This document shows, in pieces, positions 1 to 64,000 of a stretch of DNA of 64,000 nt; position 1 is the first letter of the stretch, and every line of letters starts with the position of its first letter. A model generated the notes under the pieces. The model worked only from the letters and a program-made list of their open reading frames with translations. It did not search any database and was not told the origin of the DNA. A program made the position numbers and the translations under genes. The DNA comes from Lachnospiraceae bacterium 10-1 (GTDB lineage Bacteria > Bacillota > Clostridia > Lachnospirales > Lachnospiraceae): positions 722,782 to 786,781 of the forward strand of contig KE159799.1 of NCBI GenBank assembly GCA_000403495.2. Reading direction: 5' to 3'.

Positions 1-188
1 GCATTCTCGGCTTCTTCTGTTTCTGCTTCGCTATTTTCGATTTCTACAGGTGGCTCCCATACTTCTTCTGCCACCTTTTGCTTTTCTGTATGCTGTTTTC
101 CCCAACAGAACACTCCTGCTATCACTAAAAACAACAGCAGCAAAATCGGAAGTCCACATCTTCTAAGCAGCCATTTCACATCTTCCAT
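1..188 (-). CDS. Membrane-anchored protein, 3' part outside window
   Basis: Only the first 62 codons lie in the window; the reading frame is open to the left edge. After a short basic start (MEDVKWLLRRC) comes one hydrophobic segment at about residues 12-29, then a highly acidic stretch rich in E, so this looks like a single-pass protein with an extracytoplasmic acidic region. The start is well supported: GGAGG lies just upstream, and the ATG overlaps the TAA stop of the neighbouring lipoprotein gene as TAATG, which implies translational coupling. The family is not recognised. Confidence 0.65.
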   Translation of the reverse strand, partial: MEDVKWLLRRCGLPILLLLFLVIAGVFCWGKQHTEKQKVAEEVWEPPVEIENSEAETEEAEN

Positions 189-1423
189 TATTCGCCTCCG
201 TACAATTCTTCCCATTCTTCTAACGTCAACCGTGGCGTATGCCAAGTTTCTCTGTAGTTGTCTTCAGATGGTATAATTCGGTTAGATACATATTGTACTC
301 CTCCGTCCTCTAACGGGCGGACCACAACCTCATGAGCATATACCTTGGAATCACCTGCATAAGGGAATACTACATTAGCTGTAAGTGTAATTGTCCCATC
401 GCTGTTTTCTGTAAAACCGACTACCTCTGAATATGGATATTCCGGGTATTCTACTTCTTCGAAACCTCTCGGCTTATATTCATAAGTCGAATCCACCGAA
501 TCATAGACTGTTTTGGATTGTAGCGTTTCGCTATCGATATTGAAATATTTCATAATAACACTTTCAAATTCCTCTTTTGGAATCTGATAAACTGCACTGA
601 CTGATAAGTTGTCATCAGCAACATAAGGAACATACTGACCGTTTACTTTTGGATAGAGAATGTCATACATATCATAGAAATTCAAATCCCCGAAATCCTC
701 CTCACTCCAATCCACAATGAACATATTATTCCGTTCAAAGCTGATTGGGTTGAGATATTTCCGACTCAACTCCCTATATGTTTCATCCAATGGCTGTACC
801 CGTAATGCTGTATGCTCCTCTGCTCCACTCAATGTAAGAACATATAATTCTTCTGAAAACCAAACACCGGAAAACATCAGGTAACCTTCTTCTGTATAAT
901 TCCAATACTCCGCTTGATAACTTCCAGTAACCTCCCTATGCATATCTCCGTTTTCGTACTTGTAATAGCTTCTGACCACATCTACATTTCCGTCTTTTGT
1001 GTGCAAATCGTATTTTACAAAACCACCCAAATAACTGATTTCAAGAATCGTTATTTCTGCTTCTTCCTGTGCATCCACCTTTTCGCAGAATTCCACTACC
1101 TTCTCTGGTTTCGTCATGTTAATTTGATTTCTGCTGTCAACAGCCGGATATCCATTTTCTCCAAGGCAATTTACAATACTGCGAATCGTTTCCAAATCAG
1201 CTATCTTATTTTGTTCTGCTGCTTCTTTATAAAGATCCACACAGATTTCTATAATTTCTTCCGCATTCTCCTGAGAATTTTCTGTTGCCTCCTGAACCTC
1301 AATGAAGAGATCATCAACCTGTATTTCTTCCGGTGGTGTATCATTGCACCCCGAAATAGTACAACTCAAAAGTATTTGTATCATGCATAGTCTCATTCCT
1401 ATGCCTCTCCTTTTTTCTTTCAT
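188..1423 (-). CDS. Putative secreted lipoprotein, unknown function
   Basis: A lipoprotein of about 411 residues. The chosen ATG at 1423 has GGAGG seven bases upstream and begins MKEKRRGIGMRLCM, a basic n-region followed by a short hydrophobic stretch and a lipobox ending TISGC at about residue 26. A longer in-frame start at 1528 has no comparable ribosome binding site. The mature part is acidic and soluble-looking, with no recognised domain. The gene is coupled to the membrane protein gene downstream (TAATG overlap). It lies outside the left attachment site of the integrated element, so it is probably native chromosome that originally followed rlmD. Function is not inferred. Confidence 0.7.
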   Translation of the reverse strand: MKEKRRGIGMRLCMIQILLSCTISGCNDTPPEEIQVDDLFIEVQEATENSQENAEEIIEICVDLYKEAAEQNKIADLETIRSIVNCLGENGYPAVDSRNQINMTKPEKVVEFCEKVDAQEEAEITILEISYLGGFVKYDLHTKDGNVDVVRSYYKYENGDMHREVTGSYQAEYWNYTEEGYLMFSGVWFSEELYVLTLSGAEEHTALRVQPLDETYRELSRKYLNPISFERNNMFIVDWSEEDFGDLNFYDMYDILYPKVNGQYVPYVADDNLSVSAVYQIPKEEFESVIMKYFNIDSETLQSKTVYDSVDSTYEYKPRGFEEVEYPEYPYSEVVGFTENSDGTITLTANVVFPYAGDSKVYAHEVVVRPLEDGGVQYVSNRIIPSEDNYRETWHTPRLTLEEWEELYGGE

Positions 1424-1585
1424 ATAGACCTCCACTCTTTTTTCTAATATGGTAATATCCTGATTTTCAATGTACAGCATTTTAATTATTACATCTATAA
1501 GATTTTTGAACAAAAAAATCTTTTCCACAATACAATATACTCTCTTAAATATTACACCTGTAAGATTTATAAGTCAAGTTGTCTT

Positions 1586-1655
1586 TATATAAAAAGGCTT
1601 CTGCCAGAAGGTATCATACATTTTCGCAAAAGTAATACCTTTTAGCAAAAGCCTA
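1586..1655 (-). terminator. Long hairpin terminator, probably the native rlmD terminator
   Basis: On the minus strand a long imperfect stem runs from AGGCTTTTGC (ending at 1654) to its partner GCAGAAGCCT (starting near 1595), followed by TTTTTATAT. It lies downstream of the serine recombinase and just outside the attachment core. In the unoccupied chromosome it would have terminated rlmD. Confidence 0.7.
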
Positions 1656-1769
1656 TTATTCAGCAAGGTTTCAAACCACCCCACTGTTACAATATTCAAA
1701 TGGTTCATTCAAAAGACCAGAAAACACACGTCCATTATCTTTCTTTATTATCCCACAAACCGCAGAAAA

Positions 1770-3446
1770 TCAAGGTTTCCTCGAAAGCAGACAAACAGTC
1801 TCAACGTGTCTATCTTTATCCAAACTCAAATCCATCTTACTATCAATGATTGGCAGCTTAAATCCTATAGATTTCAGCCATTGTCCGTTAGCCTGCTCTT
1901 CCTCGTACACCTGAATCTCATCTATCAGGGCAGAAAGCAGATTTCTTTTGTCCGCCTCTTCCATTACCGCATATAGTTTATCAAAATAGATCAACACTTT
2001 ATATACATTATCGCCTGTCAGCTTTTCGGCTTCAATTGCCTTTTTCCTGTCCCGGCAGACCGCTATGCTTTTCTCCATATCGTCTATATTATCATACATC
2101 TTATCCAGTCTGTCCTGCAAGTCAGACAGCTTCCTGTCATAATGCCTGTCCTCAATATCCAGACTGTCTATCTGCCTTTCAAGGCTTCTTTTTGTGCCGA
2201 TGTACTGCCCTAACTGCTTCTGTAGATTTGAAATCTCTGTTTCGATTTCTGTGGTATCAACCTTCATATTGATCTTCTTCTGCATCATATCTGCAAATTT
2301 CGGGCTGCTTACAAGTTTGCTTATAACTTCCGCAACAGCATTATCCAGTTTTTCTTCCTGTAACTGCTTGTTAAAAGTGCATGAATGCCCCTGCAGCATC
2401 CTTCTATGCTTACACCCGTAATAAAAATAATCTTTATAGTGCTTTCCGTTCTTATTCTTAATCGACTTATTCCCATACATTCCAGAACCGCATATAGGGC
2501 AGCGTAACAGACCGGATAAAAGGTGTATCTTTTCATCCTTCCCCTTGTTTACATGCTCATATTTCTTAGCCTGTGCCTTTCTTTTTTCCTGTGCCGCCTC
2601 CCACAAATTCATATCAATGATTGCTTCATGGATACCGTCGCATAGCATATAATCATCCTGTTTTACAAGATGGTATTCATCTCTTGTCCCTACTTTCTTC
2701 TCCCTTTTCCTGCGCCCGAAAGCAATCTTTCCGCAGTATACCGGATTGTCCAGTATCGTCCTAATCAGATGTGCATCAAACATGGTATTGCTTCCGTTCT
2801 GCCTTGCTATCTTCTTTATTCCCTGCTGTGCCAGATACTTGGCGACACCATTGGAACCCAGCTCGGTATTTACATATTTATCATAGATAATTCTGACAGC
2901 CTCTGCTTCCTGTTCTTCGATTACCAGCTTTCCACTGACCAGCTTATACCCGTAAGGGGCAAAACCGCCATTCCACTTTCCCTCCCTTGCTTTCTGCTTC
3001 CGCCCTTCCATTGTCTGAACAAGGATATTCTCCCTCTCAATCTCTGCAACAGCAGACAGTACGGAGATCATCAGCTTGCCGGAATCTTTTGAACTGTCAA
3101 TACCATCTTCAACGCATATCAGATTCACACCAAAATCCTGCATAAGCTGTAATGAATTCAATACATCAGCGGCATTTCTGCCGAATCTGGACAGTTTGAA
3201 TACCAGAACATAAGAGACACCGTCCTTACCTGTTTCTATATCCTCCAGCATTCTTTTAAATTCTGCCCTTCCTGTGATTGACTTGCCGGATTTGCCTGCA
3301 TCTTCATACTCTCCTGCGATTTCATATTCAAACGCATCTGCGTATTTTCTTATCTTCTCTTTCTGTGCATCAAGAGAATATCCGTCTGCCTGCATGGAAG
3401 TTGACACCCTTGTGTACATATAGGCTTTTACTTTTTTCTTGACCAT
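1770..3446 (-). CDS. Large serine recombinase (element integrase)
   Basis: A 558-residue site-specific recombinase. The N-terminal resolvase domain (about 1-150) has the catalytic serine at residue 15 in YTRVSTSMQ, followed by KLSRFGRNAADVL and SAVAEIERENI. Next come the recombinase domain (about 160-290, starting GGFAPYGYK), a zinc ribbon (CPICGSGMYGN and later GCKH...GHSC) and a long coiled coil (about 395-470), as in TnpX/ICE-type integrases. The last residues HVETVCLLSRKP are encoded across the attachment core, so they are displaced rlmD codons. The ribosome binding site (AAAGGGAG) is intact, but an IS256-family element sits directly upstream, between it and the likely promoter. Expression is therefore probably reduced or IS-driven (inference). 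Confidence 0.93.
   Translation of the reverse strand: MVKKKVKAYMYTRVSTSMQADGYSLDAQKEKIRKYADAFEYEIAGEYEDAGKSGKSITGRAEFKRMLEDIETGKDGVSYVLVFKLSRFGRNAADVLNSLQLMQDFGVNLICVEDGIDSSKDSGKLMISVLSAVAEIERENILVQTMEGRKQKAREGKWNGGFAPYGYKLVSGKLVIEEQEAEAVRIIYDKYVNTELGSNGVAKYLAQQGIKKIARQNGSNTMFDAHLIRTILDNPVYCGKIAFGRRKREKKVGTRDEYHLVKQDDYMLCDGIHEAIIDMNLWEAAQEKRKAQAKKYEHVNKGKDEKIHLLSGLLRCPICGSGMYGNKSIKNKNGKHYKDYFYYGCKHRRMLQGHSCTFNKQLQEEKLDNAVAEVISKLVSSPKFADMMQKKINMKVDTTEIETEISNLQKQLGQYIGTKRSLERQIDSLDIEDRHYDRKLSDLQDRLDKMYDNIDDMEKSIAVCRDRKKAIEAEKLTGDNVYKVLIYFDKLYAVMEEADKRNLLSALIDEIQVYEEEQANGQWLKSIGFKLPIIDSKMDLSLDKDRHVETVCLLSRKP
1798..1804. other. Attachment core, recombinase side
   Basis: GTCTCAA, shared with 17776-17782. 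On the minus strand this is TTGAGAC within the final codons of the recombinase. Everything to its left up to the TGA at 1770 reads as the displaced rlmD 3' end (VCLLSRKP). Confidence 0.72.
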
Positions 3447-3460
3447 AAGCTATGCTCCCT

Positions 3461-3468
3461 TTTTGGTT
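3461..3468. repeat. 8-bp target site duplication, left copy
   Basis: TTTTGGTT directly precedes the IS left end and is repeated exactly at 4831-4838 after the right end. An 8-bp duplication fits the IS256 family (8-9 bp). Confidence 0.85.
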
Positions 3469-4830
3469 GATGACGTATAATAAGTTTCGCAAATTAATTG
3501 CATAAAAATAGACATGGTCTATAGCCGTTTGGTAGAATTAAGTCACCACAACAAAATTTGCCAAAGGAGGTATAGAACCATGTCTGATAACATTATACAA
3601 CTAAACGAGGACTTAATAAAGCACGATCTGAAAGACCTTGTCCGCTCCAGTGTGGAAGAGACTCTCAATACCCTGCTCGACAAAGAAGCGGATGAACTGG
3701 TCAACGCCCAGAAGTACGAACGTTCCAGTGGCCGTCAGGGTTACCGTTCCGGACATTATAAGAGAAATTTTCAGACCACAGCAGGGGAAGTGGAGTTAAA
3801 TGTCCCCAAGCTCAAAGGTGTCCCTTTTGAGACTGCCATCATCGAACGCTACCGCCGCAGGGAATCCTCTGTGGAAGAAGCCCTGATCGAGATGTATCTG
3901 GCAGGTGTCTCCGTACGCCGGGTAGAAGATATCACGGAAGCCCTTTGGGGGACCAAAGTATCTCCCGGCACGATCAGTAATCTCAACAAGAAAGCTTATG
4001 AACATATCGAGCAGTGGCGCAGCCGGCCACTGTCCGGTGACTATCCCTATGTCTATGTAGACGGTGTCTATCTCAAACGCAGCTGGGGCGGTGAGATCCG
4101 GAATGTTTCCATCCTTGTGGCCATTGGTGTAAACAGCGACGGATTCCGGGAGATCATCGGCGCAGCAGAAGGAATGAAAGAAGATAAAGAAAGCTGGCGT
4201 TCATTCTTTGTATGGCTTAAGGAGCGGGGACTTTCGGGAGTCAGACTGATCATCGGAGACAAAAACCTGGGTATGCTGGAGACCATTCCTGAGGTGTTCC
4301 CAGATGCCCGCTATCAGCGATGCACCGTTCATTTTTACCGGAACCTCTTCTCTGTTACGCCCCGCAATAAAATGAAGACAGTCGCTATGATGCTGAAAGC
4401 CATCCATGCCCAGGAGAGTAAGGAGGCCGCCCGTGAAAAAGCCCGCAGCGTATCAGACAAGCTCAAGGAGATGAAACTTTCCGCAGCAGCAAAGAAGCTG
4501 ACGGAAGGCATAGAGGAAACCCTTACCTATATGGACTTTCCTACCCAGCACTGGACGAGGATCAGGACCAACAATACCATAGAGCGGTTAAACCGTGAGA
4601 TCAAACGCCGGACAAAGGCGATTGGTGCGTTTCCGGATGGTCAGAGTGCTCTGATGCTGGTATGTGCCAGACTGCGCCATGTAGCCGGGACCCAATGGGG
4701 CACCCGTCGTTACATGAATATGGATCACCTCTCCAAACCGGAGGAGGAACTGCTGTCTGATATCATAGCCGGCTGACTATTGGCTGCCAAACGGTGGAAA
4801 TTAAATTTGCGAAAAAATCTTGACACTATC
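3469..4830 (+). mobile_element. IS256-family insertion sequence, complete
   Basis: The element is 1362 bp and bounded by the TTTTGGTT duplication. The two ends align over 22 bp as an imperfect inverted repeat: both start GAT, both have GT at positions 7-8, and both reach TTTCGC at the same distance, continuing AAATTAATT on the left and AAATTTAATT on the right. A second shared block, CCGTTTGG(T/C)AG, lies further in at both ends. It carries one intact transposase gene. It has inserted about 15 bp upstream of the recombinase ribosome binding site. The conserved ends and perfect duplication suggest a fairly recent insertion. Confidence 0.9.
3580..4776 (+). CDS. IS256-family DDE transposase
   Basis: A 398-residue mutator-type transposase. 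The start at 3580 has AAAGGAGG ten bases upstream; a longer in-frame ATG at 3514 overlaps the IS terminal region and lacks such a site. The DDE core is visible: the first aspartate in YVYVDGVYLKR, the second in IIGDKNLGML, followed by the family hallmark YQRCTVHFYRN, and the glutamate in NTIERLNREIKRR. The length is typical for IS256 relatives and no frameshift is seen, so the enzyme is probably active. Confidence 0.95.
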   Translation: MSDNIIQLNEDLIKHDLKDLVRSSVEETLNTLLDKEADELVNAQKYERSSGRQGYRSGHYKRNFQTTAGEVELNVPKLKGVPFETAIIERYRRRESSVEEALIEMYLAGVSVRRVEDITEALWGTKVSPGTISNLNKKAYEHIEQWRSRPLSGDYPYVYVDGVYLKRSWGGEIRNVSILVAIGVNSDGFREIIGAAEGMKEDKESWRSFFVWLKERGLSGVRLIIGDKNLGMLETIPEVFPDARYQRCTVHFYRNLFSVTPRNKMKTVAMMLKAIHAQESKEAAREKARSVSDKLKEMKLSAAAKKLTEGIEETLTYMDFPTQHWTRIRTNNTIERLNREIKRRTKAIGAFPDGQSALMLVCARLRHVAGTQWGTRRYMNMDHLSKPEEELLSDIIAG

Positions 4831-4838
4831 TTTTGGTT
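4831..4838. repeat. 8-bp target site duplication, right copy
   Basis: TTTTGGTT, identical to 3461-3468, immediately after the IS right end. Joining the two copies restores continuity between the recombinase ribosome binding site and the promoter-like sequence at 4866-4894. Confidence 0.85.
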
Positions 4839-4865
4839 TGGACATTGTATTTACGATATATTTAT

Positions 4866-4894
4866 ATTATACTGCTTTCTACTAATATGCACAA
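4866..4894 (-). promoter_or_regulatory. Probable original promoter of the serine recombinase
   Basis: On the minus strand TTGTGC (4889-4894), a 17-bp spacer and a perfect TATAAT (4866-4871) point towards the recombinase. Without the IS, the start codon would lie about 60 bp downstream of the -10 box. The IS now lies between them. Confidence 0.6.
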
Positions 4895-4926
4895 GAAAAA
4901 TATACGCAAAAACAAAGACCAGCGGC

Positions 4927-5061
4927 TTATTCAGTCGTTGGTCTCGGCGGATCTGGAAGACTTTCCAATTCAATTTTATCTCCATATTTTTCAATTAGAT
5001 AGGCTAACAGGTCTGCCAGTCTTTCCAGTTCTAAATCCACACTGTTGGTTTCCTTTCCCAT
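4927..5061 (-). CDS. Small acidic protein (44 aa) upstream of the recombinase
   Basis: A short open frame starting MGKETNSVDLELERLADLL and ending PDPPRPTTE. It is predicted helical in the first two thirds and has a proline-rich tail. It lies just upstream of the recombinase promoter in the same orientation. A small gene beside the integrase is common in such elements and can act as a directionality or regulatory factor, but nothing in the sequence proves that here. The ribosome binding site is weak (GGGTAG some distance upstream); a possible TATAAT lies about 50-60 bp before the start. Called on protein-like composition and position. Confidence 0.5.
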   Translation of the reverse strand: MGKETNSVDLELERLADLLAYLIEKYGDKIELESLPDPPRPTTE

Positions 5062-5166
5062 TGTTCTGATGCTGGGTTATTCTACCCTTAGTAAGTCTTA
5101 GATTATAAATTCACATCTTAAAAATTATATATAGCATACAGAATACGGGATAAGATTGTTAGGCAT

Positions 5167-5209
5167 AAAGATACCTATTTACACAAATTTTGCGTATCTT
5201 TGTAGGTAT
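5167..5209. repeat. Two overlapping inverted repeats in intergenic region
   Basis: AAAGATAC (5167-5174) pairs with GTATCTTT (5194-5201), and overlapping ATACCTA (5171-5177) pairs with TAGGTAT (5203-5209). The two foldings are mutually exclusive. The repeats sit between the wHTH remnant and the 44-aa gene. They may be an operator or a weak terminator of the minus-strand genes; there is no T-run. The rest of 5062-5284 is AT-rich without another gene. Confidence 0.4.
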
Positions 5210-5284
5210 TATGTTTTTTCGTTTATAAATTCCTTTCAACCAGTTAAAATATATAAGAAAATCCAGACAACTTACACAAAAAAT

Positions 5285-5551
5285 TTATTTAATAATCCAA
5301 CGCCCTTTCCTGCTTGAACCTTCATATACAAGCCGCTCTTCTTCTTTTAAATTTACAAGTGCCCTCTTAATTGTACTCATAGAACACCCCAGCTTCTCCG
5401 CCATTTCTTTCCGGCTGATGAGATTATTTTCTTTTATCAGTTCTATAATCTTTTCACTAATTTTATTTTGGGGTTCATCTCTATTCATGAAATCCGGATG
5501 GATTGGAATTTCCACAGTCACAGCCCGTCTGTCATCATCCGTAAAGAATCT
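5285..5551 (-). pseudogene. C-terminal remnant of an AlbA_2-type protein with winged helix
   Basis: The open part from a GTG at 5521 encodes 78 residues with a winged-helix motif (ISRKEMAEKLGCSMSTIKRA). The frame continues upstream as RFFTDDDRRAVTVEIPIHPDF until a TAG at 5552-5554, and no matching N-terminal domain precedes it. The segment TDDDR...IPIHPDF followed by a wHTH resembles the C-terminal end of AlbA_2/AAA_4 ATP-binding proteins. The wHTH is visibly related to that of the full-length AlbA_2 gene at 10558-11970. I read it as a truncated relic left beside the four-gene cassette. A short DNA-binding protein expressed from the GTG cannot be excluded. Confidence 0.6.
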
Positions 5552-5619
5552 CTAAGCAAATGCTACTACATTCATCCTCTGTTAATAATGCACCCACATC
5601 TATTCAATCTTCCAGCAAG

Positions 5620-6531
5620 CTATACCGAAAATCCCAATATTATATCGGAAGGAGCAACATCAACATAATTTTGACACTGATCGTTCCTATGTATATGTAT
5701 ACCTGATATCCCTTCTTTATTCAAGTATAAAACTACTAGTGACATTGCAAATATTAGAGGTTTAGGACCATCAGGCACAAAAGTAATACTTCCAATATTA
5801 GAATATTCTATCGCTATTTCACATAATTTTGAAAACATAAATGAAAAATCTTCAAAGTAGAAGGATAACTCACCTACTGCTTTTGATATTATTTGTTGAT
5901 TTAATTTATTTACATTTTCACCTCTTTCTGCATTTTCGCGATCATATGCATTACATGTAATATAAGAATCCGGATCTATTTCCGAAATAATTGCTTTTGT
6001 TCTTATAAAATCATAACTAAGACCAAATACATGCACTCTCCTTTCCTCAGTTCTTAATGACGGTTTTCCAATAACTGTATATGTATCTATCCCTGCTGTA
6101 GGATATGCGGTATAATCAATCGGATATTTTCCTACCACATACCAAAAATATGTCTTCCCTTTGTATTTATTCAATAATATCGGTAAATTATAATACCAAC
6201 TTCGTGGCATGGAAGAATAGTCAATATGTACTCTCAATTCACTGTTATCTTTTCTTTTTTTCTCCACAAAACTACATATTGTATTCTGAACAGATTGCCC
6301 TGAGTTATATGTAGATTCAATACAATTAACTTCGTTTCTCTTTAATTCATTTATTTTTTTCTTGTCACTATAGTCATCAAAAAAGAATACTAATATATTA
6401 TCGTTTTGCATCTTGCTTTTTATCTTATCAAATAAATATAATGATCTTTTTTCATAACCAAATGCACAAACAAAAATATCATTTTCTTGAATGATATTTT
6501 CCTTATATTTTTCATTTCTTATTTGCTTCAT
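5620..6531 (-). CDS. Unknown two-lobed Rossmann-like protein, last gene of the four-gene cassette
   Basis: 303 residues, no family recognised with confidence. Two alpha/beta lobes are suggested. Lobe 1 (about 17-150) has the strand-turn FVCAFGYEKRSLYLFDKI and a conserved-looking VHIDYSSMPRSWYYNLP. Lobe 2 (about 160-300) has VHVFGLSYDFIRTKA and ITFVPDGPKPLIFAMSL. The D/G-rich GPKP turn followed by a helix recalls ligand-binding loops of CARF/SAVED-like Rossmannoid sensors, but that is only a resemblance. The start overlaps the end of the ATPase gene by 20 bp, with GAGG nine bases before the ATG, so the two are translationally coupled. It is strongly AT-rich, like its operon. It may be the effector or sensor of the system (inference). 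Confidence 0.75.
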   Translation of the reverse strand: MKQIRNEKYKENIIQENDIFVCAFGYEKRSLYLFDKIKSKMQNDNILVFFFDDYSDKKKINELKRNEVNCIESTYNSGQSVQNTICSFVEKKRKDNSELRVHIDYSSMPRSWYYNLPILLNKYKGKTYFWYVVGKYPIDYTAYPTAGIDTYTVIGKPSLRTEERRVHVFGLSYDFIRTKAIISEIDPDSYITCNAYDRENAERGENVNKLNQQIISKAVGELSFYFEDFSFMFSKLCEIAIEYSNIGSITFVPDGPKPLIFAMSLVVLYLNKEGISGIHIHRNDQCQNYVDVAPSDIILGFSV

Positions 6532-8296
6532 CTCTCATTACCTCAAAAATAGTTAGTTGATTTGGATCAACATAATTTTTCTTTTTTATTTTTCCCTTTA
6601 CCGCATATGAATTGGTATTTATATCTTCTAATTCAGGAATAGAGATTGGAACATCGCCACGTATAGGCAGCCAATACTTTACTGCATATGCACATGATAG
6701 CATCAATTTAGACGATTTTGAAATCCCTCTACGCTTCGTTTCATCGTCTGTAATTACTCTAGAATATGCAATCGCAACTTTCAACCACTCATATGATCCA
6801 TCTGATACTGTAAAATTCAATCCACCTGTAACAAGGTTTATTCCATGCACCTTTTCATAAAGCTTCTCTGAGATGGCATTTAGTTTTTTATATGCCTCTG
6901 GACCATTTTTTTGCAGTGCTTTGGTAGATTCACAGATATCACAGGCAAATTTATATATTACATCATGCTGTGCTCTAGTTGTTAATTTAGTTTCCCTTGC
7001 TTTGTCAAATAAACTGCACATAATTTGTATAAACATTCGAGGATTCCCTTGGCTTACTTTTCTAATTGTTTTTACACCTGCAAACCATCCAGGTTTGTTA
7101 TTGCCTTTCTTAGCAATCTTATGTACCTCTCGCAAGAAAAATATCGGCGCATATTTGTCATAAACAGTTTTCCTCAAATTAGAATAATTAGGTGCATTTT
7201 CTCTTCTTTTTTCTGGAAAACTTTTTATTATTTCCTTTTCTATCACTTCATACGAAGCCCTATCATCCTTAACAATTTCCCTATAATAATCAATATAATC
7301 ATCGTTTCCGATTTTGCCAACAAAATCTTCTAAACCAATACAATTACTATCCTTTTCAAATCTACTATTTATTCTATGCCTGCATAATTTATCTGTTAAC
7401 CTAATAAAATCGTTGCTGCTATAATCCATATCAACTATTTTATAAGAAAAATCATTTCCATCTGAAACACTTATACCTTCTTCCAAAGTTGTCAAAGTTT
7501 TATGATAGAATGGCAAAGTTGCAACCTTTAATGCTATTCTATTAGAATCCGATCTAAATATGTTATTTATACATTTTTGGCATATTTCATTTAAAAACTC
7601 CGCTTCATCAATACATATGATCCATGTTGGCTCTGTTTTAAATTCCAAGATATGGCTTATACTATTTTTAACAGATAATAATGTAGAACATATTTGTCTA
7701 CGAAAAACTACTGGTATTGATGTTTCATTAAAATTTATCCAATCTATATTGTAGTACATTTTGTCAATTTTCTCTCTAAGATCTTCAAAATCGCATATTT
7801 CAGATTGATCATCTCCAAACCATATATTATTTAATTTTTTCACTAAAGATACTCTTTTTCGAGCTTTTTCAATTACATCATCCACTTCCTCTAACATTGA
7901 ATTTAATTCAACCATAACAGAATTCGCTAATAAGCAGTTGAACAATACTTGAAAAAGAAGTATTTGCATTTTCTCTGAATTAATCCCATTCAAGGGCGCA
8001 ACAAATTCCAAATGCATTGGAACATATAAGGCTATAAATTCTTTCTTTTTAACTAACTCTGCCGCACGACTATCTTCTACTGTCTTAATCATGGAATATC
8101 TCATCATTTTTAGCAAAAATGTTTTTCCACATCCTCTAGAACCCAGTAGAATCTCGTGTTGATCATTAAATAAAGTCCAAAATAAAGAAATCGGTAAAAA
8201 TTCACTGGTAACTTTTTCATCCGAAAAATTACGAGCCTGACTATCACTAAATGGATTCTGCCCAGTATATCCTTTTATTTTGTCTGAAAATGGCAT
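6512..8296 (-). CDS. ORC/CDC6-like AAA+ ATPase of the four-gene cassette
   Basis: 594 residues. An N-terminal NPFSDSQARNFSDEKV lead-in is followed by Walker A GSRGCGKT (residues 52-59), Walker B WIICIDEAEF (D230, E231) and a sensor-2-like RKVSQGNPRMFIQIM (GNPR at about 417-420). The C-terminal third is probably a helical or winged-helix region. The layout matches the ORC/CDC6-type P-loop ATPases seen in bacterial defence loci rather than transporters or helicases. It starts 10 bp after the phosphoesterase stop with AAGGAG before the ATG, and its end overlaps the next gene, so it is in the middle of a tight operon. Likely role: an ATP-dependent switch or loader that senses DNA and controls a partner (inference). 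Confidence 0.82.
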   Translation of the reverse strand: MPFSDKIKGYTGQNPFSDSQARNFSDEKVTSEFLPISLFWTLFNDQHEILLGSRGCGKTFLLKMMRYSMIKTVEDSRAAELVKKKEFIALYVPMHLEFVAPLNGINSEKMQILLFQVLFNCLLANSVMVELNSMLEEVDDVIEKARKRVSLVKKLNNIWFGDDQSEICDFEDLREKIDKMYYNIDWINFNETSIPVVFRRQICSTLLSVKNSISHILEFKTEPTWIICIDEAEFLNEICQKCINNIFRSDSNRIALKVATLPFYHKTLTTLEEGISVSDGNDFSYKIVDMDYSSNDFIRLTDKLCRHRINSRFEKDSNCIGLEDFVGKIGNDDYIDYYREIVKDDRASYEVIEKEIIKSFPEKRRENAPNYSNLRKTVYDKYAPIFFLREVHKIAKKGNNKPGWFAGVKTIRKVSQGNPRMFIQIMCSLFDKARETKLTTRAQHDVIYKFACDICESTKALQKNGPEAYKKLNAISEKLYEKVHGINLVTGGLNFTVSDGSYEWLKVAIAYSRVITDDETKRRGISKSSKLMLSCAYAVKYWLPIRGDVPISIPELEDINTNSYAVKGKIKKKNYVDPNQLTIFEVMRDEANKK

Positions 8297-8306
8297 AATT
8301 ATCTCC

Positions 8307-9524
8307 TTACTTTTTTAACAAAACTACTTGTTCTGGAAACTTTCCAACCACATTGTGTGTTGGTCTTAAGATCTCTTCAAAAAAGTTATTTAATTTATTA
8401 TATGGCATAAATTGTAAGCATTCATTTAAATCCTCCCAATGTAAAATGTGATTCTCCAAATTTTTATAATTTTCTATAGTAGCTACAATTTCATTTTTAG
8501 AATATATTTTCCCCACTTTCATTACTGTATCTATTGGTGTTTCCCTGCAATATTTATCAATTTTTTCCCATCCTGCTACATCTGTAAATTTATAATTATG
8601 TACTATATAATAACTTTTCCCCTTATCTATATCCAAGAAATGGACAGTATTGGGGATAAGCATATCGCCTTTATTTCTATGTTCCGCATTTACTGATAAA
8701 CTACCTGCACATATCATAACTATCGGTTCAGTTCCACTTTCAATTTGAATGGTTTCAACACGCGGATGATGTCTGTGTCCATGTATGATAATGTTAATGC
8801 CATTCTGCGATGCAATCTCCATTAATTCTGCCCCTTCTTCAATTGTTGATATATCAATTCCCGGCATAGGATAGGGATAATTAATCGGATGATGATGCAT
8901 TAGCAATATTTTAATTCGATCATCACTTTTATATTCTCTACTAATTTCTTCGAACCATTCCATTTGATCCCGTTCTAATTTTCCATGTGAAAATTGTTGG
9001 TCACGAGTGCAAAATCTTCCTGAATTAAGCACAAATAAAACAAAATCATCTTTTTCAACAACCCCTGAAAAAGGTGCTGGACCATAAGCATCATAGTTTT
9101 TCCCTAAATACTCCATATTTAATTTTGCACAATTCGCTGCTATCATTTGATATTTACATTTGACAATCTTCCCTACTTCTTTGCTCACATTTTGAACATT
9201 AATCCCAAGATCCGAAATACTCCAATCAATATCATGATTTCCCAATACACAAAAAATGTTATTACATTCTACACCAGTCCTCTTTGCGATATTAAGTATT
9301 TCCTGTTCACAATAATAGAACTCTTGTGGGTTTCCTAATGAAGTCAAATCACCTGCTACAAAAAAATATTGAGGGTTCATTTCATTAAATAACTCTATTA
9401 ATCCTTCTTTTAGCGAATATATCCCTTTGCTCTTATCTTGAACTTCTTCTCCAGGCATGTAAAAGCCCGATGCTCTACAAAATTCTCCAAAATGTATATC
9501 GCTTAGAATAGCTATTCTACTCAT
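8307..9524 (-). CDS. Calcineurin-like metallophosphoesterase of the four-gene cassette
   Basis: 405 residues. All metal-binding motifs of the family are present: SDIH (D9, H11), AGDLTSLGN (D59), LGNHDID (N96, H97, D98), LLMHHHP (H210-H212) and HGHRH (H248-H252), so the enzyme should be active as a two-metal phosphoesterase or nuclease. The last 130 or so residues form an extra C-terminal domain without a recognised match. Its start overlaps the methylase gene by 8 bp. The substrate cannot be told from sequence; DNA ends, a nucleotide signal or a modified phosphate are all possible. With an ATPase next door, a nuclease role analogous to Mre11-type enzymes is conceivable (inference). Confidence 0.88.
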   Translation of the reverse strand: MSRIAILSDIHFGEFCRASGFYMPGEEVQDKSKGIYSLKEGLIELFNEMNPQYFFVAGDLTSLGNPQEFYYCEQEILNIAKRTGVECNNIFCVLGNHDIDWSISDLGINVQNVSKEVGKIVKCKYQMIAANCAKLNMEYLGKNYDAYGPAPFSGVVEKDDFVLFVLNSGRFCTRDQQFSHGKLERDQMEWFEEISREYKSDDRIKILLMHHHPINYPYPMPGIDISTIEEGAELMEIASQNGINIIIHGHRHHPRVETIQIESGTEPIVMICAGSLSVNAEHRNKGDMLIPNTVHFLDIDKGKSYYIVHNYKFTDVAGWEKIDKYCRETPIDTVMKVGKIYSKNEIVATIENYKNLENHILHWEDLNECLQFMPYNKLNNFFEEILRPTHNVVGKFPEQVVLLKK

Positions 9525-10359
9525 GCTTCTCTTTCCTCTTACTTTGCTTCTTATTTGAAGTAATCATTAGTTCCTTAACTTTTCCTCTTTTATCTGCTTG
9601 TCCTGCTATATTACTTGAGCGTTGAAGAATATGAACGTAAAATCCATCGTTTTTATACATTTCTATTATTTCCTTACAATATACATTTGTTAATACAATT
9701 TTAGCGCCTCGTGCCTTTGCATTAACCAACGCCTCATGTAATCTTAATTGATCTTGCCATACAAATAATTCATCATTATATTTAGTAAAATTAGCTTTTC
9801 CACTTGTGGCATATGGCGGATCTGCAAAAATAAAATCATTTTTCTTTGCTTTATTTATAATTTCATAAAAATCTCCACATATTAATGTAGCATGCTTCAA
9901 ACAATCAGCATACTGATCGAACTGGTCAATATCATACGTAAAATTATTTTTTGTCCCAATCGGCACATTAAATTTCCCTTGCTTATTGACTCTATACATT
10001 CCATTATAACAAGCACGATTTAAATAAAGTAATCTGCCTGCACACTTTAAATTATCAGTTAACATTACATCCCTTATCTTATAATAATGCTCTTTAGTAT
10101 GCCTTTCTTGATGGTATACTAATTGTCCTTTCAATTCTTTAGGATTGTCGCGCATTATTACATAAAGATTTATTAATTCTTTATTTATGTCCGAAAGTAT
10201 AGCCTCCTTAGGTTGCAATGAAAAGAATACTGCTCCGCTACCTAAAAATGGCTCTATATACATATTATATTCTTTGGGGAAATATTCTTTATATTTTTTT
10301 GCAAGCCATCTTTTTCCACCTGGCCACTTCAAAAATGGAACTATTTGCTTATTCTGCAT
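9517..10359 (-). CDS. dam: Dam-like (D12 class) DNA adenine N6-methyltransferase
   Basis: 280 residues. It has the D12-class SAM-binding motif FLKWPGGKRWL (residues 9-19), EPFLGSGAVF (36-45), the catalytic DPPY (180-183) and the class-typical LYLNRACYNGMYR. Family members methylate adenine, often in GATC; the target here is not shown by sequence. It is the first gene of a four-gene minus-strand operon and overlaps the phosphoesterase. Its 198-bp upstream region is AT-rich with no clear -35/-10 pair; AAGGTG precedes the ATG. No cognate GATC endonuclease gene is adjacent, so it may mark self DNA for the other three proteins (inference). Confidence 0.9.
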   Translation of the reverse strand: MQNKQIVPFLKWPGGKRWLAKKYKEYFPKEYNMYIEPFLGSGAVFFSLQPKEAILSDINKELINLYVIMRDNPKELKGQLVYHQERHTKEHYYKIRDVMLTDNLKCAGRLLYLNRACYNGMYRVNKQGKFNVPIGTKNNFTYDIDQFDQYADCLKHATLICGDFYEIINKAKKNDFIFADPPYATSGKANFTKYNDELFVWQDQLRLHEALVNAKARGAKIVLTNVYCKEIIEMYKNDGFYVHILQRSSNIAGQADKRGKVKELMITSNKKQSKRKEKHE

Positions 10360-10557
10360 TTTACACCTTATTTGCCTCTCTCTTCTGTTCTACCCAAGTA
10401 TTTATAAAATCCGGTTATTTCAATTTGTTAAAAACATTAATTATCTGGTTCTTCTAAAATCAAAGGTTTCAAACAGTATTTTTCTGAAAATATTCTGACT
10501 GTCCTTAACTTATTTAGAGCAGGTCACTACTCCCCTCAATTTCTTTGCAAATAACCT

Positions 10558-11970
10558 TTATAGTCTCCAATATCCTCCGCGAGCACCACCTATTCTTTCC
10601 AAAATATTTTTTTCCTGCATCTCCTTAATGCTCTTTTTAATCGCTCTTATAGTAATATTCAATTCCTCCGCCATTTCTTTTTGTGTCACCCTTGGATTAT
10701 CCATAATCATCTCTATTATTCTTTGTTGTGTCTGGTTCAATCCTTTTGGTGAACTTTTTGGTGAACTTTTTGGTGAACTTTGGTGAACTTCACTATACGA
10801 AGGTCTATATAAATTTACCCGAAAGCTATCTCCTATTTCGAGCAATTCCGGCTCCCTAATTCCATACTCTTTGCAACTGCTAAACATTCTTTTAATGCCT
10901 GTTCCCCAGCTTTCAATAATTTTCATCCTACTGAATATTTCTGCAATACATCTATTGCGAATTTTAGAACCACCTTCTTTAATCTGCTTTATTGTAAGTC
11001 CTCCGTACAGCATTCCCGGCGAAGTGATTTCCACTCTGTCATCATACACTGCTACCTGTACACACGCTCTGTCTAAAAAATTTCTATGCGTTGTCGCATT
11101 AACGATAGCCTCTCTGATTGCTTCTGTTGGCAGTTCATATGCATCTGTTCTTACCAGTCCATTTATCTCTGCTCCAAGATTGATATGCTTTAATACAAAT
11201 TCATATGCTTCTTCTATTTGCTCATAAAGCGGACCGGAAAAATCTCTCTTATCAATGAAAACAACTCTTTCTGTGCCTTTGAATAATGCACATTGGATTT
11301 TTGCAAATGGAAATGCATTATTTGTCAAAAGTACAAAGGCATTCGTTGGAACCAAAGTCCCATCTAAATTTTTAACGATTCCCCAGTTTATGAGATTCTG
11401 CAAAGTAACATCTTTTACTTTCTCCTTTTCACTTTTGGTTTTTGCTGCTTCGACCATATATTTCTTTATAGCAGCACATAACTCTTCTGCCTGCTTAATA
11501 TCAAATTTCTGCTCAACACAGACCATCTCATCAAAAGAATGATTAGATCCCTGCAGCTCCAAGTCTTTAAGAATTGCCGCATCAGCAGGTCTGGATGTCC
11601 CTGATACCCGTATAAAAGTACCCGCTTCTTTTCCAAGCGATTTCATATAATATGGTCTGTTTGCTCCCGGATATATTTCGATAACAATCACGCATTTACC
11701 CTCAACAGTGTCAACACCAATATTGGGGAAGATTTGTGGGTAACACATATCTGAGATAGTATTTGTTATACTATCCATAATTTTAAATACTTCGTCTTTA
11801 TCGACACCTACAATTTCATGGATTTCATCATCAACACCAATAATAATTTTTCCACCTGCCGTATTAGCAAATGCAATGACGCTTTTAATATATTTTTCAC
11901 TTCTTTTAGGTACTTCAACCTTAAATTCGATATTGGCTGACTCCCCTGCTTTTATTTCATCGGCTAACAT
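10558..11970 (-). CDS. AlbA_2-type ATP-binding protein with C-terminal winged helix
   Basis: 470 residues. An AlbA_2 domain (about 1-130; GESANIEFK, AFANTAGGKIIIGVDD, GTFIRVSGTSRPAD) is followed by an AAA_4/GHKL-like region (about 280-390; LPTEAIREAIVNATTHRNF, GMLYGGLTIKQI, WGTGIKRMF) and a winged helix at the end (VTQKEMAEELNITIRAIKKS). The start at 11970 has AGGAGG seven bases before the ATG; a longer frame lacks this. The linker before the winged helix is a microrepeat encoding SSPKSSPKSSPK, with DNA units spaced 12, 12 and 10 bp. Such proteins are common in defence islands and are thought to regulate transcription. A truncated relative lies at 5285. Confidence 0.88.
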   Translation of the reverse strand: MLADEIKAGESANIEFKVEVPKRSEKYIKSVIAFANTAGGKIIIGVDDEIHEIVGVDKDEVFKIMDSITNTISDMCYPQIFPNIGVDTVEGKCVIVIEIYPGANRPYYMKSLGKEAGTFIRVSGTSRPADAAILKDLELQGSNHSFDEMVCVEQKFDIKQAEELCAAIKKYMVEAAKTKSEKEKVKDVTLQNLINWGIVKNLDGTLVPTNAFVLLTNNAFPFAKIQCALFKGTERVVFIDKRDFSGPLYEQIEEAYEFVLKHINLGAEINGLVRTDAYELPTEAIREAIVNATTHRNFLDRACVQVAVYDDRVEITSPGMLYGGLTIKQIKEGGSKIRNRCIAEIFSRMKIIESWGTGIKRMFSSCKEYGIREPELLEIGDSFRVNLYRPSYSEVHQSSPKSSPKSSPKGLNQTQQRIIEMIMDNPRVTQKEMAEELNITIRAIKKSIKEMQEKNILERIGGARGGYWRL

Positions 11971-12097
11971 TGCTCTACCTCCTGCGTTTAATATCTGTAA
12001 CGCTGACAGTAACATTTTCTATAATTACAAGTGCCATATTTCGCCTATATATCCAACACCAATCACAACATCCGAATCCCTTTCATTTTTCTAAGTT

Positions 12098-14767
12098 TTA
12101 CAGTTCTCTCACAATATCCATAAATCTCTCATGGGAATATGCTCCTTCATAATCTGGATTCTTTGTCTGAAACACCATATAATATTTATACAATCTTCCT
12201 GTCATAGACGCCTTTGCTGCCCATTTAGCGCCTGTTTCTGATTTAATCTTTGACTCATCATTCTTCAATTGGTCGCCTTTCGTCTCAATCAGCAGAATCT
12301 TTCCGCTATTCGTCATAGCAATCAAATCCGGATATGCAGTAACCGCCCCGTTAATAGCAAACCCTTTCCTTGCTATATTACGATGCCACCATTTAATATT
12401 TCCCAATGCAGATAATTCCCAAACAACCTTTTTCTCATATTCATTGTCAAACTGTTCTTCTTCCACATACAATGACTTAGGAATAGAAGATATCGTTTTT
12501 GCTGGAGCAATGGATTTTTCCAGGTGATACATGGGTTCACAGGTAATATGCTCTTGTTCTAACAATTTATCAAATTGACTGGACGCATATTCATCTAAAA
12601 GCCGGTTAACTTTCTTTTCTATTGCAGACATATATGGATAATAGGATTGCTCCAAATCCGTCAATTGATCCTCCGTCATATTATCCATAATGCGACCTAC
12701 ATACTCGTCTAATTCATTGTCGTTGATTGCATTATTTCTTGAAATCCTTTTGCATATCATGTCCTTGCACAGTCTACGTTTTTTCTCTGATGGTTGTACA
12801 TCAAACCATTCTTTCATATGAATATTGTCATACCCTTTGACCTGAAAAGCCTTAGGAATCCCATCTGTCGAATCTTCCACATCCACCCTCGCCATTTCCA
12901 CATCAATTACATTGAAATCTATCTGGATGTCCTTATCTTTTAATGTAAATCCTTTATATAAATTTTCCTTTTCCAACAAAACAATTTCATGATCTGAAAA
13001 TAAAGTAGGCTGTGTTTCCACAACAAATTGCGGTATTATTAACTGCATGGCTTCATCAGCAAACTCATTCTTAATGGAATACGTTTTCATCTTCGCCTTC
13101 ACCTCGTCAGGAATTCCCTCTAACATTATAGATTCATTGTGGTTAAGTTCTTCCAGATAAACAGCATTTTGTATTTCTGCTTCTCGTACCATATGCAATG
13201 TCTTTGCATCTAACTCCTCCAAATGATAAATTTCTTCACCTGATCTATCCTGCAAAATATCAAAAAGCTGTCCTTTTAAAAAATCCGTATTTACTGTAAA
13301 ATCTTCCCTCTCTGATGTAGACTCTTTACTTTCCTCATAGTTCTCAATATGCATCTGGATTCTACTGCCTACATCAGATATTCCACTATCATTTTCTGTT
13401 TCTTCCGGTATTCGATAATCTTTACTGCTGAATCCCGCCACATTCAACCCCTCAACGACTTTTTCGCATGTTGCAAAGAAATTAGAAGAAGAGGTAATCA
13501 CATATGACAGATTCATTACCGTACTTTTATTCGCTTTTGCATCAGGCATCCTCAATATTCTACCTAAAATCTGCTCCACTTCAACAACAGAACTCCGGTT
13601 TGCTACCGTTGCAAGGATATATGCAAAGGGACAGTCCCATCCCTCTTTCAGGGCATTAACAGTAATGATATACCTAATTTTACAGTCTTTGGCTAAAAGA
13701 TTCTGGTTTCTTAGATCATCCCTATCGGCAGTCTTAATGGCAATCTGTTCTTCTGGTACACCGATTTCTAATAATGCTTTCTTTACTTTCTCATAGGTTG
13801 TACTGTCCTGCTGATTTTTAGCTTCCGCTTGAAACAATACAATTGGGCGTATATATTTGCCTGTCTGTGCTTCTTCCTTCTTAGCTTCATTTTCTAATTT
13901 TTGCCGCAGGCTTATGGCACTGATAAACACGTCGTCCTGCGTTCTCCTGTTATAAACAATAACCGGGAGTTTTATCATCTCTTCCCCTTTTAATTGCTTT
14001 GCATCAACAAAAGAAATAATATTGCTCCCTTCTTTAGGGGTAGCAGTCAAATCCAGCACAAATGAAGGATTGAAATTTTCCAACATTTCTATACTAAGTT
14101 TTGAAGTGGCATGATGGCTTTCATCTACAATTATTACAGGATTCAGTTTCCGAATAACCTGAATCAATGCAGTTTCATCTGTATCTGCCAATAGCAAAGC
14201 CTGCTCTGTTTTATAACCCTTAAAGGCAGCCAGATACCCGTTTTCCTGATATGCCTTTCTTCCTTCTTTTTTATTTGTACGGAAAGAATCATAGCTTAAA
14301 ACAAAAATAGACAACTGTTCATCTACACTGGCTGGATTAAATTTTTGTCCATTAAGCAGCTGCTCCTTCGTATATACCTCCACGTTACCAGGAAAATCGG
14401 CATTTATACGTCTTCTATACGGATGTTCCACATTCTGCAGTGCCGCAACAGTCTGATTTAAAATTGCATCGGATGGAACAAGCCATACGACCGCCACTGG
14501 ATGAATATGAGGCATGGAATCAAAAATGGGCTTAATTGAACTTGCTGCAAGAAATGTTTTTCCTCCGCCTGTCGGCACCTTAAAGCACACATGCGGTACA
14601 CCATGCAAAACCATATTATAATGCGGCATGCCTGTCTCGCCTATTTGAACACCTTTTTCTTCCCAAAGCAAATTGTATGCCTGCCTTATACTCTGTTTTT
14701 CTGTCAACAATGCTAAAAATCGACATAAATCGTTTAAAACTATTTTTTGATAAGTTTTCAATTCCAT
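12098..14767 (-). CDS. res: Type III restriction enzyme, Res subunit
   Basis: 889 residues, a superfamily 2 helicase/endonuclease. It shows Walker A FKVPTGGGKTFLAASS, the DEAH-box variant IIVDESHHA, motif III LDLTATP, motif VI QILGRILRMP, and a C-terminal PD-(D/E)XK nuclease YPDLIAM...ILLIETKGD. The length and order are typical of type III Res. It starts 12 bp after the Mod stop with AAGGAG before the ATG, so it is co-transcribed with mod. It cuts DNA when two unmethylated target sites are found, using ATP-driven translocation. No frameshift is seen. Confidence 0.94.
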   Translation of the reverse strand: MELKTYQKIVLNDLCRFLALLTEKQSIRQAYNLLWEEKGVQIGETGMPHYNMVLHGVPHVCFKVPTGGGKTFLAASSIKPIFDSMPHIHPVAVVWLVPSDAILNQTVAALQNVEHPYRRRINADFPGNVEVYTKEQLLNGQKFNPASVDEQLSIFVLSYDSFRTNKKEGRKAYQENGYLAAFKGYKTEQALLLADTDETALIQVIRKLNPVIIVDESHHATSKLSIEMLENFNPSFVLDLTATPKEGSNIISFVDAKQLKGEEMIKLPVIVYNRRTQDDVFISAISLRQKLENEAKKEEAQTGKYIRPIVLFQAEAKNQQDSTTYEKVKKALLEIGVPEEQIAIKTADRDDLRNQNLLAKDCKIRYIITVNALKEGWDCPFAYILATVANRSSVVEVEQILGRILRMPDAKANKSTVMNLSYVITSSSNFFATCEKVVEGLNVAGFSSKDYRIPEETENDSGISDVGSRIQMHIENYEESKESTSEREDFTVNTDFLKGQLFDILQDRSGEEIYHLEELDAKTLHMVREAEIQNAVYLEELNHNESIMLEGIPDEVKAKMKTYSIKNEFADEAMQLIIPQFVVETQPTLFSDHEIVLLEKENLYKGFTLKDKDIQIDFNVIDVEMARVDVEDSTDGIPKAFQVKGYDNIHMKEWFDVQPSEKKRRLCKDMICKRISRNNAINDNELDEYVGRIMDNMTEDQLTDLEQSYYPYMSAIEKKVNRLLDEYASSQFDKLLEQEHITCEPMYHLEKSIAPAKTISSIPKSLYVEEEQFDNEYEKKVVWELSALGNIKWWHRNIARKGFAINGAVTAYPDLIAMTNSGKILLIETKGDQLKNDESKIKSETGAKWAAKASMTGRLYKYYMVFQTKNPDYEGAYSHERFMDIVREL

Positions 14768-14779
14768 TGTAATGTCTCC

Positions 14780-16378
14780 TTACAGTTTCACAATATCCCT
14801 TGGTATTTTCTTAAAAGTGATATTATATTCCTGCAACTTTTTCTCTGAAATAGAACATAAATCCGCATAAATCACATAATAATCAGCTTTCGTTTTTATT
14901 TGCTCCAGAAAATCATTATCCAAATTAGTTACTCTTTCTTTTTCGTAATATAAGTAATATGCTGTGTCATTATATTTAGAAAGGTAGTATTTTGTATCAT
15001 CACTTTGGATGGACATATATTCCGTTCTCGTTTCCGTATACCAAACGTATTCCCTTATTTTTTCTAAATCAATGTCAGGATTAAATGTTCCATTATCTAA
15101 AAACATTTTTTCTCCCAATTCATAAAAACTAAAATTGCCGCCTGTTCCTTCTACCTTCTTTTTATCCTCGCCATATCCCTTAATTACACGTTTGGCACGT
15201 TCCGCTGTTATACTGTCTGCATAATCCATCATCTCAATAAGGATAAATTTCCGATTACCGCCATCCGCTTTATTCATATTGAGCACCGCATGGGCTGTTG
15301 TTCCAGAACCTGCAAAGGAATCAAGGATAATGCTATCTTTGTCTGAAGCAATTTGTATAATTCTTTCAATTAACCGACTGGGTTTGGGTGTCGGAAAACC
15401 TATGATTCCCCAACTCTTTAGTTCATTTGAAGCCCCCTGTGTATGGCCAACGTCATCATAATGCCACAATGTTCTATTTACAACCCCTTCATGCTCATAC
15501 AAAAACTTTTTAAATCGTGGATATTTTGCTTTTCCATCGTTCCCCCAAAATAATCTTCCTTCCGATTGATATATCTTCGTTTGTTCTTTCGAATACTTCC
15601 AAACTGCGGTAGGTTTAGGATATACTAATTCTCCCGTAAACGGATTTTCAATTGGATAATATAAATTAGGACGCTCGTTATTAGACTTATTGCAAGTATA
15701 TGTTGCTGAATTCCATACTCCTCTTTTATCATTATCCGGGTTTTGATAATACCTCATCTGTTTTTCATTTAATCGAAGTCTGTGAGGTGCCCAAATGTCC
15801 TTTTTCTTTACATATACCAATATAAACTCTATATCACTGCTAAAATATCTTGCATCATTAGAAGGAGATGCTTTTTTAAACCATGAGATTGTATCAATAT
15901 AATTTGCCAAACCAAAAATTTCATCACATATTATTTTTAAGTAATATAACTCATTATCATCAATACTAATAAAAATAGCTCCATCATCTGACAATAATTT
16001 CTGTAACAATCGTAATCTTGGATACATCATACAAATCCATTTATCATGCCTTGATAAGTCTTCGCCCTCTTTACCTACTACTTCTCCAATCCATTTTTTC
16101 ATTTGCGGACTGTTTACATTATCATTATAAACCCAGCTTTCATTTCCTGTATTGTAAGGTGGATCAATATAAATACATTTAACCTTTCCCTCATATTTTG
16201 GTAATAGTGCCTTCAGTGCTTCCAAATTGTCCCCATGTATTATCATATTTTCACTATGATTATTTTCTTTTGTTTCTCCTTTTTCATCATAGCTGTATTC
16301 TCTCTCCAACACTCGATAGGGAACTTCCGAATGATGATTGATTACTTTATCTTTTCCTATCCAGTCTAACGTAGGCAT
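14780..16378 (-). CDS. mod: Type III DNA methyltransferase, Mod subunit
   Basis: 532 residues, beta-class N6-adenine methylase. DPPYNTGNESW is the catalytic motif (about residues 70-80), and DSFAGSGTTAHAV is the SAM-binding motif in the C-terminal half. The stretch between them holds the target-recognition domain, which sets the sequence specificity. The ATG at 16378 has GGAGG five bases before it; an upstream GTG would lie inside that ribosome binding site. It is followed directly by res and preceded by a small helix-turn-helix gene. There are no simple-sequence repeats, so no sign of phase variation. Confidence 0.94.
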   Translation of the reverse strand: MPTLDWIGKDKVINHHSEVPYRVLEREYSYDEKGETKENNHSENMIIHGDNLEALKALLPKYEGKVKCIYIDPPYNTGNESWVYNDNVNSPQMKKWIGEVVGKEGEDLSRHDKWICMMYPRLRLLQKLLSDDGAIFISIDDNELYYLKIICDEIFGLANYIDTISWFKKASPSNDARYFSSDIEFILVYVKKKDIWAPHRLRLNEKQMRYYQNPDNDKRGVWNSATYTCNKSNNERPNLYYPIENPFTGELVYPKPTAVWKYSKEQTKIYQSEGRLFWGNDGKAKYPRFKKFLYEHEGVVNRTLWHYDDVGHTQGASNELKSWGIIGFPTPKPSRLIERIIQIASDKDSIILDSFAGSGTTAHAVLNMNKADGGNRKFILIEMMDYADSITAERAKRVIKGYGEDKKKVEGTGGNFSFYELGEKMFLDNGTFNPDIDLEKIREYVWYTETRTEYMSIQSDDTKYYLSKYNDTAYYLYYEKERVTNLDNDFLEQIKTKADYYVIYADLCSISEKKLQEYNITFKKIPRDIVKL

Positions 16379-16405
16379 AGTTTCCTCCACATATAATTGA
16401 TTAGA

Positions 16406-16579
16406 TTATTCCTTGGTGTGTTTCTTTCGTGGATCTTGTGGCTTTTGGGCATTTTCTGGTATAAGCCATACACTCCCCTTTAATACTGCACCTTGAATCC
16501 GGTTCTCTTTGCAGTAAATCTGTATTCGACGCTGTGATATTTTCCATTTCTCTGATAATTCCTTAGTTGTCAAATATTC
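16406..16579 (-). CDS. Small excisionase/MerR-like helix-turn-helix protein
   Basis: 57 residues from the ATG of MEYLTTKELSEKWKISQR; GGGAG precedes it. It contains a MerR/excisionase-type winged helix-turn-helix (TTKELSEKWKISQRRIQIYCKE) and the typical end SVWLIPENAQKPQDPR. Small proteins of this type are often found directly upstream of R-M or other operons in Clostridia. They are likely autoregulators of the operon, or directionality factors when near an integrase. It precedes mod by 27 bp in the same direction. A longer version from a GTG at 16663 (85 aa) is possible but has a poorly spaced ribosome binding site. Confidence 0.72.
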   Translation of the reverse strand, partial: EYLTTKELSEKWKISQRRIQIYCKENRIQGAVLKGSVWLIPENAQKPQDPRKKHTKE

Positions 16580-16749
16580 CATTTTCATCTCCCATGAATT
16601 TATCAAATCATTAATAATATTATATTCGTTACCGCGAATACTTTCAACCACATTTTTACTCACTCCATAATTCTTGAAGAAAATATTGGCATTCCCATCC
16701 CAATTTTAGCCTTAGCTCTTTTTTGAAAAAGGCGTTCTACAGAACACCG

Positions 16750-16787
16750 CAAGATACGCATTTCGTGGGCACGAAATACTAATCTTG
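16750..16787. other. Nested hairpin resembling a transfer origin (oriT)
   Basis: CAAGAT (16750-16755), four unpaired bases, ATTTCGTG (16760-16767), a GG spacer, CACGAAAT (16770-16777), four bases, then ATCTTG (16782-16787): a perfectly symmetric nested palindrome. It is followed by TCGGGG and a second small hairpin GGGG-agtaa-CCCC (16790-16802), then a C-rich run. Hairpin plus GC-rich nic-like sequence is the usual look of oriT in mobilizable elements of Clostridia. No relaxase gene is present, so the assignment is inferred. Confidence 0.5.
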
Positions 16788-16835
16788 TCGGGGAGTAACC
16801 CCGAACCCCCTTCAAACCCCTAAATTTTCAATAAT

Positions 16836-17127
16836 AGCGCCAAATGTTATAAATTTGACGCCAGTCTTCTATTTTGTGACGCCAATTCAGCTATTTTTTA
16901 CGCCAGTTATTTTTTTACTGACATCAATCCATCATAAATTGACGCCAGTAAAATATTCACATTTTTTTGTGACAGCATCCGGCTGTCATCTTCTATGTAA
17001 AAAAAGATCAAATGACATCAAATACAACTAAAATGAAGTCAAATTTCAAAGTTAGGATATCAAATCTCAATATTTGAAATCACCCGAAAATAACCTACAA
17101 TCAAGTTATCATATTTTGAAATCATCC
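16836..17127. repeat. Array of short repeats phased at exactly 21 bp, in two blocks
   Basis: Block A has nonamers at 16836, 16857, 16878, 16899, 16920 and 16941, each 21 bp apart, with consensus GACGCCAGT (variants AGCGCCAAA, GACGCCAAT, TACGCCAGT, GACATCAAT). Block B has GACATCAAA at 17014, GAAGTCAAA at 17035 and GATATCAAA at 17056. It continues more weakly at 17077 (AAATCACCC), 17098 (CAATCAAGT) and 17119 (AAATCATCC), again every 21 bp. The blocks are 73 bp apart, about seven helical turns, so all sites face the same side of the helix. Between them lies the inverted repeat TGACAGC-ATCCG-GCTGTCA (16970-16988). It looks like a multi-site protein-binding array: centromere, iteron origin or relaxosome. 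Confidence 0.75.
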
Positions 17128-17129
17128 GC

Positions 17130-17246
17130 ATACTTTGCCCCCTGCATTGTATTGGGGAGAACATCCACTGTCAAGTATTTTAGTCCTAGCCGAAAATTCT
17201 TGACAGCGGATGCCCTCCCCAATAAGTGATAGCCAAGGCAAAGTAT
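17130..17246. repeat. 117-bp imperfect palindrome with four matched blocks
   Basis: The left arm blocks are ATACTTTGCC (17130-17139), TTGGGGAG (17152-17159), CATCC (17162-17166) and CTGTCAAG (17168-17175). The right arm has their exact complements in reverse order: CTTGACAG (17199-17206), GGATG (17208-17212), CTCCCCAA (17215-17222) and GGCAAAGTAT (17237-17246). The central loop is 23 bases. Non-matching spacers between the blocks (12 against 14, 2 against 2, 1 against 1) are almost the same length, which suggests selection for structure. No gene is present. The rest of 17247-17404 shows nothing I can name. Confidence 0.7.
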
Positions 17247-17404
17247 ACGGAGATATCGGCAACGCCGCACTTCCTTACAATAACATTACTTAAAGCCTGA
17301 TAATTAAAAATGTACTAAGCTCCACTGTTCCAAGATTTTCGGCTCAGTCCATCTATCTTCCTGTCCCACATCACCTTCCGCTTATTATATCTTTCATTGA
17401 TTCA

Positions 17405-17438
17405 CAGCATGTTACGCCACTTACCACATAACATGCTG
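17405..17438. repeat. Perfect 10-bp inverted repeat downstream of rlmD
   Basis: CAGCATGTTA (17405-17414) and TAACATGCTG (17429-17438) flank a 14-base loop, 40 bp after the rlmD stop on the minus strand. There is no T-run, so a classic terminator is unlikely. It may be an operator or an RNA-stabilising hairpin belonging to the element end. Confidence 0.5.
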
Positions 17439-17477
17439 CATCTTTTCCGCAAAATATTTACTTCTCCATATAGTTCT

Positions 17478-19217
17478 TTAAATCATCTGAAAATGCCTCA
17501 AAGCATCCTCTATCGCCTTTTCCTTTTCTAAAGGCACTTGCGGTACTTTTGCCTTGCCCTCTCCCACATTATAATTAACTCTCTCGATTATCCCATGTTT
17601 CCTTTTCACCTGTGCAATATAAAGCTGTGACACCTTAAGTCCATGCTTCTCTAACACATACTGCTTTATCTCCGCATAAGTCGCCTTACTCTCCGCTTTG
17701 GTCAAATCCATCTCATCAAGGTCAATCTTCACATCTATATGCTGTGTCGATTTTAGCTTGGACAATAAGACGCACGTCTCAATATTCGCAGTCCAAGGGA
17801 ACTGATCCACAGCCACTGCCCTCTCCACCACATACCCATTTTCCAGAAACACTTCCAAATCCCTTACAAGGCTTGTAGGCTTACAGGAAATGTATAGAAG
17901 TTTTTCAATTCCATAAGCAATAATCTTTTTAAGCGCCTTAGGATGAATTCCATCTCTTGGAGGATCTAAAATAATCATATCAGGATATTCTTCAATATCA
18001 TCCAAAACCTTCAAAACATCACCGGCAATGAACTCGCAGTTATGCAGTCCATTCAATTCTGCGTTTTTTCTTGCCGCTTCCACCGCTTCTTCCACAATTT
18101 CCACTCCAATTACCTTTTTAGCGGCAGGAGCCATAAGCTGTGCAATCGTGCCTGTCCCGCTGTACAAGTCAAAAACAATTTTACCAGAATTTTCTTCCTG
18201 ACTATTTTCTCCAAGGTCACCAATATATTCCCTGGCAGTTTCATACAAAACTTCGGCTCCCAGCGAATTTGTCTGAAAGAAAGAAAAAGTGGATATTTTA
18301 AATTTAAGCCCAAGTAATTCCTCAAAAAAGAAATCCTGCCCATATAAAATTTCGGTGCGGTCGCTTTGAACCACATCTGCCGCCGAATCATTTATAATAT
18401 GGAGAATTCCCACTATTTTGCCATCCAGATTCAGCTCTAACAAAGCGTTTTTAAAAGCTATAAGCCTTTCCTTTTCCGCCTGATGACTCTTTTCTCTTAA
18501 ATCGCTTTCCTCCGGCGCTGCACCCATATCCACATTCGAAGCTTTATCATAAAATTCCGGCTGGGAAGTTGTCACCAGTGCAATCAATATTTCTCCTGTT
18601 TTTGATGCTTTCCGCACCAAAAGATGACGCAAATACCCGGTATGGCGAATCCTGTGATAAAAGCTGCTGCCTTCAAAATAATTTCTGGTAAGTACGAGAA
18701 TTTTCCGATAATCCTCATCTACAATTTGGCAGCCACACACAGTAACAATATCATAAAAACTTCCTCTTTTGTGCATTCCAAGAGAAAGGGGACCATCTTT
18801 ATATTCGTCTCCAAAAGAAAATTCCATCTTATTTCTGTAACAACTTTGCGTAGGACTTCCCTTTATTCCCTCAAACTTCCACTGACTGCTTTGCCCTGCA
18901 AGCGCATTTTTGAGAAGTTTATATACCTGTTTTTCTTTTATTTTAAGCTGTTCTTCATAAGGAAGGGAAAGATAAGTGCAACCGCCGCATTCTCCAAAAT
19001 GAGGACAGGGACTTTTTTGTTCAAGGGGTGAATTTTCTTCTATACGTAGCAGACGCCCTTCTACTTTTCCGTTACGCTTTTTTTGCACTGTCAAAGTTAT
19101 TTTCTGTCCTGGCAGTACATTTTTAACGATACAAATTCCCTCTGGTGTGATCACAATTCCTTTATTAGGAAAATCCACCCGCTCTACTACTCCTGTCAAT
19201 ACCTGTCCTTTTTTCAT
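17478..19217 (-). CDS. rlmD: 23S rRNA (uracil-5-)-methyltransferase RlmD with element-encoded C-terminal extension
   Basis: 579 residues from the ATG at 19217 (AGGAGA six bases upstream). It has an N-terminal TRAM domain (about 1-60), an iron-sulfur motif CPHFGECGGC (71-80), SAM motif DLYSGTGTIAQL, LDPPRDGIHP and the catalytic cysteine in YISCKPTSL. The enzyme methylates a uridine of 23S rRNA (U1939 in E. coli numbering). A normal RlmD ends shortly after the IETVCLLS motif. Here the frame continues for about 90 residues (KSTQHIDVKIDLDEMDLT...DALRHFQMI) past the attachment core at 17776-17782. That tail is supplied by the integrated element, so gene function is probably kept while the C-terminus is replaced. 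Confidence 0.9.
   Translation of the reverse strand: MKKGQVLTGVVERVDFPNKGIVITPEGICIVKNVLPGQKITLTVQKKRNGKVEGRLLRIEENSPLEQKSPCPHFGECGGCTYLSLPYEEQLKIKEKQVYKLLKNALAGQSSQWKFEGIKGSPTQSCYRNKMEFSFGDEYKDGPLSLGMHKRGSFYDIVTVCGCQIVDEDYRKILVLTRNYFEGSSFYHRIRHTGYLRHLLVRKASKTGEILIALVTTSQPEFYDKASNVDMGAAPEESDLREKSHQAEKERLIAFKNALLELNLDGKIVGILHIINDSAADVVQSDRTEILYGQDFFFEELLGLKFKISTFSFFQTNSLGAEVLYETAREYIGDLGENSQEENSGKIVFDLYSGTGTIAQLMAPAAKKVIGVEIVEEAVEAARKNAELNGLHNCEFIAGDVLKVLDDIEEYPDMIILDPPRDGIHPKALKKIIAYGIEKLLYISCKPTSLVRDLEVFLENGYVVERAVAVDQFPWTANIETCVLLSKLKSTQHIDVKIDLDEMDLTKAESKATYAEIKQYVLEKHGLKVSQLYIAQVKRKHGIIERVNYNVGEGKAKVPQVPLEKEKAIEDALRHFQMI
17776..17782. other. Attachment core, rlmD side
   Basis: GTCTCAA, identical to 1798-1804, lying within rlmD codons for NIETC. 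Sequence to its right is native rlmD; sequence to its left is the element. Confidence 0.72.
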
Positions 19218-19230
19218 ATTCTTCTCCTTG

Positions 19231-19480
19231 CTCATTTTGCCTTGCACGTGGCTTCCCTCTACGCTCGTGAAAGTTAATTGCTTCGCGGCTTCACCGCTCC
19301 CTCAATTGCCGACGCAATTCCCACTCCGGGCTGTCGCCCTCCCTGCTCATTTTGCCTTGCACGGGGCTTCCCTCTACGTTCGTGAAAGTCAATTGCTTCG
19401 CGGCTTCACCGCTCCCGCAATTGCTGGCGGAATTCCCACTCCGGGCTGCCGCCCTACCTGCTCATTCCGCCTTGCCCGTC
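19231..19480. repeat. GC-rich tandem repeat, period 115 bp (two copies and a partial third)
   Basis: The unit starting CTCATTTTGCCTTGCACG at 19231 recurs at 19346 and again, only partly, at 19461; both intervals are 115 bp. The two full copies differ at only about ten positions. The unit is much more GC-rich than the surrounding sequence and has no convincing reading frame. It fills the interval between rlmD and the small membrane protein gene and resembles dispersed intergenic repeats of Lachnospiraceae. It overlaps the rlmD start region upstream of its ribosome binding site, so it could affect rlmD transcription. Confidence 0.8.
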
Positions 19481-19538
19481 CAATGTGCAAGCTCCGGAAC
19501 AAGTTTACTTGTTCCGGCGTTTGCACGCTGGACGGGGC
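19474..19538. repeat. Long near-perfect hairpin adjoining the 115-bp repeats
   Basis: Arms GCCCGTCC/GGACGGGG, GTGCAA/TTGCAC and CCGGAACAAG/CTTGTTCCGG nest around a TTTA loop (19504-19507), separated by symmetric 3-base internal bulges. A smaller inverted repeat (GGGATG...CATCCC) follows at about 19551-19575. It could be a structured RNA or the core of a mobile repeat; there is no T-run directly after the main stem. Confidence 0.65.
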
Positions 19539-19610
19539 TTCCACGTGAAAATGGGATGCACATTGCTGTACATCCCTGTTTTTACTTACTTGCTCTTTGA
19601 AAATTTTCCA

Positions 19611-19928
19611 TTATTCGGCTGACTCTGCTTTTGCTGCTTCTTCCTTGGGTGTCTCAGCCTTTTCTTCCTCTTCTTCAAAGAAATCATCTTCAAAGTCGTC
19701 ATCAAAATCATCATCGAAATCTTCCAGGTAGTCCGGTGTCATATAGCGGTATACTGCATATGCAATCGCCGCTACTGCTGCAACTGCACCAATAATTGCC
19801 AGTATCCATAAAATAGTATTATTTTTCCTGTCTTCCGCCTCTTTGTGACTCCAGTAATCTTTCAACTCCTTAATATCATGAGTTCTTACAAAATCTACCA
19901 ATTCTTCAACCTTGCTCCATGTATTCAT
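19611..19928 (-). CDS. Small single-pass membrane protein with acidic tail
   Basis: 105 residues from an ATG with GGGAGG upstream (MNTWSKVEELVDFVRTHDIK). A short N-terminal helix is followed by one transmembrane segment at about residues 38-60 (ILWILAIIGAVAAVAAIAYA) and a very acidic cytoplasmic or external tail with repeated DDDF units and an E/K/A-rich end. The family is not named here. It lies downstream of pcrA in the same direction with a 158-bp gap. The repeated DDD(F/D) codons are low-complexity. No enzymatic function can be inferred. Confidence 0.75.
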   Translation of the reverse strand: MNTWSKVEELVDFVRTHDIKELKDYWSHKEAEDRKNNTILWILAIIGAVAAVAAIAYAVYRYMTPDYLEDFDDDFDDDFEDDFFEEEEEKAETPKEEAAKAESAE

Positions 19929-20086
19929 GTTGCATACCTCCCTTTTCCTATCATTAAATAATTTTTCTCTGAATATTTTTTGTTTTATTATTTCCTTCTT
20001 GAATAATAATATAACATTTACCACCAAAATTTACTACTAAAAATTAGAAAATTTACAAAATTTTCAAATTTTTGAAAAAAATAACT

Positions 20087-22384
20087 TTAAATTTTAATCA
20101 ACTTTGCAAAAGCCGCATACATAATCTTCTGACCAGCATCATCAAAATCCACTGTTACTTTGTAATCTCTTGCACCCGGCTCTAAATCCAAAACGGTTCC
20201 TTCTCCATATTTTACATGCTTCACCCGGTCTCCGGCATCATAATCCGGCTTTCCGCCAACCACTGCCGAAGCCCCCTTGCTGATCCCTGCCGCACTTAAG
20301 GCGCCAAGACCGCCGCCAGCAATAAATGGTTTGTTTTCTACCGCTGTCTGTTTAGGCTTTAGGATGGCCGCCGGTTTGTATCTGTACACCTGACTGTCCA
20401 CGGAGCTAAACTTAGAAGATGGAACATCCATTGGATTAATTTTAGGTGCTGGCAGATGATTATCCATCAACTCATCTGGAATCTCTTTTACGAAGCGGCT
20501 GACTGCATTTAACTGAGTCTCTCCACGCACCATACGCATCTTTGCATAGCAAAGTGTAAGATCCTCTTTGGCCCTGGTAATGCCCACATAGGCAAGCCGC
20601 CTTTCTTCCTCAATCTCATCCGGATCGTCTGACACAATGGTCATGTAGCTGGGAAAAATCCCGTCTTCCATGCCTGCTAAATATACATGGGGAAATTCCA
20701 GTCCCTTTGCACTGTGAAGTGTCATAAGCAGTACTCTGTTTCCATCATTTTCCACCCTGTCTATATCTGCCACAAGGGCAACCTCCTCTAAAAATTCTCC
20801 TAAAGAAGGCTGATCATGTATTTCCTCAAAGGCAACGATCTTGCTGATCAATTCATCAATATTTTCAATTCTGTTTTCGGCATCTTCTTCATTGGAGGCT
20901 TCTAACTCTGCCACATATCCTGTTGTCTCAATAATATCTTTTATCAAATCTTCCAATCCGTAAAATTCTAATTTACTCCGAAAAGACTGCATTAAAGTTA
21001 CAAAAGGCTTTAGCTTGGCCGCTGTGCTTTTTCCAAGCCCCGTAATCTCATCAGACCGGCGCAGGGCATCATAAAAACTGATTTCCCTCATATCGGCATA
21101 GTCCTGCACCTTGGCAATTGTAGCAGCACCGATTCCTCGTTTAGGAATATTAATAATCCTTTTAACCGCCAGATCATCTCTTCCATTATCAATCGTTTTT
21201 AAATAAGCAAGCAGATCTTTAATTTCCCTTCTGGCGTAAAAGTTTATTCCGCCTACCACATCATAAGGAATTCCCTCCACCACAAAACGTTCCTCCAAAA
21301 GCCGTGCCTGGGCATTGGTTCGGTATAGAACTGCACATCCGCCATAATCTGCAATTCCTTCCCTCTTTTTCCGCTTTACGTCATCTGCTACAAACTCAGC
21401 TTCCTCATAAGCATTATCAAACTGCCTGAAATGAATCCGGCTTCCTTCACCCTGATCTGTCCACAGTGTTTTGCTCTTCCGCCCTTTATTGTTACGTATC
21501 ACTGCATTGGCGGCATCCAGCACATTCTGAGTGGAACGGTAGTTTTGCTCAAGGCGGATTACCTCCGCCTCCGGATACACCTTTTCAAAATCAAGAATAT
21601 TTCTGATATTTGCGCCTCTGAATTTATAAATAGACTGGTCGTCATCTCCCACCACGCAAAGATTGCGGCTGCCATCTGCAAGAAGCCTGATCAATTCAAA
21701 CTGGGCAGTGTTAGTATCCTGGTATTCATCAACCATAATATACTTAAAACGTCTTTGATAGCTTCCAAGAACTTCCGAATCTGTCTTAAAAAGCTCTACC
21801 GTTTTCATAATCAGATCATCGAAGTCCATAGCATTGTTCTTTTTAAGAGCTGCCTGATATTCCTGATATGCCTGCGCAATCTTTTGCTTTCTAAAATCCC
21901 CTGCTGCATTTAATGCGTATTCTGCCGGCGGGACCAATTCATCCTTTGCAGATGAAATTGCAGAGAGAATGCTTCTTTCCTTCAACATCTTAGTATCGAT
22001 TAAAAGCTTTTTGCAAATATCCTTCATCACTGATTTTTGATCATCTGTATCATAAATGGTAAAATTATTGTCATACCCCAAACGATCTGCATAGCGGCGC
22101 AGTATTCTCACACAACTGGAATGAAAAGTGGTAACCCATATGCTTTCCGAGCCCATGCCCACAAGCTGCTCCACCCGCTCCTTCATTTCTCCTGCCGCTT
22201 TATTTGTAAAAGTAATTGCCATAATATTCCAGCCATTTACCCCAAGTTCATCAATCAGATATGCAATTCTGTGAGTAAGTACTCTGGTTTTACCCGAGCC
22301 AGCCCCTGCAAGAATAAGAACAGGCCCTTCTGTTGTAAACACACCTTTTTTCTGTTGTTCATTTAAGGTATCATATATACTCAT
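20087..22384 (-). CDS. pcrA: ATP-dependent DNA helicase PcrA (UvrD family)
   Basis: 765 residues, superfamily 1A helicase. Motif I is LAGAGSGKTRVL, motif II VDEYQDTN, motif III VVGDDDQSIYKFRGA, motif IV LEQNYRST, motif V LHSAKGLEFPHVYL and motif VI AYVGITRAKEDL. The C-terminal module (YDAGDRVKHVKYGEGTVLDL) matches the Tudor-like RNA-polymerase-interacting domain of PcrA. Role: 3'-5' unwinding in nucleotide excision repair, plasmid rolling-circle replication and clearing RecA or RNA polymerase. A DUF3048 lipoprotein gene is divergent from it, and YerC lies nearby; in Bacillus subtilis yerB and yerC also neighbour pcrA. Confidence 0.97.
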   Translation of the reverse strand: MSIYDTLNEQQKKGVFTTEGPVLILAGAGSGKTRVLTHRIAYLIDELGVNGWNIMAITFTNKAAGEMKERVEQLVGMGSESIWVTTFHSSCVRILRRYADRLGYDNNFTIYDTDDQKSVMKDICKKLLIDTKMLKERSILSAISSAKDELVPPAEYALNAAGDFRKQKIAQAYQEYQAALKKNNAMDFDDLIMKTVELFKTDSEVLGSYQRRFKYIMVDEYQDTNTAQFELIRLLADGSRNLCVVGDDDQSIYKFRGANIRNILDFEKVYPEAEVIRLEQNYRSTQNVLDAANAVIRNNKGRKSKTLWTDQGEGSRIHFRQFDNAYEEAEFVADDVKRKKREGIADYGGCAVLYRTNAQARLLEERFVVEGIPYDVVGGINFYARREIKDLLAYLKTIDNGRDDLAVKRIINIPKRGIGAATIAKVQDYADMREISFYDALRRSDEITGLGKSTAAKLKPFVTLMQSFRSKLEFYGLEDLIKDIIETTGYVAELEASNEEDAENRIENIDELISKIVAFEEIHDQPSLGEFLEEVALVADIDRVENDGNRVLLMTLHSAKGLEFPHVYLAGMEDGIFPSYMTIVSDDPDEIEEERRLAYVGITRAKEDLTLCYAKMRMVRGETQLNAVSRFVKEIPDELMDNHLPAPKINPMDVPSSKFSSVDSQVYRYKPAAILKPKQTAVENKPFIAGGGLGALSAAGISKGASAVVGGKPDYDAGDRVKHVKYGEGTVLDLEPGARDYKVTVDFDDAGQKIMYAAFAKLIKI

Positions 22385-22587
22385 ATGTAGCTAACTCCTC
22401 CTATGTCCACCATTATATATTTTTTCCTATTTATTGTCCATGAAAAAGTAGATGTCTGCTGCTTTCTTCCTATGTCTTTCCAGTTTTATTTTATTGACGG
22501 TACCCTTGCAGATGGCGTATGATATCTATAAGTGAAAAGCATTATTTCTCCTTGCTTTTCACAAATATTTTAGAAAGAGGTCACATT

Positions 22588-23658
22588 ATGAAACAGAAAA
22601 TTATCATGAAAAAATTATCCGCTGTAACGCTGGCATTTGGACTTTGTGCTGCTGCCATGCTTTTTATTCCCTCTGTCACCGGAAATGATCAGGTGCAGGC
22701 AGACGAGCAGGTGCGCAGCGTATATACCAACGAACCAATTCCCGCTGCCCAGGCTTCCTTGCGCCCCATTGCAGTTATGATGCCCACCGATAAAAAGGCA
22801 CAGCCATCCTACGGAATCGGTAATGCCAAGGTTCTTTATGAAATAATGGAAGAAGGCGAAATTTCCCGTCAAATGGCAATTATTGATGACTGGCAGGGGC
22901 TTACACGCATTGGAAATATCAGAAGCTGTCGTGACTACTATATTTCCCTTGCAACCGAATGGGATCCTATTTTGGTTCATTTTGGCGGTGTTTATTATAT
23001 GGCTGACCGGATCAGTGCACCGGACATTAACAACTTATCAGGAACCAGTGAGTATGGCACCGGAGGAGCAGCTCCCGGATCTGCATATTTTTTCCGTACT
23101 GCGGACAGAAAAGCCCCTCACAATGCGTATATTAATGGGGAAGGCATTACAAATGCATGTAATTCATTAGGTTATTCCCTTGCCACAAGACCGGAATATT
23201 ATAACGCTTCCCATTTCAGATTTGCAGAAGGAACTAACACCTTAGAGCAGTACGCAAATGCTGTTCCCGGTAATGTAATTGACTTGTCCAACATATTTAC
23301 TTATACCAAAAGCTACTTTACATACAATCCGGAAACCGGCCTTTATGCCAAAAATATTCATGGCGGTCCTCAGACAGACGGACTCACCGGCGTACAGCTT
23401 ACTTTCTCAAATGTAATCATTCAAAATACCAAGTGGTCCAAACGTGATGCAAAAGGTTATCTTGCTTTCCAGACTATTGATTCAACTGGTGACGGATACT
23501 ATTTTACCAGGGGAAGAGGGATTCATATTACCTGGAAGAAAACTTCTGATTATGCGCCTACCAGATATTATGATGACAATGGCAACGAAATTCAGTTAAA
23601 CACCGGCAAAACCTATATCGGAATTGCCCAGCAGGGACGAGCTGTTCTCTATTCGTAG
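22588..23658 (+). CDS. yerB: DUF3048-domain exported protein (YerB-like)
   Basis: 356 residues from the ATG at 22588 (AGAGG seven bases upstream). A signal sequence is visible (MKKLSAVTLAFGLCAAAMLF); there is no clear lipobox. The body matches the DUF3048 pattern (RPIAVMMPTDKKAQPSYGIG, YEIMEEGEISRQMAI, RIGNIRSCRDYYISLA, HFGGVYYM) and ends with the companion C-terminal domain. The function of the family is unknown; it is extracytoplasmic. It is divergent from pcrA with a 203-bp gap. A hairpin terminator follows 100 bp after the stop. Confidence 0.88.
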   Translation: MKQKIIMKKLSAVTLAFGLCAAAMLFIPSVTGNDQVQADEQVRSVYTNEPIPAAQASLRPIAVMMPTDKKAQPSYGIGNAKVLYEIMEEGEISRQMAIIDDWQGLTRIGNIRSCRDYYISLATEWDPILVHFGGVYYMADRISAPDINNLSGTSEYGTGGAAPGSAYFFRTADRKAPHNAYINGEGITNACNSLGYSLATRPEYYNASHFRFAEGTNTLEQYANAVPGNVIDLSNIFTYTKSYFTYNPETGLYAKNIHGGPQTDGLTGVQLTFSNVIIQNTKWSKRDAKGYLAFQTIDSTGDGYYFTRGRGIHITWKKTSDYAPTRYYDDNGNEIQLNTGKTYIGIAQQGRAVLYS

Positions 23659-23760
23659 CCCCCTTAAAAACTCATTAAATTTTCTGCCTGGCAGTCCGCC
23701 CGGCTTCACACAAGCGCAGCGGATGCTCCGCTTTGCCCCCATCCTTATGTTAAATCATAC

Positions 23761-23803
23761 GCAGTTATCCGGAAAATTTTTATCCGGATAGCTGCTTTTT
23801 TAT
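23761..23803 (+). terminator. Rho-independent terminator after the DUF3048 gene
   Basis: Stem GCAGTTATCCGG / CCGGATAGCTGC with an AT-rich loop, followed by TTTTTT. It lies about 100 bp after the upstream stop and 130 bp before the next start. Confidence 0.85.
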
Positions 23804-23931
23804 GCCTGATTCCCAAATATCTTTCCACCGGACATGCGACTTTTCTTCTTTCCGGCATATGATAAAGCATCAACTGCCGGCCTCAGATTTCTAAAAATCT
23901 GTCGCCTTCAATAATGAAAACGGAGGTAATT

Positions 23932-24999
23932 ATGAAGAAAATACCAACATCCGGCGCGCCTGGCGTGCCTTCTTTACGAAAGAAAAAGGCCGCTGCTCTT
24001 TTGCTGACAGCATTGCTTCTTATCGGCTCACTTGCAGGCTGTGGAAAACAAAATGCACAAGGAAATGATGCATCAGCAAATGGTTCCCTGAAGAAGGTAA
24101 CTTTAAATGAAGTTGCCCATTCCATTTTTTACGCTCCCATGTATGTGGCTATTGAAGAAGGATACTTTGAGGAAGAGGGAATTGAACTCACGCTTATAAC
24201 TGGCTTTGGAGCCGATAAAACCATGACCGCTGTCCTTACGGATGAGGCTGATATCGGCTTTATGGGGAGCGAGTCCACTATTTATACTTATGCAGGCGGC
24301 ACTCAGGATTATGTTGTTAACTTTGCCCAGTTAACGCAGCGTGCCGGCAACTTTCTTGTTTCCAGACAGCCAATTGACAATTTTAGCTGGGATATGATCA
24401 AGGGAAGTAATGTACTTGGCGGCCGGGCAGGCGGTATGCCGGAGATGGTATTTGAATTTATCTTAAAGAAAAATGGTATTGATCCCAAAACGGACCTTAC
24501 TATTGACCAGAGCATTGATTTTGGTTCTACTGCCGCAGCCTTTTCAGGCGGGCAGGGCGATTTTTCGGTTGAATTCGAGCCCCATGCCACCTCCTTGGAA
24601 TTAAAAGGCGACGGTTATGTTGTAGCTTCCTTAGGAGAAGATTCCGGCTATGTTCCCTATACGGCTTTTTCTGCAAAAAAGAGTTATATTGAAGAAAATC
24701 CCGACACCATCCAGGCATTTACAAATGCACTGCAGAAAGGAATGGAATATGTAGCTTCCCATACTCCGGAGGAAATTGCTAAGGTGATAAAGCCCCAATT
24801 CGAAGAAACCGATTTGGAAACCCTTACCACCATTGTTACAAGATATTATGAGCAGGACACTTGGAAATCTGATTTAATTTTTGAAGAAGAAGCCTTCACT
24901 CTTCTTCAGAATATCTTAGAAGAATCAGGCGAACTTCCAAAACGGGTTCCCTATGAGGATCTTGTCACCACTACCTTTGCAGAAAAAGCAGCCAAATAA
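23932..24999 (+). CDS. Orphan NMT1/SsuA-like ABC substrate-binding lipoprotein
   Basis: 355 residues; the ATG at 23932 follows GGAGG by five bases. Signal peptide with lipobox LAGC at about residues 33-36. The NMT1/THI5-like binding fold starts at KKVTLNEVAHSIFYAPMYVA, with IEEGYFEEEGIELTLITG and ADIGFMGSEST typical of the family, whose members bind thiamine precursors, sulfonates or nitrate-like ligands. The ligand is not determinable here. No permease or ATPase gene is adjacent, so it must use a transporter encoded elsewhere. It is convergent with the rubredoxin gene, with a shared hairpin between them. Confidence 0.88.
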   Translation: MKKIPTSGAPGVPSLRKKKAAALLLTALLLIGSLAGCGKQNAQGNDASANGSLKKVTLNEVAHSIFYAPMYVAIEEGYFEEEGIELTLITGFGADKTMTAVLTDEADIGFMGSESTIYTYAGGTQDYVVNFAQLTQRAGNFLVSRQPIDNFSWDMIKGSNVLGGRAGGMPEMVFEFILKKNGIDPKTDLTIDQSIDFGSTAAAFSGGQGDFSVEFEPHATSLELKGDGYVVASLGEDSGYVPYTAFSAKKSYIEENPDTIQAFTNALQKGMEYVASHTPEEIAKVIKPQFEETDLETLTTIVTRYYEQDTWKSDLIFEEEAFTLLQNILEESGELPKRVPYEDLVTTTFAEKAAK

Positions 25000-25045
25000 A
25001 ACAACGGATGTCAGGTTTTGCCAGCCATCCTTATATTAATTAATT

Positions 25046-25078
25046 CAGGAGGCAGATCATCAATTTATCTGCCTCCTG
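25046..25078. terminator. Bidirectional terminator between convergent genes
   Basis: A perfect 12-bp stem CAGGAGGCAGAT / ATCTGCCTCCTG with a 9-base loop, between the binding-protein gene (plus) and rubredoxin (minus). TTTTTT follows a few bases later on the plus strand. Confidence 0.8.
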
Positions 25079-25121
25079 TACTGTAATTTTTTGATTCCCA
25101 TAATTTCAAAAATGTAAGCTT

Positions 25122-25277
25122 TTACACTTCCGAAAACTGCTCCTTTCCTACAAAGCAAAGAGGACATACAAAATCCTCAGGTACATCTTCCCACTTTGTT
25201 CCCGGTGCAATTGAAGCTTCCGGAAAGCCTTTTTCCTCATCATACTCCCATCCGCATACATCACATACATACTTCAT
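25122..25277 (-). CDS. Rubredoxin
   Basis: 51 residues, too short for many gene finders. It has the two iron-binding motifs CDVCGWEYD (residues 5-8 supply two cysteines) and CPLCFVGKEQF (38-41), plus the typical APGTKWEDVPEDFVCP linker. The ATG has AAGGAG seven bases upstream. The protein is a one-iron electron carrier, usually for detoxifying oxygen or peroxide in anaerobes with partners such as rubrerythrin or flavodiiron protein. It is transcribed alone from the minus strand, convergent with the binding-protein gene. Confidence 0.95.
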   Translation of the reverse strand: MKYVCDVCGWEYDEEKGFPEASIAPGTKWEDVPEDFVCPLCFVGKEQFSEV

Positions 25278-25362
25278 AACCAGTCTCCTTTATATTTCCA
25301 AATTCACTAATATGAAAGTATTATATCCCATTCTGTGGGTAAAAAACCAAATTTGTCTGCTT

Positions 25363-25710
25363 TTAAAGATGTATTCTTAAGGAGTTCATAAATGCAAAGT
25401 CAAGTAATGCCATAAACATGGAAAATCCGGTAAGTATAAAAGTGAGTACGATAGCCGACACATCATAGATCACCTTGCTCTGCTCTACAATCTGCCCTTT
25501 TTCGTTTCTAACCTCATAAGTTTTCTGCCTGCTTCCAAAAAGAACTTCTACCCCTAATGTAATCAACATCAATGGCCAAAACTGAAAGATTACTCTAAGA
25601 TCCAGCCCCGGCAGAAACAAATGGATCAGAAACAAAACGCCTGTAACAACCAGCACCATGCCAAAGGTAACAGAGCCTACCCGTCGTATTCTAATCGTCT
25701 GTCTCTCCAT
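25363..25710 (-). CDS. Small membrane protein of the ECF sigma operon
   Basis: 115 residues with three hydrophobic segments (about 13-33, 38-56 and 84-106). It resembles LiaI/LiaF or DUF5668-type membrane proteins (FGMVLVVTGVLFLIHLFLPG, then a W-containing second helix FWPLMLITLGVEVLFGS). AGGAGG precedes the ATG, and the start overlaps the stop of the upstream gene by one base (TAATG), so it is translationally coupled. Last gene of the four-gene sigma factor operon. Likely role: membrane stress sensing or signalling (inference from context). Confidence 0.75.
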   Translation of the reverse strand: MERQTIRIRRVGSVTFGMVLVVTGVLFLIHLFLPGLDLRVIFQFWPLMLITLGVEVLFGSRQKTYEVRNEKGQIVEQSKVIYDVSAIVLTFILTGFSMFMALLDFAFMNSLRIHL

Positions 25711-26306
25711 TATTTTTCCTCCTGCTGGTCTGCCTTGCTACTTTCTTCTATCACATTTTCCTTCAATATTTTCTCTTCCTCCGGCACTACCTCCACTTTT
25801 TTTCCATTAAGCAGCCTGACTCCCCAAAATATAATGCCGGCTCCTATTACTATGCTTGGCGCATAGCTGCCTATTCTCCACATCATACGCGGTATAAAGT
25901 TATATTGCTCCGGAAGTATATTGCGCAGCAGATTCGTTGAAGTATTCCACAAGAAACATACTCCTATAAAAATCAATCCGTAAGCAACCCATTTTTGATG
26001 CTTCTCCACATATCCCTTTGTACCCAGAAAGGATTCCATTCCAAAAATATATTCATCCTCCACCTGTGCGAACTCCTCGTCGCTTAAACCGGCAAGATGA
26101 TTGGCATGGAAAAATCCATAGAACCAAACCACCACATCAAACAGTACAATAATTGTCTGCTGAATCCATCCGCTGAACGCAATCAGCAGAAAAAATACCA
26201 GCATAAGACTCATTCCTGTTTTCATAAAACCCATGTACATTTCTGCTGCTCCCGGCAAAAATGAAAAACAAAATGATAAAAATCTGCTTTTTTTCTTAGT
26301 CTTCAT
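25710..26306 (-). CDS. TM2-like membrane protein of the ECF sigma operon
   Basis: 198 residues. The N-terminal FLPGAAEMYMGFMKTGMSLM is the glycine/proline hairpin typical of TM2-domain proteins; several further transmembrane segments follow (about 27-65, 105-125, 140-165) and the tail is charged (VVPEEEKILKENVIEESS). The chosen ATG at 26306 has GGAGG upstream; it overlaps the end of the preceding gene by 11 bp, indicating coupling. It continues directly into the 115-aa gene. Function unknown; the operon suggests a partner of the sigma/anti-sigma pair. Confidence 0.75.
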   Translation of the reverse strand: MKTKKKSRFLSFCFSFLPGAAEMYMGFMKTGMSLMLVFFLLIAFSGWIQQTIIVLFDVVVWFYGFFHANHLAGLSDEEFAQVEDEYIFGMESFLGTKGYVEKHQKWVAYGLIFIGVCFLWNTSTNLLRNILPEQYNFIPRMMWRIGSYAPSIVIGAGIIFWGVRLLNGKKVEVVPEEEKILKENVIEESSKADQQEEK

Positions 26307-26736
26307 AATAATTTCCTCCATTATTCATATTAAATACGGCATCCAGCCTGAAATTGTTTATCCTGTTAAACCAGTTGTTAAGTTTTTGATTAATTTCCCT
26401 TGTTGTCTCTCCTAATCGTTCGTTTGCATCCATACTTTCTTCCATTTTGTTTTGCTTATCCTCCATATAAAATGCCGGATCTTTATTGCTGGCAATAGTG
26501 GGGATAATCATTAACATGAAAATCGCGGCGGCCATTCCCGTTATAATTTTAAGACGATACGTAAAAGTCTGAACCGTTCGCATTCCGCTCCCGGATAAAG
26601 GAAATTCTTTCACGGTTTGTTTTGGAAATGCCTGATTTAAAATCTGTTCTTTCATATGCTTAGGCGCATACAACTCCTGCTCTTCCAGTTGTCTGATCAT
26701 ACGCTCCAGTTCTTCATCTGTGGGATATCCACTCAT
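26296..26736 (-). CDS. Probable anti-sigma factor, single-pass
   Basis: 146 residues. A charged cytoplasmic N-terminal part (PTDEELERMIRQLEEQELYAPKHMKEQILNQAF) is followed by one transmembrane segment at about 62-82 and an external C-terminal part with few conserved features. There is no zinc-binding HxxxCxxC motif, so it is not a ZAS-type anti-sigma. The start overlaps the sigma factor stop by four bases (ATGA), the usual arrangement for an ECF sigma and its anti-sigma. Called mainly from context and topology. Confidence 0.7.
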   Translation of the reverse strand: MSGYPTDEELERMIRQLEEQELYAPKHMKEQILNQAFPKQTVKEFPLSGSGMRTVQTFTYRLKIITGMAAAIFMLMIIPTIASNKDPAFYMEDKQNKMEESMDANERLGETTREINQKLNNWFNRINNFRLDAVFNMNNGGNYYED

Positions 26737-27275
26737 ACCGGTTCCTCCTTTCCATACATCCTCTTAAGCATTTCTTTTGCCCTGTAAATTTGTGTCTGTA
26801 TTGTTTTCAGGCTCTGGCCGCGTCTTGCAGCAATCTCCTTGGCGCTTAATTCCCTTAAATAATAGTCCCTTGCCACTTCATTATAAGGCGGCTTTAAGCT
26901 TTCACACCATACTACCAACTGGCTTTTCACCTCTTCTTCAATACAAATCTCTTCCGGAGAGCCCCGTTTTTCCACTGCAGTTTCAAAAAAGGAATCCTCC
27001 GTAGGCACATTTCTGTGACTGGCACTTCTTAAATAATCAATGCTCTTATTAGTTGCAATCCTGCAGATCCACGCTTTTTCATTGTTTCCATCAAAAGTTT
27101 GATATTTCTGAAATGCAGATAAGAAGGTTTCCTGCATCAAATCCTCTGCCGCAAAGTAATCACCGGTCAGCTTATAACAAATGGAAAAAACAAGTTTATC
27201 ATATGTATCGATTAGTGCTGCCAGCTTTTCCTGGGTACATTTATTTTCTTCTACCGCGGTACTTATTCTCTCCAC
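26733..27275 (-). CDS. ECF-type RNA polymerase sigma factor
   Basis: 180 residues. Region 2 is seen in DKLVFSICYKLTGDYFAAEDLMQETF and AWICRIATNKSIDYLRS (about 24-83), and region 4 near the end in ELSAKEIAARRGQSLKTIQTQIYRAKEML. It directs RNA polymerase to stress promoters and is normally held by the downstream anti-sigma. The GTG start at 27275 has GAGG too close to it, so the true start could differ by a few codons. A TATAAT lies about 40 bp upstream with a poor -35. First gene of a four-gene operon of overlapping genes. Confidence 0.9.
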   Translation of the reverse strand: MERISTAVEENKCTQEKLAALIDTYDKLVFSICYKLTGDYFAAEDLMQETFLSAFQKYQTFDGNNEKAWICRIATNKSIDYLRSASHRNVPTEDSFFETAVEKRGSPEEICIEEEVKSQLVVWCESLKPPYNEVARDYYLRELSAKEIAARRGQSLKTIQTQIYRAKEMLKRMYGKEEPV

Positions 27276-27384
27276 CCTCTTTCTGATTTCTTACTTTCAT
27301 AAATTATAACGGAACCATTTTTTATTTGTCTTCAATATTTACAAAATTTTTTATTTTATTTTCAGATTTACGAGAATCTAAAAC

Positions 27385-27413
27385 TTGTCATAGGGTTTTA
27401 AATACTATATAAT
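27385..27413 (+). promoter_or_regulatory. Promoter of the DUF1836 gene
   Basis: TTGTCA (27385-27390), a 17-bp spacer and a perfect TATAAT (27408-27413), about 35 bp before the start codon. A small inverted repeat AGATT...AATCT lies just upstream. Confidence 0.75.
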
Positions 27414-27447
27414 AAATATCAGAATTATTTGGAAGGCGCAGATTCAC

Positions 27448-28104
27448 ATGACAATTGACAGAGATGACTTATTAAACAGCATATTGGAAAGTCTGGACAG
27501 AATTCAGCACATTAAAGCGGAGGATATTCCCAACATTGATTTATATATGGATCAGGTTACTACCTTCATGGAAAAACGTCTGAAAAGCACCACAAGAAGT
27601 CCGGAAGATAAAATTCTTACAAAAACCATGATCAATAATTATGCAAAAAATGACCTGCTTCCTCCTCCTATCAGGAAAAAATACAGTAAAGAGCATATCC
27701 TGCTGCTTATTTTTATTTACTACTACAAAGGAATTCTTTCCATAAATGACATTCAGACATTGTTAAACCCTCTTACTTCAAAATACTTTCAGACAAATGA
27801 AAACATTAATTTGGAACATATTTATGAAGAAGTATTCAGTCTGGAAAAAATAGAAGTCGAACATTTAAAGGAAGACATCATTAAAAAATTTACCATTTCA
27901 CAGGAAACCTTTAAGGATGCTCCAGCAGAAGATCAGGAAATTCTACAGTTATTTTCCTTTATCAGCATACTCAGTTATGATACCTATGTAAAAAGGCTTC
28001 TAATTGAAAAAATGGTGGACAGCTTTAAGGCTGCAACTTCGAAAGACGATTCCTTAAAGCATTCGGAGGCAAAAGAAAAAACAGATAAAAATTCAAGAAA
28101 ATAG
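27448..28104 (+). CDS. DUF1836-domain putative regulator
   Basis: 218 residues. The DUF1836 signature is clear: EDIPNIDLYMDQVTTFMEKRL, LTKTMINNYAKNDLLPPPI and KYSKEHILLLIFIYYYKGIL. The N-terminal part is MerR-like (an HTH followed by the LLPPP turn), so the protein is probably a DNA-binding regulator, although no targets are known. A good promoter is visible just upstream. YerC follows after 48 bp in the same direction, so the two may be co-transcribed. The tail is basic and disordered (KEKTDKNSRK). Confidence 0.87.
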   Translation: MTIDRDDLLNSILESLDRIQHIKAEDIPNIDLYMDQVTTFMEKRLKSTTRSPEDKILTKTMINNYAKNDLLPPPIRKKYSKEHILLLIFIYYYKGILSINDIQTLLNPLTSKYFQTNENINLEHIYEEVFSLEKIEVEHLKEDIIKKFTISQETFKDAPAEDQEILQLFSFISILSYDTYVKRLLIEKMVDSFKAATSKDDSLKHSEAKEKTDKNSRK

Positions 28105-28152
28105 TGCCGGCTTATTGCCACAGGAATAAACCTAATACACCGGAGGTAGATT

Positions 28153-28440
28153 ATGAACAAAAAAATACAGACAAATATTGTAGACCATTTATTTGAAGCC
28201 ATTTTATGTCTGGAAAATAAAGAAGAATGCTACAGCTTTTTTGAAGATTTGTGTACGGTAAATGAACTGCTTTCCCTTTCTCAGCGTTTTGAAGTTGCCT
28301 CCATGTTAAAAAACCATAAAACTTATCTTGAAATTGCAGAGGAAACCGGTGCTTCCACAGCTACTATCAGCCGGGTAAACCGTTCTTTAAATTATGGCAA
28401 TGACGGTTATGACTTAGTATTTAAGCGGATCGAAAAATAA
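28153..28440 (+). CDS. yerC: YerC/YecD family TrpR-related regulator
   Basis: 95 residues. The core EECYSFFEDLCTVNELLSLSQRFEVASML and the helix-turn-helix TYLEIAEETGASTATISRVNRSLNYG match the TrpR-like YerC/YecD family. In Bacillus subtilis yerC lies near yerB and pcrA and was linked to histidine biosynthesis control; a HisA-like gene lies 1.3 kb away here, which is suggestive only. GGAGG precedes the ATG. A hairpin terminator overlaps the stop. Confidence 0.92.
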   Translation: MNKKIQTNIVDHLFEAILCLENKEECYSFFEDLCTVNELLSLSQRFEVASMLKNHKTYLEIAEETGASTATISRVNRSLNYGNDGYDLVFKRIEK

Positions 28441-28470
28441 ACGGATAATTCTTTTGAATTACCCGTTTAT
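28438..28470. terminator. Terminator shared by yerC and the convergent LytM-like gene
   Basis: AAACGGATAATTC and GAATTACCCGTTT pair around TTTT, followed by ATTTCT. The stem also covers the stop codon of the minus-strand gene ending at 28459. Confidence 0.7.
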
Positions 28471-29169
28471 TTCTATAATCAGCATAGGATCAATATATGC
28501 ATCATCCTGCATGATCTGATAGCCTAATTCCTGATTTTCTTCTTCTATTGAATATAGAATATATCCTTTTCCCAGATCCTCACCATTTTTAACCAGTGCA
28601 TTTCCACTATTCCTGTAAACAGATTTATAGCCATTTCCATGATCGATCACGATTTTTGTTCCATAGAGCTCATCTGCATCCACACTAATCACCGTTCCGG
28701 TTCCCGATGTGATTACATTGGTTCCACTTAATGCTGAAAATACCAGCATAGGTTCTTCCCCTTGCTCCTCCTTCATCGTGGCAGATCCGCTTAGCGGAAA
28801 TCCTTTAGGCAGTGCATCCTCGATTGCTTCCTGAGATATTGCATCTTCCGTAGCCATTTTATTAGAGACCGTCTCACTTAAAACCGCCACCTTATTGGTA
28901 AGAGTGGAATTCTCCACCGATAAAGCTTCATTTTCATCTGTCAGATTATTAATTATAGCTGTTTGATTAACTACTTCTTTTCTTATGTGTTTTAATGTGA
29001 TCGTGTCATAGGTAAGCTTACATACAACTACCACCACAAGCAGAAAAAAAACAATTGAAACTGCCTGTACCAGGGTTGGCCCAATTGTACGCCGATGTAA
29101 GGCACCATCTTGTTTTTCGATCAGCAGCATGACTGTGACTTTCTTTTTTCTTTTAAGAAGCTGTCCCAT
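28459..29169 (-). CDS. Membrane protein with coiled coil and degenerate LytM (M23) domain
   Basis: 236 residues. One transmembrane helix (about 32-53), a coiled coil (about 65-105, EVVNQTAIINNLTDENEALS) and a C-terminal domain that aligns with M23 peptidases (GTKIVIDHGNGYKSVYRN... to the end). The zinc-binding histidines are missing: where active enzymes have YAH and HLHFE, this has YRN and GYQIM. It is therefore probably non-catalytic, like EnvC/NlpD-type activators of cell-wall hydrolases. The ATG at 29169 is preceded by GGAGGTGAT. Single gene, convergent with yerC. Confidence 0.82.
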   Translation of the reverse strand: MGQLLKRKKKVTVMLLIEKQDGALHRRTIGPTLVQAVSIVFFLLVVVVVCKLTYDTITLKHIRKEVVNQTAIINNLTDENEALSVENSTLTNKVAVLSETVSNKMATEDAISQEAIEDALPKGFPLSGSATMKEEQGEEPMLVFSALSGTNVITSGTGTVISVDADELYGTKIVIDHGNGYKSVYRNSGNALVKNGEDLGKGYILYSIEEENQELGYQIMQDDAYIDPMLIIEING

Positions 29170-29344
29170 AATTTGCTTATCACCTCCGGTCAATTATTAT
29201 CATTTTATCACACAGAATAAAATAGAGCAACTTTCCCATACGTTTTCACAGAATTTTCTTTACTTTTTGTTACGTCTGTGATATTCTGAATATGTTACAG
29301 GTTTCTGTGATATGCATTATTATTTATTCTTGGAGGTATCTATA

Positions 29345-29545
29345 ATGAATAAAGGTACAGTAAAATGGTTTAACAACCAAAAAGGTTACGGTTTCATCTC
29401 TGATGAGTCAGGAAATGATGTTTTCGTACACTACTCAGGACTTAATATGGAAGGTTTCAAGTCTCTTGAAGAAGGCGCTTCTGTAGAATTTGAAGTAGTA
29501 AATGGCGAAAAAGGACCTCAGGCTGTAAACGTAACAAAGTTATAA
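29345..29545 (+). CDS. csp: Cold-shock protein (CspA family)
   Basis: 66 residues, a single cold-shock OB fold. RNP1 is KGYGFISDE and RNP2 is DVFVHYS; the start [12 protein letters not shown] is typical. The protein binds single-stranded RNA or DNA and acts as an RNA chaperone. TGGAGG lies nine bases before the ATG. A promoter-like TTGTTA-18-TATGTT is seen about 50 bp upstream. A strong terminator follows about 115 bp after the stop. Confidence 0.96.
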
Positions 29546-29659
29546 TTAGCAGAAGTCTATTATAGCGTATTAATCAGTAACACGATGTGCCTTTTCTTAA
29601 ATATAAATGTTTCATTTTATTTAGAATTTGCAATATTGTTTTATCAGATTAAGGAAATG

Positions 29660-29690
29660 ACCTATCTCACCAATGAGATAGGTTTTTTTT
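29660..29690 (+). terminator. Rho-independent terminator downstream of csp
   Basis: A perfect 10-bp stem ACCTATCTCA / TGAGATAGGT with a CCAA loop, ending in a run of eight T. Confidence 0.9.
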
Positions 29691-29720
29691 GCATAAAATA
29701 TTTCACAGAGGCTGTCCGCT

Positions 29721-30494
29721 TTATCCTATATAGGCAAGAACCTCCTCAAATTTCATTTTTCCGCCAAAAAGATCCAGTGCACTTCCTATTGTCACGTCCA
29801 GTTTTCCCTTCCCCAATTCCTTTAACAGCTTAAGATCATGAAAGTCGTGCACGCCGCCTGCATAAGTACATGGAACCTTGCACGTATTTCCAAGCATTGC
29901 AGCAAGTTCCTGCTCAATCCCCTGACTTTTTCCCTCCACATCCACTGCATGAATTAAAAACTCACCGCAGCAATCGGATAAATTTTCTATGGTTTCGGAA
30001 TTTAACTTTACATTCGTATATTTCTGCCATCTGTCGGTCACAATATAATATTCGTTTTCTTTCCTGCGGCAGCTTAAATCCAACACCAAACGCTCCCTTC
30101 CAACAGCATTTATCATTTCCTTCAGCCTGTCATAATGGAGCTGTCCATCTTTAAAAACATAAGAAGTTACGATTACATGGGATGCTCCTTTTTTCAAAAA
30201 AAATTCTGCGTTAGAAGGATTGATTCCTCCTCCCACCTGCAGCCCATACGGATATGCCGAAAGTGCCAAAAGTGCCTGCTGTCTGGTTCTTTCATAATAT
30301 TCACTGTCAGAAGAATTCAGTAAAATAATATGTCCGCCTTTTAATCCCTTTTCACAATAAAGCCTTGCAAAAAAAGCAGCATCCTGAGAAGCTACAAAGT
30401 TTTCCGACGCTTTATCTCCCTGATCCTTCAAACTGCTGCCTACAATCTGCTTTACCTTTCCGTTATGGATATCAATGCATGGTCTGAATTTCAT
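29721..30494 (-). CDS. hisA: Eukaryotic-type HisA (ProFAR isomerase, HIS6-like)
   Basis: 257 residues, TIM barrel. The first strand carries the catalytic-type aspartate in MKFRPCIDIHNGKVKQIVG, and phosphate-binding loops are seen in LQVGGGINPSNAE, CTYAGGVHDFHDL and VTIGSALDLF. The sequence follows the HIS6-like (eukaryotic) subfamily rather than usual bacterial HisA: it lacks the VDLDGA second strand and instead has GGHIILLNSSDSEYY. Reaction: isomerisation of ProFAR in histidine biosynthesis. It stands alone, not in a his operon. The substrate assignment follows the family; activity in bacteria is less documented. Confidence 0.85.
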   Translation of the reverse strand: MKFRPCIDIHNGKVKQIVGSSLKDQGDKASENFVASQDAAFFARLYCEKGLKGGHIILLNSSDSEYYERTRQQALLALSAYPYGLQVGGGINPSNAEFFLKKGASHVIVTSYVFKDGQLHYDRLKEMINAVGRERLVLDLSCRRKENEYYIVTDRWQKYTNVKLNSETIENLSDCCGEFLIHAVDVEGKSQGIEQELAAMLGNTCKVPCTYAGGVHDFHDLKLLKELGKGKLDVTIGSALDLFGGKMKFEEVLAYIG

Positions 30495-30626
30495 AATAAG
30501 ATTTTTATCCTTTTTATTTTTAAGTATATCATATTTTTATTTTTGTTTCAGGTATGATTTTATTCTCTTTGTGCATAATAGCAATAGAACTGACAATAAT
30601 GCAGTTCTTATATAAGGAGGTAAATT

Positions 30627-31145
30627 ATGAAAAATATGAGAAAACTAATTGCGGTATCTCTTGTCCTTGCAATGCTTTGTGTTCTTTCTGCATGCGGAAC
30701 CAAAAACAAAAACGACACAAACGATATGGCAGGAAATACCAACACCACCACTGAAAATGGCACCACCGGAAATAATGGCACTACAGGAAACAATAGTGCC
30801 ACCGGCGGAACAACTAACGCCGGCACTACAGGAAATGATTCTGTTGATAATATGACCGGCGGTGCTGACGACGCCAATGGCATCAACGGCACAACAGGCA
30901 ATAATAATGGAAATGTAAACAATGCCACCACAGGAACCAATAATGATGGAGATTCCGTTCTTGATGATGCAGGCAATGCTGTGGGAGATGTAGTGGATGA
31001 CATTACTGACGGTGTGTCCGACATCACAAACGATCTGGTGGGAAATGATGACAACGACAATGCAGACAATGACACTAACTCTGCAAATGCCAGTGCCTCT
31101 CCAAGCAGCGATAATGGTACTGCAAGAGCCAGAACTAATCGCTAA
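30627..31145 (+). CDS. Low-complexity Asn/Thr/Gly-rich lipoprotein
   Basis: 172 residues. AAGGAGG precedes the ATG. Signal peptide with lipobox LSAC at about residues 20-23 (VLAMLCVLSACG). The mature part is built from short NGTTGNN-type repeats with many N, T, G and D and no hydrophobic core, so it is probably disordered and extends from the membrane surface. A short aspartate- and valine-rich stretch (DDAGNAVGDVVDDITDGV) is the only possibly folded part. Single gene, ended by a strong hairpin. Function unknown. Confidence 0.8.
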   Translation: MKNMRKLIAVSLVLAMLCVLSACGTKNKNDTNDMAGNTNTTTENGTTGNNGTTGNNSATGGTTNAGTTGNDSVDNMTGGADDANGINGTTGNNNGNVNNATTGTNNDGDSVLDDAGNAVGDVVDDITDGVSDITNDLVGNDDNDNADNDTNSANASASPSSDNGTARARTNR

Positions 31146-31190
31146 GCATCAACGTAAGGAGAAATTTTCACACAATGATCCTTCTATTAG

Positions 31191-31223
31191 AAAAGGATGC
31201 CGCACCCTCTACGGCATCCTTTT
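31191..31223. terminator. Bidirectional terminator between the lipoprotein gene and fbp
   Basis: AAAAGGATGCCG and CGGCATCCTTTT pair around a 9-base loop; T-rich on both strands. It separates the plus-strand lipoprotein gene from the minus-strand fbp. Confidence 0.88.
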
Positions 31224-31233
31224 CCATTTATTT

Positions 31234-33195
31234 TTATTTTTCTATAATTGTACCATCCCTGTAAGCCTGCAGAAGCAGCTCTAACTGTTTAATGCTTTCC
31301 CGCAATTCCGCCCCCACATCCGTATCAGCAACTCTGATCCTTATAGGCGCTGTTTCCACTACGGTAGAATCCGAAAAAATATCAGACTCATGTAAAATGG
31401 CTGCTTCTGTTGATTCAAATGGCTCATGGGCTACCAGACGCATACCATGGGAATTAGCCACCAGAGTGTATCCTGCAATACCAGTTTTCCCTTGATAAGC
31501 CTTAGAAAAACCGCCATCTATAATAAGAAGCTTTCCATCACACTTAATGGGCGTTTCTCCTTTTTTCAGTTCTACCGGTACGTGCCCGTTGATGATATGG
31601 GATTTCTTTTTGTCAAGACCAAATTCTTCCAATATTCGATTTAAAATTTCTTCCTGATCCAGCATGGAATAATAACTGTTTTTAATCTCCTTATGGGTTT
31701 CTTTATCTTCTACAAAGTACCTTTCAAAAGTGGTCATCTTATCTTTTCCAAATACCGGAGAGTTAGGGCCTGCCCAGATATACCAGATATAATCCTGTGC
31801 TTTCCTCATGCCGATAGGATCATTTTTTGCATAATATCCTTTTCTGGCATAATTATCCAGCACATCATATAACTCTCTGCCTCTGTATTTCCTGCCATCC
31901 ACATTGACAGACTTAAAATCCCCATTTTCATCTAAAGGTACACACCCATGATAAAGCAGGTTAGAATTATGAATTTTATAAAGTCCTCCATTGGAATATA
32001 AAAACCGTACCTGACGCTGCAGTTTTTCACATTTTAAAAACGCCTGCTGGATTCTCGCCATCATCTGTTCTTCATCAGGGGTAAGATTGTAAGGATCAGC
32101 AGGATCTACGGTAGGAAAATCCGTATCCTTCATTGGATATTCCTTTCCATAAACCATTACCGTCTTTTTTTCATAATCTATTTTATCTAAAAGCAGTCTC
32201 CCTTCCATTTCAAATTCAGGATGCTTTTTAATAATCTGCCCCTCCAGCTTAAACTGAATAATTGAAACTGCTTTATGAATCTTCATATCCATGCTTAAGT
32301 CTTTTGTGTTATAGTCGGTATTATACTTTATGGCAAAGGCATCACAGTTTACATTTTGGTAGGTATCCAGTGCAAAAGTTGCCAAAGGAATCAGATTTAT
32401 TCCATATCCTTCCTCTAAGGTATCCAAATTTCCATAGCGGACTGCAGTTCTTAAGACTGTGGCAATACATGCTAAATGCCCGCATGCTGCTCCCATCCAT
32501 ACAATATCATGATTCCCCCACTGAATATCTACTGAATGATATTTCATCAATGTATCCATGATTACATGGGGCCCCGGTCCTCTGTCAAAAATATCACCTA
32601 CAATATGAAGGTGGTCGATCACCAACCGCTGGATCAGATTACTCAATGCCACAATAAATTCCGGTGCACGCCCTATCCTGATAATCGTATGAATGATCTC
32701 ATTATAATAACCTTCTTTATCAGAAATATCAGCCTTTTCCGTAATCAGTTCTTCTATAATATAAGCAAAATCCTTGGGGAGCGCTTTCCTTACCTTTGAT
32801 CTGGTATATTTGGAAGCAACCTTTTTTGTGATTTGTACCAGTCTGTGAAGCGTAATTTTATACCAGTCTTCAATGTTATCTTCTTCCCTTAATATAATAT
32901 CCAGCTTCTCCTGAGGATAATAAATCAATGTTGCCAAAGACTTCTTATCTTTATTACTTAATGTATTGCCAAATTCTTCGTCAATCTGCCTTCTGATGGC
33001 GCCGGATCCATTTTTCAGTACATGATTAAACTGCTCATACTCTCCATGAATGTCTGTCAGAAAATGCTCCGTCCCCTTGGGCAGATTTAAAATTGCCTGC
33101 AGATTAATGATCTCCGTAGATGCTGCCGCAATATTGCGATACTGATTTGCCAGACTTTTTAAGTACTTTAACTCCATTAATTCAAGTTCATTCAT
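31234..33195 (-). CDS. fbp: Fructose-1,6-bisphosphatase class III
   Basis: 653 residues, the normal length for Firmicutes class III FBPase. Metallophosphoesterase motifs are visible: FLTDIHGEYEQF, VGDIFDRGPGPH, WGNHDIVWMG and INGHVPVE. The enzyme hydrolyses fructose-1,6-bisphosphate to fructose-6-phosphate in gluconeogenesis. The start MNELELMELKYLKSLANQY is typical. It follows dapB by 38 bp in the same orientation, so it may be read through from the dap transcript. Terminated by the hairpin at 31191-31223. Confidence 0.96.
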   Translation of the reverse strand: MNELELMELKYLKSLANQYRNIAAASTEIINLQAILNLPKGTEHFLTDIHGEYEQFNHVLKNGSGAIRRQIDEEFGNTLSNKDKKSLATLIYYPQEKLDIILREEDNIEDWYKITLHRLVQITKKVASKYTRSKVRKALPKDFAYIIEELITEKADISDKEGYYNEIIHTIIRIGRAPEFIVALSNLIQRLVIDHLHIVGDIFDRGPGPHVIMDTLMKYHSVDIQWGNHDIVWMGAACGHLACIATVLRTAVRYGNLDTLEEGYGINLIPLATFALDTYQNVNCDAFAIKYNTDYNTKDLSMDMKIHKAVSIIQFKLEGQIIKKHPEFEMEGRLLLDKIDYEKKTVMVYGKEYPMKDTDFPTVDPADPYNLTPDEEQMMARIQQAFLKCEKLQRQVRFLYSNGGLYKIHNSNLLYHGCVPLDENGDFKSVNVDGRKYRGRELYDVLDNYARKGYYAKNDPIGMRKAQDYIWYIWAGPNSPVFGKDKMTTFERYFVEDKETHKEIKNSYYSMLDQEEILNRILEEFGLDKKKSHIINGHVPVELKKGETPIKCDGKLLIIDGGFSKAYQGKTGIAGYTLVANSHGMRLVAHEPFESTEAAILHESDIFSDSTVVETAPIRIRVADTDVGAELRESIKQLELLLQAYRDGTIIEK

Positions 33196-33233
33196 ATTAA
33201 CCTACGTCCTTTCTCTTCTCTGCTGATGTCTGC

Positions 33234-33989
33234 TTATCCAATTACATCACTCATAGAATAAAGGCCGGCCGGTTTTCCCTTTAAAAACTTAGCAGCCTGA
33301 ACAGCACCCTTTCCGAAAACAGCCTTGGAATATGCAGTATGGGAAAATGTAACCACTTCATCTGCTCCTGCAAAAATCACGTCATGCTCTCCCACAATGG
33401 TTCCTCCTCTGACTGCCGAAAAGCCTATCTCCTTTTGCGGACGCTTTTCCCTTCTCTGGCTTCTGTCGTAAACATATTCATATTCCTTATTTAATGCTTC
33501 GTTTACGGAATCTCCCAAAGCAAGCGCTGTACCGCTGGGTGCATCCACCTTAAGCTTATGATGCTTTTCTACAATTTCAACATCAAACCCTGCCGGCGCC
33601 AAAACCAAAGCTGCTTCCTTTAACAGCTTCATCAGCATATTAATTCCCAAAGACATATTGGCAGATTTAAGAATCGCAGTCTTTTTAGATGCTTCCTCCA
33701 CCTTTTTCAACTGCGCATCACTAAGGCCTGTGGTGCAAAGCACACAAGGAATCTGCTGCTCCACGCAATAATCCAAAAGTTCGTCTACCGCCGGTGCCGC
33801 ACTAAAATCAATGATTACATCCGCCTTAACATTGCAATCCTTTATATTCTTAAATACAGGAAAAGAATTTTTCCCTTCATCATACGCATCCACTCCGGCT
33901 GCTAACACAATTTCATCATCATCTGCAATCAGCCCCACAATGGTTTGTCCCATTTTTCCGTTACATCCATGCATAATTACATTTGTCAT
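33234..33989 (-). CDS. dapB: 4-hydroxy-tetrahydrodipicolinate reductase
   Basis: 251 residues. The NAD(P)H-binding start is IMHGCNGKMGQTI, and the family signature and catalytic region are EIVEKHHKLKVDAPSGTAL (His and Lys used in proton transfer), with SANMSLGINMLMKL upstream. It reduces the DapA product in the lysine and diaminopimelate pathway, needed for lysine and cell wall. It lies 110 bp after dapA in the same direction, with an intercistronic hairpin between them, and probably shares the riboswitch-controlled transcript. Confidence 0.96.
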   Translation of the reverse strand: MTNVIMHGCNGKMGQTIVGLIADDDEIVLAAGVDAYDEGKNSFPVFKNIKDCNVKADVIIDFSAAPAVDELLDYCVEQQIPCVLCTTGLSDAQLKKVEEASKKTAILKSANMSLGINMLMKLLKEAALVLAPAGFDVEIVEKHHKLKVDAPSGTALALGDSVNEALNKEYEYVYDRSQRREKRPQKEIGFSAVRGGTIVGEHDVIFAGADEVVTFSHTAYSKAVFGKGAVQAAKFLKGKPAGLYSMSDVIG

Positions 33990-34038
33990 AACTCATGCCT
34001 CCTTATTTTCTGGTAAATATATACCTACTATATATAAT

Positions 34039-34068
34039 AAGGCCTTTCCCCTTTTCTGGAAAGACCTT
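34039..34068 (-). other. Intercistronic hairpin between dapA and dapB
   Basis: AAGGTCTTTCC and GGAAAGGCCTT pair on the minus strand; the following bases are AT-rich (ATTATATATAG) but not a true T-run. It may be a weak terminator or a processing or stabilising hairpin that lowers dapB-fbp expression relative to dapA. Confidence 0.5.
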
Positions 34069-34099
34069 ATATTACTTTCACTAAATACTGTCTTTGGAA

Positions 34100-34984
34100 T
34101 CACAAGATTCCATATTCTTTCATGGCTTTTTCAAGCTTAATCTTGTTTTCCTCTTCCATATCTGTAAGGGGCGGTCTTAAAGAACCTGCTTCTTTTCCCA
34201 TCAGATTAAGTGCCATTTTAACAGGAATGGGATTTACTTCGCAAAAAAGTGCATTGCAAAGAGGAATTGCCCGATACTGCTCCGCACAGCTCCCCTCAAT
34301 ATCTCCTGCAAAGAACTTTGCACAAATCTCATGGGTTTGCTTAGGTGCCACATTGGAAAGTACGGAAATAACTCCTTTTCCGCCAAGGGCAAGCAGCGGC
34401 ACAATCTGGTCGTCATTTCCCGAATACAGATCAACCTTTCCTTTTGCAAGGGACATCAGCTTTACAATCTGGCTGATATTGCCGCTGGCTTCCTTAACTC
34501 CGACAATATTCTCCACATCCGTGCAAAGACGTACAATCGTTTCCGGCGCGATATTGCAACCAGTACGACTGGGCACATTGTAAAGTATACATGGAATCTT
34601 AACAGAATCTGCAATTGTTTTATAATGCTTATACAAACCATTCTGGGTTGCCTTATTGTAATAAGGAGTAACCAAAAGCAAAGCATCCGCACCGGATTTT
34701 TCTGCCTCGGTGGAAAGATAAACCGCAGTTTCCGTACAGTTAGAGCCCGTGCCTGCCACTACCGGAATACGCCCTGCCACCTTTTCCACACAATATTTTA
34801 TTACATCCAGGTGCTCCTCATGGGTTAATGTGGATGACTCTCCTGTTGTTCCGCACACAATAATAGCATCTGTTCCGCCTGATATCTGATCTTCAATCAA
34901 TTCAGCAAATTTCTCATAATTCACTTCCCCATTTGCCTTAAAAGGTGTAACTATCGCAACACCAGCTCCCGTAAAAACAGCCAT
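34100..34984 (-). CDS. dapA: 4-hydroxy-tetrahydrodipicolinate synthase
   Basis: 294 residues from the ATG at 34984, which has AAGGAGG eight bases upstream; a longer frame upstream overlaps the riboswitch leader and is not used. Signature motifs: GTTGESSTLTHEEH, the Tyr of ILYNVPSRTGCN and the Schiff-base lysine in IVGVKEASGNISQ. It condenses pyruvate with aspartate semialdehyde, the first committed step to lysine and diaminopimelate. It is directly downstream of a lysine riboswitch, so it should be repressed by lysine. dapB and fbp follow. Confidence 0.97.
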   Translation of the reverse strand: MAVFTGAGVAIVTPFKANGEVNYEKFAELIEDQISGGTDAIIVCGTTGESSTLTHEEHLDVIKYCVEKVAGRIPVVAGTGSNCTETAVYLSTEAEKSGADALLLVTPYYNKATQNGLYKHYKTIADSVKIPCILYNVPSRTGCNIAPETIVRLCTDVENIVGVKEASGNISQIVKLMSLAKGKVDLYSGNDDQIVPLLALGGKGVISVLSNVAPKQTHEICAKFFAGDIEGSCAEQYRAIPLCNALFCEVNPIPVKMALNLMGKEAGSLRPPLTDMEEENKIKLEKAMKEYGIL

Positions 34985-35124
34985 ATCAAAATCCTCCTTG
35001 TTTTCCGAAGGAAAATCCGAGCCCCCTTGGCGAGGAGAGGATTTATCCTCCTTATTTTTTGTTAAAAAAAATCGATGCTTCCTTCCGCGCACCGACTACC
35101 TCAAAAATATCTCTTCATCGGATA

Positions 35125-35310
35125 GCGCCCCATCAGCAGCCTTTCATAACTGCAAATGACAGTCATACAGTTATTCACTGTATGCCCAAGAATCCGATCA
35201 CAGCCTTCAGATTCTTTCGGCGTTTTTTCCTTTCATTTTCCTTCTTCTGTGCCTGCCACATCCAAAAAACTACTCATAAAACACGCAACCTCTACCTCAA
35301 AATCCTATGT
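35125..35310 (-). promoter_or_regulatory. Lysine riboswitch (L-box) upstream of dapA
   Basis: On the minus strand the conserved L-box elements appear in order: GAGGTAGAGGTTGCG near 35300, AGTAG, GAAGGAAAATGAAAGG, CGCCGAAAG, GGCTGTGATCGG, TTGGGCATACAGTG with ACTGTATGACTGTCATT, and GTTATGAAAGGCTGCTGATG near 35135. After the aptamer a CGATG...CATCG stem followed by nine T (RNA-sense, near 35064-35075) is a likely terminator in the expression platform. Lysine binding would therefore stop transcription before dapA. Confidence 0.93.
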
Positions 35311-35414
35311 AATTATCTTTTATGAAACTATCATAGCACTATGCCAAAGCACTGTCAACGCACAGATGCTATGATTTCATGCTTATCATATTGCAAAAAA
35401 TGCTGCTACAACAG

Positions 35415-35909
35415 TTACCCTTTTATCTTAACCGTCTCTATCCTGGAAATCTCATCCGCCAGCAGGCTGATCTCATCATTTAAAGAAATTCCGGTTAAGA
35501 TGACGTCCGTTTCCTCGTCCCTTGCTTCCAGAAGATTTTTTAAATCTTCCACTGTAATAATGCTGTTATCAATCAATCCTAACAGTTCATCCAAAATCAG
35601 CAGGTCGCATTCGCCGGTAGAGAGAACTTTTTTGGCAAAATTAATACCGTTTTTAATATTGATGATTTCCTCTGTCTTTTTCTCCTCGGAAAGTTCCGCA
35701 AAGTTTAAGTCTGACTTCTCAAAGCGGAAAATTTTGATCTCCGGCTCCAGCCTTCCCAAAAATTCCGAGTCAGCAAGTCCTTTTCCCTTTAAAAACTGTA
35801 TGATCATTACACTCTTTCCCAAAGCTGCCATCATCACCGCTTCTCCAAGCGCTGCCGGTGATTTTCCATGTCCGTCCCCACTGTATATATGCACAATTCC
35901 CTGCCTCAT
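35415..35909 (-). CDS. cobO: ATP:corrinoid adenosyltransferase (CobO/BtuR-like)
   Basis: 164 residues from the ATG at 35909, preceded by GAGGTG. The N-terminal P-loop VHIYSGDGHGKSPAALGEA is the hallmark of the CobA/CobO/BtuR family, which transfers the adenosyl group of ATP to cob(I)alamin. Walker B-like LLILDELLGLID and the ARDEETDVILTG stretch follow. No other cobalamin genes are nearby, so it probably serves salvage. A lone gene between the riboswitch leader and the MGMT-like gene. An alternative use on another corrinoid cannot be excluded. Confidence 0.88.
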   Translation of the reverse strand: MRQGIVHIYSGDGHGKSPAALGEAVMMAALGKSVMIIQFLKGKGLADSEFLGRLEPEIKIFRFEKSDLNFAELSEEKKTEEIINIKNGINFAKKVLSTGECDLLILDELLGLIDNSIITVEDLKNLLEARDEETDVILTGISLNDEISLLADEISRIETVKIKG

Positions 35910-36033
35910 AATACACCTCACCCGAGTACTTTCTGCCGCATTTTGGCAATATATTTTAAAATATGTTATTTATCGTATCATAAAAGTGTACAAAAATCAA
36001 CATTTGTTCAGCAAGCAGCAAAATGGTACTTAT

Positions 36034-36510
36034 TTATAAAGTAAATAATGCATCCTTATAATTTTTTACATAATATTTTATGTTTGTCCTGCCCTTTTGA
36101 AGGATAATATGCCCTTCTTTTTCCAGCATTTCTTTTTGTGCTTTAATTCCACCGGGATATTTGGAATTTAACTCTCCCTTTGCCTTTAAAATTCTCCAAT
36201 ATGGGGTTTTGTCATTTTCTCTTTGCTCGCTTGCCCATGCCGCTATTGAAACAAAAATTCCTGCGGTAATGGGTTCCGTAAAATCAGCTCCGTTTTGTTT
36301 TGCAAAATATTCTCTTATTTCCCCTACCGTAAGCAGTTTTCCAAAAGGTACACGACGCATTACTTTATCATATGCAATGGGAGGCGCAAAGTACATTCTG
36401 TCCCCGCCATATTTTTCTATGCTTTTTTCATCCGTTATGATCTGAACTTTGGGCATATCTTTGCTATCATAAAGCATAGCATTAAAATCTTTTTTGTCTT
36501 CGTTTGCCAT
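36034..36510 (-). CDS. MGMT-family (alkyltransferase-like) protein without the acceptor cysteine
   Basis: 158 residues. The region VPFGKLLTVGEIREYFAKQ...IAAWASEQRENDKTPYWRILKAKGEL...GGIKAQKEMLEKEGH aligns with the DNA-binding domain of O6-methylguanine methyltransferases. At the active site, where PCHR would be, it has TPYWR, so it cannot accept an alkyl group. Such alkyltransferase-like proteins bind alkyl lesions and flag them for excision repair. An N-terminal 50 residues is additional. The gap to the next gene (36511-36740) holds nothing I can support. Confidence 0.78.
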   Translation of the reverse strand: MANEDKKDFNAMLYDSKDMPKVQIITDEKSIEKYGGDRMYFAPPIAYDKVMRRVPFGKLLTVGEIREYFAKQNGADFTEPITAGIFVSIAAWASEQRENDKTPYWRILKAKGELNSKYPGGIKAQKEMLEKEGHIILQKGRTNIKYYVKNYKDALFTL

Positions 36511-36740
36511 AATCTATTCCCTCCTGCCCAAAGCATATCCTAAAAAAGCCGACCATGCAATGAGACAGTTTTAAAAATTTATATTTTTCTTCTCCCCAAT
36601 TCCAGACAGCCTATAATTCCCTGATTACCATTATGGCTTGCCGAAACAATATAATTTTCCATATGGCTGATCCCATCTGTCTTAAGATATTAGTTAAGCG
36701 GTTCTGCCCTCCTTCGCCGGATTTCCGGAAACAACTGCTT

Positions 36741-37133
36741 TCACATAATCTGGCAAAATTCGATTTCTTCCCCTGTTGGACTTTTGATCTTAAAATAGCG
36801 AATTCCCCGTTCCCAAAAGGTAGAGATTTGTTCAATTCCATTTGTGGTTATGCAGCAGCCCTGTTCTACGCACTCTTTGTAGTCAGCTTCTATATCTGCC
36901 GATTCTAATGCAATATGATCTATCTTTCCGGCTTGTTCCTTGGAAACGGGAATGGATGGCTGATAAATTTCATATACAAAACCATTCCCTTTCAGAAAAA
37001 ACACCTTTTCCCCGGCAGGCGTCTTAAACTCTCCGATTTTTTGAAATCCAAGTATGTTCTGATACCATGCTACATCTTCTACTACATGATTTGTGGCAAG
37101 ACCAATGTGTGCCATCTTTCTGTCCTTAAGCAT
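36741..37133 (-). CDS. VOC-family (glyoxalase-like) protein at the end of the sugar regulon
   Basis: 130 residues. The vicinal oxygen chelate fold is shown by MAHIGLATNHVVEDVAWYQNI (first metal His), KVFFLKGNGFVYEIYQ, IDHIALESADIEADYKEC and the end IKSPTGEEIEFCQ (last Glu). It could be an isomerase, epimerase or lyase for the compound handled by the regulon. The start is uncertain: AGGAGG lies 11 bases before the chosen ATG, and a GTG 12 bases earlier sits too close to it. It begins 25 bp after the permease stop, so it is co-transcribed with the importer. Confidence 0.82.
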   Translation of the reverse strand: MLKDRKMAHIGLATNHVVEDVAWYQNILGFQKIGEFKTPAGEKVFFLKGNGFVYEIYQPSIPVSKEQAGKIDHIALESADIEADYKECVEQGCCITTNGIEQISTFWERGIRYFKIKSPTGEEIEFCQIM

Positions 37134-37157
37134 ATTCCTTTGCACCTCCTAAAAGTT

Positions 37158-38132
37158 TCATATCCGTTTACGTCTCTTAAATTTGATTCCACTTCCTTTC
37201 AGAATCAAATCCACTACCACTGCAATAATAAGAACTGCACCCTCCACGATAAACTGGTACACCGTTCCAATTCCCAGCAAATTCATTCCATTTGATAAAT
37301 TTCCTAATATTAACGCACCAATCAAAGTACCCACCAAAGATCCCTGCCCTCCGAGCAGACTTGTCCCACCTAAAATAATAGCAACAATTACTTCAAACTC
37401 AATCCCGGAAGTGCTTAAATTGGGATCTCCTGAGCTGATTCGGGAGGACATCAGTATACCTGCAAAAGAAGACATTAATCCGGTTAAAATATAAAGCACA
37501 CAGGAAACAGCCTTGACATTTACACCGGAAAGTCTTGCTGTCTCTGCATTTCCGCCAATTGCATAGGCGTATTTGCCAAGCAGTGTTTTATTTAGTATAA
37601 CATAAAATAAAATAAAAACCACTGCCGCAAGAATCACCATCAGCGGAATTGGGCCTGCATATACAGACACCCATCCAAAGTTCTTTGGAAGTCCCTGCAC
37701 AATGGCATAGCTGTTACTCAATACATAGGCAAATCCTTTGGTAATATACCATGTTCCCAAAGTTGCTATCATTGCGGGAACTTTTGCTATCACCACAAGA
37801 AATCCGCTGAATGCGCCTGCTGCGGCACCAATCATAAGGGAAAAAACAATTGCCACAGGAAGGCTGACTCCTGCCACACATAATTTTGCCAGTACCACAC
37901 TAGTAAGCGCCATAACCCCTGCCGGAGATAAATCCATTCCTCCTGATATCATAAGTACTGTAGCAGCACTTGCAATTATAATCAATGTAGATTCCTGTCT
38001 GATAATATTAATCAAATTTCTGTAGTTCAAATATTTGTCGCTAATGCAGGACAAAGCAATCATAATTGTAACTAAAATAACTAAAGTTGCCATTCTCTGA
38101 ATCATATTTGTATTCAATTTAACTCGCTTCAT
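37158..38132 (-). CDS. Ribose-type ABC importer, permease
   Basis: 324 residues, about eight to ten transmembrane segments. The RbsC/BPD_transp_2 family is recognised from ISGGMDLSPAGVMALTSVV, GFLVVIAKVPAMIATLGTWYI, IGGNAETARLSGVNVKAV and EVIVAIILGGTSLLGGQGSL. It forms the membrane channel for a sugar or sugar-like ligand with the ATPase encoded immediately upstream; the two genes overlap by 14 bp. Ligand not determinable. Confidence 0.94.
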   Translation of the reverse strand: MKRVKLNTNMIQRMATLVILVTIMIALSCISDKYLNYRNLINIIRQESTLIIIASAATVLMISGGMDLSPAGVMALTSVVLAKLCVAGVSLPVAIVFSLMIGAAAGAFSGFLVVIAKVPAMIATLGTWYITKGFAYVLSNSYAIVQGLPKNFGWVSVYAGPIPLMVILAAVVFILFYVILNKTLLGKYAYAIGGNAETARLSGVNVKAVSCVLYILTGLMSSFAGILMSSRISSGDPNLSTSGIEFEVIVAIILGGTSLLGGQGSLVGTLIGALILGNLSNGMNLLGIGTVYQFIVEGAVLIIAVVVDLILKGSGIKFKRRKRI

Positions 38133-39633
38133 TCATTTCAACCCCCATTGCATACATCATAACCTGATCCTCTGTAATTGCTTCTCCACTGAGTTCACCG
38201 CTTATTCTTCCATCCTTCATCACCAGAACTCTGTTGCTTAAATGAATGATTTCCATCAAATCAGAGGAAACTACAATAATGCCAATTCCTTCCCTCGCCA
38301 ATTGATCAATTAATTGATAAATTTCCGCTTTTGCGCCCACATCAATCCCCTGCGTAGGTTCATCCAGCAATAAAACCGCAGGAGAAATACTAAGCCATTT
38401 TGCCACCACTACTTTTTGAGCGTTGCCTCCGCTTAAATTCTGAATCATCTGACCGGATCCGGCAGTCTTTATTTTTAATTTTTGAATATAATTTTCCGTA
38501 ATGAAATCCTCATCCTTTTTCCGGAGAAATCCCATTTTTGCCTTCATCTGGGAATAAATTAACGTGAGATTATCTTTTACGCTTAAGCACCCAATAATTC
38601 CCTGCGACTTTCTTTCTTCCGGTACAAAACCAATCCCATCCCTGACTGCATCTTTCGGAAAATGAATAAACACCTTTTTCCCATTTATCAGTATTTCTCC
38701 CGTCCATTTAGGATCTGCTCCGAAAACAGCTCTCAACACCTCACTCCGTCCTGAACCGACTAAGCCTGCAAATCCCAGAATTTCCCCCTGATATAGGGAA
38801 AAAGAAATATCCTTAATGTAAGAATTGCTTATATTTCTCACTTCCAGAAGCTTCATCCCCCGACTGCGTTTTTTATCGGGATATACGTCACTTAATTCCC
38901 TTCCAACCATCTTTACAATCAACTGTTCCATTTTAATCTTGTCTTTGTCAAAAGTTCCCACGTAGGCACCATCCTTTAACACGCTGATGCGATCGCCAAT
39001 CTCAAAAATCTCATCCATGCGGTGAGAAATATATATAAGCGTTATGCCTTCTTTTTTTAAATGCCTTATAATAGCAAAAAGAAGCTTTACTTCTTTATCA
39101 TTAAGCATGGCTGTAGGCTCATCCAGAACAATTACCTTTGCTTTCTGAGCCAGTGCCTTCGCCAGCATCACCATCTGTTTCTGGGCAATGCTCAGGCTTC
39201 CCATCAGGGTATGCGGATTGATCTCCAGTCCTGCCTTTTTCAAATACGGTACTGCAAACTGTACATTCTTTTTTACCAGGTTAAACCCACACCTGGATTT
39301 TTCCATTCCCAGCACAAAATTATCCACAATAGAAATTTTATCAATAGTATTCATTTCCTGATAAACAACCGTAATGCCAGCCTCTGCTGCCTCAGACGGA
39401 TTATGTATTTCAACCTGTTTTCCGTCTATATAAATTTTACCCTCTGTAATGTCGTAAGCGCCTGACAGAATTTTCATCAGGGTAGATTTTCCTGCCCCAT
39501 TTTCACCTACCAGACAATGAACCTCTCCCCTTTTTACGTCAAAGCTGATGTCATCCAGCGCTTTTACCGATCCAAATTGTTTTTTTACATTTTCAAACCG
39601 TAATAGAATATCATCAGTCATATTACTGCTCAT
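38119..39633 (-). CDS. Ribose-type ABC importer, tandem ATPase
   Basis: 504 residues from the ATG at 39633 (GGAGG five bases upstream). Two ABC domains: the first with Walker A GENGAGKSTLMKIL, signature GSLSIAQKQM and Walker B VIVLDEPTAML; the second with GLVGSGRSEVL (degenerate Walker A, usual in RbsA), signature LSGGNAQKVVVAKWL and LLLDEPTQGIDVGAK. This is the standard RbsA/MglA layout and should be functional. It follows the binding-protein gene after an intercistronic hairpin and overlaps the permease. Confidence 0.96.
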   Translation of the reverse strand: MSSNMTDDILLRFENVKKQFGSVKALDDISFDVKRGEVHCLVGENGAGKSTLMKILSGAYDITEGKIYIDGKQVEIHNPSEAAEAGITVVYQEMNTIDKISIVDNFVLGMEKSRCGFNLVKKNVQFAVPYLKKAGLEINPHTLMGSLSIAQKQMVMLAKALAQKAKVIVLDEPTAMLNDKEVKLLFAIIRHLKKEGITLIYISHRMDEIFEIGDRISVLKDGAYVGTFDKDKIKMEQLIVKMVGRELSDVYPDKKRSRGMKLLEVRNISNSYIKDISFSLYQGEILGFAGLVGSGRSEVLRAVFGADPKWTGEILINGKKVFIHFPKDAVRDGIGFVPEERKSQGIIGCLSVKDNLTLIYSQMKAKMGFLRKKDEDFITENYIQKLKIKTAGSGQMIQNLSGGNAQKVVVAKWLSISPAVLLLDEPTQGIDVGAKAEIYQLIDQLAREGIGIIVVSSDLMEIIHLSNRVLVMKDGRISGELSGEAITEDQVMMYAMGVEMNEAS

Positions 39634-39646
39634 GTTTTCCTCCATA

Positions 39647-39673
39647 AGAGCCTGTTCCTGTGAACAGGCCCTC
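39647..39673 (-). other. Intercistronic stem-loop between binding-protein and ATPase genes
   Basis: A perfect core stem GCCTGTTC / GAACAGGC with a 4-base loop, extended by AGAG/CTCT. It lies directly after the binding-protein stop. There is no T-run; such hairpins commonly protect the binding-protein mRNA 3' end so that it is made in excess of the membrane parts. Confidence 0.7.
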
Positions 39674-39684
39674 TTTCTCATAAC

Positions 39685-40743
39685 TTATTCAAAGTTTTCT
39701 TTTACCCACGCATCAGCAGTTTCTTTGGTTACACTGACAATCTCCATTTTTTCAGAATATCCCTCATCTGCCAGAAGCTCCCCGTTTATAACCTTTGAAA
39801 GCAATTCCCATGCAGTTTCTGCCATAATTCTTGGAGAATTTCCTGCAACCGCTTTTAAAGCACTGTCAGCATCCTTAAGCTCCGCGCAGTCTGTCTCAGT
39901 GCCATCTACACAGGCAACCAGTGAATCCGCCGGCGTCCCCTTGTCTACTTCACGTAAGGCATCTAAGGCTCCCAAGCCCGAATCGGCATTGATGCCAAAA
40001 ATTACATTTATCTCTGGATGTGCCTGCACCATATCTTCTGTTGCGGTTAATGATGTGGAACGTGAACCTCCCCCATCTACCGTCTGCACCAGTTCAAATT
40101 CCGGATAAATGGTCTGAAAGCCTTCTACAAACCCCTGCACTCTTAAAGCACATACAGGTGCTGAATACAGATCAACTGCGCCTCCCACGGGAATTTCATC
40201 CTCTCCATGATTTTCTTTCCAATACTCTGCCGCTGCAACACCTGCCACTCGTCCGAATTCCATATGATCTGTTACCACCATAGGACAGATTTCCTCATCA
40301 GGCTGAATATTAAAGGTTACAACAGGAATCCCTGCGTCTATCAGTTTTTTTACCTGTGTTGTCAGCGTGGAAGATTCCAGTCCGCAGGTAATAACTCCAT
40401 CCGGCCTCATGGCAATAATATCGTCTATAATATTATTAAAGGTTGTAACATCACTATTAATGTCCATAATCGTCAATTCAAAATCATTTTCCTGTGCAAG
40501 ACGTTCTAACGTATGCTGCACGTTCAACCAGAAATTAATCTGTTGGGACTGGACAGTTGCCACAATTTGGAGCTTATTTTCCGCAACAGCCTTTTCCATA
40601 CCTGAGCCTTCTCCTGTTTTCTCCTGCGTCTCCTCTTCGGACTGTACTACCTGACCTTCTCCTCCTGTGTTTCTATTTCCACAGGCTGTCATAGCAAAGC
40701 ATAATGCAATTATTACAATTGTTCGAAACAACTTCTTTTTCAT
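39685..40743 (-). CDS. Ribose-type ABC importer, substrate-binding lipoprotein
   Basis: 352 residues. Signal peptide with lipobox MTAC at about residues 18-21 (FAMTACGNR). The body is a periplasmic-binding-protein-like type I fold: VATVQSQQINFWLNVQHTLE, DDIIAMRPDGVITCGLES, GIPVVTFNIQPDEEICPMVV and FGINADSGLGALDALREV. Ligand is unknown but belongs to the sugar or sugar-acid group. It starts 25 bp after the FAD oxidoreductase stop. The acidic linker after the lipobox is typical. Confidence 0.94.
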   Translation of the reverse strand: MKKKLFRTIVIIALCFAMTACGNRNTGGEGQVVQSEEETQEKTGEGSGMEKAVAENKLQIVATVQSQQINFWLNVQHTLERLAQENDFELTIMDINSDVTTFNNIIDDIIAMRPDGVITCGLESSTLTTQVKKLIDAGIPVVTFNIQPDEEICPMVVTDHMEFGRVAGVAAAEYWKENHGEDEIPVGGAVDLYSAPVCALRVQGFVEGFQTIYPEFELVQTVDGGGSRSTSLTATEDMVQAHPEINVIFGINADSGLGALDALREVDKGTPADSLVACVDGTETDCAELKDADSALKAVAGNSPRIMAETAWELLSKVINGELLADEGYSEKMEIVSVTKETADAWVKENFE

Positions 40744-40768
40744 CTTGAATTTTCCTCCTGCTGTATTT

Positions 40769-42163
40769 TTATTTGATATATTTTTCTAATAAAGACGGAT
40801 CCCTTTTCAGAGGACTTTCATACTCCGGATAAGCTTCCACTGCCGGTACAGGAACAGGATCAATAATCGCTCCATGTGCAAGCAGTTTTTCCTGAATTTT
40901 CTTCACCGCTATCTCTCTTACGGAGATTCCCTCCTCAATGCTAAGCGCGCTGGCAGTTCCGGCTGCTTCTCCCATCGCCATACATACACCAGAGCACAAT
41001 ACGCCGCTGGTAGCATCCTCATCCGAAGAAACACACTTTCCCGCCACCAACAGATTGTCAATTTCCGTCTTCGGAATCATTACCCCGTAGGGCACGCCAT
41101 AATACTCACCTGGCGTCAAATAATATAAAATATTCTGTCCACCCACCTCAGGACTATGCAGATCAATTCCATAAGCAGTAATTGCAATGCGGTCCTCCAT
41201 AATTTCCTTGTTTAAAATAATATCCTTTGTCATGGACTTCATGCCTGCCAAATGAGGCTGGCAAATCGTCCCTGCTGCCGGTGCAGAATCAATCATGTAA
41301 GCATCCTCAAATCCAGTCCAGTTTTCTTTCAGCCATTTAAGCACCTGTTGACACTGTTTTCTGCATTGAATCGTCGCCTGCGTAAAGTCCTCCGCACTTG
41401 TCTCACTTCCAATATAGCGTGTCATCTCCACCCGAAACTCGCCTTCACGAAGAAGGGGAAAAAAATTAACCGCACCATAGGGAATTTCCTTCACTCCCGG
41501 CTTATAAGATGGTGTTATATTTTTCACATTTCCCACCCGGAACATTAATGTCATAGAGCCTTTCCGTCCCACACCTCTACACTCGGCTCCTGCTGCTCTT
41601 GCCGCCACCAGATTTCCACTGCAGTCAATTACCCGTTTTGCCAAAATCACCTGTCTTCCAGAACGATTTTCAATCACCACACCCGTAACCTTGTTTCCTT
41701 CCATAAGCACATCTGTTACCATTGTGTAATAAAATACTTTCACTCCGTGTTCTTCCATTAGTTCGTCTGCTGACAGCTTAAACGCTTCCGGATCCCAGGG
41801 AGTAATTTGCAGGTCATTTTCACAACGGGATTTATCAAAGGGATAATACTTGTTGGATTTAATAAGCTCATACCCTCTGATTGCCCCTCCTTTTTCCACC
41901 ATACGGTCAACCAGCTTTTCAAAAACACCCTTAATTAGTATTTTGTCCCCTGATACAGCCACTCCTGCCTCACAATTGGTAATAAATCCATTTGTGAGAA
42001 GTCCTCCCAGTGCGCCATACATATCGACAATTGCTGTGTCAGCTCCATTTTGGGCTGCTCCAATAGCTGCACCGATACCGCCTGCGCCTCCTCCAACTAC
42101 CAACACGTCCACCTGCGCTGCTACACTGCATTCCTGACCGGGCAGTGTTATTTTCTTTGTCAT
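40769..42163 (-). CDS. FAD-dependent oxidoreductase (FAD_oxidored family)
   Basis: 464 residues from the ATG at 42163 (AAAGGAG upstream). The dinucleotide-binding motif is VDVLVVGGGAGGIGAAIGAAQNG (glycines at about residues 22-29), with ALGGLL after it and NLLVAGKCVSSDEDATSG...CMAMGEAAGTASAL near the end. The family oxidises or reduces small hydroxy compounds; the substrate here is probably the ligand of the adjacent importer. It has its own candidate promoter at 42204-42232. First gene of the importer part of the regulon. Confidence 0.88.
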   Translation of the reverse strand: MTKKITLPGQECSVAAQVDVLVVGGGAGGIGAAIGAAQNGADTAIVDMYGALGGLLTNGFITNCEAGVAVSGDKILIKGVFEKLVDRMVEKGGAIRGYELIKSNKYYPFDKSRCENDLQITPWDPEAFKLSADELMEEHGVKVFYYTMVTDVLMEGNKVTGVVIENRSGRQVILAKRVIDCSGNLVAARAAGAECRGVGRKGSMTLMFRVGNVKNITPSYKPGVKEIPYGAVNFFPLLREGEFRVEMTRYIGSETSAEDFTQATIQCRKQCQQVLKWLKENWTGFEDAYMIDSAPAAGTICQPHLAGMKSMTKDIILNKEIMEDRIAITAYGIDLHSPEVGGQNILYYLTPGEYYGVPYGVMIPKTEIDNLLVAGKCVSSDEDATSGVLCSGVCMAMGEAAGTASALSIEEGISVREIAVKKIQEKLLAHGAIIDPVPVPAVEAYPEYESPLKRDPSLLEKYIK

Positions 42164-42203
42164 CGCTGCACTCCTTTCTCCTACCTTTTTTATTGATATC
42201 TTA

Positions 42204-42232
42204 ATTGTAGTGATGACACAGAGGCGCAGCAA
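42204..42232 (-). promoter_or_regulatory. Candidate promoter of the oxidoreductase-importer operon
   Basis: On the minus strand TTGCTG (42227-42232), a 17-bp spacer and TACAAT (42204-42209), about 40 bp before the start codon. The 80-bp gap is short, so any binding site for the upstream AraC-type regulator would overlap the ATPase-like gene end. Confidence 0.55.
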
Positions 42233-42243
42233 CGCGTCAACCT

Positions 42244-43677
42244 CTAGAATAAGTGCAATATTTCTATTAGTTCTCCTTTTTCCCAAAACAAAAAACGATC
42301 AGTCATGTTGTAGCTTTGTTCCACATTCTGCGCCAGAATCAATATGGCAGTCCCGCTTTGGGCAAACTCCCATAATTGATTTTTTAACATTTGAAAGATG
42401 AGCGCATCCGTATATCTTCCCGGATCAATACACAAAATCATCTGCGGTTTTTTCAGCCTCATGCGATAAAGAAAAATAGCCATTTTATCCTGTTCGCTTA
42501 TTTTTTCGCAATTTTGGCATTCTCTTAATGATCTGCCGGGATACCAGTTAAAAAAATCCTCCTTCACATATTCCATACTTCTTTTATGATAAAAGCCTGC
42601 TTTTGAAACTTTTCTGAAATTTCCCATACACAAATTATCTTCCAGTGACATTTGCTGAATAATTTTATTTTCCAGATAAAAATCAACAAATATAATTCTG
42701 TTATTTTTGGGGGAAAAATCCCTCTCCTCCACAGGGCTTCCCTTGTAAAAAAACTGACCACTTTCTATCTGCCAGGGATGCATCATACTTTCAAAAAGCT
42801 GCTGGTTATTAACCGTTTCAAAATCCACCAATGTGAGGATTTCTCCGGGATACAGGGAAAATGAAATATCCTTTATCTTTTTTGTGCATACCTTATCTGC
42901 ATAAAACAATGGTTTTTCGTCTTTTCTTTTTGGCTTTTTCCTCTGATTCGGCATAGATGGAAAAATCTGAAAAATCAGATTTTCGTCTATCTGATTTCTT
43001 TTTTCATTGACAATCACCTTTCCTGTTCCGCCATTTACCAGAAAAAGTATCCGTTCTGCGCATATTTGTAATTGCTTAAGCTGATACCCTGAAATAAGAA
43101 AGGAAATACCTCTTTTCTTTAATTTTTCCAACAATTCATTTAACTTTAAAAGCTCCTGCATACTACGTTCTTCTGAAAAGTCATCCAAAATAATCACTTT
43201 CGCCCCTGCAATATAATTTTTTATAATCTCAACCATATAGCTTTCAATTGATGACAACTGACAAATCAGCGCATCAGGATCAATGTCGGCTCCTATCTCC
43301 TTTAGCTCCGCCCTCGTCCGCATCCGGGACTGTTTTTTATGAATCCAGAACTGATGATGAAAATGCTTTCTAATATGAAAAATATTGTCTGTAACTGACA
43401 TATTTTTCTGGTGCTGGGACTCTTTTCCAATGAATGCAATCCGATTGCTTAATATCATATCTCCATCACAAATTTTATTTTCATCGAAAAAAAGAGTTCC
43501 CGCATCGAACTCTTCTTCCCCCGCCAGTATATGAAACAATAAAGTTTTACCGCTCCCTTTCAGCCCCATAATACCAAGCACTTCTCCTTCATAAAGATTC
43601 ATGGAAAAATCCTTTAAAATCTCCATATCACCAAGCGTTTTATACAAGTGAAGCACTCTCAGTCTTTCTTTTCTCAT
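42244..43677 (-). CDS. Degenerate tandem ABC ATPase-like protein, probably regulatory
   Basis: 477 residues from the ATG at 43677 (GGAGAG upstream). RbsA-like two-domain layout, but key residues have decayed. Domain 1 keeps Walker A GLKGSGKTLLF, yet its signature is LSSIESYMVEI and Walker B is VIILDDFSEE. Domain 2 lacks a Walker A (LVDFETVNNQQLFE) and has ISEQDKMAIF for the signature and CIDPGRYTD for Walker B. It lies 19 bp after the histidine kinase and before the oxidoreductase, not beside a permease of its own. It may couple transporter state to the kinase rather than energise import (inference). Confidence 0.78.
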   Translation of the reverse strand: MRKERLRVLHLYKTLGDMEILKDFSMNLYEGEVLGIMGLKGSGKTLLFHILAGEEEFDAGTLFFDENKICDGDMILSNRIAFIGKESQHQKNMSVTDNIFHIRKHFHHQFWIHKKQSRMRTRAELKEIGADIDPDALICQLSSIESYMVEIIKNYIAGAKVIILDDFSEERSMQELLKLNELLEKLKKRGISFLISGYQLKQLQICAERILFLVNGGTGKVIVNEKRNQIDENLIFQIFPSMPNQRKKPKRKDEKPLFYADKVCTKKIKDISFSLYPGEILTLVDFETVNNQQLFESMMHPWQIESGQFFYKGSPVEERDFSPKNNRIIFVDFYLENKIIQQMSLEDNLCMGNFRKVSKAGFYHKRSMEYVKEDFFNWYPGRSLRECQNCEKISEQDKMAIFLYRMRLKKPQMILCIDPGRYTDALIFQMLKNQLWEFAQSGTAILILAQNVEQSYNMTDRFLFWEKGELIEILHLF

Positions 43678-43696
43678 AAGTTTCTCTCCAACAAAT

Positions 43697-44464
43697 TCAT
43701 ATTCCCACTTTAAATGGTATAAAAATTTCAAAATCCGTCCCCATGTTTTCAACACTGGATACCGTTATTCCATATTCCTCTCCAAAAAATAACTGAAGCC
43801 GCCTATTCACATTATATAAGGCAATTCCATTATGGGCCGCTCCCTTTTCATCATAAGGAAGTTCCTTTGCATACATTTTATTTTTTAACTCTTCCAGCTT
43901 TTCCTGATTCATACCGCATCCATTATCAGAAATCCTGATGCTCACATGTCTTTTGGTCTGCATCAATTCAATGCAAATGTGATTTTCCTCACTTTTATTG
44001 GCAAATCCATGTTCAATGGCATTCTCCACAATTGGCTGGAGACTTAACTTTGGTATGAAACCTGATAAAATCTGTTCCTCCTGTTTATCATACAAAATTT
44101 CAAGAGAAATCCGGTTTTTAAAACGAAACTGCTGGATTTTAATGTAGTTTTTTACATTTTCAAGTTCTTCCTGTATCGTAACCGTATCGCTTTTTGTGTT
44201 AATACTGTATCTGAAAAACTTTGAAAGAGCTTCCGTTGTATCTGCTATTTCCGGAACCTGATACAATAATGCCTGCCCCCTGATACATTCCAACACATTA
44301 TAAAGAAAATGAGGATTAATCTGTCCCTGTAGGGCGGATACATCAATCTGCCTGCTTAAAATTTCTCTCTCATAAGCCTTATTCTGCTTTTTTTCATAAG
44401 CTACAATCTCTTGTTCCATCAGCTTGTTTAATTTTGCCTGCGTCAAAATTACTATTTTTTTCAT
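43697..44464 (-). CDS. Soluble LytS/YesM-type histidine kinase
   Basis: 255 residues. A short helical lead is followed by the His_kinase domain with the phosphorylated histidine in ALQGQINPHFLYNVLECIRG, then an HATPase domain (LQPIVENAIEHGF with the N box, and DNGCGMNQ). There is no transmembrane segment or extracellular sensor, unlike most YesM-type kinases, so it must receive its signal from a partner inside the cell. It is followed by the degenerate ABC protein and preceded by the response regulator gene, 39 bp away. Confidence 0.92.
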   Translation of the reverse strand: MKKIVILTQAKLNKLMEQEIVAYEKKQNKAYEREILSRQIDVSALQGQINPHFLYNVLECIRGQALLYQVPEIADTTEALSKFFRYSINTKSDTVTIQEELENVKNYIKIQQFRFKNRISLEILYDKQEEQILSGFIPKLSLQPIVENAIEHGFANKSEENHICIELMQTKRHVSIRISDNGCGMNQEKLEELKNKMYAKELPYDEKGAAHNGIALYNVNRRLQLFFGEEYGITVSSVENMGTDFEIFIPFKVGI

Positions 44465-44503
44465 AAGCCTCTCTTTCGCAGCCTGAAATCAGCTTCCATA
44501 AAA

Positions 44504-46114
44504 TTAACCATAAATTTTTCTGTATTCCGAAGGTTTTATTCCAACACTTTTTTTAAACAATTTGCTGAAATACCGGGCGTCCTGATATCCGGTCTTTTCA
44601 GCAATTTCATTCATGGAATCATTTGTGGCACAAAGCAGTTCCCTGGCAATTTTCATTCTGTAATTTGTAAGATAATCTGTAAAGTTTTCTCCTGTTTCTC
44701 TCTTAAAAACATTGGAGAAATACACCGGATTCAAATTTACATAGGACGCCACATCCTCTAAATGTATCTGCTTTGCATAATTTTCCTCCACATAGACAAA
44801 TGCCATTCTTACCGGCTTCTTATTCTGCTGTTCCACAAAATCTGCCAGTTGATCCATCGCCTCACTTACAGGCCTTATAACCGCCTTTTGCAAATCCAAA
44901 AGGCTTACCGCACTCTGCATCCCATATATATACTGCTTCCTAATATAATCCTCATTCAGCCTGCCCGCAGATAACCGCTCTTTTGTCTGTAAAAAAAGTT
45001 CCAGAATTTCTTCAAGAAGCTTAAATAAAGAACTGCTGCTGAAATGATTTCTTGCATATCGAAAGAAACCACCCATCAGTTCCTTAAACCTTTCTTTTTC
45101 CATCAGTTCAAATGTTTTTTCCAGATTTTTAAAAAGCTCTTTCTTTTCTCCGTCTGTCAGTATTTCCTGCGGCTGCTCCAAATTCTTCCAGTAAATAATC
45201 TGATCACATCCCAATACGATTCTGCTTCCTATGGCCGCATATGCTTCCTCCTTTGATTTTAAAAAACAGGCAGGGTGGTCATAAGAAGCTCCCACGCCGA
45301 CTGTCAGCTGGTAGCCTTTAAATAAATCTGCATAATTTTGAATACGCCCAAAATACTCTTTCAGTTTGTTGTTGATTCTGCCTTCATTTTCCACCGGATA
45401 GTTCATCCCGATTTTTATCGTATCAAAACTCTGCTCTTCCAAAATACAGGTACAAATCTCTCCAAACATATCCTGAAAAGTAACAGCTATCTTATTTTGA
45501 ATGGAAGAAGAATTTTCTGCATAGTCCTGTGTCTGCTCCCTGATATCTGACTTTATATAGATAATCTGAAACAATCCCTCTTTGAAATTAATTCCGTATT
45601 CCTTATGAATCTGCTCAAGTGTCAATTTATTGTGTGCCAACTGTGTAATTCCATTATTTAAAAAGAAACGCTTCAAAAGCTTTTCATTATGGGCTGCTGC
45701 CGGCCTGTCCTCAACCTGGTTTTCCTCCTCCGCAATCTTCAACGTTAATTTATTTAATGTATGATTTAATTCATCCGCATCTACAGGCTTTAAAATATAG
45801 TCCTCCACATCATATTTTAAAGCATTATGGGCATACTCAAACTGTCTATAACCACTGACAATAACAAAATGACAGGGAATTCCCTCCCGTCTGACTCTTC
45901 CAATTAATTCGATTCCATCCATTTGCGGCATAGAAATATCTGTTATGACAATATCCGGCTTTTTCTCTAATATAGCCTGATAAAGAGCCTGTCCTGTATA
46001 GTATTCTCCAATAAAACACAGTTTCAGTCCATCCCAGTCAATAATCTTCTTCAACAGTTCACAGATCAACTGCTCGTCATCTGCAATCAGCACAGTTTTT
46101 TTATTTTTCAACAT
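44504..46114 (-). CDS. Response regulator, REC plus AraC-type DNA-binding domain
   Basis: 536 residues. An N-terminal receiver domain (VLIADDEQLICELLKKI, phosphorylated Asp in DIVITDISMPQMDGIEL, Lys in ILKPVDADEL), a long middle region (about 130-430), and a C-terminal AraC helix-turn-helix pair (YVNLNPVYFSNVFKRETGENF and GYQDARYFSKLFKKSVGIKPSEYR). It is the YesN-type partner of the kinase encoded next. First gene of the regulon, with a strong promoter at 46172-46200. Expected to activate the oxidoreductase-importer genes. Confidence 0.95.
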   Translation of the reverse strand: MLKNKKTVLIADDEQLICELLKKIIDWDGLKLCFIGEYYTGQALYQAILEKKPDIVITDISMPQMDGIELIGRVRREGIPCHFVIVSGYRQFEYAHNALKYDVEDYILKPVDADELNHTLNKLTLKIAEEENQVEDRPAAAHNEKLLKRFFLNNGITQLAHNKLTLEQIHKEYGINFKEGLFQIIYIKSDIREQTQDYAENSSSIQNKIAVTFQDMFGEICTCILEEQSFDTIKIGMNYPVENEGRINNKLKEYFGRIQNYADLFKGYQLTVGVGASYDHPACFLKSKEEAYAAIGSRIVLGCDQIIYWKNLEQPQEILTDGEKKELFKNLEKTFELMEKERFKELMGGFFRYARNHFSSSSLFKLLEEILELFLQTKERLSAGRLNEDYIRKQYIYGMQSAVSLLDLQKAVIRPVSEAMDQLADFVEQQNKKPVRMAFVYVEENYAKQIHLEDVASYVNLNPVYFSNVFKRETGENFTDYLTNYRMKIARELLCATNDSMNEIAEKTGYQDARYFSKLFKKSVGIKPSEYRKIYG

Positions 46115-46171
46115 AGCTGCCTCATTTTCTAATCAAAAATTTTTAGTTACATAAAGCTCTATACAGAGTAA

Positions 46172-46200
46172 ATTATAACACGTCGTCTTTTAACTGCCAA
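46172..46200 (-). promoter_or_regulatory. Promoter of the two-component/sugar regulon
   Basis: On the minus strand TTGGCA (46195-46200), a 17-bp spacer and a perfect TATAAT (46172-46177), about 60 bp before the response regulator start. Confidence 0.75.
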
Positions 46201-46224
46201 TACGGGATAAACTGCCACTTGCAT

Positions 46225-46273
46225 AAAAAGGCCGCTGCCCACAAATGATCACTCATCTGTAAATGCAGCGGCC
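46225..46273 (-). terminator. Terminator of the SSB-like gene
   Basis: On the minus strand GGCCGCTGC and GCAGCGGCC pair around a 26-base loop and are followed by TTTTTATG. It lies 36 bp after the stop at 46309. Confidence 0.8.
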
Positions 46274-46308
46274 AGCCTTATTAAAAAGGGGTTACCTGAA
46301 ATTTATCT

Positions 46309-46938
46309 TTATTCCTCCATAAGTTCTAATTTACTTACGGAAACCTCATATGCTGTTCTCTTTTCCGCATCATCCTCAGAAAGCCTCTTCATGTACTCCC
46401 TGCTCTGGATTCTTCCCCAGATTTCACATCTGGTTCCCACTGAGAAATTACTTGCAAAACGGGCATTTCTTCCCCAGCAGATACAGGGAATGTAATCGCT
46501 TTTTCCATAAGGCCTGTTTACTGCCAGCAAAAGATCTGCAATCTCTCTTCCCAAAGGCGTTTTTCTGTAAATGGGTTCCTTACAGATATAACCGTCCAGA
46601 TAAATCTGATTGGTTTTCGAGCTTTCCGGTGTTTCATCCACAAACTCAATCTCCCTTGCAAATACTGAAAGCACAAGTCTGTTTTTCCGCTCTTCATGCC
46701 TGTTGTAGGAACGGAACTGTCCCTGAACCATAATATTTAGTCCTTTATAGTCCTCATTCACATCAATCAGCCGCTCAGATACCATCAGCGGAATAATATC
46801 ACTGGAATCGCTTAACCTTGGTACATTCACGTCTACCATATAAAATCCTTCTCCGAAAATTTCATGGCTGAATACAAAATCACTTACGATCTCTCCCATG
46901 ATTACCACCTGGTTGTTTTCAATTACCTTATCTGTCAT
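46309..46938 (-). CDS. Single-stranded DNA-binding-like protein, two OB domains
   Basis: 209 residues. Two OB-fold halves: about 1-100 (NNQVVIMGEIVSDFVFSHEI) and about 105-205. The second is the clearer SSB match (IYLDGYICKEPIYRKTPLGREIADLLLAVN and CICWGRNARFASNFSVGTRCEIWG). No acidic C-terminal DDIPF tail is present, so it is not the main replicative SSB. It could be an accessory SSB or a PriB-like factor. A single gene with its own terminator. Confidence 0.8.
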   Translation of the reverse strand: MTDKVIENNQVVIMGEIVSDFVFSHEIFGEGFYMVDVNVPRLSDSSDIIPLMVSERLIDVNEDYKGLNIMVQGQFRSYNRHEERKNRLVLSVFAREIEFVDETPESSKTNQIYLDGYICKEPIYRKTPLGREIADLLLAVNRPYGKSDYIPCICWGRNARFASNFSVGTRCEIWGRIQSREYMKRLSEDDAEKRTAYEVSVSKLELMEE

Positions 46939-47115
46939 TTTAGTTCTCCCTTCTTACTCCTTAAGAATTTTTTCCTGTCATGTATTACTATTTATATGAA
47001 TTTTTTTCCAAAAAAGACCTTTTATTTACCGCATTATTTTACATTTTGTAACAATTACAAAACAGACGGGGCAGCAATTCTCTCTTAAGCCTTCACTGCA
47101 AATTGTATTTTCATA

Positions 47116-47145
47116 TTTACAAGCCCTTGAAGGTGGTGCTATACT
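47116..47145 (+). promoter_or_regulatory. Promoter of typA
   Basis: TTTACA (47116-47121), an 18-bp spacer and TATACT (47140-47145), about 95 bp before the start codon. The gap 46939-47238 otherwise contains no supported gene. Confidence 0.6.
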
Positions 47146-47238
47146 TAAACAGTTTGAAATATGATAAATACTGTATTTGCGCTGTATTGCAGGCTGCTTA
47201 CTGCATCTTGGCTTATACATGGAGGAAAAATTAATATT

Positions 47239-49086
47239 ATGAAAATGAAAAGAGAAAATGTAAGAAACATAGCAATAATCGCCCATGTTGATCATGGTAA
47301 AACTACCTTAGTAGATGAACTTTTAAAACAAAGCGGTGTATTCCGCACAAATCAGGAGGTTGTCGAACGTGTTATGGATTCCAATGATATTGAAAGGGAA
47401 CGGGGCATTACTATTTTATCCAAAAACACTGCCGTGACCTACAAAGATACCAAAATCAACATCATTGATACCCCCGGCCATGCTGATTTCGGCGGAGAAG
47501 TGGAACGTGTTCTCAAAATGGTGAATGGCGTTATTTTAGTAGTAGATGCTTTTGAGGGCGCTATGCCCCAGACAAAATTTGTTCTTAGAAAAGCGCTGGA
47601 ACTTAAGCTTCCCGTAGTGGTATGTGTCAATAAAATTGACCGTCCGGAGGCCCGCCCTGATGAAGTGGTAGATGAAGTTTTAGAGTTGTTTCTGGATCTG
47701 GATGCGGATGAGTCCCAGCTTGACTGTCCCTTTGTATTTGCATCTGCCAAAACGGGAACTGCCACCTTAGACTTAAAAGAAGCGGGAAATAACATGATCC
47801 CCTTATTTGAAACAATTCTCAATTATATTCCTGCCCCTGAAGGTGATCCTGACGCAGGAACACAGGTTTTGATCAGCACCATTGATTATAATGAATATGT
47901 AGGAAGAATCGGCGTAGGCAAGGTAGACAATGGCTGCGTCCGGGTAAATCAGGAGGTGGTAATTGTAAACCACCATGATCCCGAAAAATCAAGAAAGGTA
48001 AAAATCAGCAAGCTCTATGAATTTGATGGTCTGAACAAAGTTGCGGTTTCCGAGGCCAATATGGGTTCTATTGTAGCTATTTCCGGCATTTCCGATATCC
48101 GCATCGGAGATACCTTATGCTCCCCGGAAAATCCAGTTCCTATCCCCTTCCAAAAAATTTCTGAACCTACTATTGCAATGCATTTTATTGTCAACGACTC
48201 TCCCCTTGCCGGTCAGGAAGGAAAGTATGTGACCAGCAGGCATATTAGAGACAGACTGTTCCGTGAACTGAACACTGACGTTTCCCTGCGGGTGGAAGAA
48301 ACAGACACCACAGAAGCATTTAAAGTTTCCGGACGTGGTGAACTGCATTTATCCGTACTAATTGAAAATATGAGAAGGGAAGGATATGAATTTGCAGTAA
48401 GCAAGGCAGAAGTTCTCTATAAAACAGACGAAAGCGGTAAAAAATTAGAGCCAATGGAACTTTGTTATATTGATGTACCTGAAGAATTCTCCGGTTCCGT
48501 TATTGAAAAGCTAAGCCAAAGAAAGGGAGAACTGCAGAGCATGGGCGCCTCCTCCGGCGGCTATACCCGTCTTGAATTTTCCATTCCTTCCAGGGGCCTG
48601 ATCGGATATCGTGGAGAGTTTATGACAGATACCAAAGGAAATGGCATTATGAACAGTATTTTTGACGGATATGGCCCCTATAAGGGGGATATCCAGTACC
48701 GAAAACAGGGCTCTTTAATTGCATTTGAGGCAGGTGAAGCAATCACCTATGGTCTGTACAACGCACAGGAGCGCGGTACTCTCTTTATCGGTCCTGGTGA
48801 AAAAGTATATTCCGGCATGGTGGTTGGTCAAAATGGGAAAGGTGAAGACATTGAATTGAACGTGTGTAAAAAGAAACAGCTTACCAACACCCGTTCTTCC
48901 AGCGCCGATGAAGCACTGCGTTTAACTCCGCCCAAGGTTTTAAGTTTAGAACAGGCTCTTGAATTTATTGATACAGATGAACTTTTAGAGGTTACACCTA
49001 CATCTCTGCGCATCCGCAAAAAGATTTTAGATCCTACCATGCGCAAACGTGCTGCAATGCGTTCTGCCTCCCTGCAGCAAAATTGA
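47239..49086 (+). CDS. typA: Ribosome-associated GTPase TypA/BipA
   Basis: 615 residues, the normal length. G1 is AHVDHGKTTLVDEL, the switch region ERERGITILSKNTA, G3 DTPGHADFGGEVERVL and G4 VNKIDRPEARPDEVVDE; the TypA-specific C-terminal half begins around RREGYEFAVSKAEV. It binds the ribosome in EF-G fashion and supports ribosome assembly and stress growth. The ATG at 47239 starts the conserved MKRENVRNIAII; GGAGG lies 13 bases before it, a bit far. The longer frame from 47161 is not needed. Confidence 0.97.
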   Translation: MKMKRENVRNIAIIAHVDHGKTTLVDELLKQSGVFRTNQEVVERVMDSNDIERERGITILSKNTAVTYKDTKINIIDTPGHADFGGEVERVLKMVNGVILVVDAFEGAMPQTKFVLRKALELKLPVVVCVNKIDRPEARPDEVVDEVLELFLDLDADESQLDCPFVFASAKTGTATLDLKEAGNNMIPLFETILNYIPAPEGDPDAGTQVLISTIDYNEYVGRIGVGKVDNGCVRVNQEVVIVNHHDPEKSRKVKISKLYEFDGLNKVAVSEANMGSIVAISGISDIRIGDTLCSPENPVPIPFQKISEPTIAMHFIVNDSPLAGQEGKYVTSRHIRDRLFRELNTDVSLRVEETDTTEAFKVSGRGELHLSVLIENMRREGYEFAVSKAEVLYKTDESGKKLEPMELCYIDVPEEFSGSVIEKLSQRKGELQSMGASSGGYTRLEFSIPSRGLIGYRGEFMTDTKGNGIMNSIFDGYGPYKGDIQYRKQGSLIAFEAGEAITYGLYNAQERGTLFIGPGEKVYSGMVVGQNGKGEDIELNVCKKKQLTNTRSSSADEALRLTPPKVLSLEQALEFIDTDELLEVTPTSLRIRKKILDPTMRKRAAMRSASLQQN

Positions 49087-49130
49087 TTTAAAGAGCATAT
49101 TATAACACCGCAATCTTGTTTCTCCTAAAA

Positions 49131-49187
49131 CAGTCACATAACAATTCTTCTTATTATATATTAATAATAAAAATTGTTATGTGACTG
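49131..49187. repeat. Perfect 16-bp inverted repeat after typA
   Basis: CAGTCACATAACAATT (49131-49146) and its exact complement (49172-49187) flank a 25-base AT-only loop. A second hairpin, AATCCTGCA / TGCAGGATT (49194-49216), follows directly and ends in GCTTCTTC. Together they probably end typA transcription, though T-runs are weak; a binding site or a small mobile repeat is the alternative. Confidence 0.65.
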
Positions 49188-49241
49188 GAGCATAATCCTG
49201 CAATTAATGCAGGATTGCTTCTTCAATGATAAAGGAGAAAA

Positions 49242-50123
49242 ATGGCCAAAGAAATAAAATGGAATAAACGGTTTGATATTGGAGTAGATTCCATTGATAA
49301 AGCACACCGGAAACTTTTTTCAATTGTACACAAATTATCCTGCCTTAATGAAAATGAAAATAACGGTCCCTGGGCATGTGCTGAAGGAATTAAGTATTTT
49401 AAAAATTATGCCATAACACATTTTGCTGAAGAAGAAGCCTATATGAAGTCGATAGGATACAAAGGTTATGAAATGCACAAGCGTCTGCATGATGATATGC
49501 GTGATAAAACTCTTCCTGCGCTTGAAAAAGACCTGAAAACATCAAAATACTCAAAGGAATCCATCCATCATTTTCTCGGCATCTGCCTTGGATGGCTGAC
49601 TGCACATATTATGATTGAAGACCGTGCCATTACGGGAAAAGGCATAAACAAATGGAAAATTGATCATTCAGGAAAGACTGCTTTAGGGCTGGAAAGTGCA
49701 ATATCTGACACTATGGAGGAAATTTTTAAGCTGCAGACGGATGTCATCAGCGAACATTATAGTGGAGAAAATTTCGGAGAAAGTGTAATCAGCCGATTAA
49801 TCTATCAATCAAAAGAAGGCAAACAAATACAGTTTCTATTAATTTTTGAGGAAGGATTGGTACTGCATATTGTAAACTCTATACTGGATATGCAATTTCG
49901 AAAAGTCGACAAATTAGTTAGTAATACTTTCAAAATACTTTCTGAACAGACGACAAATCAGATTACAGCCCATTTTCCATCCTCCCATAGCTTTGAACTG
50001 GAAAGCAGCCATTTAATGACTATGGAACAACTTCAACGGGAATTCTGCATTGAATATTCCAATTATAGTTTTCTGTTTGATACAGGAGTCGGATACTTTG
50101 CCTTTTGCATTAAATCAGTATAA
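49242..50123 (+). CDS. Bacteriohemerythrin fused to a CheX-like domain
   Basis: 293 residues. The N-terminal half is a complete hemerythrin domain with all seven di-iron ligands: H22, H60, E64, H79, H83, H122 and D127; it should bind oxygen. The C-terminal half (about 165-293; FGESVISRLIYQ, FEEGLVLHIVNSILD, KLVSNTFKILSEQTTNQIT) resembles CheX/CheC-like domains in its helix-strand order and ends in YFAFCIKSV. AAAGGAG precedes the ATG. It may report oxygen to a chemotaxis or signalling pathway (inference). Single gene. Confidence 0.8.
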   Translation: MAKEIKWNKRFDIGVDSIDKAHRKLFSIVHKLSCLNENENNGPWACAEGIKYFKNYAITHFAEEEAYMKSIGYKGYEMHKRLHDDMRDKTLPALEKDLKTSKYSKESIHHFLGICLGWLTAHIMIEDRAITGKGINKWKIDHSGKTALGLESAISDTMEEIFKLQTDVISEHYSGENFGESVISRLIYQSKEGKQIQFLLIFEEGLVLHIVNSILDMQFRKVDKLVSNTFKILSEQTTNQITAHFPSSHSFELESSHLMTMEQLQREFCIEYSNYSFLFDTGVGYFAFCIKSV

Positions 50124-50164
50124 AAAATGGATGCCGCGTACTGCGGAACATCCTAACATTCATC

Positions 50165-50218
50165 AATCCCCCGCAACTGTCTGGCATAGCATCATCCAGA
50201 TCAGTGTTACGGGGGATT
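50165..50218. terminator. Terminator between hemerythrin and mgtE genes
   Basis: AATCCCCCG and CGGGGGATT form the outer stem and CTGG/CCAG an inner stem; TTTTTAT follows on the plus strand. It lies between convergent genes. A smaller hairpin (GGATGCCGC...GCGGAACATCC) precedes it at about 50128-50154. Confidence 0.75.
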
Positions 50219-50288
50219 TCATTTTTATATTATCAGCCAAATGGATGTAAATACCCCCACCGGCTGACTGCTTAATTTTATAAAATGA

Positions 50289-51638
50289 TTATATATGCAG
50301 TAAATGGGTTGCTATCTGGAAATATACCAGAAGCGACAGCACATCCACAATAGTTGTGATAAAAGGGCTTGCCATAACAGCAGGATCAAATCCGATTTTT
50401 TTTGCAAGCATAGGCAGTGTACATCCTACAAGCTTGGCAATGATCACCGCTGCTACCAGTGTCAGGCATACCACTAACGCTACCATGATACTGACTTTAT
50501 CCAGTAAAAGAAGCTTTAAAAAATTAGCTGCTGCCAGTGTAATCCCGCAAAGACATGCAACCCGGACTTCTTTAAAGACCACCTTAAATGCATCTCCAAA
50601 TTCTATTTCATTTAAAGAAAGTCCGCGAATGATAGTAACGCTGGCCTGTCCGCCGGCGTTTCCACCTGTATCCATCAGCATGGGAATATACGCAATTAAC
50701 GCACCATATGCCAAAAGCGCATCCTCAAAGGTAGTAAGCACACTCCCTGTAAGAGTTGCCGATATCATAAGCAGCAAAAGCCAGGGCATACGCTTCTTCC
50801 ATGTTTCAATCACGCTTGTTTTCATGTAAGGCTTATCTGATGGCACAATAGCCGCCATCTTTTCCATATCCTCCGTAGCTTCTTCCTGGAGAATATCCAC
50901 AATATCATCTACCGTAATAATGCCTACCAGACGATTTTCATTATCCACTACCGGCATTGCGGTAAAGTCATACTTCTGGAACTGTCTGGCAACTTCTTCC
51001 TGATCCATTAAGGTATTAATGTAAATAACGTTTTCATGCATGATATCCCCGATCACCGCATCCCCTGAACTGATCAGCAGATACCGAAGGGCAACCGTTC
51101 CCACCAGTGTTCTTTTGGCATCCAGCACATAACATATATTAATGGTTTCACTATCTACGCCAATTTTTCTAATACGGGCAATGGCATCTTCCACTGTCAT
51201 ATTTTCTTTTAAGTCCACATACTCTACCGTCATAATACTGCCGGCAGAGTCCTCCGGATATCTTAGCAGATGGTTAATGTCTCTTCTGGTCTCCGGATTT
51301 GCATTGGCAAGCAGTTTTTTTACTACGTTTGCAGGCATTTCTTCCAAAAGATCCGTAGCATCATCCGCCATCAGGTTATTGATAATTCCTGCCGCATCCT
51401 TTTCCGACAGGCTGGTAATAATGAACTGCTGGCTCTCCACTTCCAGATAAGAAAATACATCTGCCGCAATGTTTTTGGGCAGAATGCGGAAAATCTTCAA
51501 AAGATCCTCCTCTTCCAATTCCTCCATAATTACTGCAATATCTGCTTCATTCATTTCTGCAATCTTCTGGCGGAGCCGGGTATACTGCTTTGTGTCCAGT
51601 AGTTCCTTAATTATTTCGAACTCTTTGATTTCTTCCAT
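50289..51638 (-). CDS. mgtE: Magnesium transporter MgtE
   Basis: 449 residues. N-terminal MgtE_N superhelical domain (about 1-125), two CBS domains (about 130-255; VGTVALRYLLISSGDAV, GIITVDDIVDILQEEATEDME) and five transmembrane helices (about 285-449) with the pore motif YIPMLMDTGGNAGGQAS. Imports Mg2+ and closes when cytoplasmic Mg2+ binds the N and CBS domains. AAGGAG precedes the ATG. No M-box riboswitch pattern is visible upstream; instead a short leader frame overlaps the start. Confidence 0.97.
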   Translation of the reverse strand: MEEIKEFEIIKELLDTKQYTRLRQKIAEMNEADIAVIMEELEEEDLLKIFRILPKNIAADVFSYLEVESQQFIITSLSEKDAAGIINNLMADDATDLLEEMPANVVKKLLANANPETRRDINHLLRYPEDSAGSIMTVEYVDLKENMTVEDAIARIRKIGVDSETINICYVLDAKRTLVGTVALRYLLISSGDAVIGDIMHENVIYINTLMDQEEVARQFQKYDFTAMPVVDNENRLVGIITVDDIVDILQEEATEDMEKMAAIVPSDKPYMKTSVIETWKKRMPWLLLLMISATLTGSVLTTFEDALLAYGALIAYIPMLMDTGGNAGGQASVTIIRGLSLNEIEFGDAFKVVFKEVRVACLCGITLAAANFLKLLLLDKVSIMVALVVCLTLVAAVIIAKLVGCTLPMLAKKIGFDPAVMASPFITTIVDVLSLLVYFQIATHLLHI

Positions 51639-51721
51639 AGCATTTCTCCTTTATATGTGATTTTTATGCTCCGTTCATGAGGAGGAATATCAGTATTACT
51701 GTTTGCTATACTTTTCTTCAT
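51611..51721 (-). CDS. Possible leader peptide (36 aa) overlapping mgtE start
   Basis: A short frame MKKSIANSNTDIPPHERS... with AGGTGG before its ATG at 51721. It overlaps the mgtE start region by 28 bp in another frame. It sits between the promoter at 51758-51786 and mgtE. The N-T-D-I-P-P-H-E stretch contains consecutive prolines and acidic residues, the kind of stretch that stalls or destabilises ribosomes at low Mg2+ in known Mg2+ transporter leaders such as mgtL. This is an inference from position and composition. Confidence 0.45.
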   Translation of the reverse strand: MKKSIANSNTDIPPHERSIKITYKGEMLWKKSKSSK

Positions 51722-51757
51722 AAAAACCACCACCTTTCTGGAAAATGCTCTTTTTTT

Positions 51758-51786
51758 ACTTTAGACCATTCGACTTTTTTTGTCAA
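51758..51786 (-). promoter_or_regulatory. Promoter of mgtE and its leader
   Basis: On the minus strand a perfect TTGACA (51781-51786), a 17-bp spacer and TAAAGT (51758-51763), about 40 bp before the leader ATG. Confidence 0.75.
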
Positions 51787-51830
51787 TGTATTACTCTTTA
51801 TCAATTCCACTCACTCATAATTTTCGTATT

Positions 51831-52493
51831 TTATGGTTCATCGTATTCTTTGTTCATATAGTACCCTTCCTTTGTAACTGTTATGCGTGCCCTGGCAGCA
51901 CTGAGCCGGATCAGTTCTTCCCTGATCAGTTCCCTTTGCCCTGCCGGAATGCAGATATCGAAGGCCGCCTTTTCCGTATACCTTGCCTCTGTGATTTCAA
52001 TTTTTTTACTGGAAAAAAAGTACTGCACTTTGGATACATCAGGATAATCCACTTCCACCGTTATCTCCGCTCCATACTCCATAAGACCGATTCCGGCATC
52101 CTGCAAAGCCGCCTGTGCCGCCTGGGTATAAGCACGAACCAACCCCCCTGTTCCAAGCAATGTTCCCCCAAAATATCTGGTCACCACTGCCGCTGCGTTT
52201 GTAACCTTAGCTCCCAAAAGAACCTCTAAAATCGGTTTTCCGGCAGTTCCGCCTGGTTCCCCGTCATCACTACATCTGGTAAGCTGACTATTGTTTCCAA
52301 TTACAAATGCCGTACAATTGTGTCTGGCATCATAATACTTTTTTTTCACCGACTCAATAAATCTAAGCGCCGCTTCTTCCGATTCTACTGGCGCTATCTG
52401 TGCAATAAACTTAGATTTCTTTTCTTCATAAAACCCGTTTCCCTGTCGATATATGATTTTATATGAAGGAAATTCTGCTTCCCTGTCTGACAT
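51831..52493 (-). CDS. yigZ: YigZ/IMPACT family protein
   Basis: 220 residues. The UPF0029/IMPACT N-terminal domain is shown by EEKKSKFIAQIAPVESEEAA, YDARHNCTAFVIG and CSDDGEPGGTAGKPILEVLL, followed by VTRYFGGTLLGTGGLVRAYT; the C-terminal DUF1949-type domain covers the remainder. The family is linked to translation or proteolysis (IMPACT/YigZ) but without a settled reaction. AAGGGG precedes the ATG. A single gene, transcribed away from the penicillin-binding protein gene. Confidence 0.93.
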   Translation of the reverse strand: MSDREAEFPSYKIIYRQGNGFYEEKKSKFIAQIAPVESEEAALRFIESVKKKYYDARHNCTAFVIGNNSQLTRCSDDGEPGGTAGKPILEVLLGAKVTNAAAVVTRYFGGTLLGTGGLVRAYTQAAQAALQDAGIGLMEYGAEITVEVDYPDVSKVQYFFSSKKIEITEARYTEKAAFDICIPAGQRELIREELIRLSAARARITVTKEGYYMNKEYDEP

Positions 52494-52723
52494 AAAATTT
52501 TCCCCTTCGATCCTTGAAATATAGGATAAACCTCTGAAAGAAGTTTATCACAGACGGGAATAAAAGTGTATTGATTTGTGAACAATTCTTAATAAAGTAT
52601 GAAAAAACTTTATTTCAGTCCTACATTTTGGTATACTTAAAGTGTTGCATTTTTTGGTCAATAAGCTGCTGCACAAAGTGTGACAGCGTTTGATATGAAC
52701 TTAATCTATATGGAGGCATATAT

Positions 52724-55447
52724 ATGAACTACAGTAAAAAAGGGATCAAAGCCAAACAAAAGTCCCTGCATGCTACTTCCACCCGGCTTGGGAAAAAGCT
52801 TCTGCTTGCAGTATTAAACCTTTCCCTGCTTGGCATACTGGCAGTAGGCATTATCGGCATCAGCATGGGCATCGGTATTTTCAAGGGCGTAATTGACACT
52901 TCACCCAGCATCGAAAATGTTTCCGTTACCCCCACCGGTTTTTCCACCTTTGTTTACGATCTTGAGGGAAATCAGACTGCCAAGCTGATCTCTCAGAATT
53001 CCAATCGTATTCCGGTAACTCAGGACATGATTCCAGAAAACCTTGCACACGCCTTTGTAGCCATAGAAGATGAACGTTTTTATGAGCATAATGGCATTGA
53101 TATCCAGGGTATTTTGCGAGCTGCTTATGTAGGTATTTCAAATGGCTTTGATTTTACGGAAGGTGCCAGTACAATCACCCAGCAGCTTCTTAAAAACAAT
53201 GTTTTTACAGACTGGACAAGTGAGGAAGGTTTTGCTGACAGTTTAAAGAGAAAAATACAGGAGCAGTACCTGGCCATTGAATTAACCAAAATTATGCCCA
53301 AGGATGAAGTTCTTTTAAATTACATGAACACCATCAACTTAGGTCAAAATACCCTTGGTGTACAGGCAGCTTCCCTTCGTTATTTTAATAAGTCAGTCAA
53401 TACCCTTACTTTATCTGAATGCGCTGTAATTGCTGCCATCACTCAGAATCCTTCCCGTTTTAATCCGATTTCCCATCCGGAAAAGAACGCGGAGCGCCGG
53501 GCGAAGGTTCTTAACCACATGTTGGAACAGGAGTATATCACACAGGCAGAATATGATTCCGCCATGGCTGATGATGTTTACTCCCGCATTCAGATTGTCA
53601 ATGAAGAAGTAGAAGAAACTTTGGTTAATACATATTTCGTAGACGCATTAACCGATGATGTGATGCATGACCTTCTTGCGGCAGGGTATAACGAAACTCA
53701 GGCATTTACTCTCCTTTACAGCGGCGGACTTCAGATTTATTCCACTCAGGATCCTAATATTCAGGCTATCTGTGATGAAGTTTTTTCCAACGAGGAAAAT
53801 TATCCGGCAGATACCAGATGGTATTTGAACTACGCCCTGACAGTTAAACAGGCAAATGGAGACTTTGCAAATTACAGTACCGAAATGTACCGGGAACACT
53901 TTAAAGAAGAAAACTCTTCCTTTAATTTGATCTATAACTCTCAGGAAGAAGCATATGCCCAGATCGAAGAATACAAAAATTTTGTGCTGGGTATTGGAGA
54001 TGAAGTTTTTGATGAAAGTATCTCTCTAACTCCCCAGCCCCAGGTATCAATTACCATTCAGGATCAGCATACCGGCTATGTAGTTGCTATGGTAGGCGGA
54101 CGTGGAACTAAAGAAGGCAGCAAGACCTTAAACCGCGCCACCGATACCACACGCCAGCCAGGTTCAACCTTTAAAATTGTTTCTGCATACGCACCGGCCC
54201 TGGACAGCGCCGGACTGACGCTTGCCACCATGTTAAATGATGCACCCTTTAATTACGCCAATGGCAGACCGGTAGGCAACTGGTGGGGTTCCGAATACAG
54301 AGGATTGAATTCCCTGCGTCAGGGTATTATTGACTCTATGAATATTATTGCAGTCAAAACCCTCACTATCATTACCCCCCAGCTTGGATTTGACTATCTT
54401 AAAAACTTTGGATTTACTACCGTTGTTGATCGAAAAGAAGTCACTGTAAATGGCGAAACCAAAATTTTCTCCGATATTCAGCAGTCACTTGCACTGGGCG
54501 GTTTGACTGATGGTGTTACCAATGAAGAATTAAATGCCGCATACGCTGCCATTGCCAATAATGGCACCTATATTAAACCTAAGCTGTACACAAAAGTAGT
54601 GGATCACGATGGCAATGTAATCCTTGACAATACCCTTCCAGACTCCAGACAGGTAATCAAGGAAACCACCGCATGGCTGCTAACAAGCGCAATGACAGAT
54701 GTAGTTACTCGCGGAACAGGCGCTTCCGTTAACTTTGGTAATATGGCCATTGCCGGAAAAACCGGTACAACTTCTGACTACAATGACGTGTGGTTTTCCG
54801 GATATACCCCTTATTATACCGCTACAGTTTGGACAGGTTATGACAATAATACGAAACTTCGCAGAGGTGATGAACGAAATCTGGCGAAAAAGCTATGGCG
54901 TATGACAATGGCTAAAATACATGAAAACCTCCCGGGAGAATCTTTCCATATGCCTTCCGGTATTGTTCAGGCAACTGTATGCGCCCGCTCGGGTAAACTG
55001 CCTATCGCAGGACTTTGTGACGGCACTTTAAGATCAGAATATTTTGCCGAAGGAACAGTTCCTACAGAAAGCTGTGATGCCCATTATCAGGGTATGATCT
55101 GCCAGTACAGTAACCTTCCTGCCAGCGAACAATGTCCATTTAAAGTAGCCGGCGTGCTTGAGTTAACTCCTCCGGAGCATCCTGCACTGCTTCAAGGCTC
55201 CGGTACAGTTCCACAGCAGGTAGTAGATGAAAATGGCAATGTCACAACTGTTCCTGTAAATCAAACAGGACTCTGCCAGCATAATGCAGAATTCTTTGCC
55301 CAGCCAAACGCAGAGGCGCTTGTAGAACAACAGAGGAATGAAATTGCTGCTGCTCAGGCTGCATTACAGCAACAGCTCGATGCCGCCGCTGCCGATGCCG
55401 CAAATCCTCAGGCACCTGCAAATGACAGCGATGGAGTAACTCAATAA
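52724..55447 (+). CDS. Class A penicillin-binding protein (bifunctional)
   Basis: 907 residues. A short basic cytoplasmic tail, one transmembrane helix at about 25-52, a GT51 glycosyltransferase domain (catalytic Glu in AIEDERFYEHNGIDIQG; ASTITQQLLKN) and a transpeptidase domain with SxxK in RQPGSTFKIVS, SxN in IIDSMNIIAV and KTG in AGKTGTTSDY. The tail after about residue 800 is Q- and A-rich, probably disordered. It polymerises and cross-links peptidoglycan. GGAGG lies nine bases before the ATG. Followed by a bidirectional terminator. Confidence 0.96.
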   Translation: MNYSKKGIKAKQKSLHATSTRLGKKLLLAVLNLSLLGILAVGIIGISMGIGIFKGVIDTSPSIENVSVTPTGFSTFVYDLEGNQTAKLISQNSNRIPVTQDMIPENLAHAFVAIEDERFYEHNGIDIQGILRAAYVGISNGFDFTEGASTITQQLLKNNVFTDWTSEEGFADSLKRKIQEQYLAIELTKIMPKDEVLLNYMNTINLGQNTLGVQAASLRYFNKSVNTLTLSECAVIAAITQNPSRFNPISHPEKNAERRAKVLNHMLEQEYITQAEYDSAMADDVYSRIQIVNEEVEETLVNTYFVDALTDDVMHDLLAAGYNETQAFTLLYSGGLQIYSTQDPNIQAICDEVFSNEENYPADTRWYLNYALTVKQANGDFANYSTEMYREHFKEENSSFNLIYNSQEEAYAQIEEYKNFVLGIGDEVFDESISLTPQPQVSITIQDQHTGYVVAMVGGRGTKEGSKTLNRATDTTRQPGSTFKIVSAYAPALDSAGLTLATMLNDAPFNYANGRPVGNWWGSEYRGLNSLRQGIIDSMNIIAVKTLTIITPQLGFDYLKNFGFTTVVDRKEVTVNGETKIFSDIQQSLALGGLTDGVTNEELNAAYAAIANNGTYIKPKLYTKVVDHDGNVILDNTLPDSRQVIKETTAWLLTSAMTDVVTRGTGASVNFGNMAIAGKTGTTSDYNDVWFSGYTPYYTATVWTGYDNNTKLRRGDERNLAKKLWRMTMAKIHENLPGESFHMPSGIVQATVCARSGKLPIAGLCDGTLRSEYFAEGTVPTESCDAHYQGMICQYSNLPASEQCPFKVAGVLELTPPEHPALLQGSGTVPQQVVDENGNVTTVPVNQTGLCQHNAEFFAQPNAEALVEQQRNEIAAAQAALQQQLDAAAADAANPQAPANDSDGVTQ

Positions 55448-55459
55448 AAAAATTTCAAA

Positions 55460-55499
55460 AACCCCCTTATGCCATATCTTTATCAGCATAAAGGGGGTT
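55460..55499. terminator. Bidirectional terminator between PBP gene and xpt
   Basis: AACCCCCTTATGC and GCATAAAGGGGGTT pair around a 13-base loop, flanked by A- and T-rich runs, between convergent genes. Confidence 0.9.
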
Positions 55500-55521
55500 C
55501 TTCTATTATGAACTTTGGAAA

Positions 55522-56097
55522 TCAGCGAAAAACAATTTCCCCATTTTCATCATTCATACTTTCTATGATCGCTAAGGATTCAACGCGGACTCCTTTATCC
55601 CTAAGAAGCTTTCCACCTGACTGAAATCCCTTCTCCACCGCGATTCCCACGCCTTCCACAGAGGCGCCCGCACTCTTTACCAAATCGATCAGTCCGGCCA
55701 CTGCACACCCATTGGCAAGAAAATCGTCAATAATCAGCACATGATCCTCCCTCCCCAGATATTTTTTTGAAACAATCACATCATATACTCTTTTATGGGT
55801 AAAGGACTCTATCTTTGTACAATACTGTTCCCCATCTAAATTAATGCTCTGTGATTTCTTTGCAAACACCACTGGTACATGAAAGTATTGGGCCGCAATA
55901 CATGCAATTCCAATTCCGGAAGCTTCGATCGTCAATATCTTATTAATCTTATCATCGGGAAATAAACGCCTGAATTCCTTTCCCATTTCATTAAACAGTT
56001 CAACGTCCATCTGATGATTTAAAAAACTGTCCACTTTAAGTACATTCCCCTGCTTTACAACACCATCTTTACGGATTCTCTCCTCCAAAAGCTGCAT
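55522..56097 (-). CDS. xpt: Xanthine phosphoribosyltransferase
   Basis: 191 residues, the usual length. [20 protein letters not shown] is the typical start, and the PRPP-binding motif is [30 protein letters not shown] is the second loop of the family. It converts xanthine and PRPP to XMP in purine salvage. It begins 52 bp after the MATE gene stop in the same direction, so there is no room for the purine riboswitch often found before xpt. It may be transcribed together with the transporter. Confidence 0.96.
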
Positions 56098-56148
56098 AGC
56101 CGCTTCCTCCTTATATGTATATCATAAAAACTTATCTGTATTGTACTA

Positions 56149-57504
56149 CTACTGCTCTGCCTTTATCAACTTCTTTCTACTCCATTTTCCTGATAAATAT
56201 CTGACCAGAGAAATCAGATAATTGGATGCCCATCCCATAGGAACTGCAAACCATACGCCCTGCACCCCGATTAGCGGTGCCAGGGTAAAAGCAGCTGCCA
56301 CGCGGATTCCCAAATTAATCAGGTTCGCCAGCGTAAATACTACAACATCTCCGGCGCCTCTTAAAACTCCGTCCGTAATTGCCTTTAACCCTAAAAATAC
56401 AAAGAAAAATGCAATAAAAGTAAGATAGGAATTCCCCGTTTCAAAAGCGGCGGCCTCACTGCCGGTCTCTAAAAATGACTTGATAATATATTCATGGAAA
56501 AAAGTAAGTGACAGGCAAATAATCACTGCAAAAGCAGCCACCATTTTCACTGCTGCAAGGTATCCTTTCTTTACCCGCTCAACTTGTCCTGCGCCAAGAT
56601 TCTGTGCCGTAAAAGTGGAAACCGCATTGCCTGATGCGATCATAGGCACTACGCAGATGGATTCAATGCGCATTCCTGCCGTATATCCTGCCAGCACAGA
56701 AGAACCAAAACCGTTTACCACAGACTGAACCAGCAACATACCAATGGAAACAATGGACTGCTGCACCATAGAAGGGATTGCCACTTTTACCATATTTCCA
56801 AACATCTGCACATCAAACAGCGCTTTTTCCCCTTCCTGATTATCATAAGATTTCAATGTCCTTAATAGCAGACAGATTGAAATCACTGCTGATAGTCCCT
56901 GGGCAAACACCGTTGCCGCTGCCGCTCCTGCCACTCCAAGTCCAAAGCCTCCAACCAGCACAAGATCCATCACAATATTCAACAAAGAAGAGAAAATCAA
57001 CAAATACAAAGGCGTCTTTGAGTTTCCCAATGCATTAAAAATAGATGACAATATATTATACATAAAAAGAAAAGGAAGACCTGTAAAATAAATCTTTAAG
57101 TACAGAACCGCCTCCGCCAGAACATTATCCGGAGTGTTAAGTGAAATCAATATACTTCTGCTGAAAATTAAGCCAATTCCACCTAATAAAACACTTACTG
57201 CCAAAAAGGAAAGCAATGCCGTATTGACAGAAGTTTTCATCCTTTGGTAAAGCGCTGCCCCCAGATACTGGGATGTAATTACCGAAGCCCCAATTCCTCC
57301 CCCAATAGCAATCATTATAAAAACTGTAGTTAGTGCATAGGATGCACCAACTGCTGCAAGCGCCTTCTCCCCAACAAACTGCCCTACAATAATGGAATCT
57401 GCCGTAGAATAAAACTGTTGAAAAAGATTTCCTAAAATCATGGGAAGTGCAAAAAAGAATAAAGACCTTCCTTCACTATCCGTAAGCATATTGTATTTTT
57501 TCAT
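56149..57504 (-). CDS. MATE-family efflux transporter
   Basis: 451 residues with about twelve transmembrane segments in two homologous halves. Family features: SLFFFALPMILGNLFQQFYSTADSIIVGQFVGEKALAAVG at the start of half 1 (read as 9-49) and the matching start of half 2 (VAIPSMVQQSIVSIGMLLVQ). NorM/DinF-type proteins export drugs or metabolites using Na+ or H+. The substrate cannot be deduced. It follows the C39-like gene by 19 bp and precedes xpt. Confidence 0.93.
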   Translation of the reverse strand: MKKYNMLTDSEGRSLFFFALPMILGNLFQQFYSTADSIIVGQFVGEKALAAVGASYALTTVFIMIAIGGGIGASVITSQYLGAALYQRMKTSVNTALLSFLAVSVLLGGIGLIFSRSILISLNTPDNVLAEAVLYLKIYFTGLPFLFMYNILSSIFNALGNSKTPLYLLIFSSLLNIVMDLVLVGGFGLGVAGAAAATVFAQGLSAVISICLLLRTLKSYDNQEGEKALFDVQMFGNMVKVAIPSMVQQSIVSIGMLLVQSVVNGFGSSVLAGYTAGMRIESICVVPMIASGNAVSTFTAQNLGAGQVERVKKGYLAAVKMVAAFAVIICLSLTFFHEYIIKSFLETGSEAAAFETGNSYLTFIAFFFVFLGLKAITDGVLRGAGDVVVFTLANLINLGIRVAAAFTLAPLIGVQGVWFAVPMGWASNYLISLVRYLSGKWSRKKLIKAEQ

Positions 57505-57523
57505 TTTTATAAACCTGCTGCTT

Positions 57524-58246
57524 TCATTTAATATATAAAATGTTACCTAATATTGTTCCCAGAAAATGTGCATGTATCAGTTTCTCATATTCCTTCCAGT
57601 TAACATAATATTTTTCTCCCCAGGAAGATATCCCTAAATAAATACTTTCATTTTCTTCAAAAACCTCTGTTACCACCACATAATGTTCTGAGACGGTGCA
57701 TGCTCTGTAATATGTTTTTCCTTCTTTTTTATAAAATGCTGCTCCCTTTCCCTTATCTTTTTTAAACAGCATCATGGGAATACATAAAATTACCGGAATA
57801 TCCTGATCCAGCATCCTTGTTATTCTTTGAAACAGCTTTCGGCCGCTCCACCCCCACACAGCTTTAAGCTTCCAGTTTTCAGCAACTGCCATCCGGTTAA
57901 ATTTTCGGCTCAGTTTAAAACCGCTTAGTCCCTTATTTCTCTTCTCCGGCAATCCTCCAAGAAATCCATATACAAAATTAAAACAGGCCTTATACTCACT
58001 TTCCGTAAGTATCCGGTCTGAATGATTTTTAATTTCCTGAATTTGATAAACCGGATTGATTTCTGCCAGATAAAGAAGAAGATCACAAAAAGCTACGATT
58101 CCGCATCCCAAACGCCTTTTTCTTTCATCCTCCGCTGATCCGGAAACTTCCTTGAAAAACCCCTGATCCCCTCCATAGGTAACATTATTCGTTGTCTCCC
58201 GCTTTACCTGTATATACTGACTGGTTAATCCTGCTATCTGCGGCAT
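57524..58246 (-). CDS. C39-like putative cysteine peptidase, cytoplasmic
   Basis: 240 residues, no family named with certainty. A papain-like catalytic layout is visible: Cys48 in RRLGCGIVAFCDLLLYL, then a histidine in VSEHYVVVTEV (about residue 190), then YLGISSWGEKYYVNWKEY. There is no signal peptide or transmembrane segment. It lies 19 bp before the MATE gene in the same direction, which may suggest a processed exported product, but the sequence does not prove it. The start MPQIAGL has no strong ribosome binding site. Confidence 0.6.
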   Translation of the reverse strand: MPQIAGLTSQYIQVKRETTNNVTYGGDQGFFKEVSGSAEDERKRRLGCGIVAFCDLLLYLAEINPVYQIQEIKNHSDRILTESEYKACFNFVYGFLGGLPEKRNKGLSGFKLSRKFNRMAVAENWKLKAVWGWSGRKLFQRITRMLDQDIPVILCIPMMLFKKDKGKGAAFYKKEGKTYYRACTVSEHYVVVTEVFEENESIYLGISSWGEKYYVNWKEYEKLIHAHFLGTILGNILYIK

Positions 58247-58376
58247 AACACTCCTCCACTCCTGCCATCCACCACGCAGACTCTGGCACCGCTTCTTTTC
58301 TTTTATCCGAAATGTTTTCTGATATGCTTTTTATTATAGCAGTTACTACAAAAAGTTTCCACCAGTAAAAATCAGA

Positions 58377-58406
58377 TTGACAAGATAAGGAAAGCTATGG
58401 TAAAAT
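58377..58406 (+). promoter_or_regulatory. Promoter of tRNA-Thr
   Basis: Perfect TTGACA (58377-58382), an 18-bp spacer and TAAAAT (58401-58406), about 30 bp before the tRNA 5' end. Confidence 0.8.
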
Positions 58407-58437
58407 ACATTCTGTTGATGTCTAAAAGACGTTGCAG

Positions 58438-58510
58438 GCTGCTGTGGCTCAGTCGGTAGAGCGTCGCATTGGTAGTGCGGAGGTCACGGGTCCGATTCCC
58501 GTCAGCAGCT
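58438..58510 (+). tRNA. tRNA-Thr (anticodon GGT)
   Basis: 73 bases forming a full cloverleaf. Acceptor stem GCTGCTG / CAGCAGC, D-arm GCTC-AGTCGGTAG-GAGC, anticodon stem TCGCA / TGCGG with loop TTGGTAG (anticodon GGT), and T-arm ACGGG-TCCGATT-CCCGT. The 3' CCA is not encoded. A terminator follows. Confidence 0.95.
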
Positions 58511-58523
58511 TTAAAATAAAAAT

Positions 58524-58566
58524 CCCTTATTTATGCCAGCTATTAAAAACGGTGCATAAATAAGGG
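58524..58566. terminator. Terminator between tRNA-Thr and the GH13 gene
   Basis: A perfect 13-bp stem CCCTTATTTATGC / GCATAAATAAGGG followed by TTTTTATTT; A-rich on the other side, so it serves both convergent genes. Confidence 0.9.
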
Positions 58567-58573
58567 TTTTTAT

Positions 58574-60424
58574 TTACTTTCTTTTTAAATAATAGAATCC
58601 ATAAGCAGGGATTTTAACATCAACCGGCCTTAATTCTTCTCCCGATATCAAATCCACATACCCGCCATCTGTTTCATTAATCCATGCGGTTTTGTCATAT
58701 TCGCTGAAATTAAACAAGCCAATTATTTTTTCATCTTCAAAATATCTTCCAATGCCTAATATGGACTGATCCCATGTTTCGATTGTCCATGCATCCGCAT
58801 TTGAAACAAATACTTTTTCTGATTTTCGTATTTCTTCCAGTCTACTTAATCCCTGAAAAATCTTCCCCTCTGTGGTATCCGCATCTTTAATTTTCTCTGC
58901 CAGTTTCCAGTTCATTGCCCCACGGTGAATGTAACGGGAATCTGCTGCTTTATTAGGATCATCCTTATAGGTGTAATCATTTAACTGCCCAATTTCATCC
59001 CCGCTGTACAAAACAGGAATTCCTGACTGCATAAACATGTATGCGTGAAGCATCAGGTCAAACCTTACAGCTCTTTCCATCGCTTCTTTATCCTTACTTT
59101 CGCCTGCTTTTTCTATACCGCACATAGAAGCCGTAGTTCCGCAGAATCTGGCATCTCCGGTAACCGGATCCGCATTATAAAGCTCTCCCCGGCTGTTGCT
59201 TTCCCCGGCAAAGCCTAGAAAATAATCATTTAAATACTGTTTATGCGACCTTTCTCCCATCCCCTCCAGCATCAATGTTCCATAATCAAGCCCCCAGCCA
59301 ATATCGTCATGACACCTTAGATAATTTAAAAAGATATATTCTTTGGGCAGTGAGTTCACAATATCAAGCTGCTTTTTTAACAGCTTCACATCTCTGGTTG
59401 CTACTGTATGCCACGTGGTTGCCATAGTGGTGACATTGTAAAGCATATGGCATTCAGGCTTTTCCACAGTGCCAAAATAAGGCGTCACCTTCTCAGGTTC
59501 CATAACCACCTCACCCAGCAGAAGAATACCCGGACAGACGATTTCGCCGATCATTCGCATCATGCGCACGATGGTATGCACTTGTTTTAAATTCCGACAG
59601 GAAGTATTTAATTCCTTCCAGATATAGGGCACCGCATCAATGCGGATAATGTCAATTCCTCTATTTGCAAGATAAAGAAAATTGTACATCATTTCATTAA
59701 ATACCCTTGGATTTTTATAATTCAAATCCCACTGATAAGGATAAAATGTTGTCATTACATAATACCCTTCCTCTTCGAGCCACGTAAAATTGCCCGGTGC
59801 TGTTGTAGGAAATACCTGGGGAACTGTTTTTTCATACATGGCCGGCTCTTCCTCATTATCAAAGAAAAAGTAGCGGCTCATATATTCCCCATCTCCCTGA
59901 CGGGCCTTTTTCGCCCACTCATGATCCTCTGAAGTATGATTCATGACAAAATCCATACATACATTAATGCCCTTTTTATGACAGGCGGCAGTCAGACTGT
60001 CCAAATCCTTCATGGAACCCAGCTTTTTCTGCACCTTTCGAAAATCCGATACTGCATATCCACCATCCGAGCGATCCGGCGGCGTATCAAGAAAAGGCAT
60101 TAGATGAACATAATTAACTTTGCATTTTTCAAGGTAGTCAAGTTTTGCCTCCACGCCCTTCATATTCCCTGCAAAGTTGTCAATATAAAACATCATTCCC
60201 AGCATGTCATTTTGCTGATACCAGCCATGATCCTGTTCTCTTTTCAGATCACTTATTTTTAACTCTTTATTCCTTTTCAAATAAAACTGCTTTAAGTTAT
60301 CACATAACTCAGCAAACATGGAACTGTTATCGTACATCTCCATATAAAGCCAACGCAGTTCATCATGATGCCGCTCTAATCTGCTTTGAAAAATTTCTTC
60401 TGCATCCAAAACCTGCTTCTTCAT
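58574..60424 (-). CDS. GH13 glycosidase, amylosucrase-like
   Basis: 616 residues. An N-terminal helical part (about 1-80) typical of amylosucrase-type GH13_4 enzymes is followed by a TIM barrel: CMDFVMNHTSEDHEW, the nucleophile in GIDIIRIDAVPYIWK, the acid/base Glu in ILLLGEVVMEP and the stabiliser in FLNYLRCHDDIGWG, then a C-terminal beta domain. It should act on sucrose or a related alpha-glucoside, either transferring or hydrolysing glucose; which one cannot be decided. It lies 28 bp after ptsI in the same direction. No signal peptide, so it is cytoplasmic. Confidence 0.9.
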   Translation of the reverse strand: MKKQVLDAEEIFQSRLERHHDELRWLYMEMYDNSSMFAELCDNLKQFYLKRNKELKISDLKREQDHGWYQQNDMLGMMFYIDNFAGNMKGVEAKLDYLEKCKVNYVHLMPFLDTPPDRSDGGYAVSDFRKVQKKLGSMKDLDSLTAACHKKGINVCMDFVMNHTSEDHEWAKKARQGDGEYMSRYFFFDNEEEPAMYEKTVPQVFPTTAPGNFTWLEEEGYYVMTTFYPYQWDLNYKNPRVFNEMMYNFLYLANRGIDIIRIDAVPYIWKELNTSCRNLKQVHTIVRMMRMIGEIVCPGILLLGEVVMEPEKVTPYFGTVEKPECHMLYNVTTMATTWHTVATRDVKLLKKQLDIVNSLPKEYIFLNYLRCHDDIGWGLDYGTLMLEGMGERSHKQYLNDYFLGFAGESNSRGELYNADPVTGDARFCGTTASMCGIEKAGESKDKEAMERAVRFDLMLHAYMFMQSGIPVLYSGDEIGQLNDYTYKDDPNKAADSRYIHRGAMNWKLAEKIKDADTTEGKIFQGLSRLEEIRKSEKVFVSNADAWTIETWDQSILGIGRYFEDEKIIGLFNFSEYDKTAWINETDGGYVDLISGEELRPVDVKIPAYGFYYLKRK

Positions 60425-60452
60425 TTTAATCTCATTCCTTTCCCAATTAATC

Positions 60453-62072
60453 TTAGGAAATCTCTCGAATACATTTTCTTAAAGGCAGTACCATGGATGG
60501 TGAAACTGACAGTTCATCAATTCCCATTTTTACAAATTCTTCCGTCAGTTCTAAATCTGCACCCAGTTCTCCACAGATTCCTGCCCATTTTCCATATTTA
60601 TGCGCACTGTCAACTACCATTTGAATCATACGCAAAATAGCTTTATGATGAGGATTATAAAAATCATCCAGCTTTTCATTCTGCCTGTCTATGGCAAGGG
60701 TATACTGCGTCAAATCATTTGTTCCAATACTGAAAAAGTCTACCATCTGCGCCAGTTCATCACCGATCATAACTGCTGCCGGCGTCTCTATCATGATACC
60801 CTGTTCCGGATTTTTAAATGGAATCTGCTCTGCTTCCAGTTCCTTTTTCACTTCCTCAACAATTTGAAAAATCTTTGTAACTTCCTCCGTAGATGTAATC
60901 ATCGGATACATAATGGAAAGATTTCCATGTACAGTTGCCCTGAATAATGCACGAAGCTGCGTCTTAAAAATATCAGGCTGCTTTAAGCAGATACGAATTG
61001 CCCGATAGCCTAATGCCGGATTATCTTCTTTTCCAAGATTAAAATAATCTACCTGCTTATCTGCTCCAATGTCCAGTGTGCGAATAATTACCTTCTTTTC
61101 TCCCATAGTCTGAAGAACCTGCCTGTATGCCTGAAGCTGTTCCTCTTCCGTAGGGAAATTATCCCTTCCAAGATATAAGAATTCGCTTCTAAACAGTCCG
61201 ATTCCGCCTGCATCATTTTCAAGAACATATCCCACATCGCCTACACCGCCGATATTGGCATATACATTGATCTTTTTCCCGCCAAGTGTAACGTTTTCTT
61301 TTCCTTTTAGCTCCTGCAAAAGAAGCATTTTTTCCTTTTCCTTTGCAAGCTTTTGCTCTGTTTCCTCACAGACTGTCTCGTTAGGATCAAAAATTACTTC
61401 CCCCTTAATTCCGTCAACAACTGCCTTAGTACCGGATTTGATCTTATCAAGCTCTAAAGGAACCCCAATTAATGCAGGAATATTCATCATGCGGGCAAGA
61501 ATTGAAGTATGAGAATTGGCTGAGCCATGCACTGTAACAAACGCCAGAATTTTTTCCTTGTCCATTTGTACCGTTTCACTGGGACTTAAATCGTCAGCAA
61601 CAATTATAGAAGGCTCTGAAAAATCAAAATCGTTTTCTCCATTACCTGAAAGGCACTGAATCAGACGGTTTGAAATATCCTTAACATCTGCTGCCCTGGC
61701 CTTCATATAGTCATTATCCATTCCGGCAAACATTTCGGAAAAATTATCCCCGGTTACAGCAACAGCATATTCCGCACTTACCTGTTCCGTCTTAATCAAA
61801 TTGCTAATTGCTTCCTGATAATCATCATCATCCAGCATCATCTGATGCACCTCAAAAATTGCTGCACTGGCCTCCCCAACTTCTACCACTGCCTTGTCGT
61901 AAAGCTTCTGAAGCTGCTGTTTTGCTTTTTCAACTGCCTGCCCGACTCTTGTAATCTCTCCCTCAGCATCTTCAACCTTGTTTCTTTTTACCTGCTGTTC
62001 TTCTTTTCTAAGAACCATTACAGGACCAATTGCAATTCCCTTGTAAACCGATTTCCCAAAAAATTTAACCAT
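60453..62072 (-). CDS. ptsI: PTS enzyme I (phosphoenolpyruvate-protein phosphotransferase)
   Basis: 539 residues. N-terminal EIN domain with the phosphorylated histidine in VTVHGSANSHTSILARMM (family usual GGxTSHTAI) and a C-terminal PEP-binding TIM barrel with GIGLFRSEFLYLGRD, KVIIRTLDIGADKQ and FSIGTNDLTQYTLA, ending WAGICGELGADLELTEEF (active Cys). It transfers phosphate from PEP to HPr and starts sugar uptake by the PTS. HPr is not adjacent. It is followed by the GH13 gene, and the two may be co-transcribed. Confidence 0.96.
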   Translation of the reverse strand: MVKFFGKSVYKGIAIGPVMVLRKEEQQVKRNKVEDAEGEITRVGQAVEKAKQQLQKLYDKAVVEVGEASAAIFEVHQMMLDDDDYQEAISNLIKTEQVSAEYAVAVTGDNFSEMFAGMDNDYMKARAADVKDISNRLIQCLSGNGENDFDFSEPSIIVADDLSPSETVQMDKEKILAFVTVHGSANSHTSILARMMNIPALIGVPLELDKIKSGTKAVVDGIKGEVIFDPNETVCEETEQKLAKEKEKMLLLQELKGKENVTLGGKKINVYANIGGVGDVGYVLENDAGGIGLFRSEFLYLGRDNFPTEEEQLQAYRQVLQTMGEKKVIIRTLDIGADKQVDYFNLGKEDNPALGYRAIRICLKQPDIFKTQLRALFRATVHGNLSIMYPMITSTEEVTKIFQIVEEVKKELEAEQIPFKNPEQGIMIETPAAVMIGDELAQMVDFFSIGTNDLTQYTLAIDRQNEKLDDFYNPHHKAILRMIQMVVDSAHKYGKWAGICGELGADLELTEEFVKMGIDELSVSPSMVLPLRKCIREIS

Positions 62073-62102
62073 AATAAAATACCTCCATAATTTATTTTTT
62101 AT

Positions 62103-64000
62103 TTATTTTAATATTTTATCCAATGCATCAAACAAAGCTTCCACGTCAATCGGCTTCGCTAAATGCCCATTCATTCCGCTTCTTAATGCTTCCTGCCTGT
62201 CTTCTTCAAATGCATTAGCAGTCATAGCCAAAATCGGAATAGACGAAAGTTTCGCATTATCAAGGCTTCGAATTAATTTCGTTGCTTCATATCCATCCAT
62301 CACCGGCATTCGGACATCCATAAGTACCAGTTGATAATAACCAGGTTCAGACTTTTCCAACATCTCTACGGCTATTTTTCCATTCATGGCAACCTCCGTA
62401 GTAAAGCCTGCATTTCCAAGAATCGCCACGGCTATCTCCTGATTCAGCTCATTATCCTCTGCCAGAAGAATACGTCCGGTATATCTTTTCTCTGATTTCT
62501 CTTCGCTTTTCTGCCCCTCTGTCTCTTCTGCATTTACAATAGAGTGTAGACAGCTGCGCAGTTCTGATAAAAATAAAGGTTTGCTGCAAAAAGAAGTAAT
62601 ACCGGCTTCCTTTGCCTCCTCCTCGATATCCAGCCAGTCGTACGCGGTAAGAAGAATGATCGGTACATCGTCTCCCATTTCCTTCCTGATCCTTCTGGTA
62701 ACTTCAATTCCGTTCATATCGGGCAGCATCCAGTCAATCACATATACATTATATATGTCATTCCTTGTAACTGCCTGACGTGTACGCAGCAGCGCTTCCC
62801 TTCCTGACAAGGTCCACTCCGCACGCATTCCAATCTGGCTTAGCATATAAGTTACACTGTCGCAGGTATTAAAGTCATCATCTACCACCAAAGCCCTGCA
62901 ATTCTTTAATTCCGGTATATCCCGGGGTTCTATTACCCCGGTATTCAGACGGAAGGTAAAGCAGACAGTTGCTTCTGTTCCTACCCCCTGTTCACTTTCC
63001 ACCGCAATTGTTCCATTCATCATGTCTACAATATTTTTCGTGATTGCCATGCCAAGTCCGGTGCCCTGAATTCCGCTGATCGTGCTGCTCTTTTCCCTCT
63101 CAAAGGGTTCAAATATATGAGCAACAAATTCCTCACTCATACCGATGCCGGTATCTTTAATATGAAATTCATAATTGGCATAGCCCTTCTGTGCACCAGG
63201 CTTTTCTGTAATACGCATACTAATTGTGCCGCCTGCTCCGGTGTACTTAACCGCATTGCTTAGCAGATTCAAAAGAATCTGGTTTAACCGCAGCTTATCA
63301 CAATAAATATTCTCATCCCATACATCCACCGCATCAATATACAGCTCAAGCTGCTTTGCGTGCACATCTGCCTGAAGTATATTTCGCAGTCCGTGAAGAA
63401 TATCCGGCAGCCTGCATGGCTTTTCATCCAAATGCATTTTTCCGCTTTCAATACGGCTCATGTCCAAAACATCATTAATCAGGCTTAAGAGATGATTTCC
63501 GGATGTCATAATCTTCTTAAGGTACTCTTCCACCTGTTCCTTATCATCAAGATGTGTAATTGCAAGCGTTGTAAATCCAACAATTGCATTCATAGGAGTT
63601 CTGATGTCATGGGACATATTGGAAAGGAAAGTACTTTTCGCCTTGTTTGCCTGATTTGCCTGCATAAGCGCATTTTCCAAAAGGGTTTTCTTTTCCATTT
63701 CGCTGCGGATTTCCTCATCCACGCTGCGGAAACCTGCAACAATACCATGCTGCTCACCCCATTTTCCGGCCTTAACTACTTTCAACTGAAAATATTTTAT
63801 TTCTCCGTTAGAATAAATACGGTAATTTACATGATATTGGTTTTCTTCTGCCAATTCTTCTTTTAAATATTCGGCAGATAAAAAGCTCCTTAGCTCTTCC
63901 CTGTCTTCCTCATACACAAATTCCCGTATGTAATTCTCCATACTTTCCTTAAAAGATATTTTTCCTTCAGATTCAAAAGAAAAGATGTTTATATCTTCTT
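62103..64000 (-). CDS. Hybrid histidine kinase with two receiver domains (5' end outside window)
   Basis: The frame is open to the right edge (upstream of the first Met at 63941 it reads FESEGKISFKES), so the gene starts outside the window. In the visible part a PAS-like end is followed by a HisKA domain (FLSNMSHDIRTPMNAIVGFTTL, phosphorylated His), an HATPase (NLLSNAVKYTG, DTGIGMSEEFV, GTGLGMAITKNIVDMMNG) and two receivers. REC1 keeps DDD-like LVVDDDFNT and the Asp in YVIDWMLPDMNG; REC2 has ILLAEDNELNQE, LMDVRMPVMDGYEA and AMTANAF. No output domain is visible, so it feeds a phosphorelay elsewhere. Confidence 0.93.
   Translation of the reverse strand, partial: EDINIFSFESEGKISFKESMENYIREFVYEEDREELRSFLSAEYLKEELAEENQYHVNYRIYSNGEIKYFQLKVVKAGKWGEQHGIVAGFRSVDEEIRSEMEKKTLLENALMQANQANKAKSTFLSNMSHDIRTPMNAIVGFTTLAITHLDDKEQVEEYLKKIMTSGNHLLSLINDVLDMSRIESGKMHLDEKPCRLPDILHGLRNILQADVHAKQLELYIDAVDVWDENIYCDKLRLNQILLNLLSNAVKYTGAGGTISMRITEKPGAQKGYANYEFHIKDTGIGMSEEFVAHIFEPFEREKSSTISGIQGTGLGMAITKNIVDMMNGTIAVESEQGVGTEATVCFTFRLNTGVIEPRDIPELKNCRALVVDDDFNTCDSVTYMLSQIGMRAEWTLSGREALLRTRQAVTRNDIYNVYVIDWMLPDMNGIEVTRRIRKEMGDDVPIILLTAYDWLDIEEEAKEAGITSFCSKPLFLSELRSCLHSIVNAEETEGQKSEEKSEKRYTGRILLAEDNELNQEIAVAILGNAGFTTEVAMNGKIAVEMLEKSEPGYYQLVLMDVRMPVMDGYEATKLIRSLDNAKLSSIPILAMTANAFEEDRQEALRSGMNGHLAKPIDVEALFDALDKILK

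Follow-up and report, generated by a model that had tools for sequence, protein, structure and literature searches.

The region analysed is a stretch of 64,000 nucleotides from Lachnospiraceae bacterium 10-1 (the window), in which positions 5620-10359 hold four abutting open reading frames, all of them on the minus strand. In gene order, these correspond to a Dam-type N6-adenine DNA methyltransferase (9517-10359, 280 aa), a calcineurin-like metallophosphoesterase (MPE) that is the probable effector (8307-9524, 405 aa), an ORC/CDC6-like AAA+ ATPase that is the probable switch (6512-8296, 594 aa), and a predicted free-standing tandem CARF protein of clan CARF6, the probable nucleotide sensor (5620-6531, 303 aa). 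The consecutive genes are joined by an overlap of 8 bp, a gap of 10 bp and an overlap of 20 bp. The ORF coordinates reproduced exactly the boundaries, shared direction and junction sizes of the initial annotation, and the AT-richness that it described was also confirmed, with a GC content of 0.31 in the operon and 0.36 in 10360-17477, compared to 0.405 in the window outside 1770-17477 (31% in the operon versus 40% outside the island). The annotation had placed the genes inside a mobile element and next to a type III R-M operon. The first part holds, as they lie in a mobile defence island, but the type III R-M operon (12098-16390) is near rather than adjacent, with an AlbA_2/HATPase gene (10558-12015) in between. 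The setting is an rlmD hotspot, and the same site is occupied by other defence genes in a relative.

The methylase matches TIGR00571 (dam) with 248.1 bits, above the cut-off of 114.85, and MethyltransfD12 (PF02086) with 177 bits. It carries a DPPY motif at residues 180-183, and its closest solved relative is DpnM (2dpm, 187 bits). This Dam is the sole TIGR00571 match in its own genome, with no second Dam detected there. When aligned with DpnM and E. coli Dam, the protein looks compatible with GATC specificity.

The MPE belongs to PF00149 (Metallophos; 66.9 bits, cut-off 21.5) and has the ligands of a two-metal site. Of these, N96, H97, H210, H248 and H250 are kept in all 13 loci described below, and D9, H11 and D59 in the 12 that could be read, the N-terminus of the MPE at L055 being missing at a contig end. 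The annotation had left the choice between a two-metal nuclease and a phosphoesterase; the metal ligands stand, and the fold leans to the second, in such a way that SMPDL3A/B, Lmo2642, Rv0805 and the YydD-YydB entry all rank above Mre11. The enzyme thus seems somewhat nearer to the nucleotide and lipid phosphodiesterases of the SMPDL3A/Rv0805 type than to Mre11-type nucleases. Its best NCBIfam family is DS9_1 (NF053862), with 89.9 bits, far below the equivalog cut-off of 420, and the same family was the best one for 7/7 other MPEs tested (32.5-106 bits, also far below 420). No Calcineurin-CE model appeared among the Pfam scan matches of the four proteins.

The ATPase matches PF24389 along the whole profile (389.8 bits, residues 14-553, profile positions 1-571 of 571, cut-off 27). 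Its Walker A (GxRGxGKT, 52-59), the Walker B residues D230 and E231, and R420 are kept in 13/13 loci. The motifs of methylase, phosphoesterase and ATPase are intact, as described in the annotation, and its parts list, in which a methylase and a phosphoesterase are combined with an ATP-driven switch, was correct.

The fourth protein had been annotated as unrecognised and Rossmann-like. It found no family in Pfam or NCBIfam, and no usable match by sequence among solved structures. The PADLOC CARF6 model PDLC01921, however, matches it with 490 bits over its full length (residues 1-303), and it has a Rossmann-like CARF fold, with Can1 as the closest match of the predicted free-standing tandem CARF, so that the assignment as an unknown Rossmann-like protein is ruled out. 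The N-terminal unit covers approximately residues 17-135 (6127-6483, minus strand) and the C-terminal unit approximately residues 163-289 (5665-6045, minus strand). A passage of PMC4012209 defines the CARF superfamily by a [DN]X[ST]XXX[RK] signature or a basic residue after strand 4. In the N-terminal unit the signature residues D104, S106 and R110 lie where strand 99-104 ends, and D104, S/T106 and R110 are found in 13/13 loci; in the C-terminal unit K257 follows soon after strand 247-252, again in 13/13 loci. The protein is a probable nucleotide sensor of the sort found in CRISPR immunity. Cas10 was searched for as the Csm1 type (TIGR02578), and none of the 13 carrier genomes, several of which are MAGs, gave a match over the cut-off; weak matches below it were present in 8/13, and 3/14 controls exceeded it.

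The four genes behave as a unit, as the annotation had proposed. MPE, ATPase and CARF genes are adjacent in 13/13 independent loci found through the ATPase subtype or its MPE, and a Dam homologue accompanies 12 of them, once in split form (11/12 besides the window). The operon is thus shared widely among bacteria: the carriers belong to Bacillota, Bacteroidota, Nitrospinota and Pseudomonadota, with loci on both chromosomes and plasmids, and most gene junctions overlap. In L055 and L056 the Dam gene has shifted from upstream to downstream, yet it is retained; no intact Dam is present in the operons of L052 and L061. Divergence is correlated between gene pairs in the 11 loci where each of the four genes could be read, one of them with an MPE truncated at a contig end (Mantel r 0.85-0.98). 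The values are 0.96-0.98 within the MPE-ATPase-CARF trio and 0.85-0.87 for Dam against each of the three. Sinorhizobium, Cupriavidus and Methylobacterium carry compact operons on their plasmids, serine recombinases lie near L050, L052 and L054, and a PstI-type R-M is present at L049.

In the class, 391 genomes were searched with the MPE profile, and at E <= 1e-25 only two were matched, both of them with this ATPase subtype; among 98 relatives from the genus, family and order the only positive was the genome itself. PDLC01921 matched 2/398 genomes of the phylum, and the second match (G282, E 8.9e-4, within a frame of 2245 aa) was taken as chance. No relative was found in viral contigs with single proteins or alignments as queries, nor any ATPase match in phages. 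Plasmids searched with the window CARF protein gave no match; the plasmid CARFs of L059, L060 and L061 are missed when single sequences are compared with the window CARF and were assigned by the PADLOC CARF6 models. With the window MPE, four plasmid records were matched, two S. meliloti plasmids bearing the whole operon, and the matches in Simplicispira and Nostoc covering 26-29% of the MPE length. A second Bradyrhizobium plasmid match (H2) was left out of the locus set. As the Simplicispira and Nostoc relatives have no ATPase and are neighboured by GASH and NACHT genes, we consider them relatives of the domain and not of the system; a calcineurin-like phosphoesterase is described in a passage of PMC7159879 as the commonest effector of GAP1-N1/GASH systems. 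A check for homologues occurring mostly apart therefore found the subtype relatives together, and only these domain-level relatives of the MPE elsewhere.

Searches of genomes with PF24389 alone showed that the effector position is exchangeable. Six genomes had a long match, and in all of them the ATPase gene is followed immediately by a CARF6-type gene and preceded immediately by an effector gene, which was an MPE in two, PRTase-CE in three and HD-CE in one; 5/6 are accompanied by adjacent methylases, of four kinds. This tally excludes weak matches (E > 1e-10; 76/79 genomes in one sample), and in further samples only matches with E <= 1e-10 were counted. Six of the 76 weak matches exceed the family cut-off, and the ORFs around these and one more (L035-L041) were listed; CARF6 was not found among the scanned partners of L036, L038 and L040. 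The PRTase-CE and HD-CE loci (PADLOC CARF6, PRTase_III-A) thus share with the window the ATPase family, the downstream CARF clan, the upstream effector and, usually, an adjacent methylase, whereas the window has a calcineurin-like MPE, not PRTase-CE (PF24390), in the effector slot, and its methylase is of Dam type. Identity between the window and L033 and L034 is 19-21% for the ATPase and 17-23% for the CARF. In the trees, a branch with weak support (73/41) separates the MPE-type ATPases from the others, and the HD-CE locus has a CARF that groups inside the MPE-type CARFs, so the trees do not establish that the MPE variant arose only once.

We compared the operon with known defence systems. 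DS-8 and DS-9 (DefensePredictor) resemble it in that defence depends on a metallophosphatase, whose mutants lose defence according to a section of PMC13092281, and DS9_1 is the best family match noted above; the same section likens DS-8 to SMPDL3A, which it calls a cGAMP-cleaving enzyme. The partners differ, being NACHT in DS-8 and a HAD phosphatase in DS-9, as described there, and ORC, CARF and Dam in the window. BREX and MADS also combine a methylase with an ATPase, and BrxC of BREX is placed in the ORC/Cdc6 clade in a passage of PMC12839542, but the other BREX parts are absent among the four window proteins, and MADS gave only weak matches (mad8, E 0.0015; mad2, E 0.0027). Unlike Can1, Csm6 and other type III CRISPR CARF effectors, the window CARF shows no visible fused effector domain, and its carriers lack a Csm1-type Cas10 over the cut-off. 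The annotation's "candidate new defence system" probably claims too much newness, since Pfam names ORC-CDC6-like (PF24389), PRTase-CE (PF24390) and HD-CE (PF24391) as consecutive families, and all three share the same chassis here. A survey by Nicastro et al. (NAR 2023) reportedly named "Calcineurin-CE" and treated calcineurin-like, HD and PRTase domains as nucleotide-targeting conflict effectors. From this survey and the consecutive Pfam naming, the class of system was probably already predicted. The literature searched, with the likeliest surveys outside its scope, yielded no recognised description of the Dam-MPE-ORC-CARF set and no experimental test of the four-gene system.

The operon is likely an antiviral defence. 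As a mechanism, we give about even chances to a methylation-guarded abortive system against phages (or plasmids), where an MPE directed at nucleotides is set free by the ATPase-CARF pair; its substrate, the trigger and the methylation gate are inferred. The Dam-type methylase, whose motifs are present, would mark GATC-like sites of the host. The ATPase would be an oligomerising, DNA-sensing AAA+ switch that, jointly with the tandem CARF protein, scans DNA and reacts when foreign DNA is unmarked or in active replication. The CARF protein, with its fold and pocket residues, could provide a second gate through a nucleotide ligand, as a threshold sensor or a brake. The freed MPE, with its active site in place, would then hydrolyse free or cyclic nucleotides, and the infection would be stalled, probably at the expense of the cell. 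In other loci, PRTase-CE or HD-CE occupies the position of the MPE on the same ATPase-CARF6 pair. The observations counted for the best explanation were the conserved module, the coupled divergence, the kept metal ligands and the SMPDL3A/B and Rv0805 folds, together with the retention of Dam after its change of side, the effector and CARF6 neighbours of the long PF24389 matches, the DS9_1 best match and the DS-8 and DS-9 mutants, the GASH and NACHT settings of the domain-level MPE relatives, the single Dam, the defence and mobile neighbours and the Csm1-type Cas10 result.

Other readings were considered. The MPE might be a nuclease of the Mre11/SbcD sort, loaded by the ORC-like ATPase on unmethylated DNA, with Dam protecting and CARF regulating, as in restriction-modification. 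This is unlikely, as Mre11 is outranked in the fold comparison, the slot is common to PRTase-CE and HD-CE, neither named as a DNA nuclease, and no restriction endonuclease domain is present in the four proteins, which does not agree with classical restriction-modification. Somewhat less probable still is an off-switch role, in which the MPE would destroy the ligand of the CARF protein, and the effector arm would be the ATPase-CARF pair. The conserved pocket residues of the tandem CARF are in its favour, as is a fold near Rv0805, a cyclic-nucleotide phosphodiesterase, and SMPDL3A, cGAMP-cleaving in the cited section of PMC13092281; however, neither the ATPase nor the CARF protein shows an effector domain, and the MPE is replaced elsewhere by PRTase-CE, PRTases being called probable effectors of retrons in a passage of PMC9122126.

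A role in addiction or in stabilising mobile elements rather than in phage defence, where loss of Dam unleashes the MPE, would suit the occurrence on plasmids and near serine recombinases. We regard it as improbable, because some loci lie beside R-M genes, the window site holds other defence genes in a relative, and L052 and L061 exist with no intact operon Dam. Hardly any weight is left for the view that functionally unrelated genes came to lie side by side by chance in a mobile region dense in genes: the 12 further loci, the complete adjacency over four phyla on chromosomes and plasmids, the mostly overlapping junctions, the correlated divergence and the co-occurrence of MPE and ATPase in the class genomes led us to reject chance grouping, for which no support was found.

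Returning to the methylation-guarded abortive system, the compact plasmid operons of the three genera make it directly testable. If it is true, the methylation mark would shield cells from an effector of their own that destroys nucleotides, so that the principles of restriction-modification and abortive infection would be united in one system, and CARF sensing would be shown to operate without CRISPR. A more tentative generalisation, which we hold to be possible though doubtful, is a CRISPR-free second-messenger switch, in which a methylation-reading ATPase and a free-standing tandem CARF gate an effector that destroys nucleotides and can be exchanged (MPE, PRTase or HD). In that case the CARF ligand would be made by no cyclase within the operon, and what the marking of self and non-self DNA controls would be the depletion of nucleotides and not the cutting of DNA.

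Re-reading the window through an ORF listing returned the same four open reading frames, strand and junctions as the initial annotation: dam (9517-10359), a calcineurin-like metallophosphoesterase gene (MPE, 8307-9524), an ORC/CDC6-like ATPase gene (6512-8296) and a fourth gene (5620-6531), all on the minus strand. The AT-richness described for the operon was also found: its GC fraction is 0.31, that of the remaining island as far as the 23S rRNA methylase-like gene at 17478-19247, which we take to be rlmD, is 0.36, and that of the window beyond the island is 0.405. A Pfam scan placed three of the proteins, whose sites are intact, among the D12-class adenine methylases, the calcineurin-like phosphoesterases and the ORC-CDC6-like ATPases. 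Neither Pfam nor NCBIfam scans gave a family for the fourth, which had been called unknown, but it matches PADLOC model PDLC01921 (clan CARF6) over its full length with 490 bits.

The ATPase family (PF24389) was studied in partly overlapping samples of 398 genomes of the phylum, 391 of the class, 82 of the class of G482 and 3 of the class of G177, and a long match was detected in six of these genomes (G000, the own genome, and G482, G177, G547, G792 and G884). In all six a CARF6-type protein lies directly downstream of the ATPase, as called by PADLOC in five and, in G547, by phmmer similarity to the window protein (255 bits). The gene directly upstream is PRTase-CE in three, MPE in two and HD-CE in one, and a methylase adjoins five of the six loci, its kind being Dam, N6 (PF02384), N6_N4 (PF01555) or C5 (PF00145), in such a way that effector and methylase are both exchangeable; in G884 no methylase was seen within 17.5 kb. 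Among more distant members (six further phylum genomes over the cut-off) the set was absent wherever partners were scanned. Distant ORC-like ATPases adjoin small proteins of unknown family at L036, L037, L038 and L040, and at L038 an N6 methylase as well.

Eight loci were retrieved from the species-genome collection with the ATPase alignment, one of them (L050) being the G547 locus again. MPE, ATPase and CARF genes are adjacent and in the same order in all eight, and each has a Dam homologue, upstream in 5/8; that of L052 is broken into two frames. At L051 dam is upstream with one DGQHR/DndB/DpdB-like gene (790 aa, L051:6386-8758) before the MPE gene, and at L055 (Nitrospinia, MPE incomplete at the contig end) and L056 (Bacteroidota) it follows the CARF gene. 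Plasmid loci were added from Methylobacterium, Cupriavidus, Pseudoalteromonas and S. meliloti (two near-identical plasmids, entered as one locus). No Dam was found in 13 kb at the Pseudoalteromonas operon (L061), where the gene directly upstream of MPE (L061:3958-5802) encodes a 614-aa protein that matches nothing in Pfam, PADLOC or NCBIfam. Relatives of this subtype keep the genes together: MPE-ATPase-CARF is present in 13 of 13 independent loci, window included, and a Dam homologue in 12, a count that describes the companions of this subtype, as the loci were retrieved via ATPase or MPE. Conversely, the Cupriavidus ATPase and MPE queries both match the same five plasmid records, and with the MPE profile 2 of the 391 class genomes gave matches at E up to 1e-25, both carriers of the MPE-type ATPase. 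Since the own genome has ten PF00149 genes, this neighbour is unlikely by chance. Divergence is coupled across the 11 loci with all four genes read, common host ancestry contributing (Mantel r of 0.98 for MPE-ATPase, 0.96 for MPE-CARF and 0.98 for ATPase-CARF, and 0.85-0.87 for Dam against each of the three).

Besides the operon, the stretch from the serine recombinase (1770-3446) to rlmD holds an AlbA_2 gene (10558-12015) and a type III R-M operon. Downstream of rlmD, one congeneric genome (L075) carries instead an Eco57I-type methylase gene, an AAA_21/RloB pair and a YhcG nuclease, and another (L076) has a close relative of the window recombinase at 8 kb. Both layouts support a mobile defence hotspot at the window site, and the downstream side of rlmD (the low-coordinate side, from 17478, in the window) seems to be a hotspot of integration in the genus, its defence cargo varying. 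At L050, L052 and L054, too, there are serine recombinases close to the operon. A winged-helix remnant (5270-5490, minus strand) resembles the C-terminus of the AlbA_2 gene, so that genes of one kind stand on both sides of the operon, one intact and the other broken; an AlbA_2-like gene is also found near the Cupriavidus operon (L059:9432-10847). At L049 a PstI-type restriction enzyme and methylase (810-3207) directly precede the same four-gene operon. The window also holds two adjacent Clostridiales-1 RNA (RF01699) copies, one barely above the gathering score (19268-19539, minus strand), and a lysine riboswitch (35115-35302).

ORC-CDC6-like, PRTase-CE and HD-CE have consecutive Pfam accessions, a hint that they were described jointly in a single study, and Nicastro et al. 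reportedly named Calcineurin-CE, HD-CE and PRTase-CE in 2023. On these grounds we assign the operon, proposed initially as a candidate new system, to a known, predicted kind, as a further member.

That PRTase-CE or HD-CE can take the place of MPE on a common chassis speaks for an effector in this slot, with nucleotides as its likely target. Depletion of the NTP pool is described in PMC12839542 for phosphoesterases of nucleotide-targeting systems. Domain-level MPE relatives were two plasmid matches, each to about a quarter of the MPE length, in a Simplicispira gene adjoining a GASH protein (L081:4998-8473) and a Nostoc gene adjoining a NACHT protein (L082:2394-8458), neighbourhoods that are other conflict settings. 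A CRISPR-made ligand for the CARF protein is unlikely as judged by the Csm1 type of Cas10, which gave weak matches in 8 of 13 genomes and none over the cut-off. As for the methylase, L052, L061 and a further locus, L048, speak against a strict methylation gate. A defence role, such a gate, the CARF ligand and the substrate are all inferred, and our favoured reading, at about even odds, is that the operon is a methylation-guarded, nucleotide-targeting abortive system.
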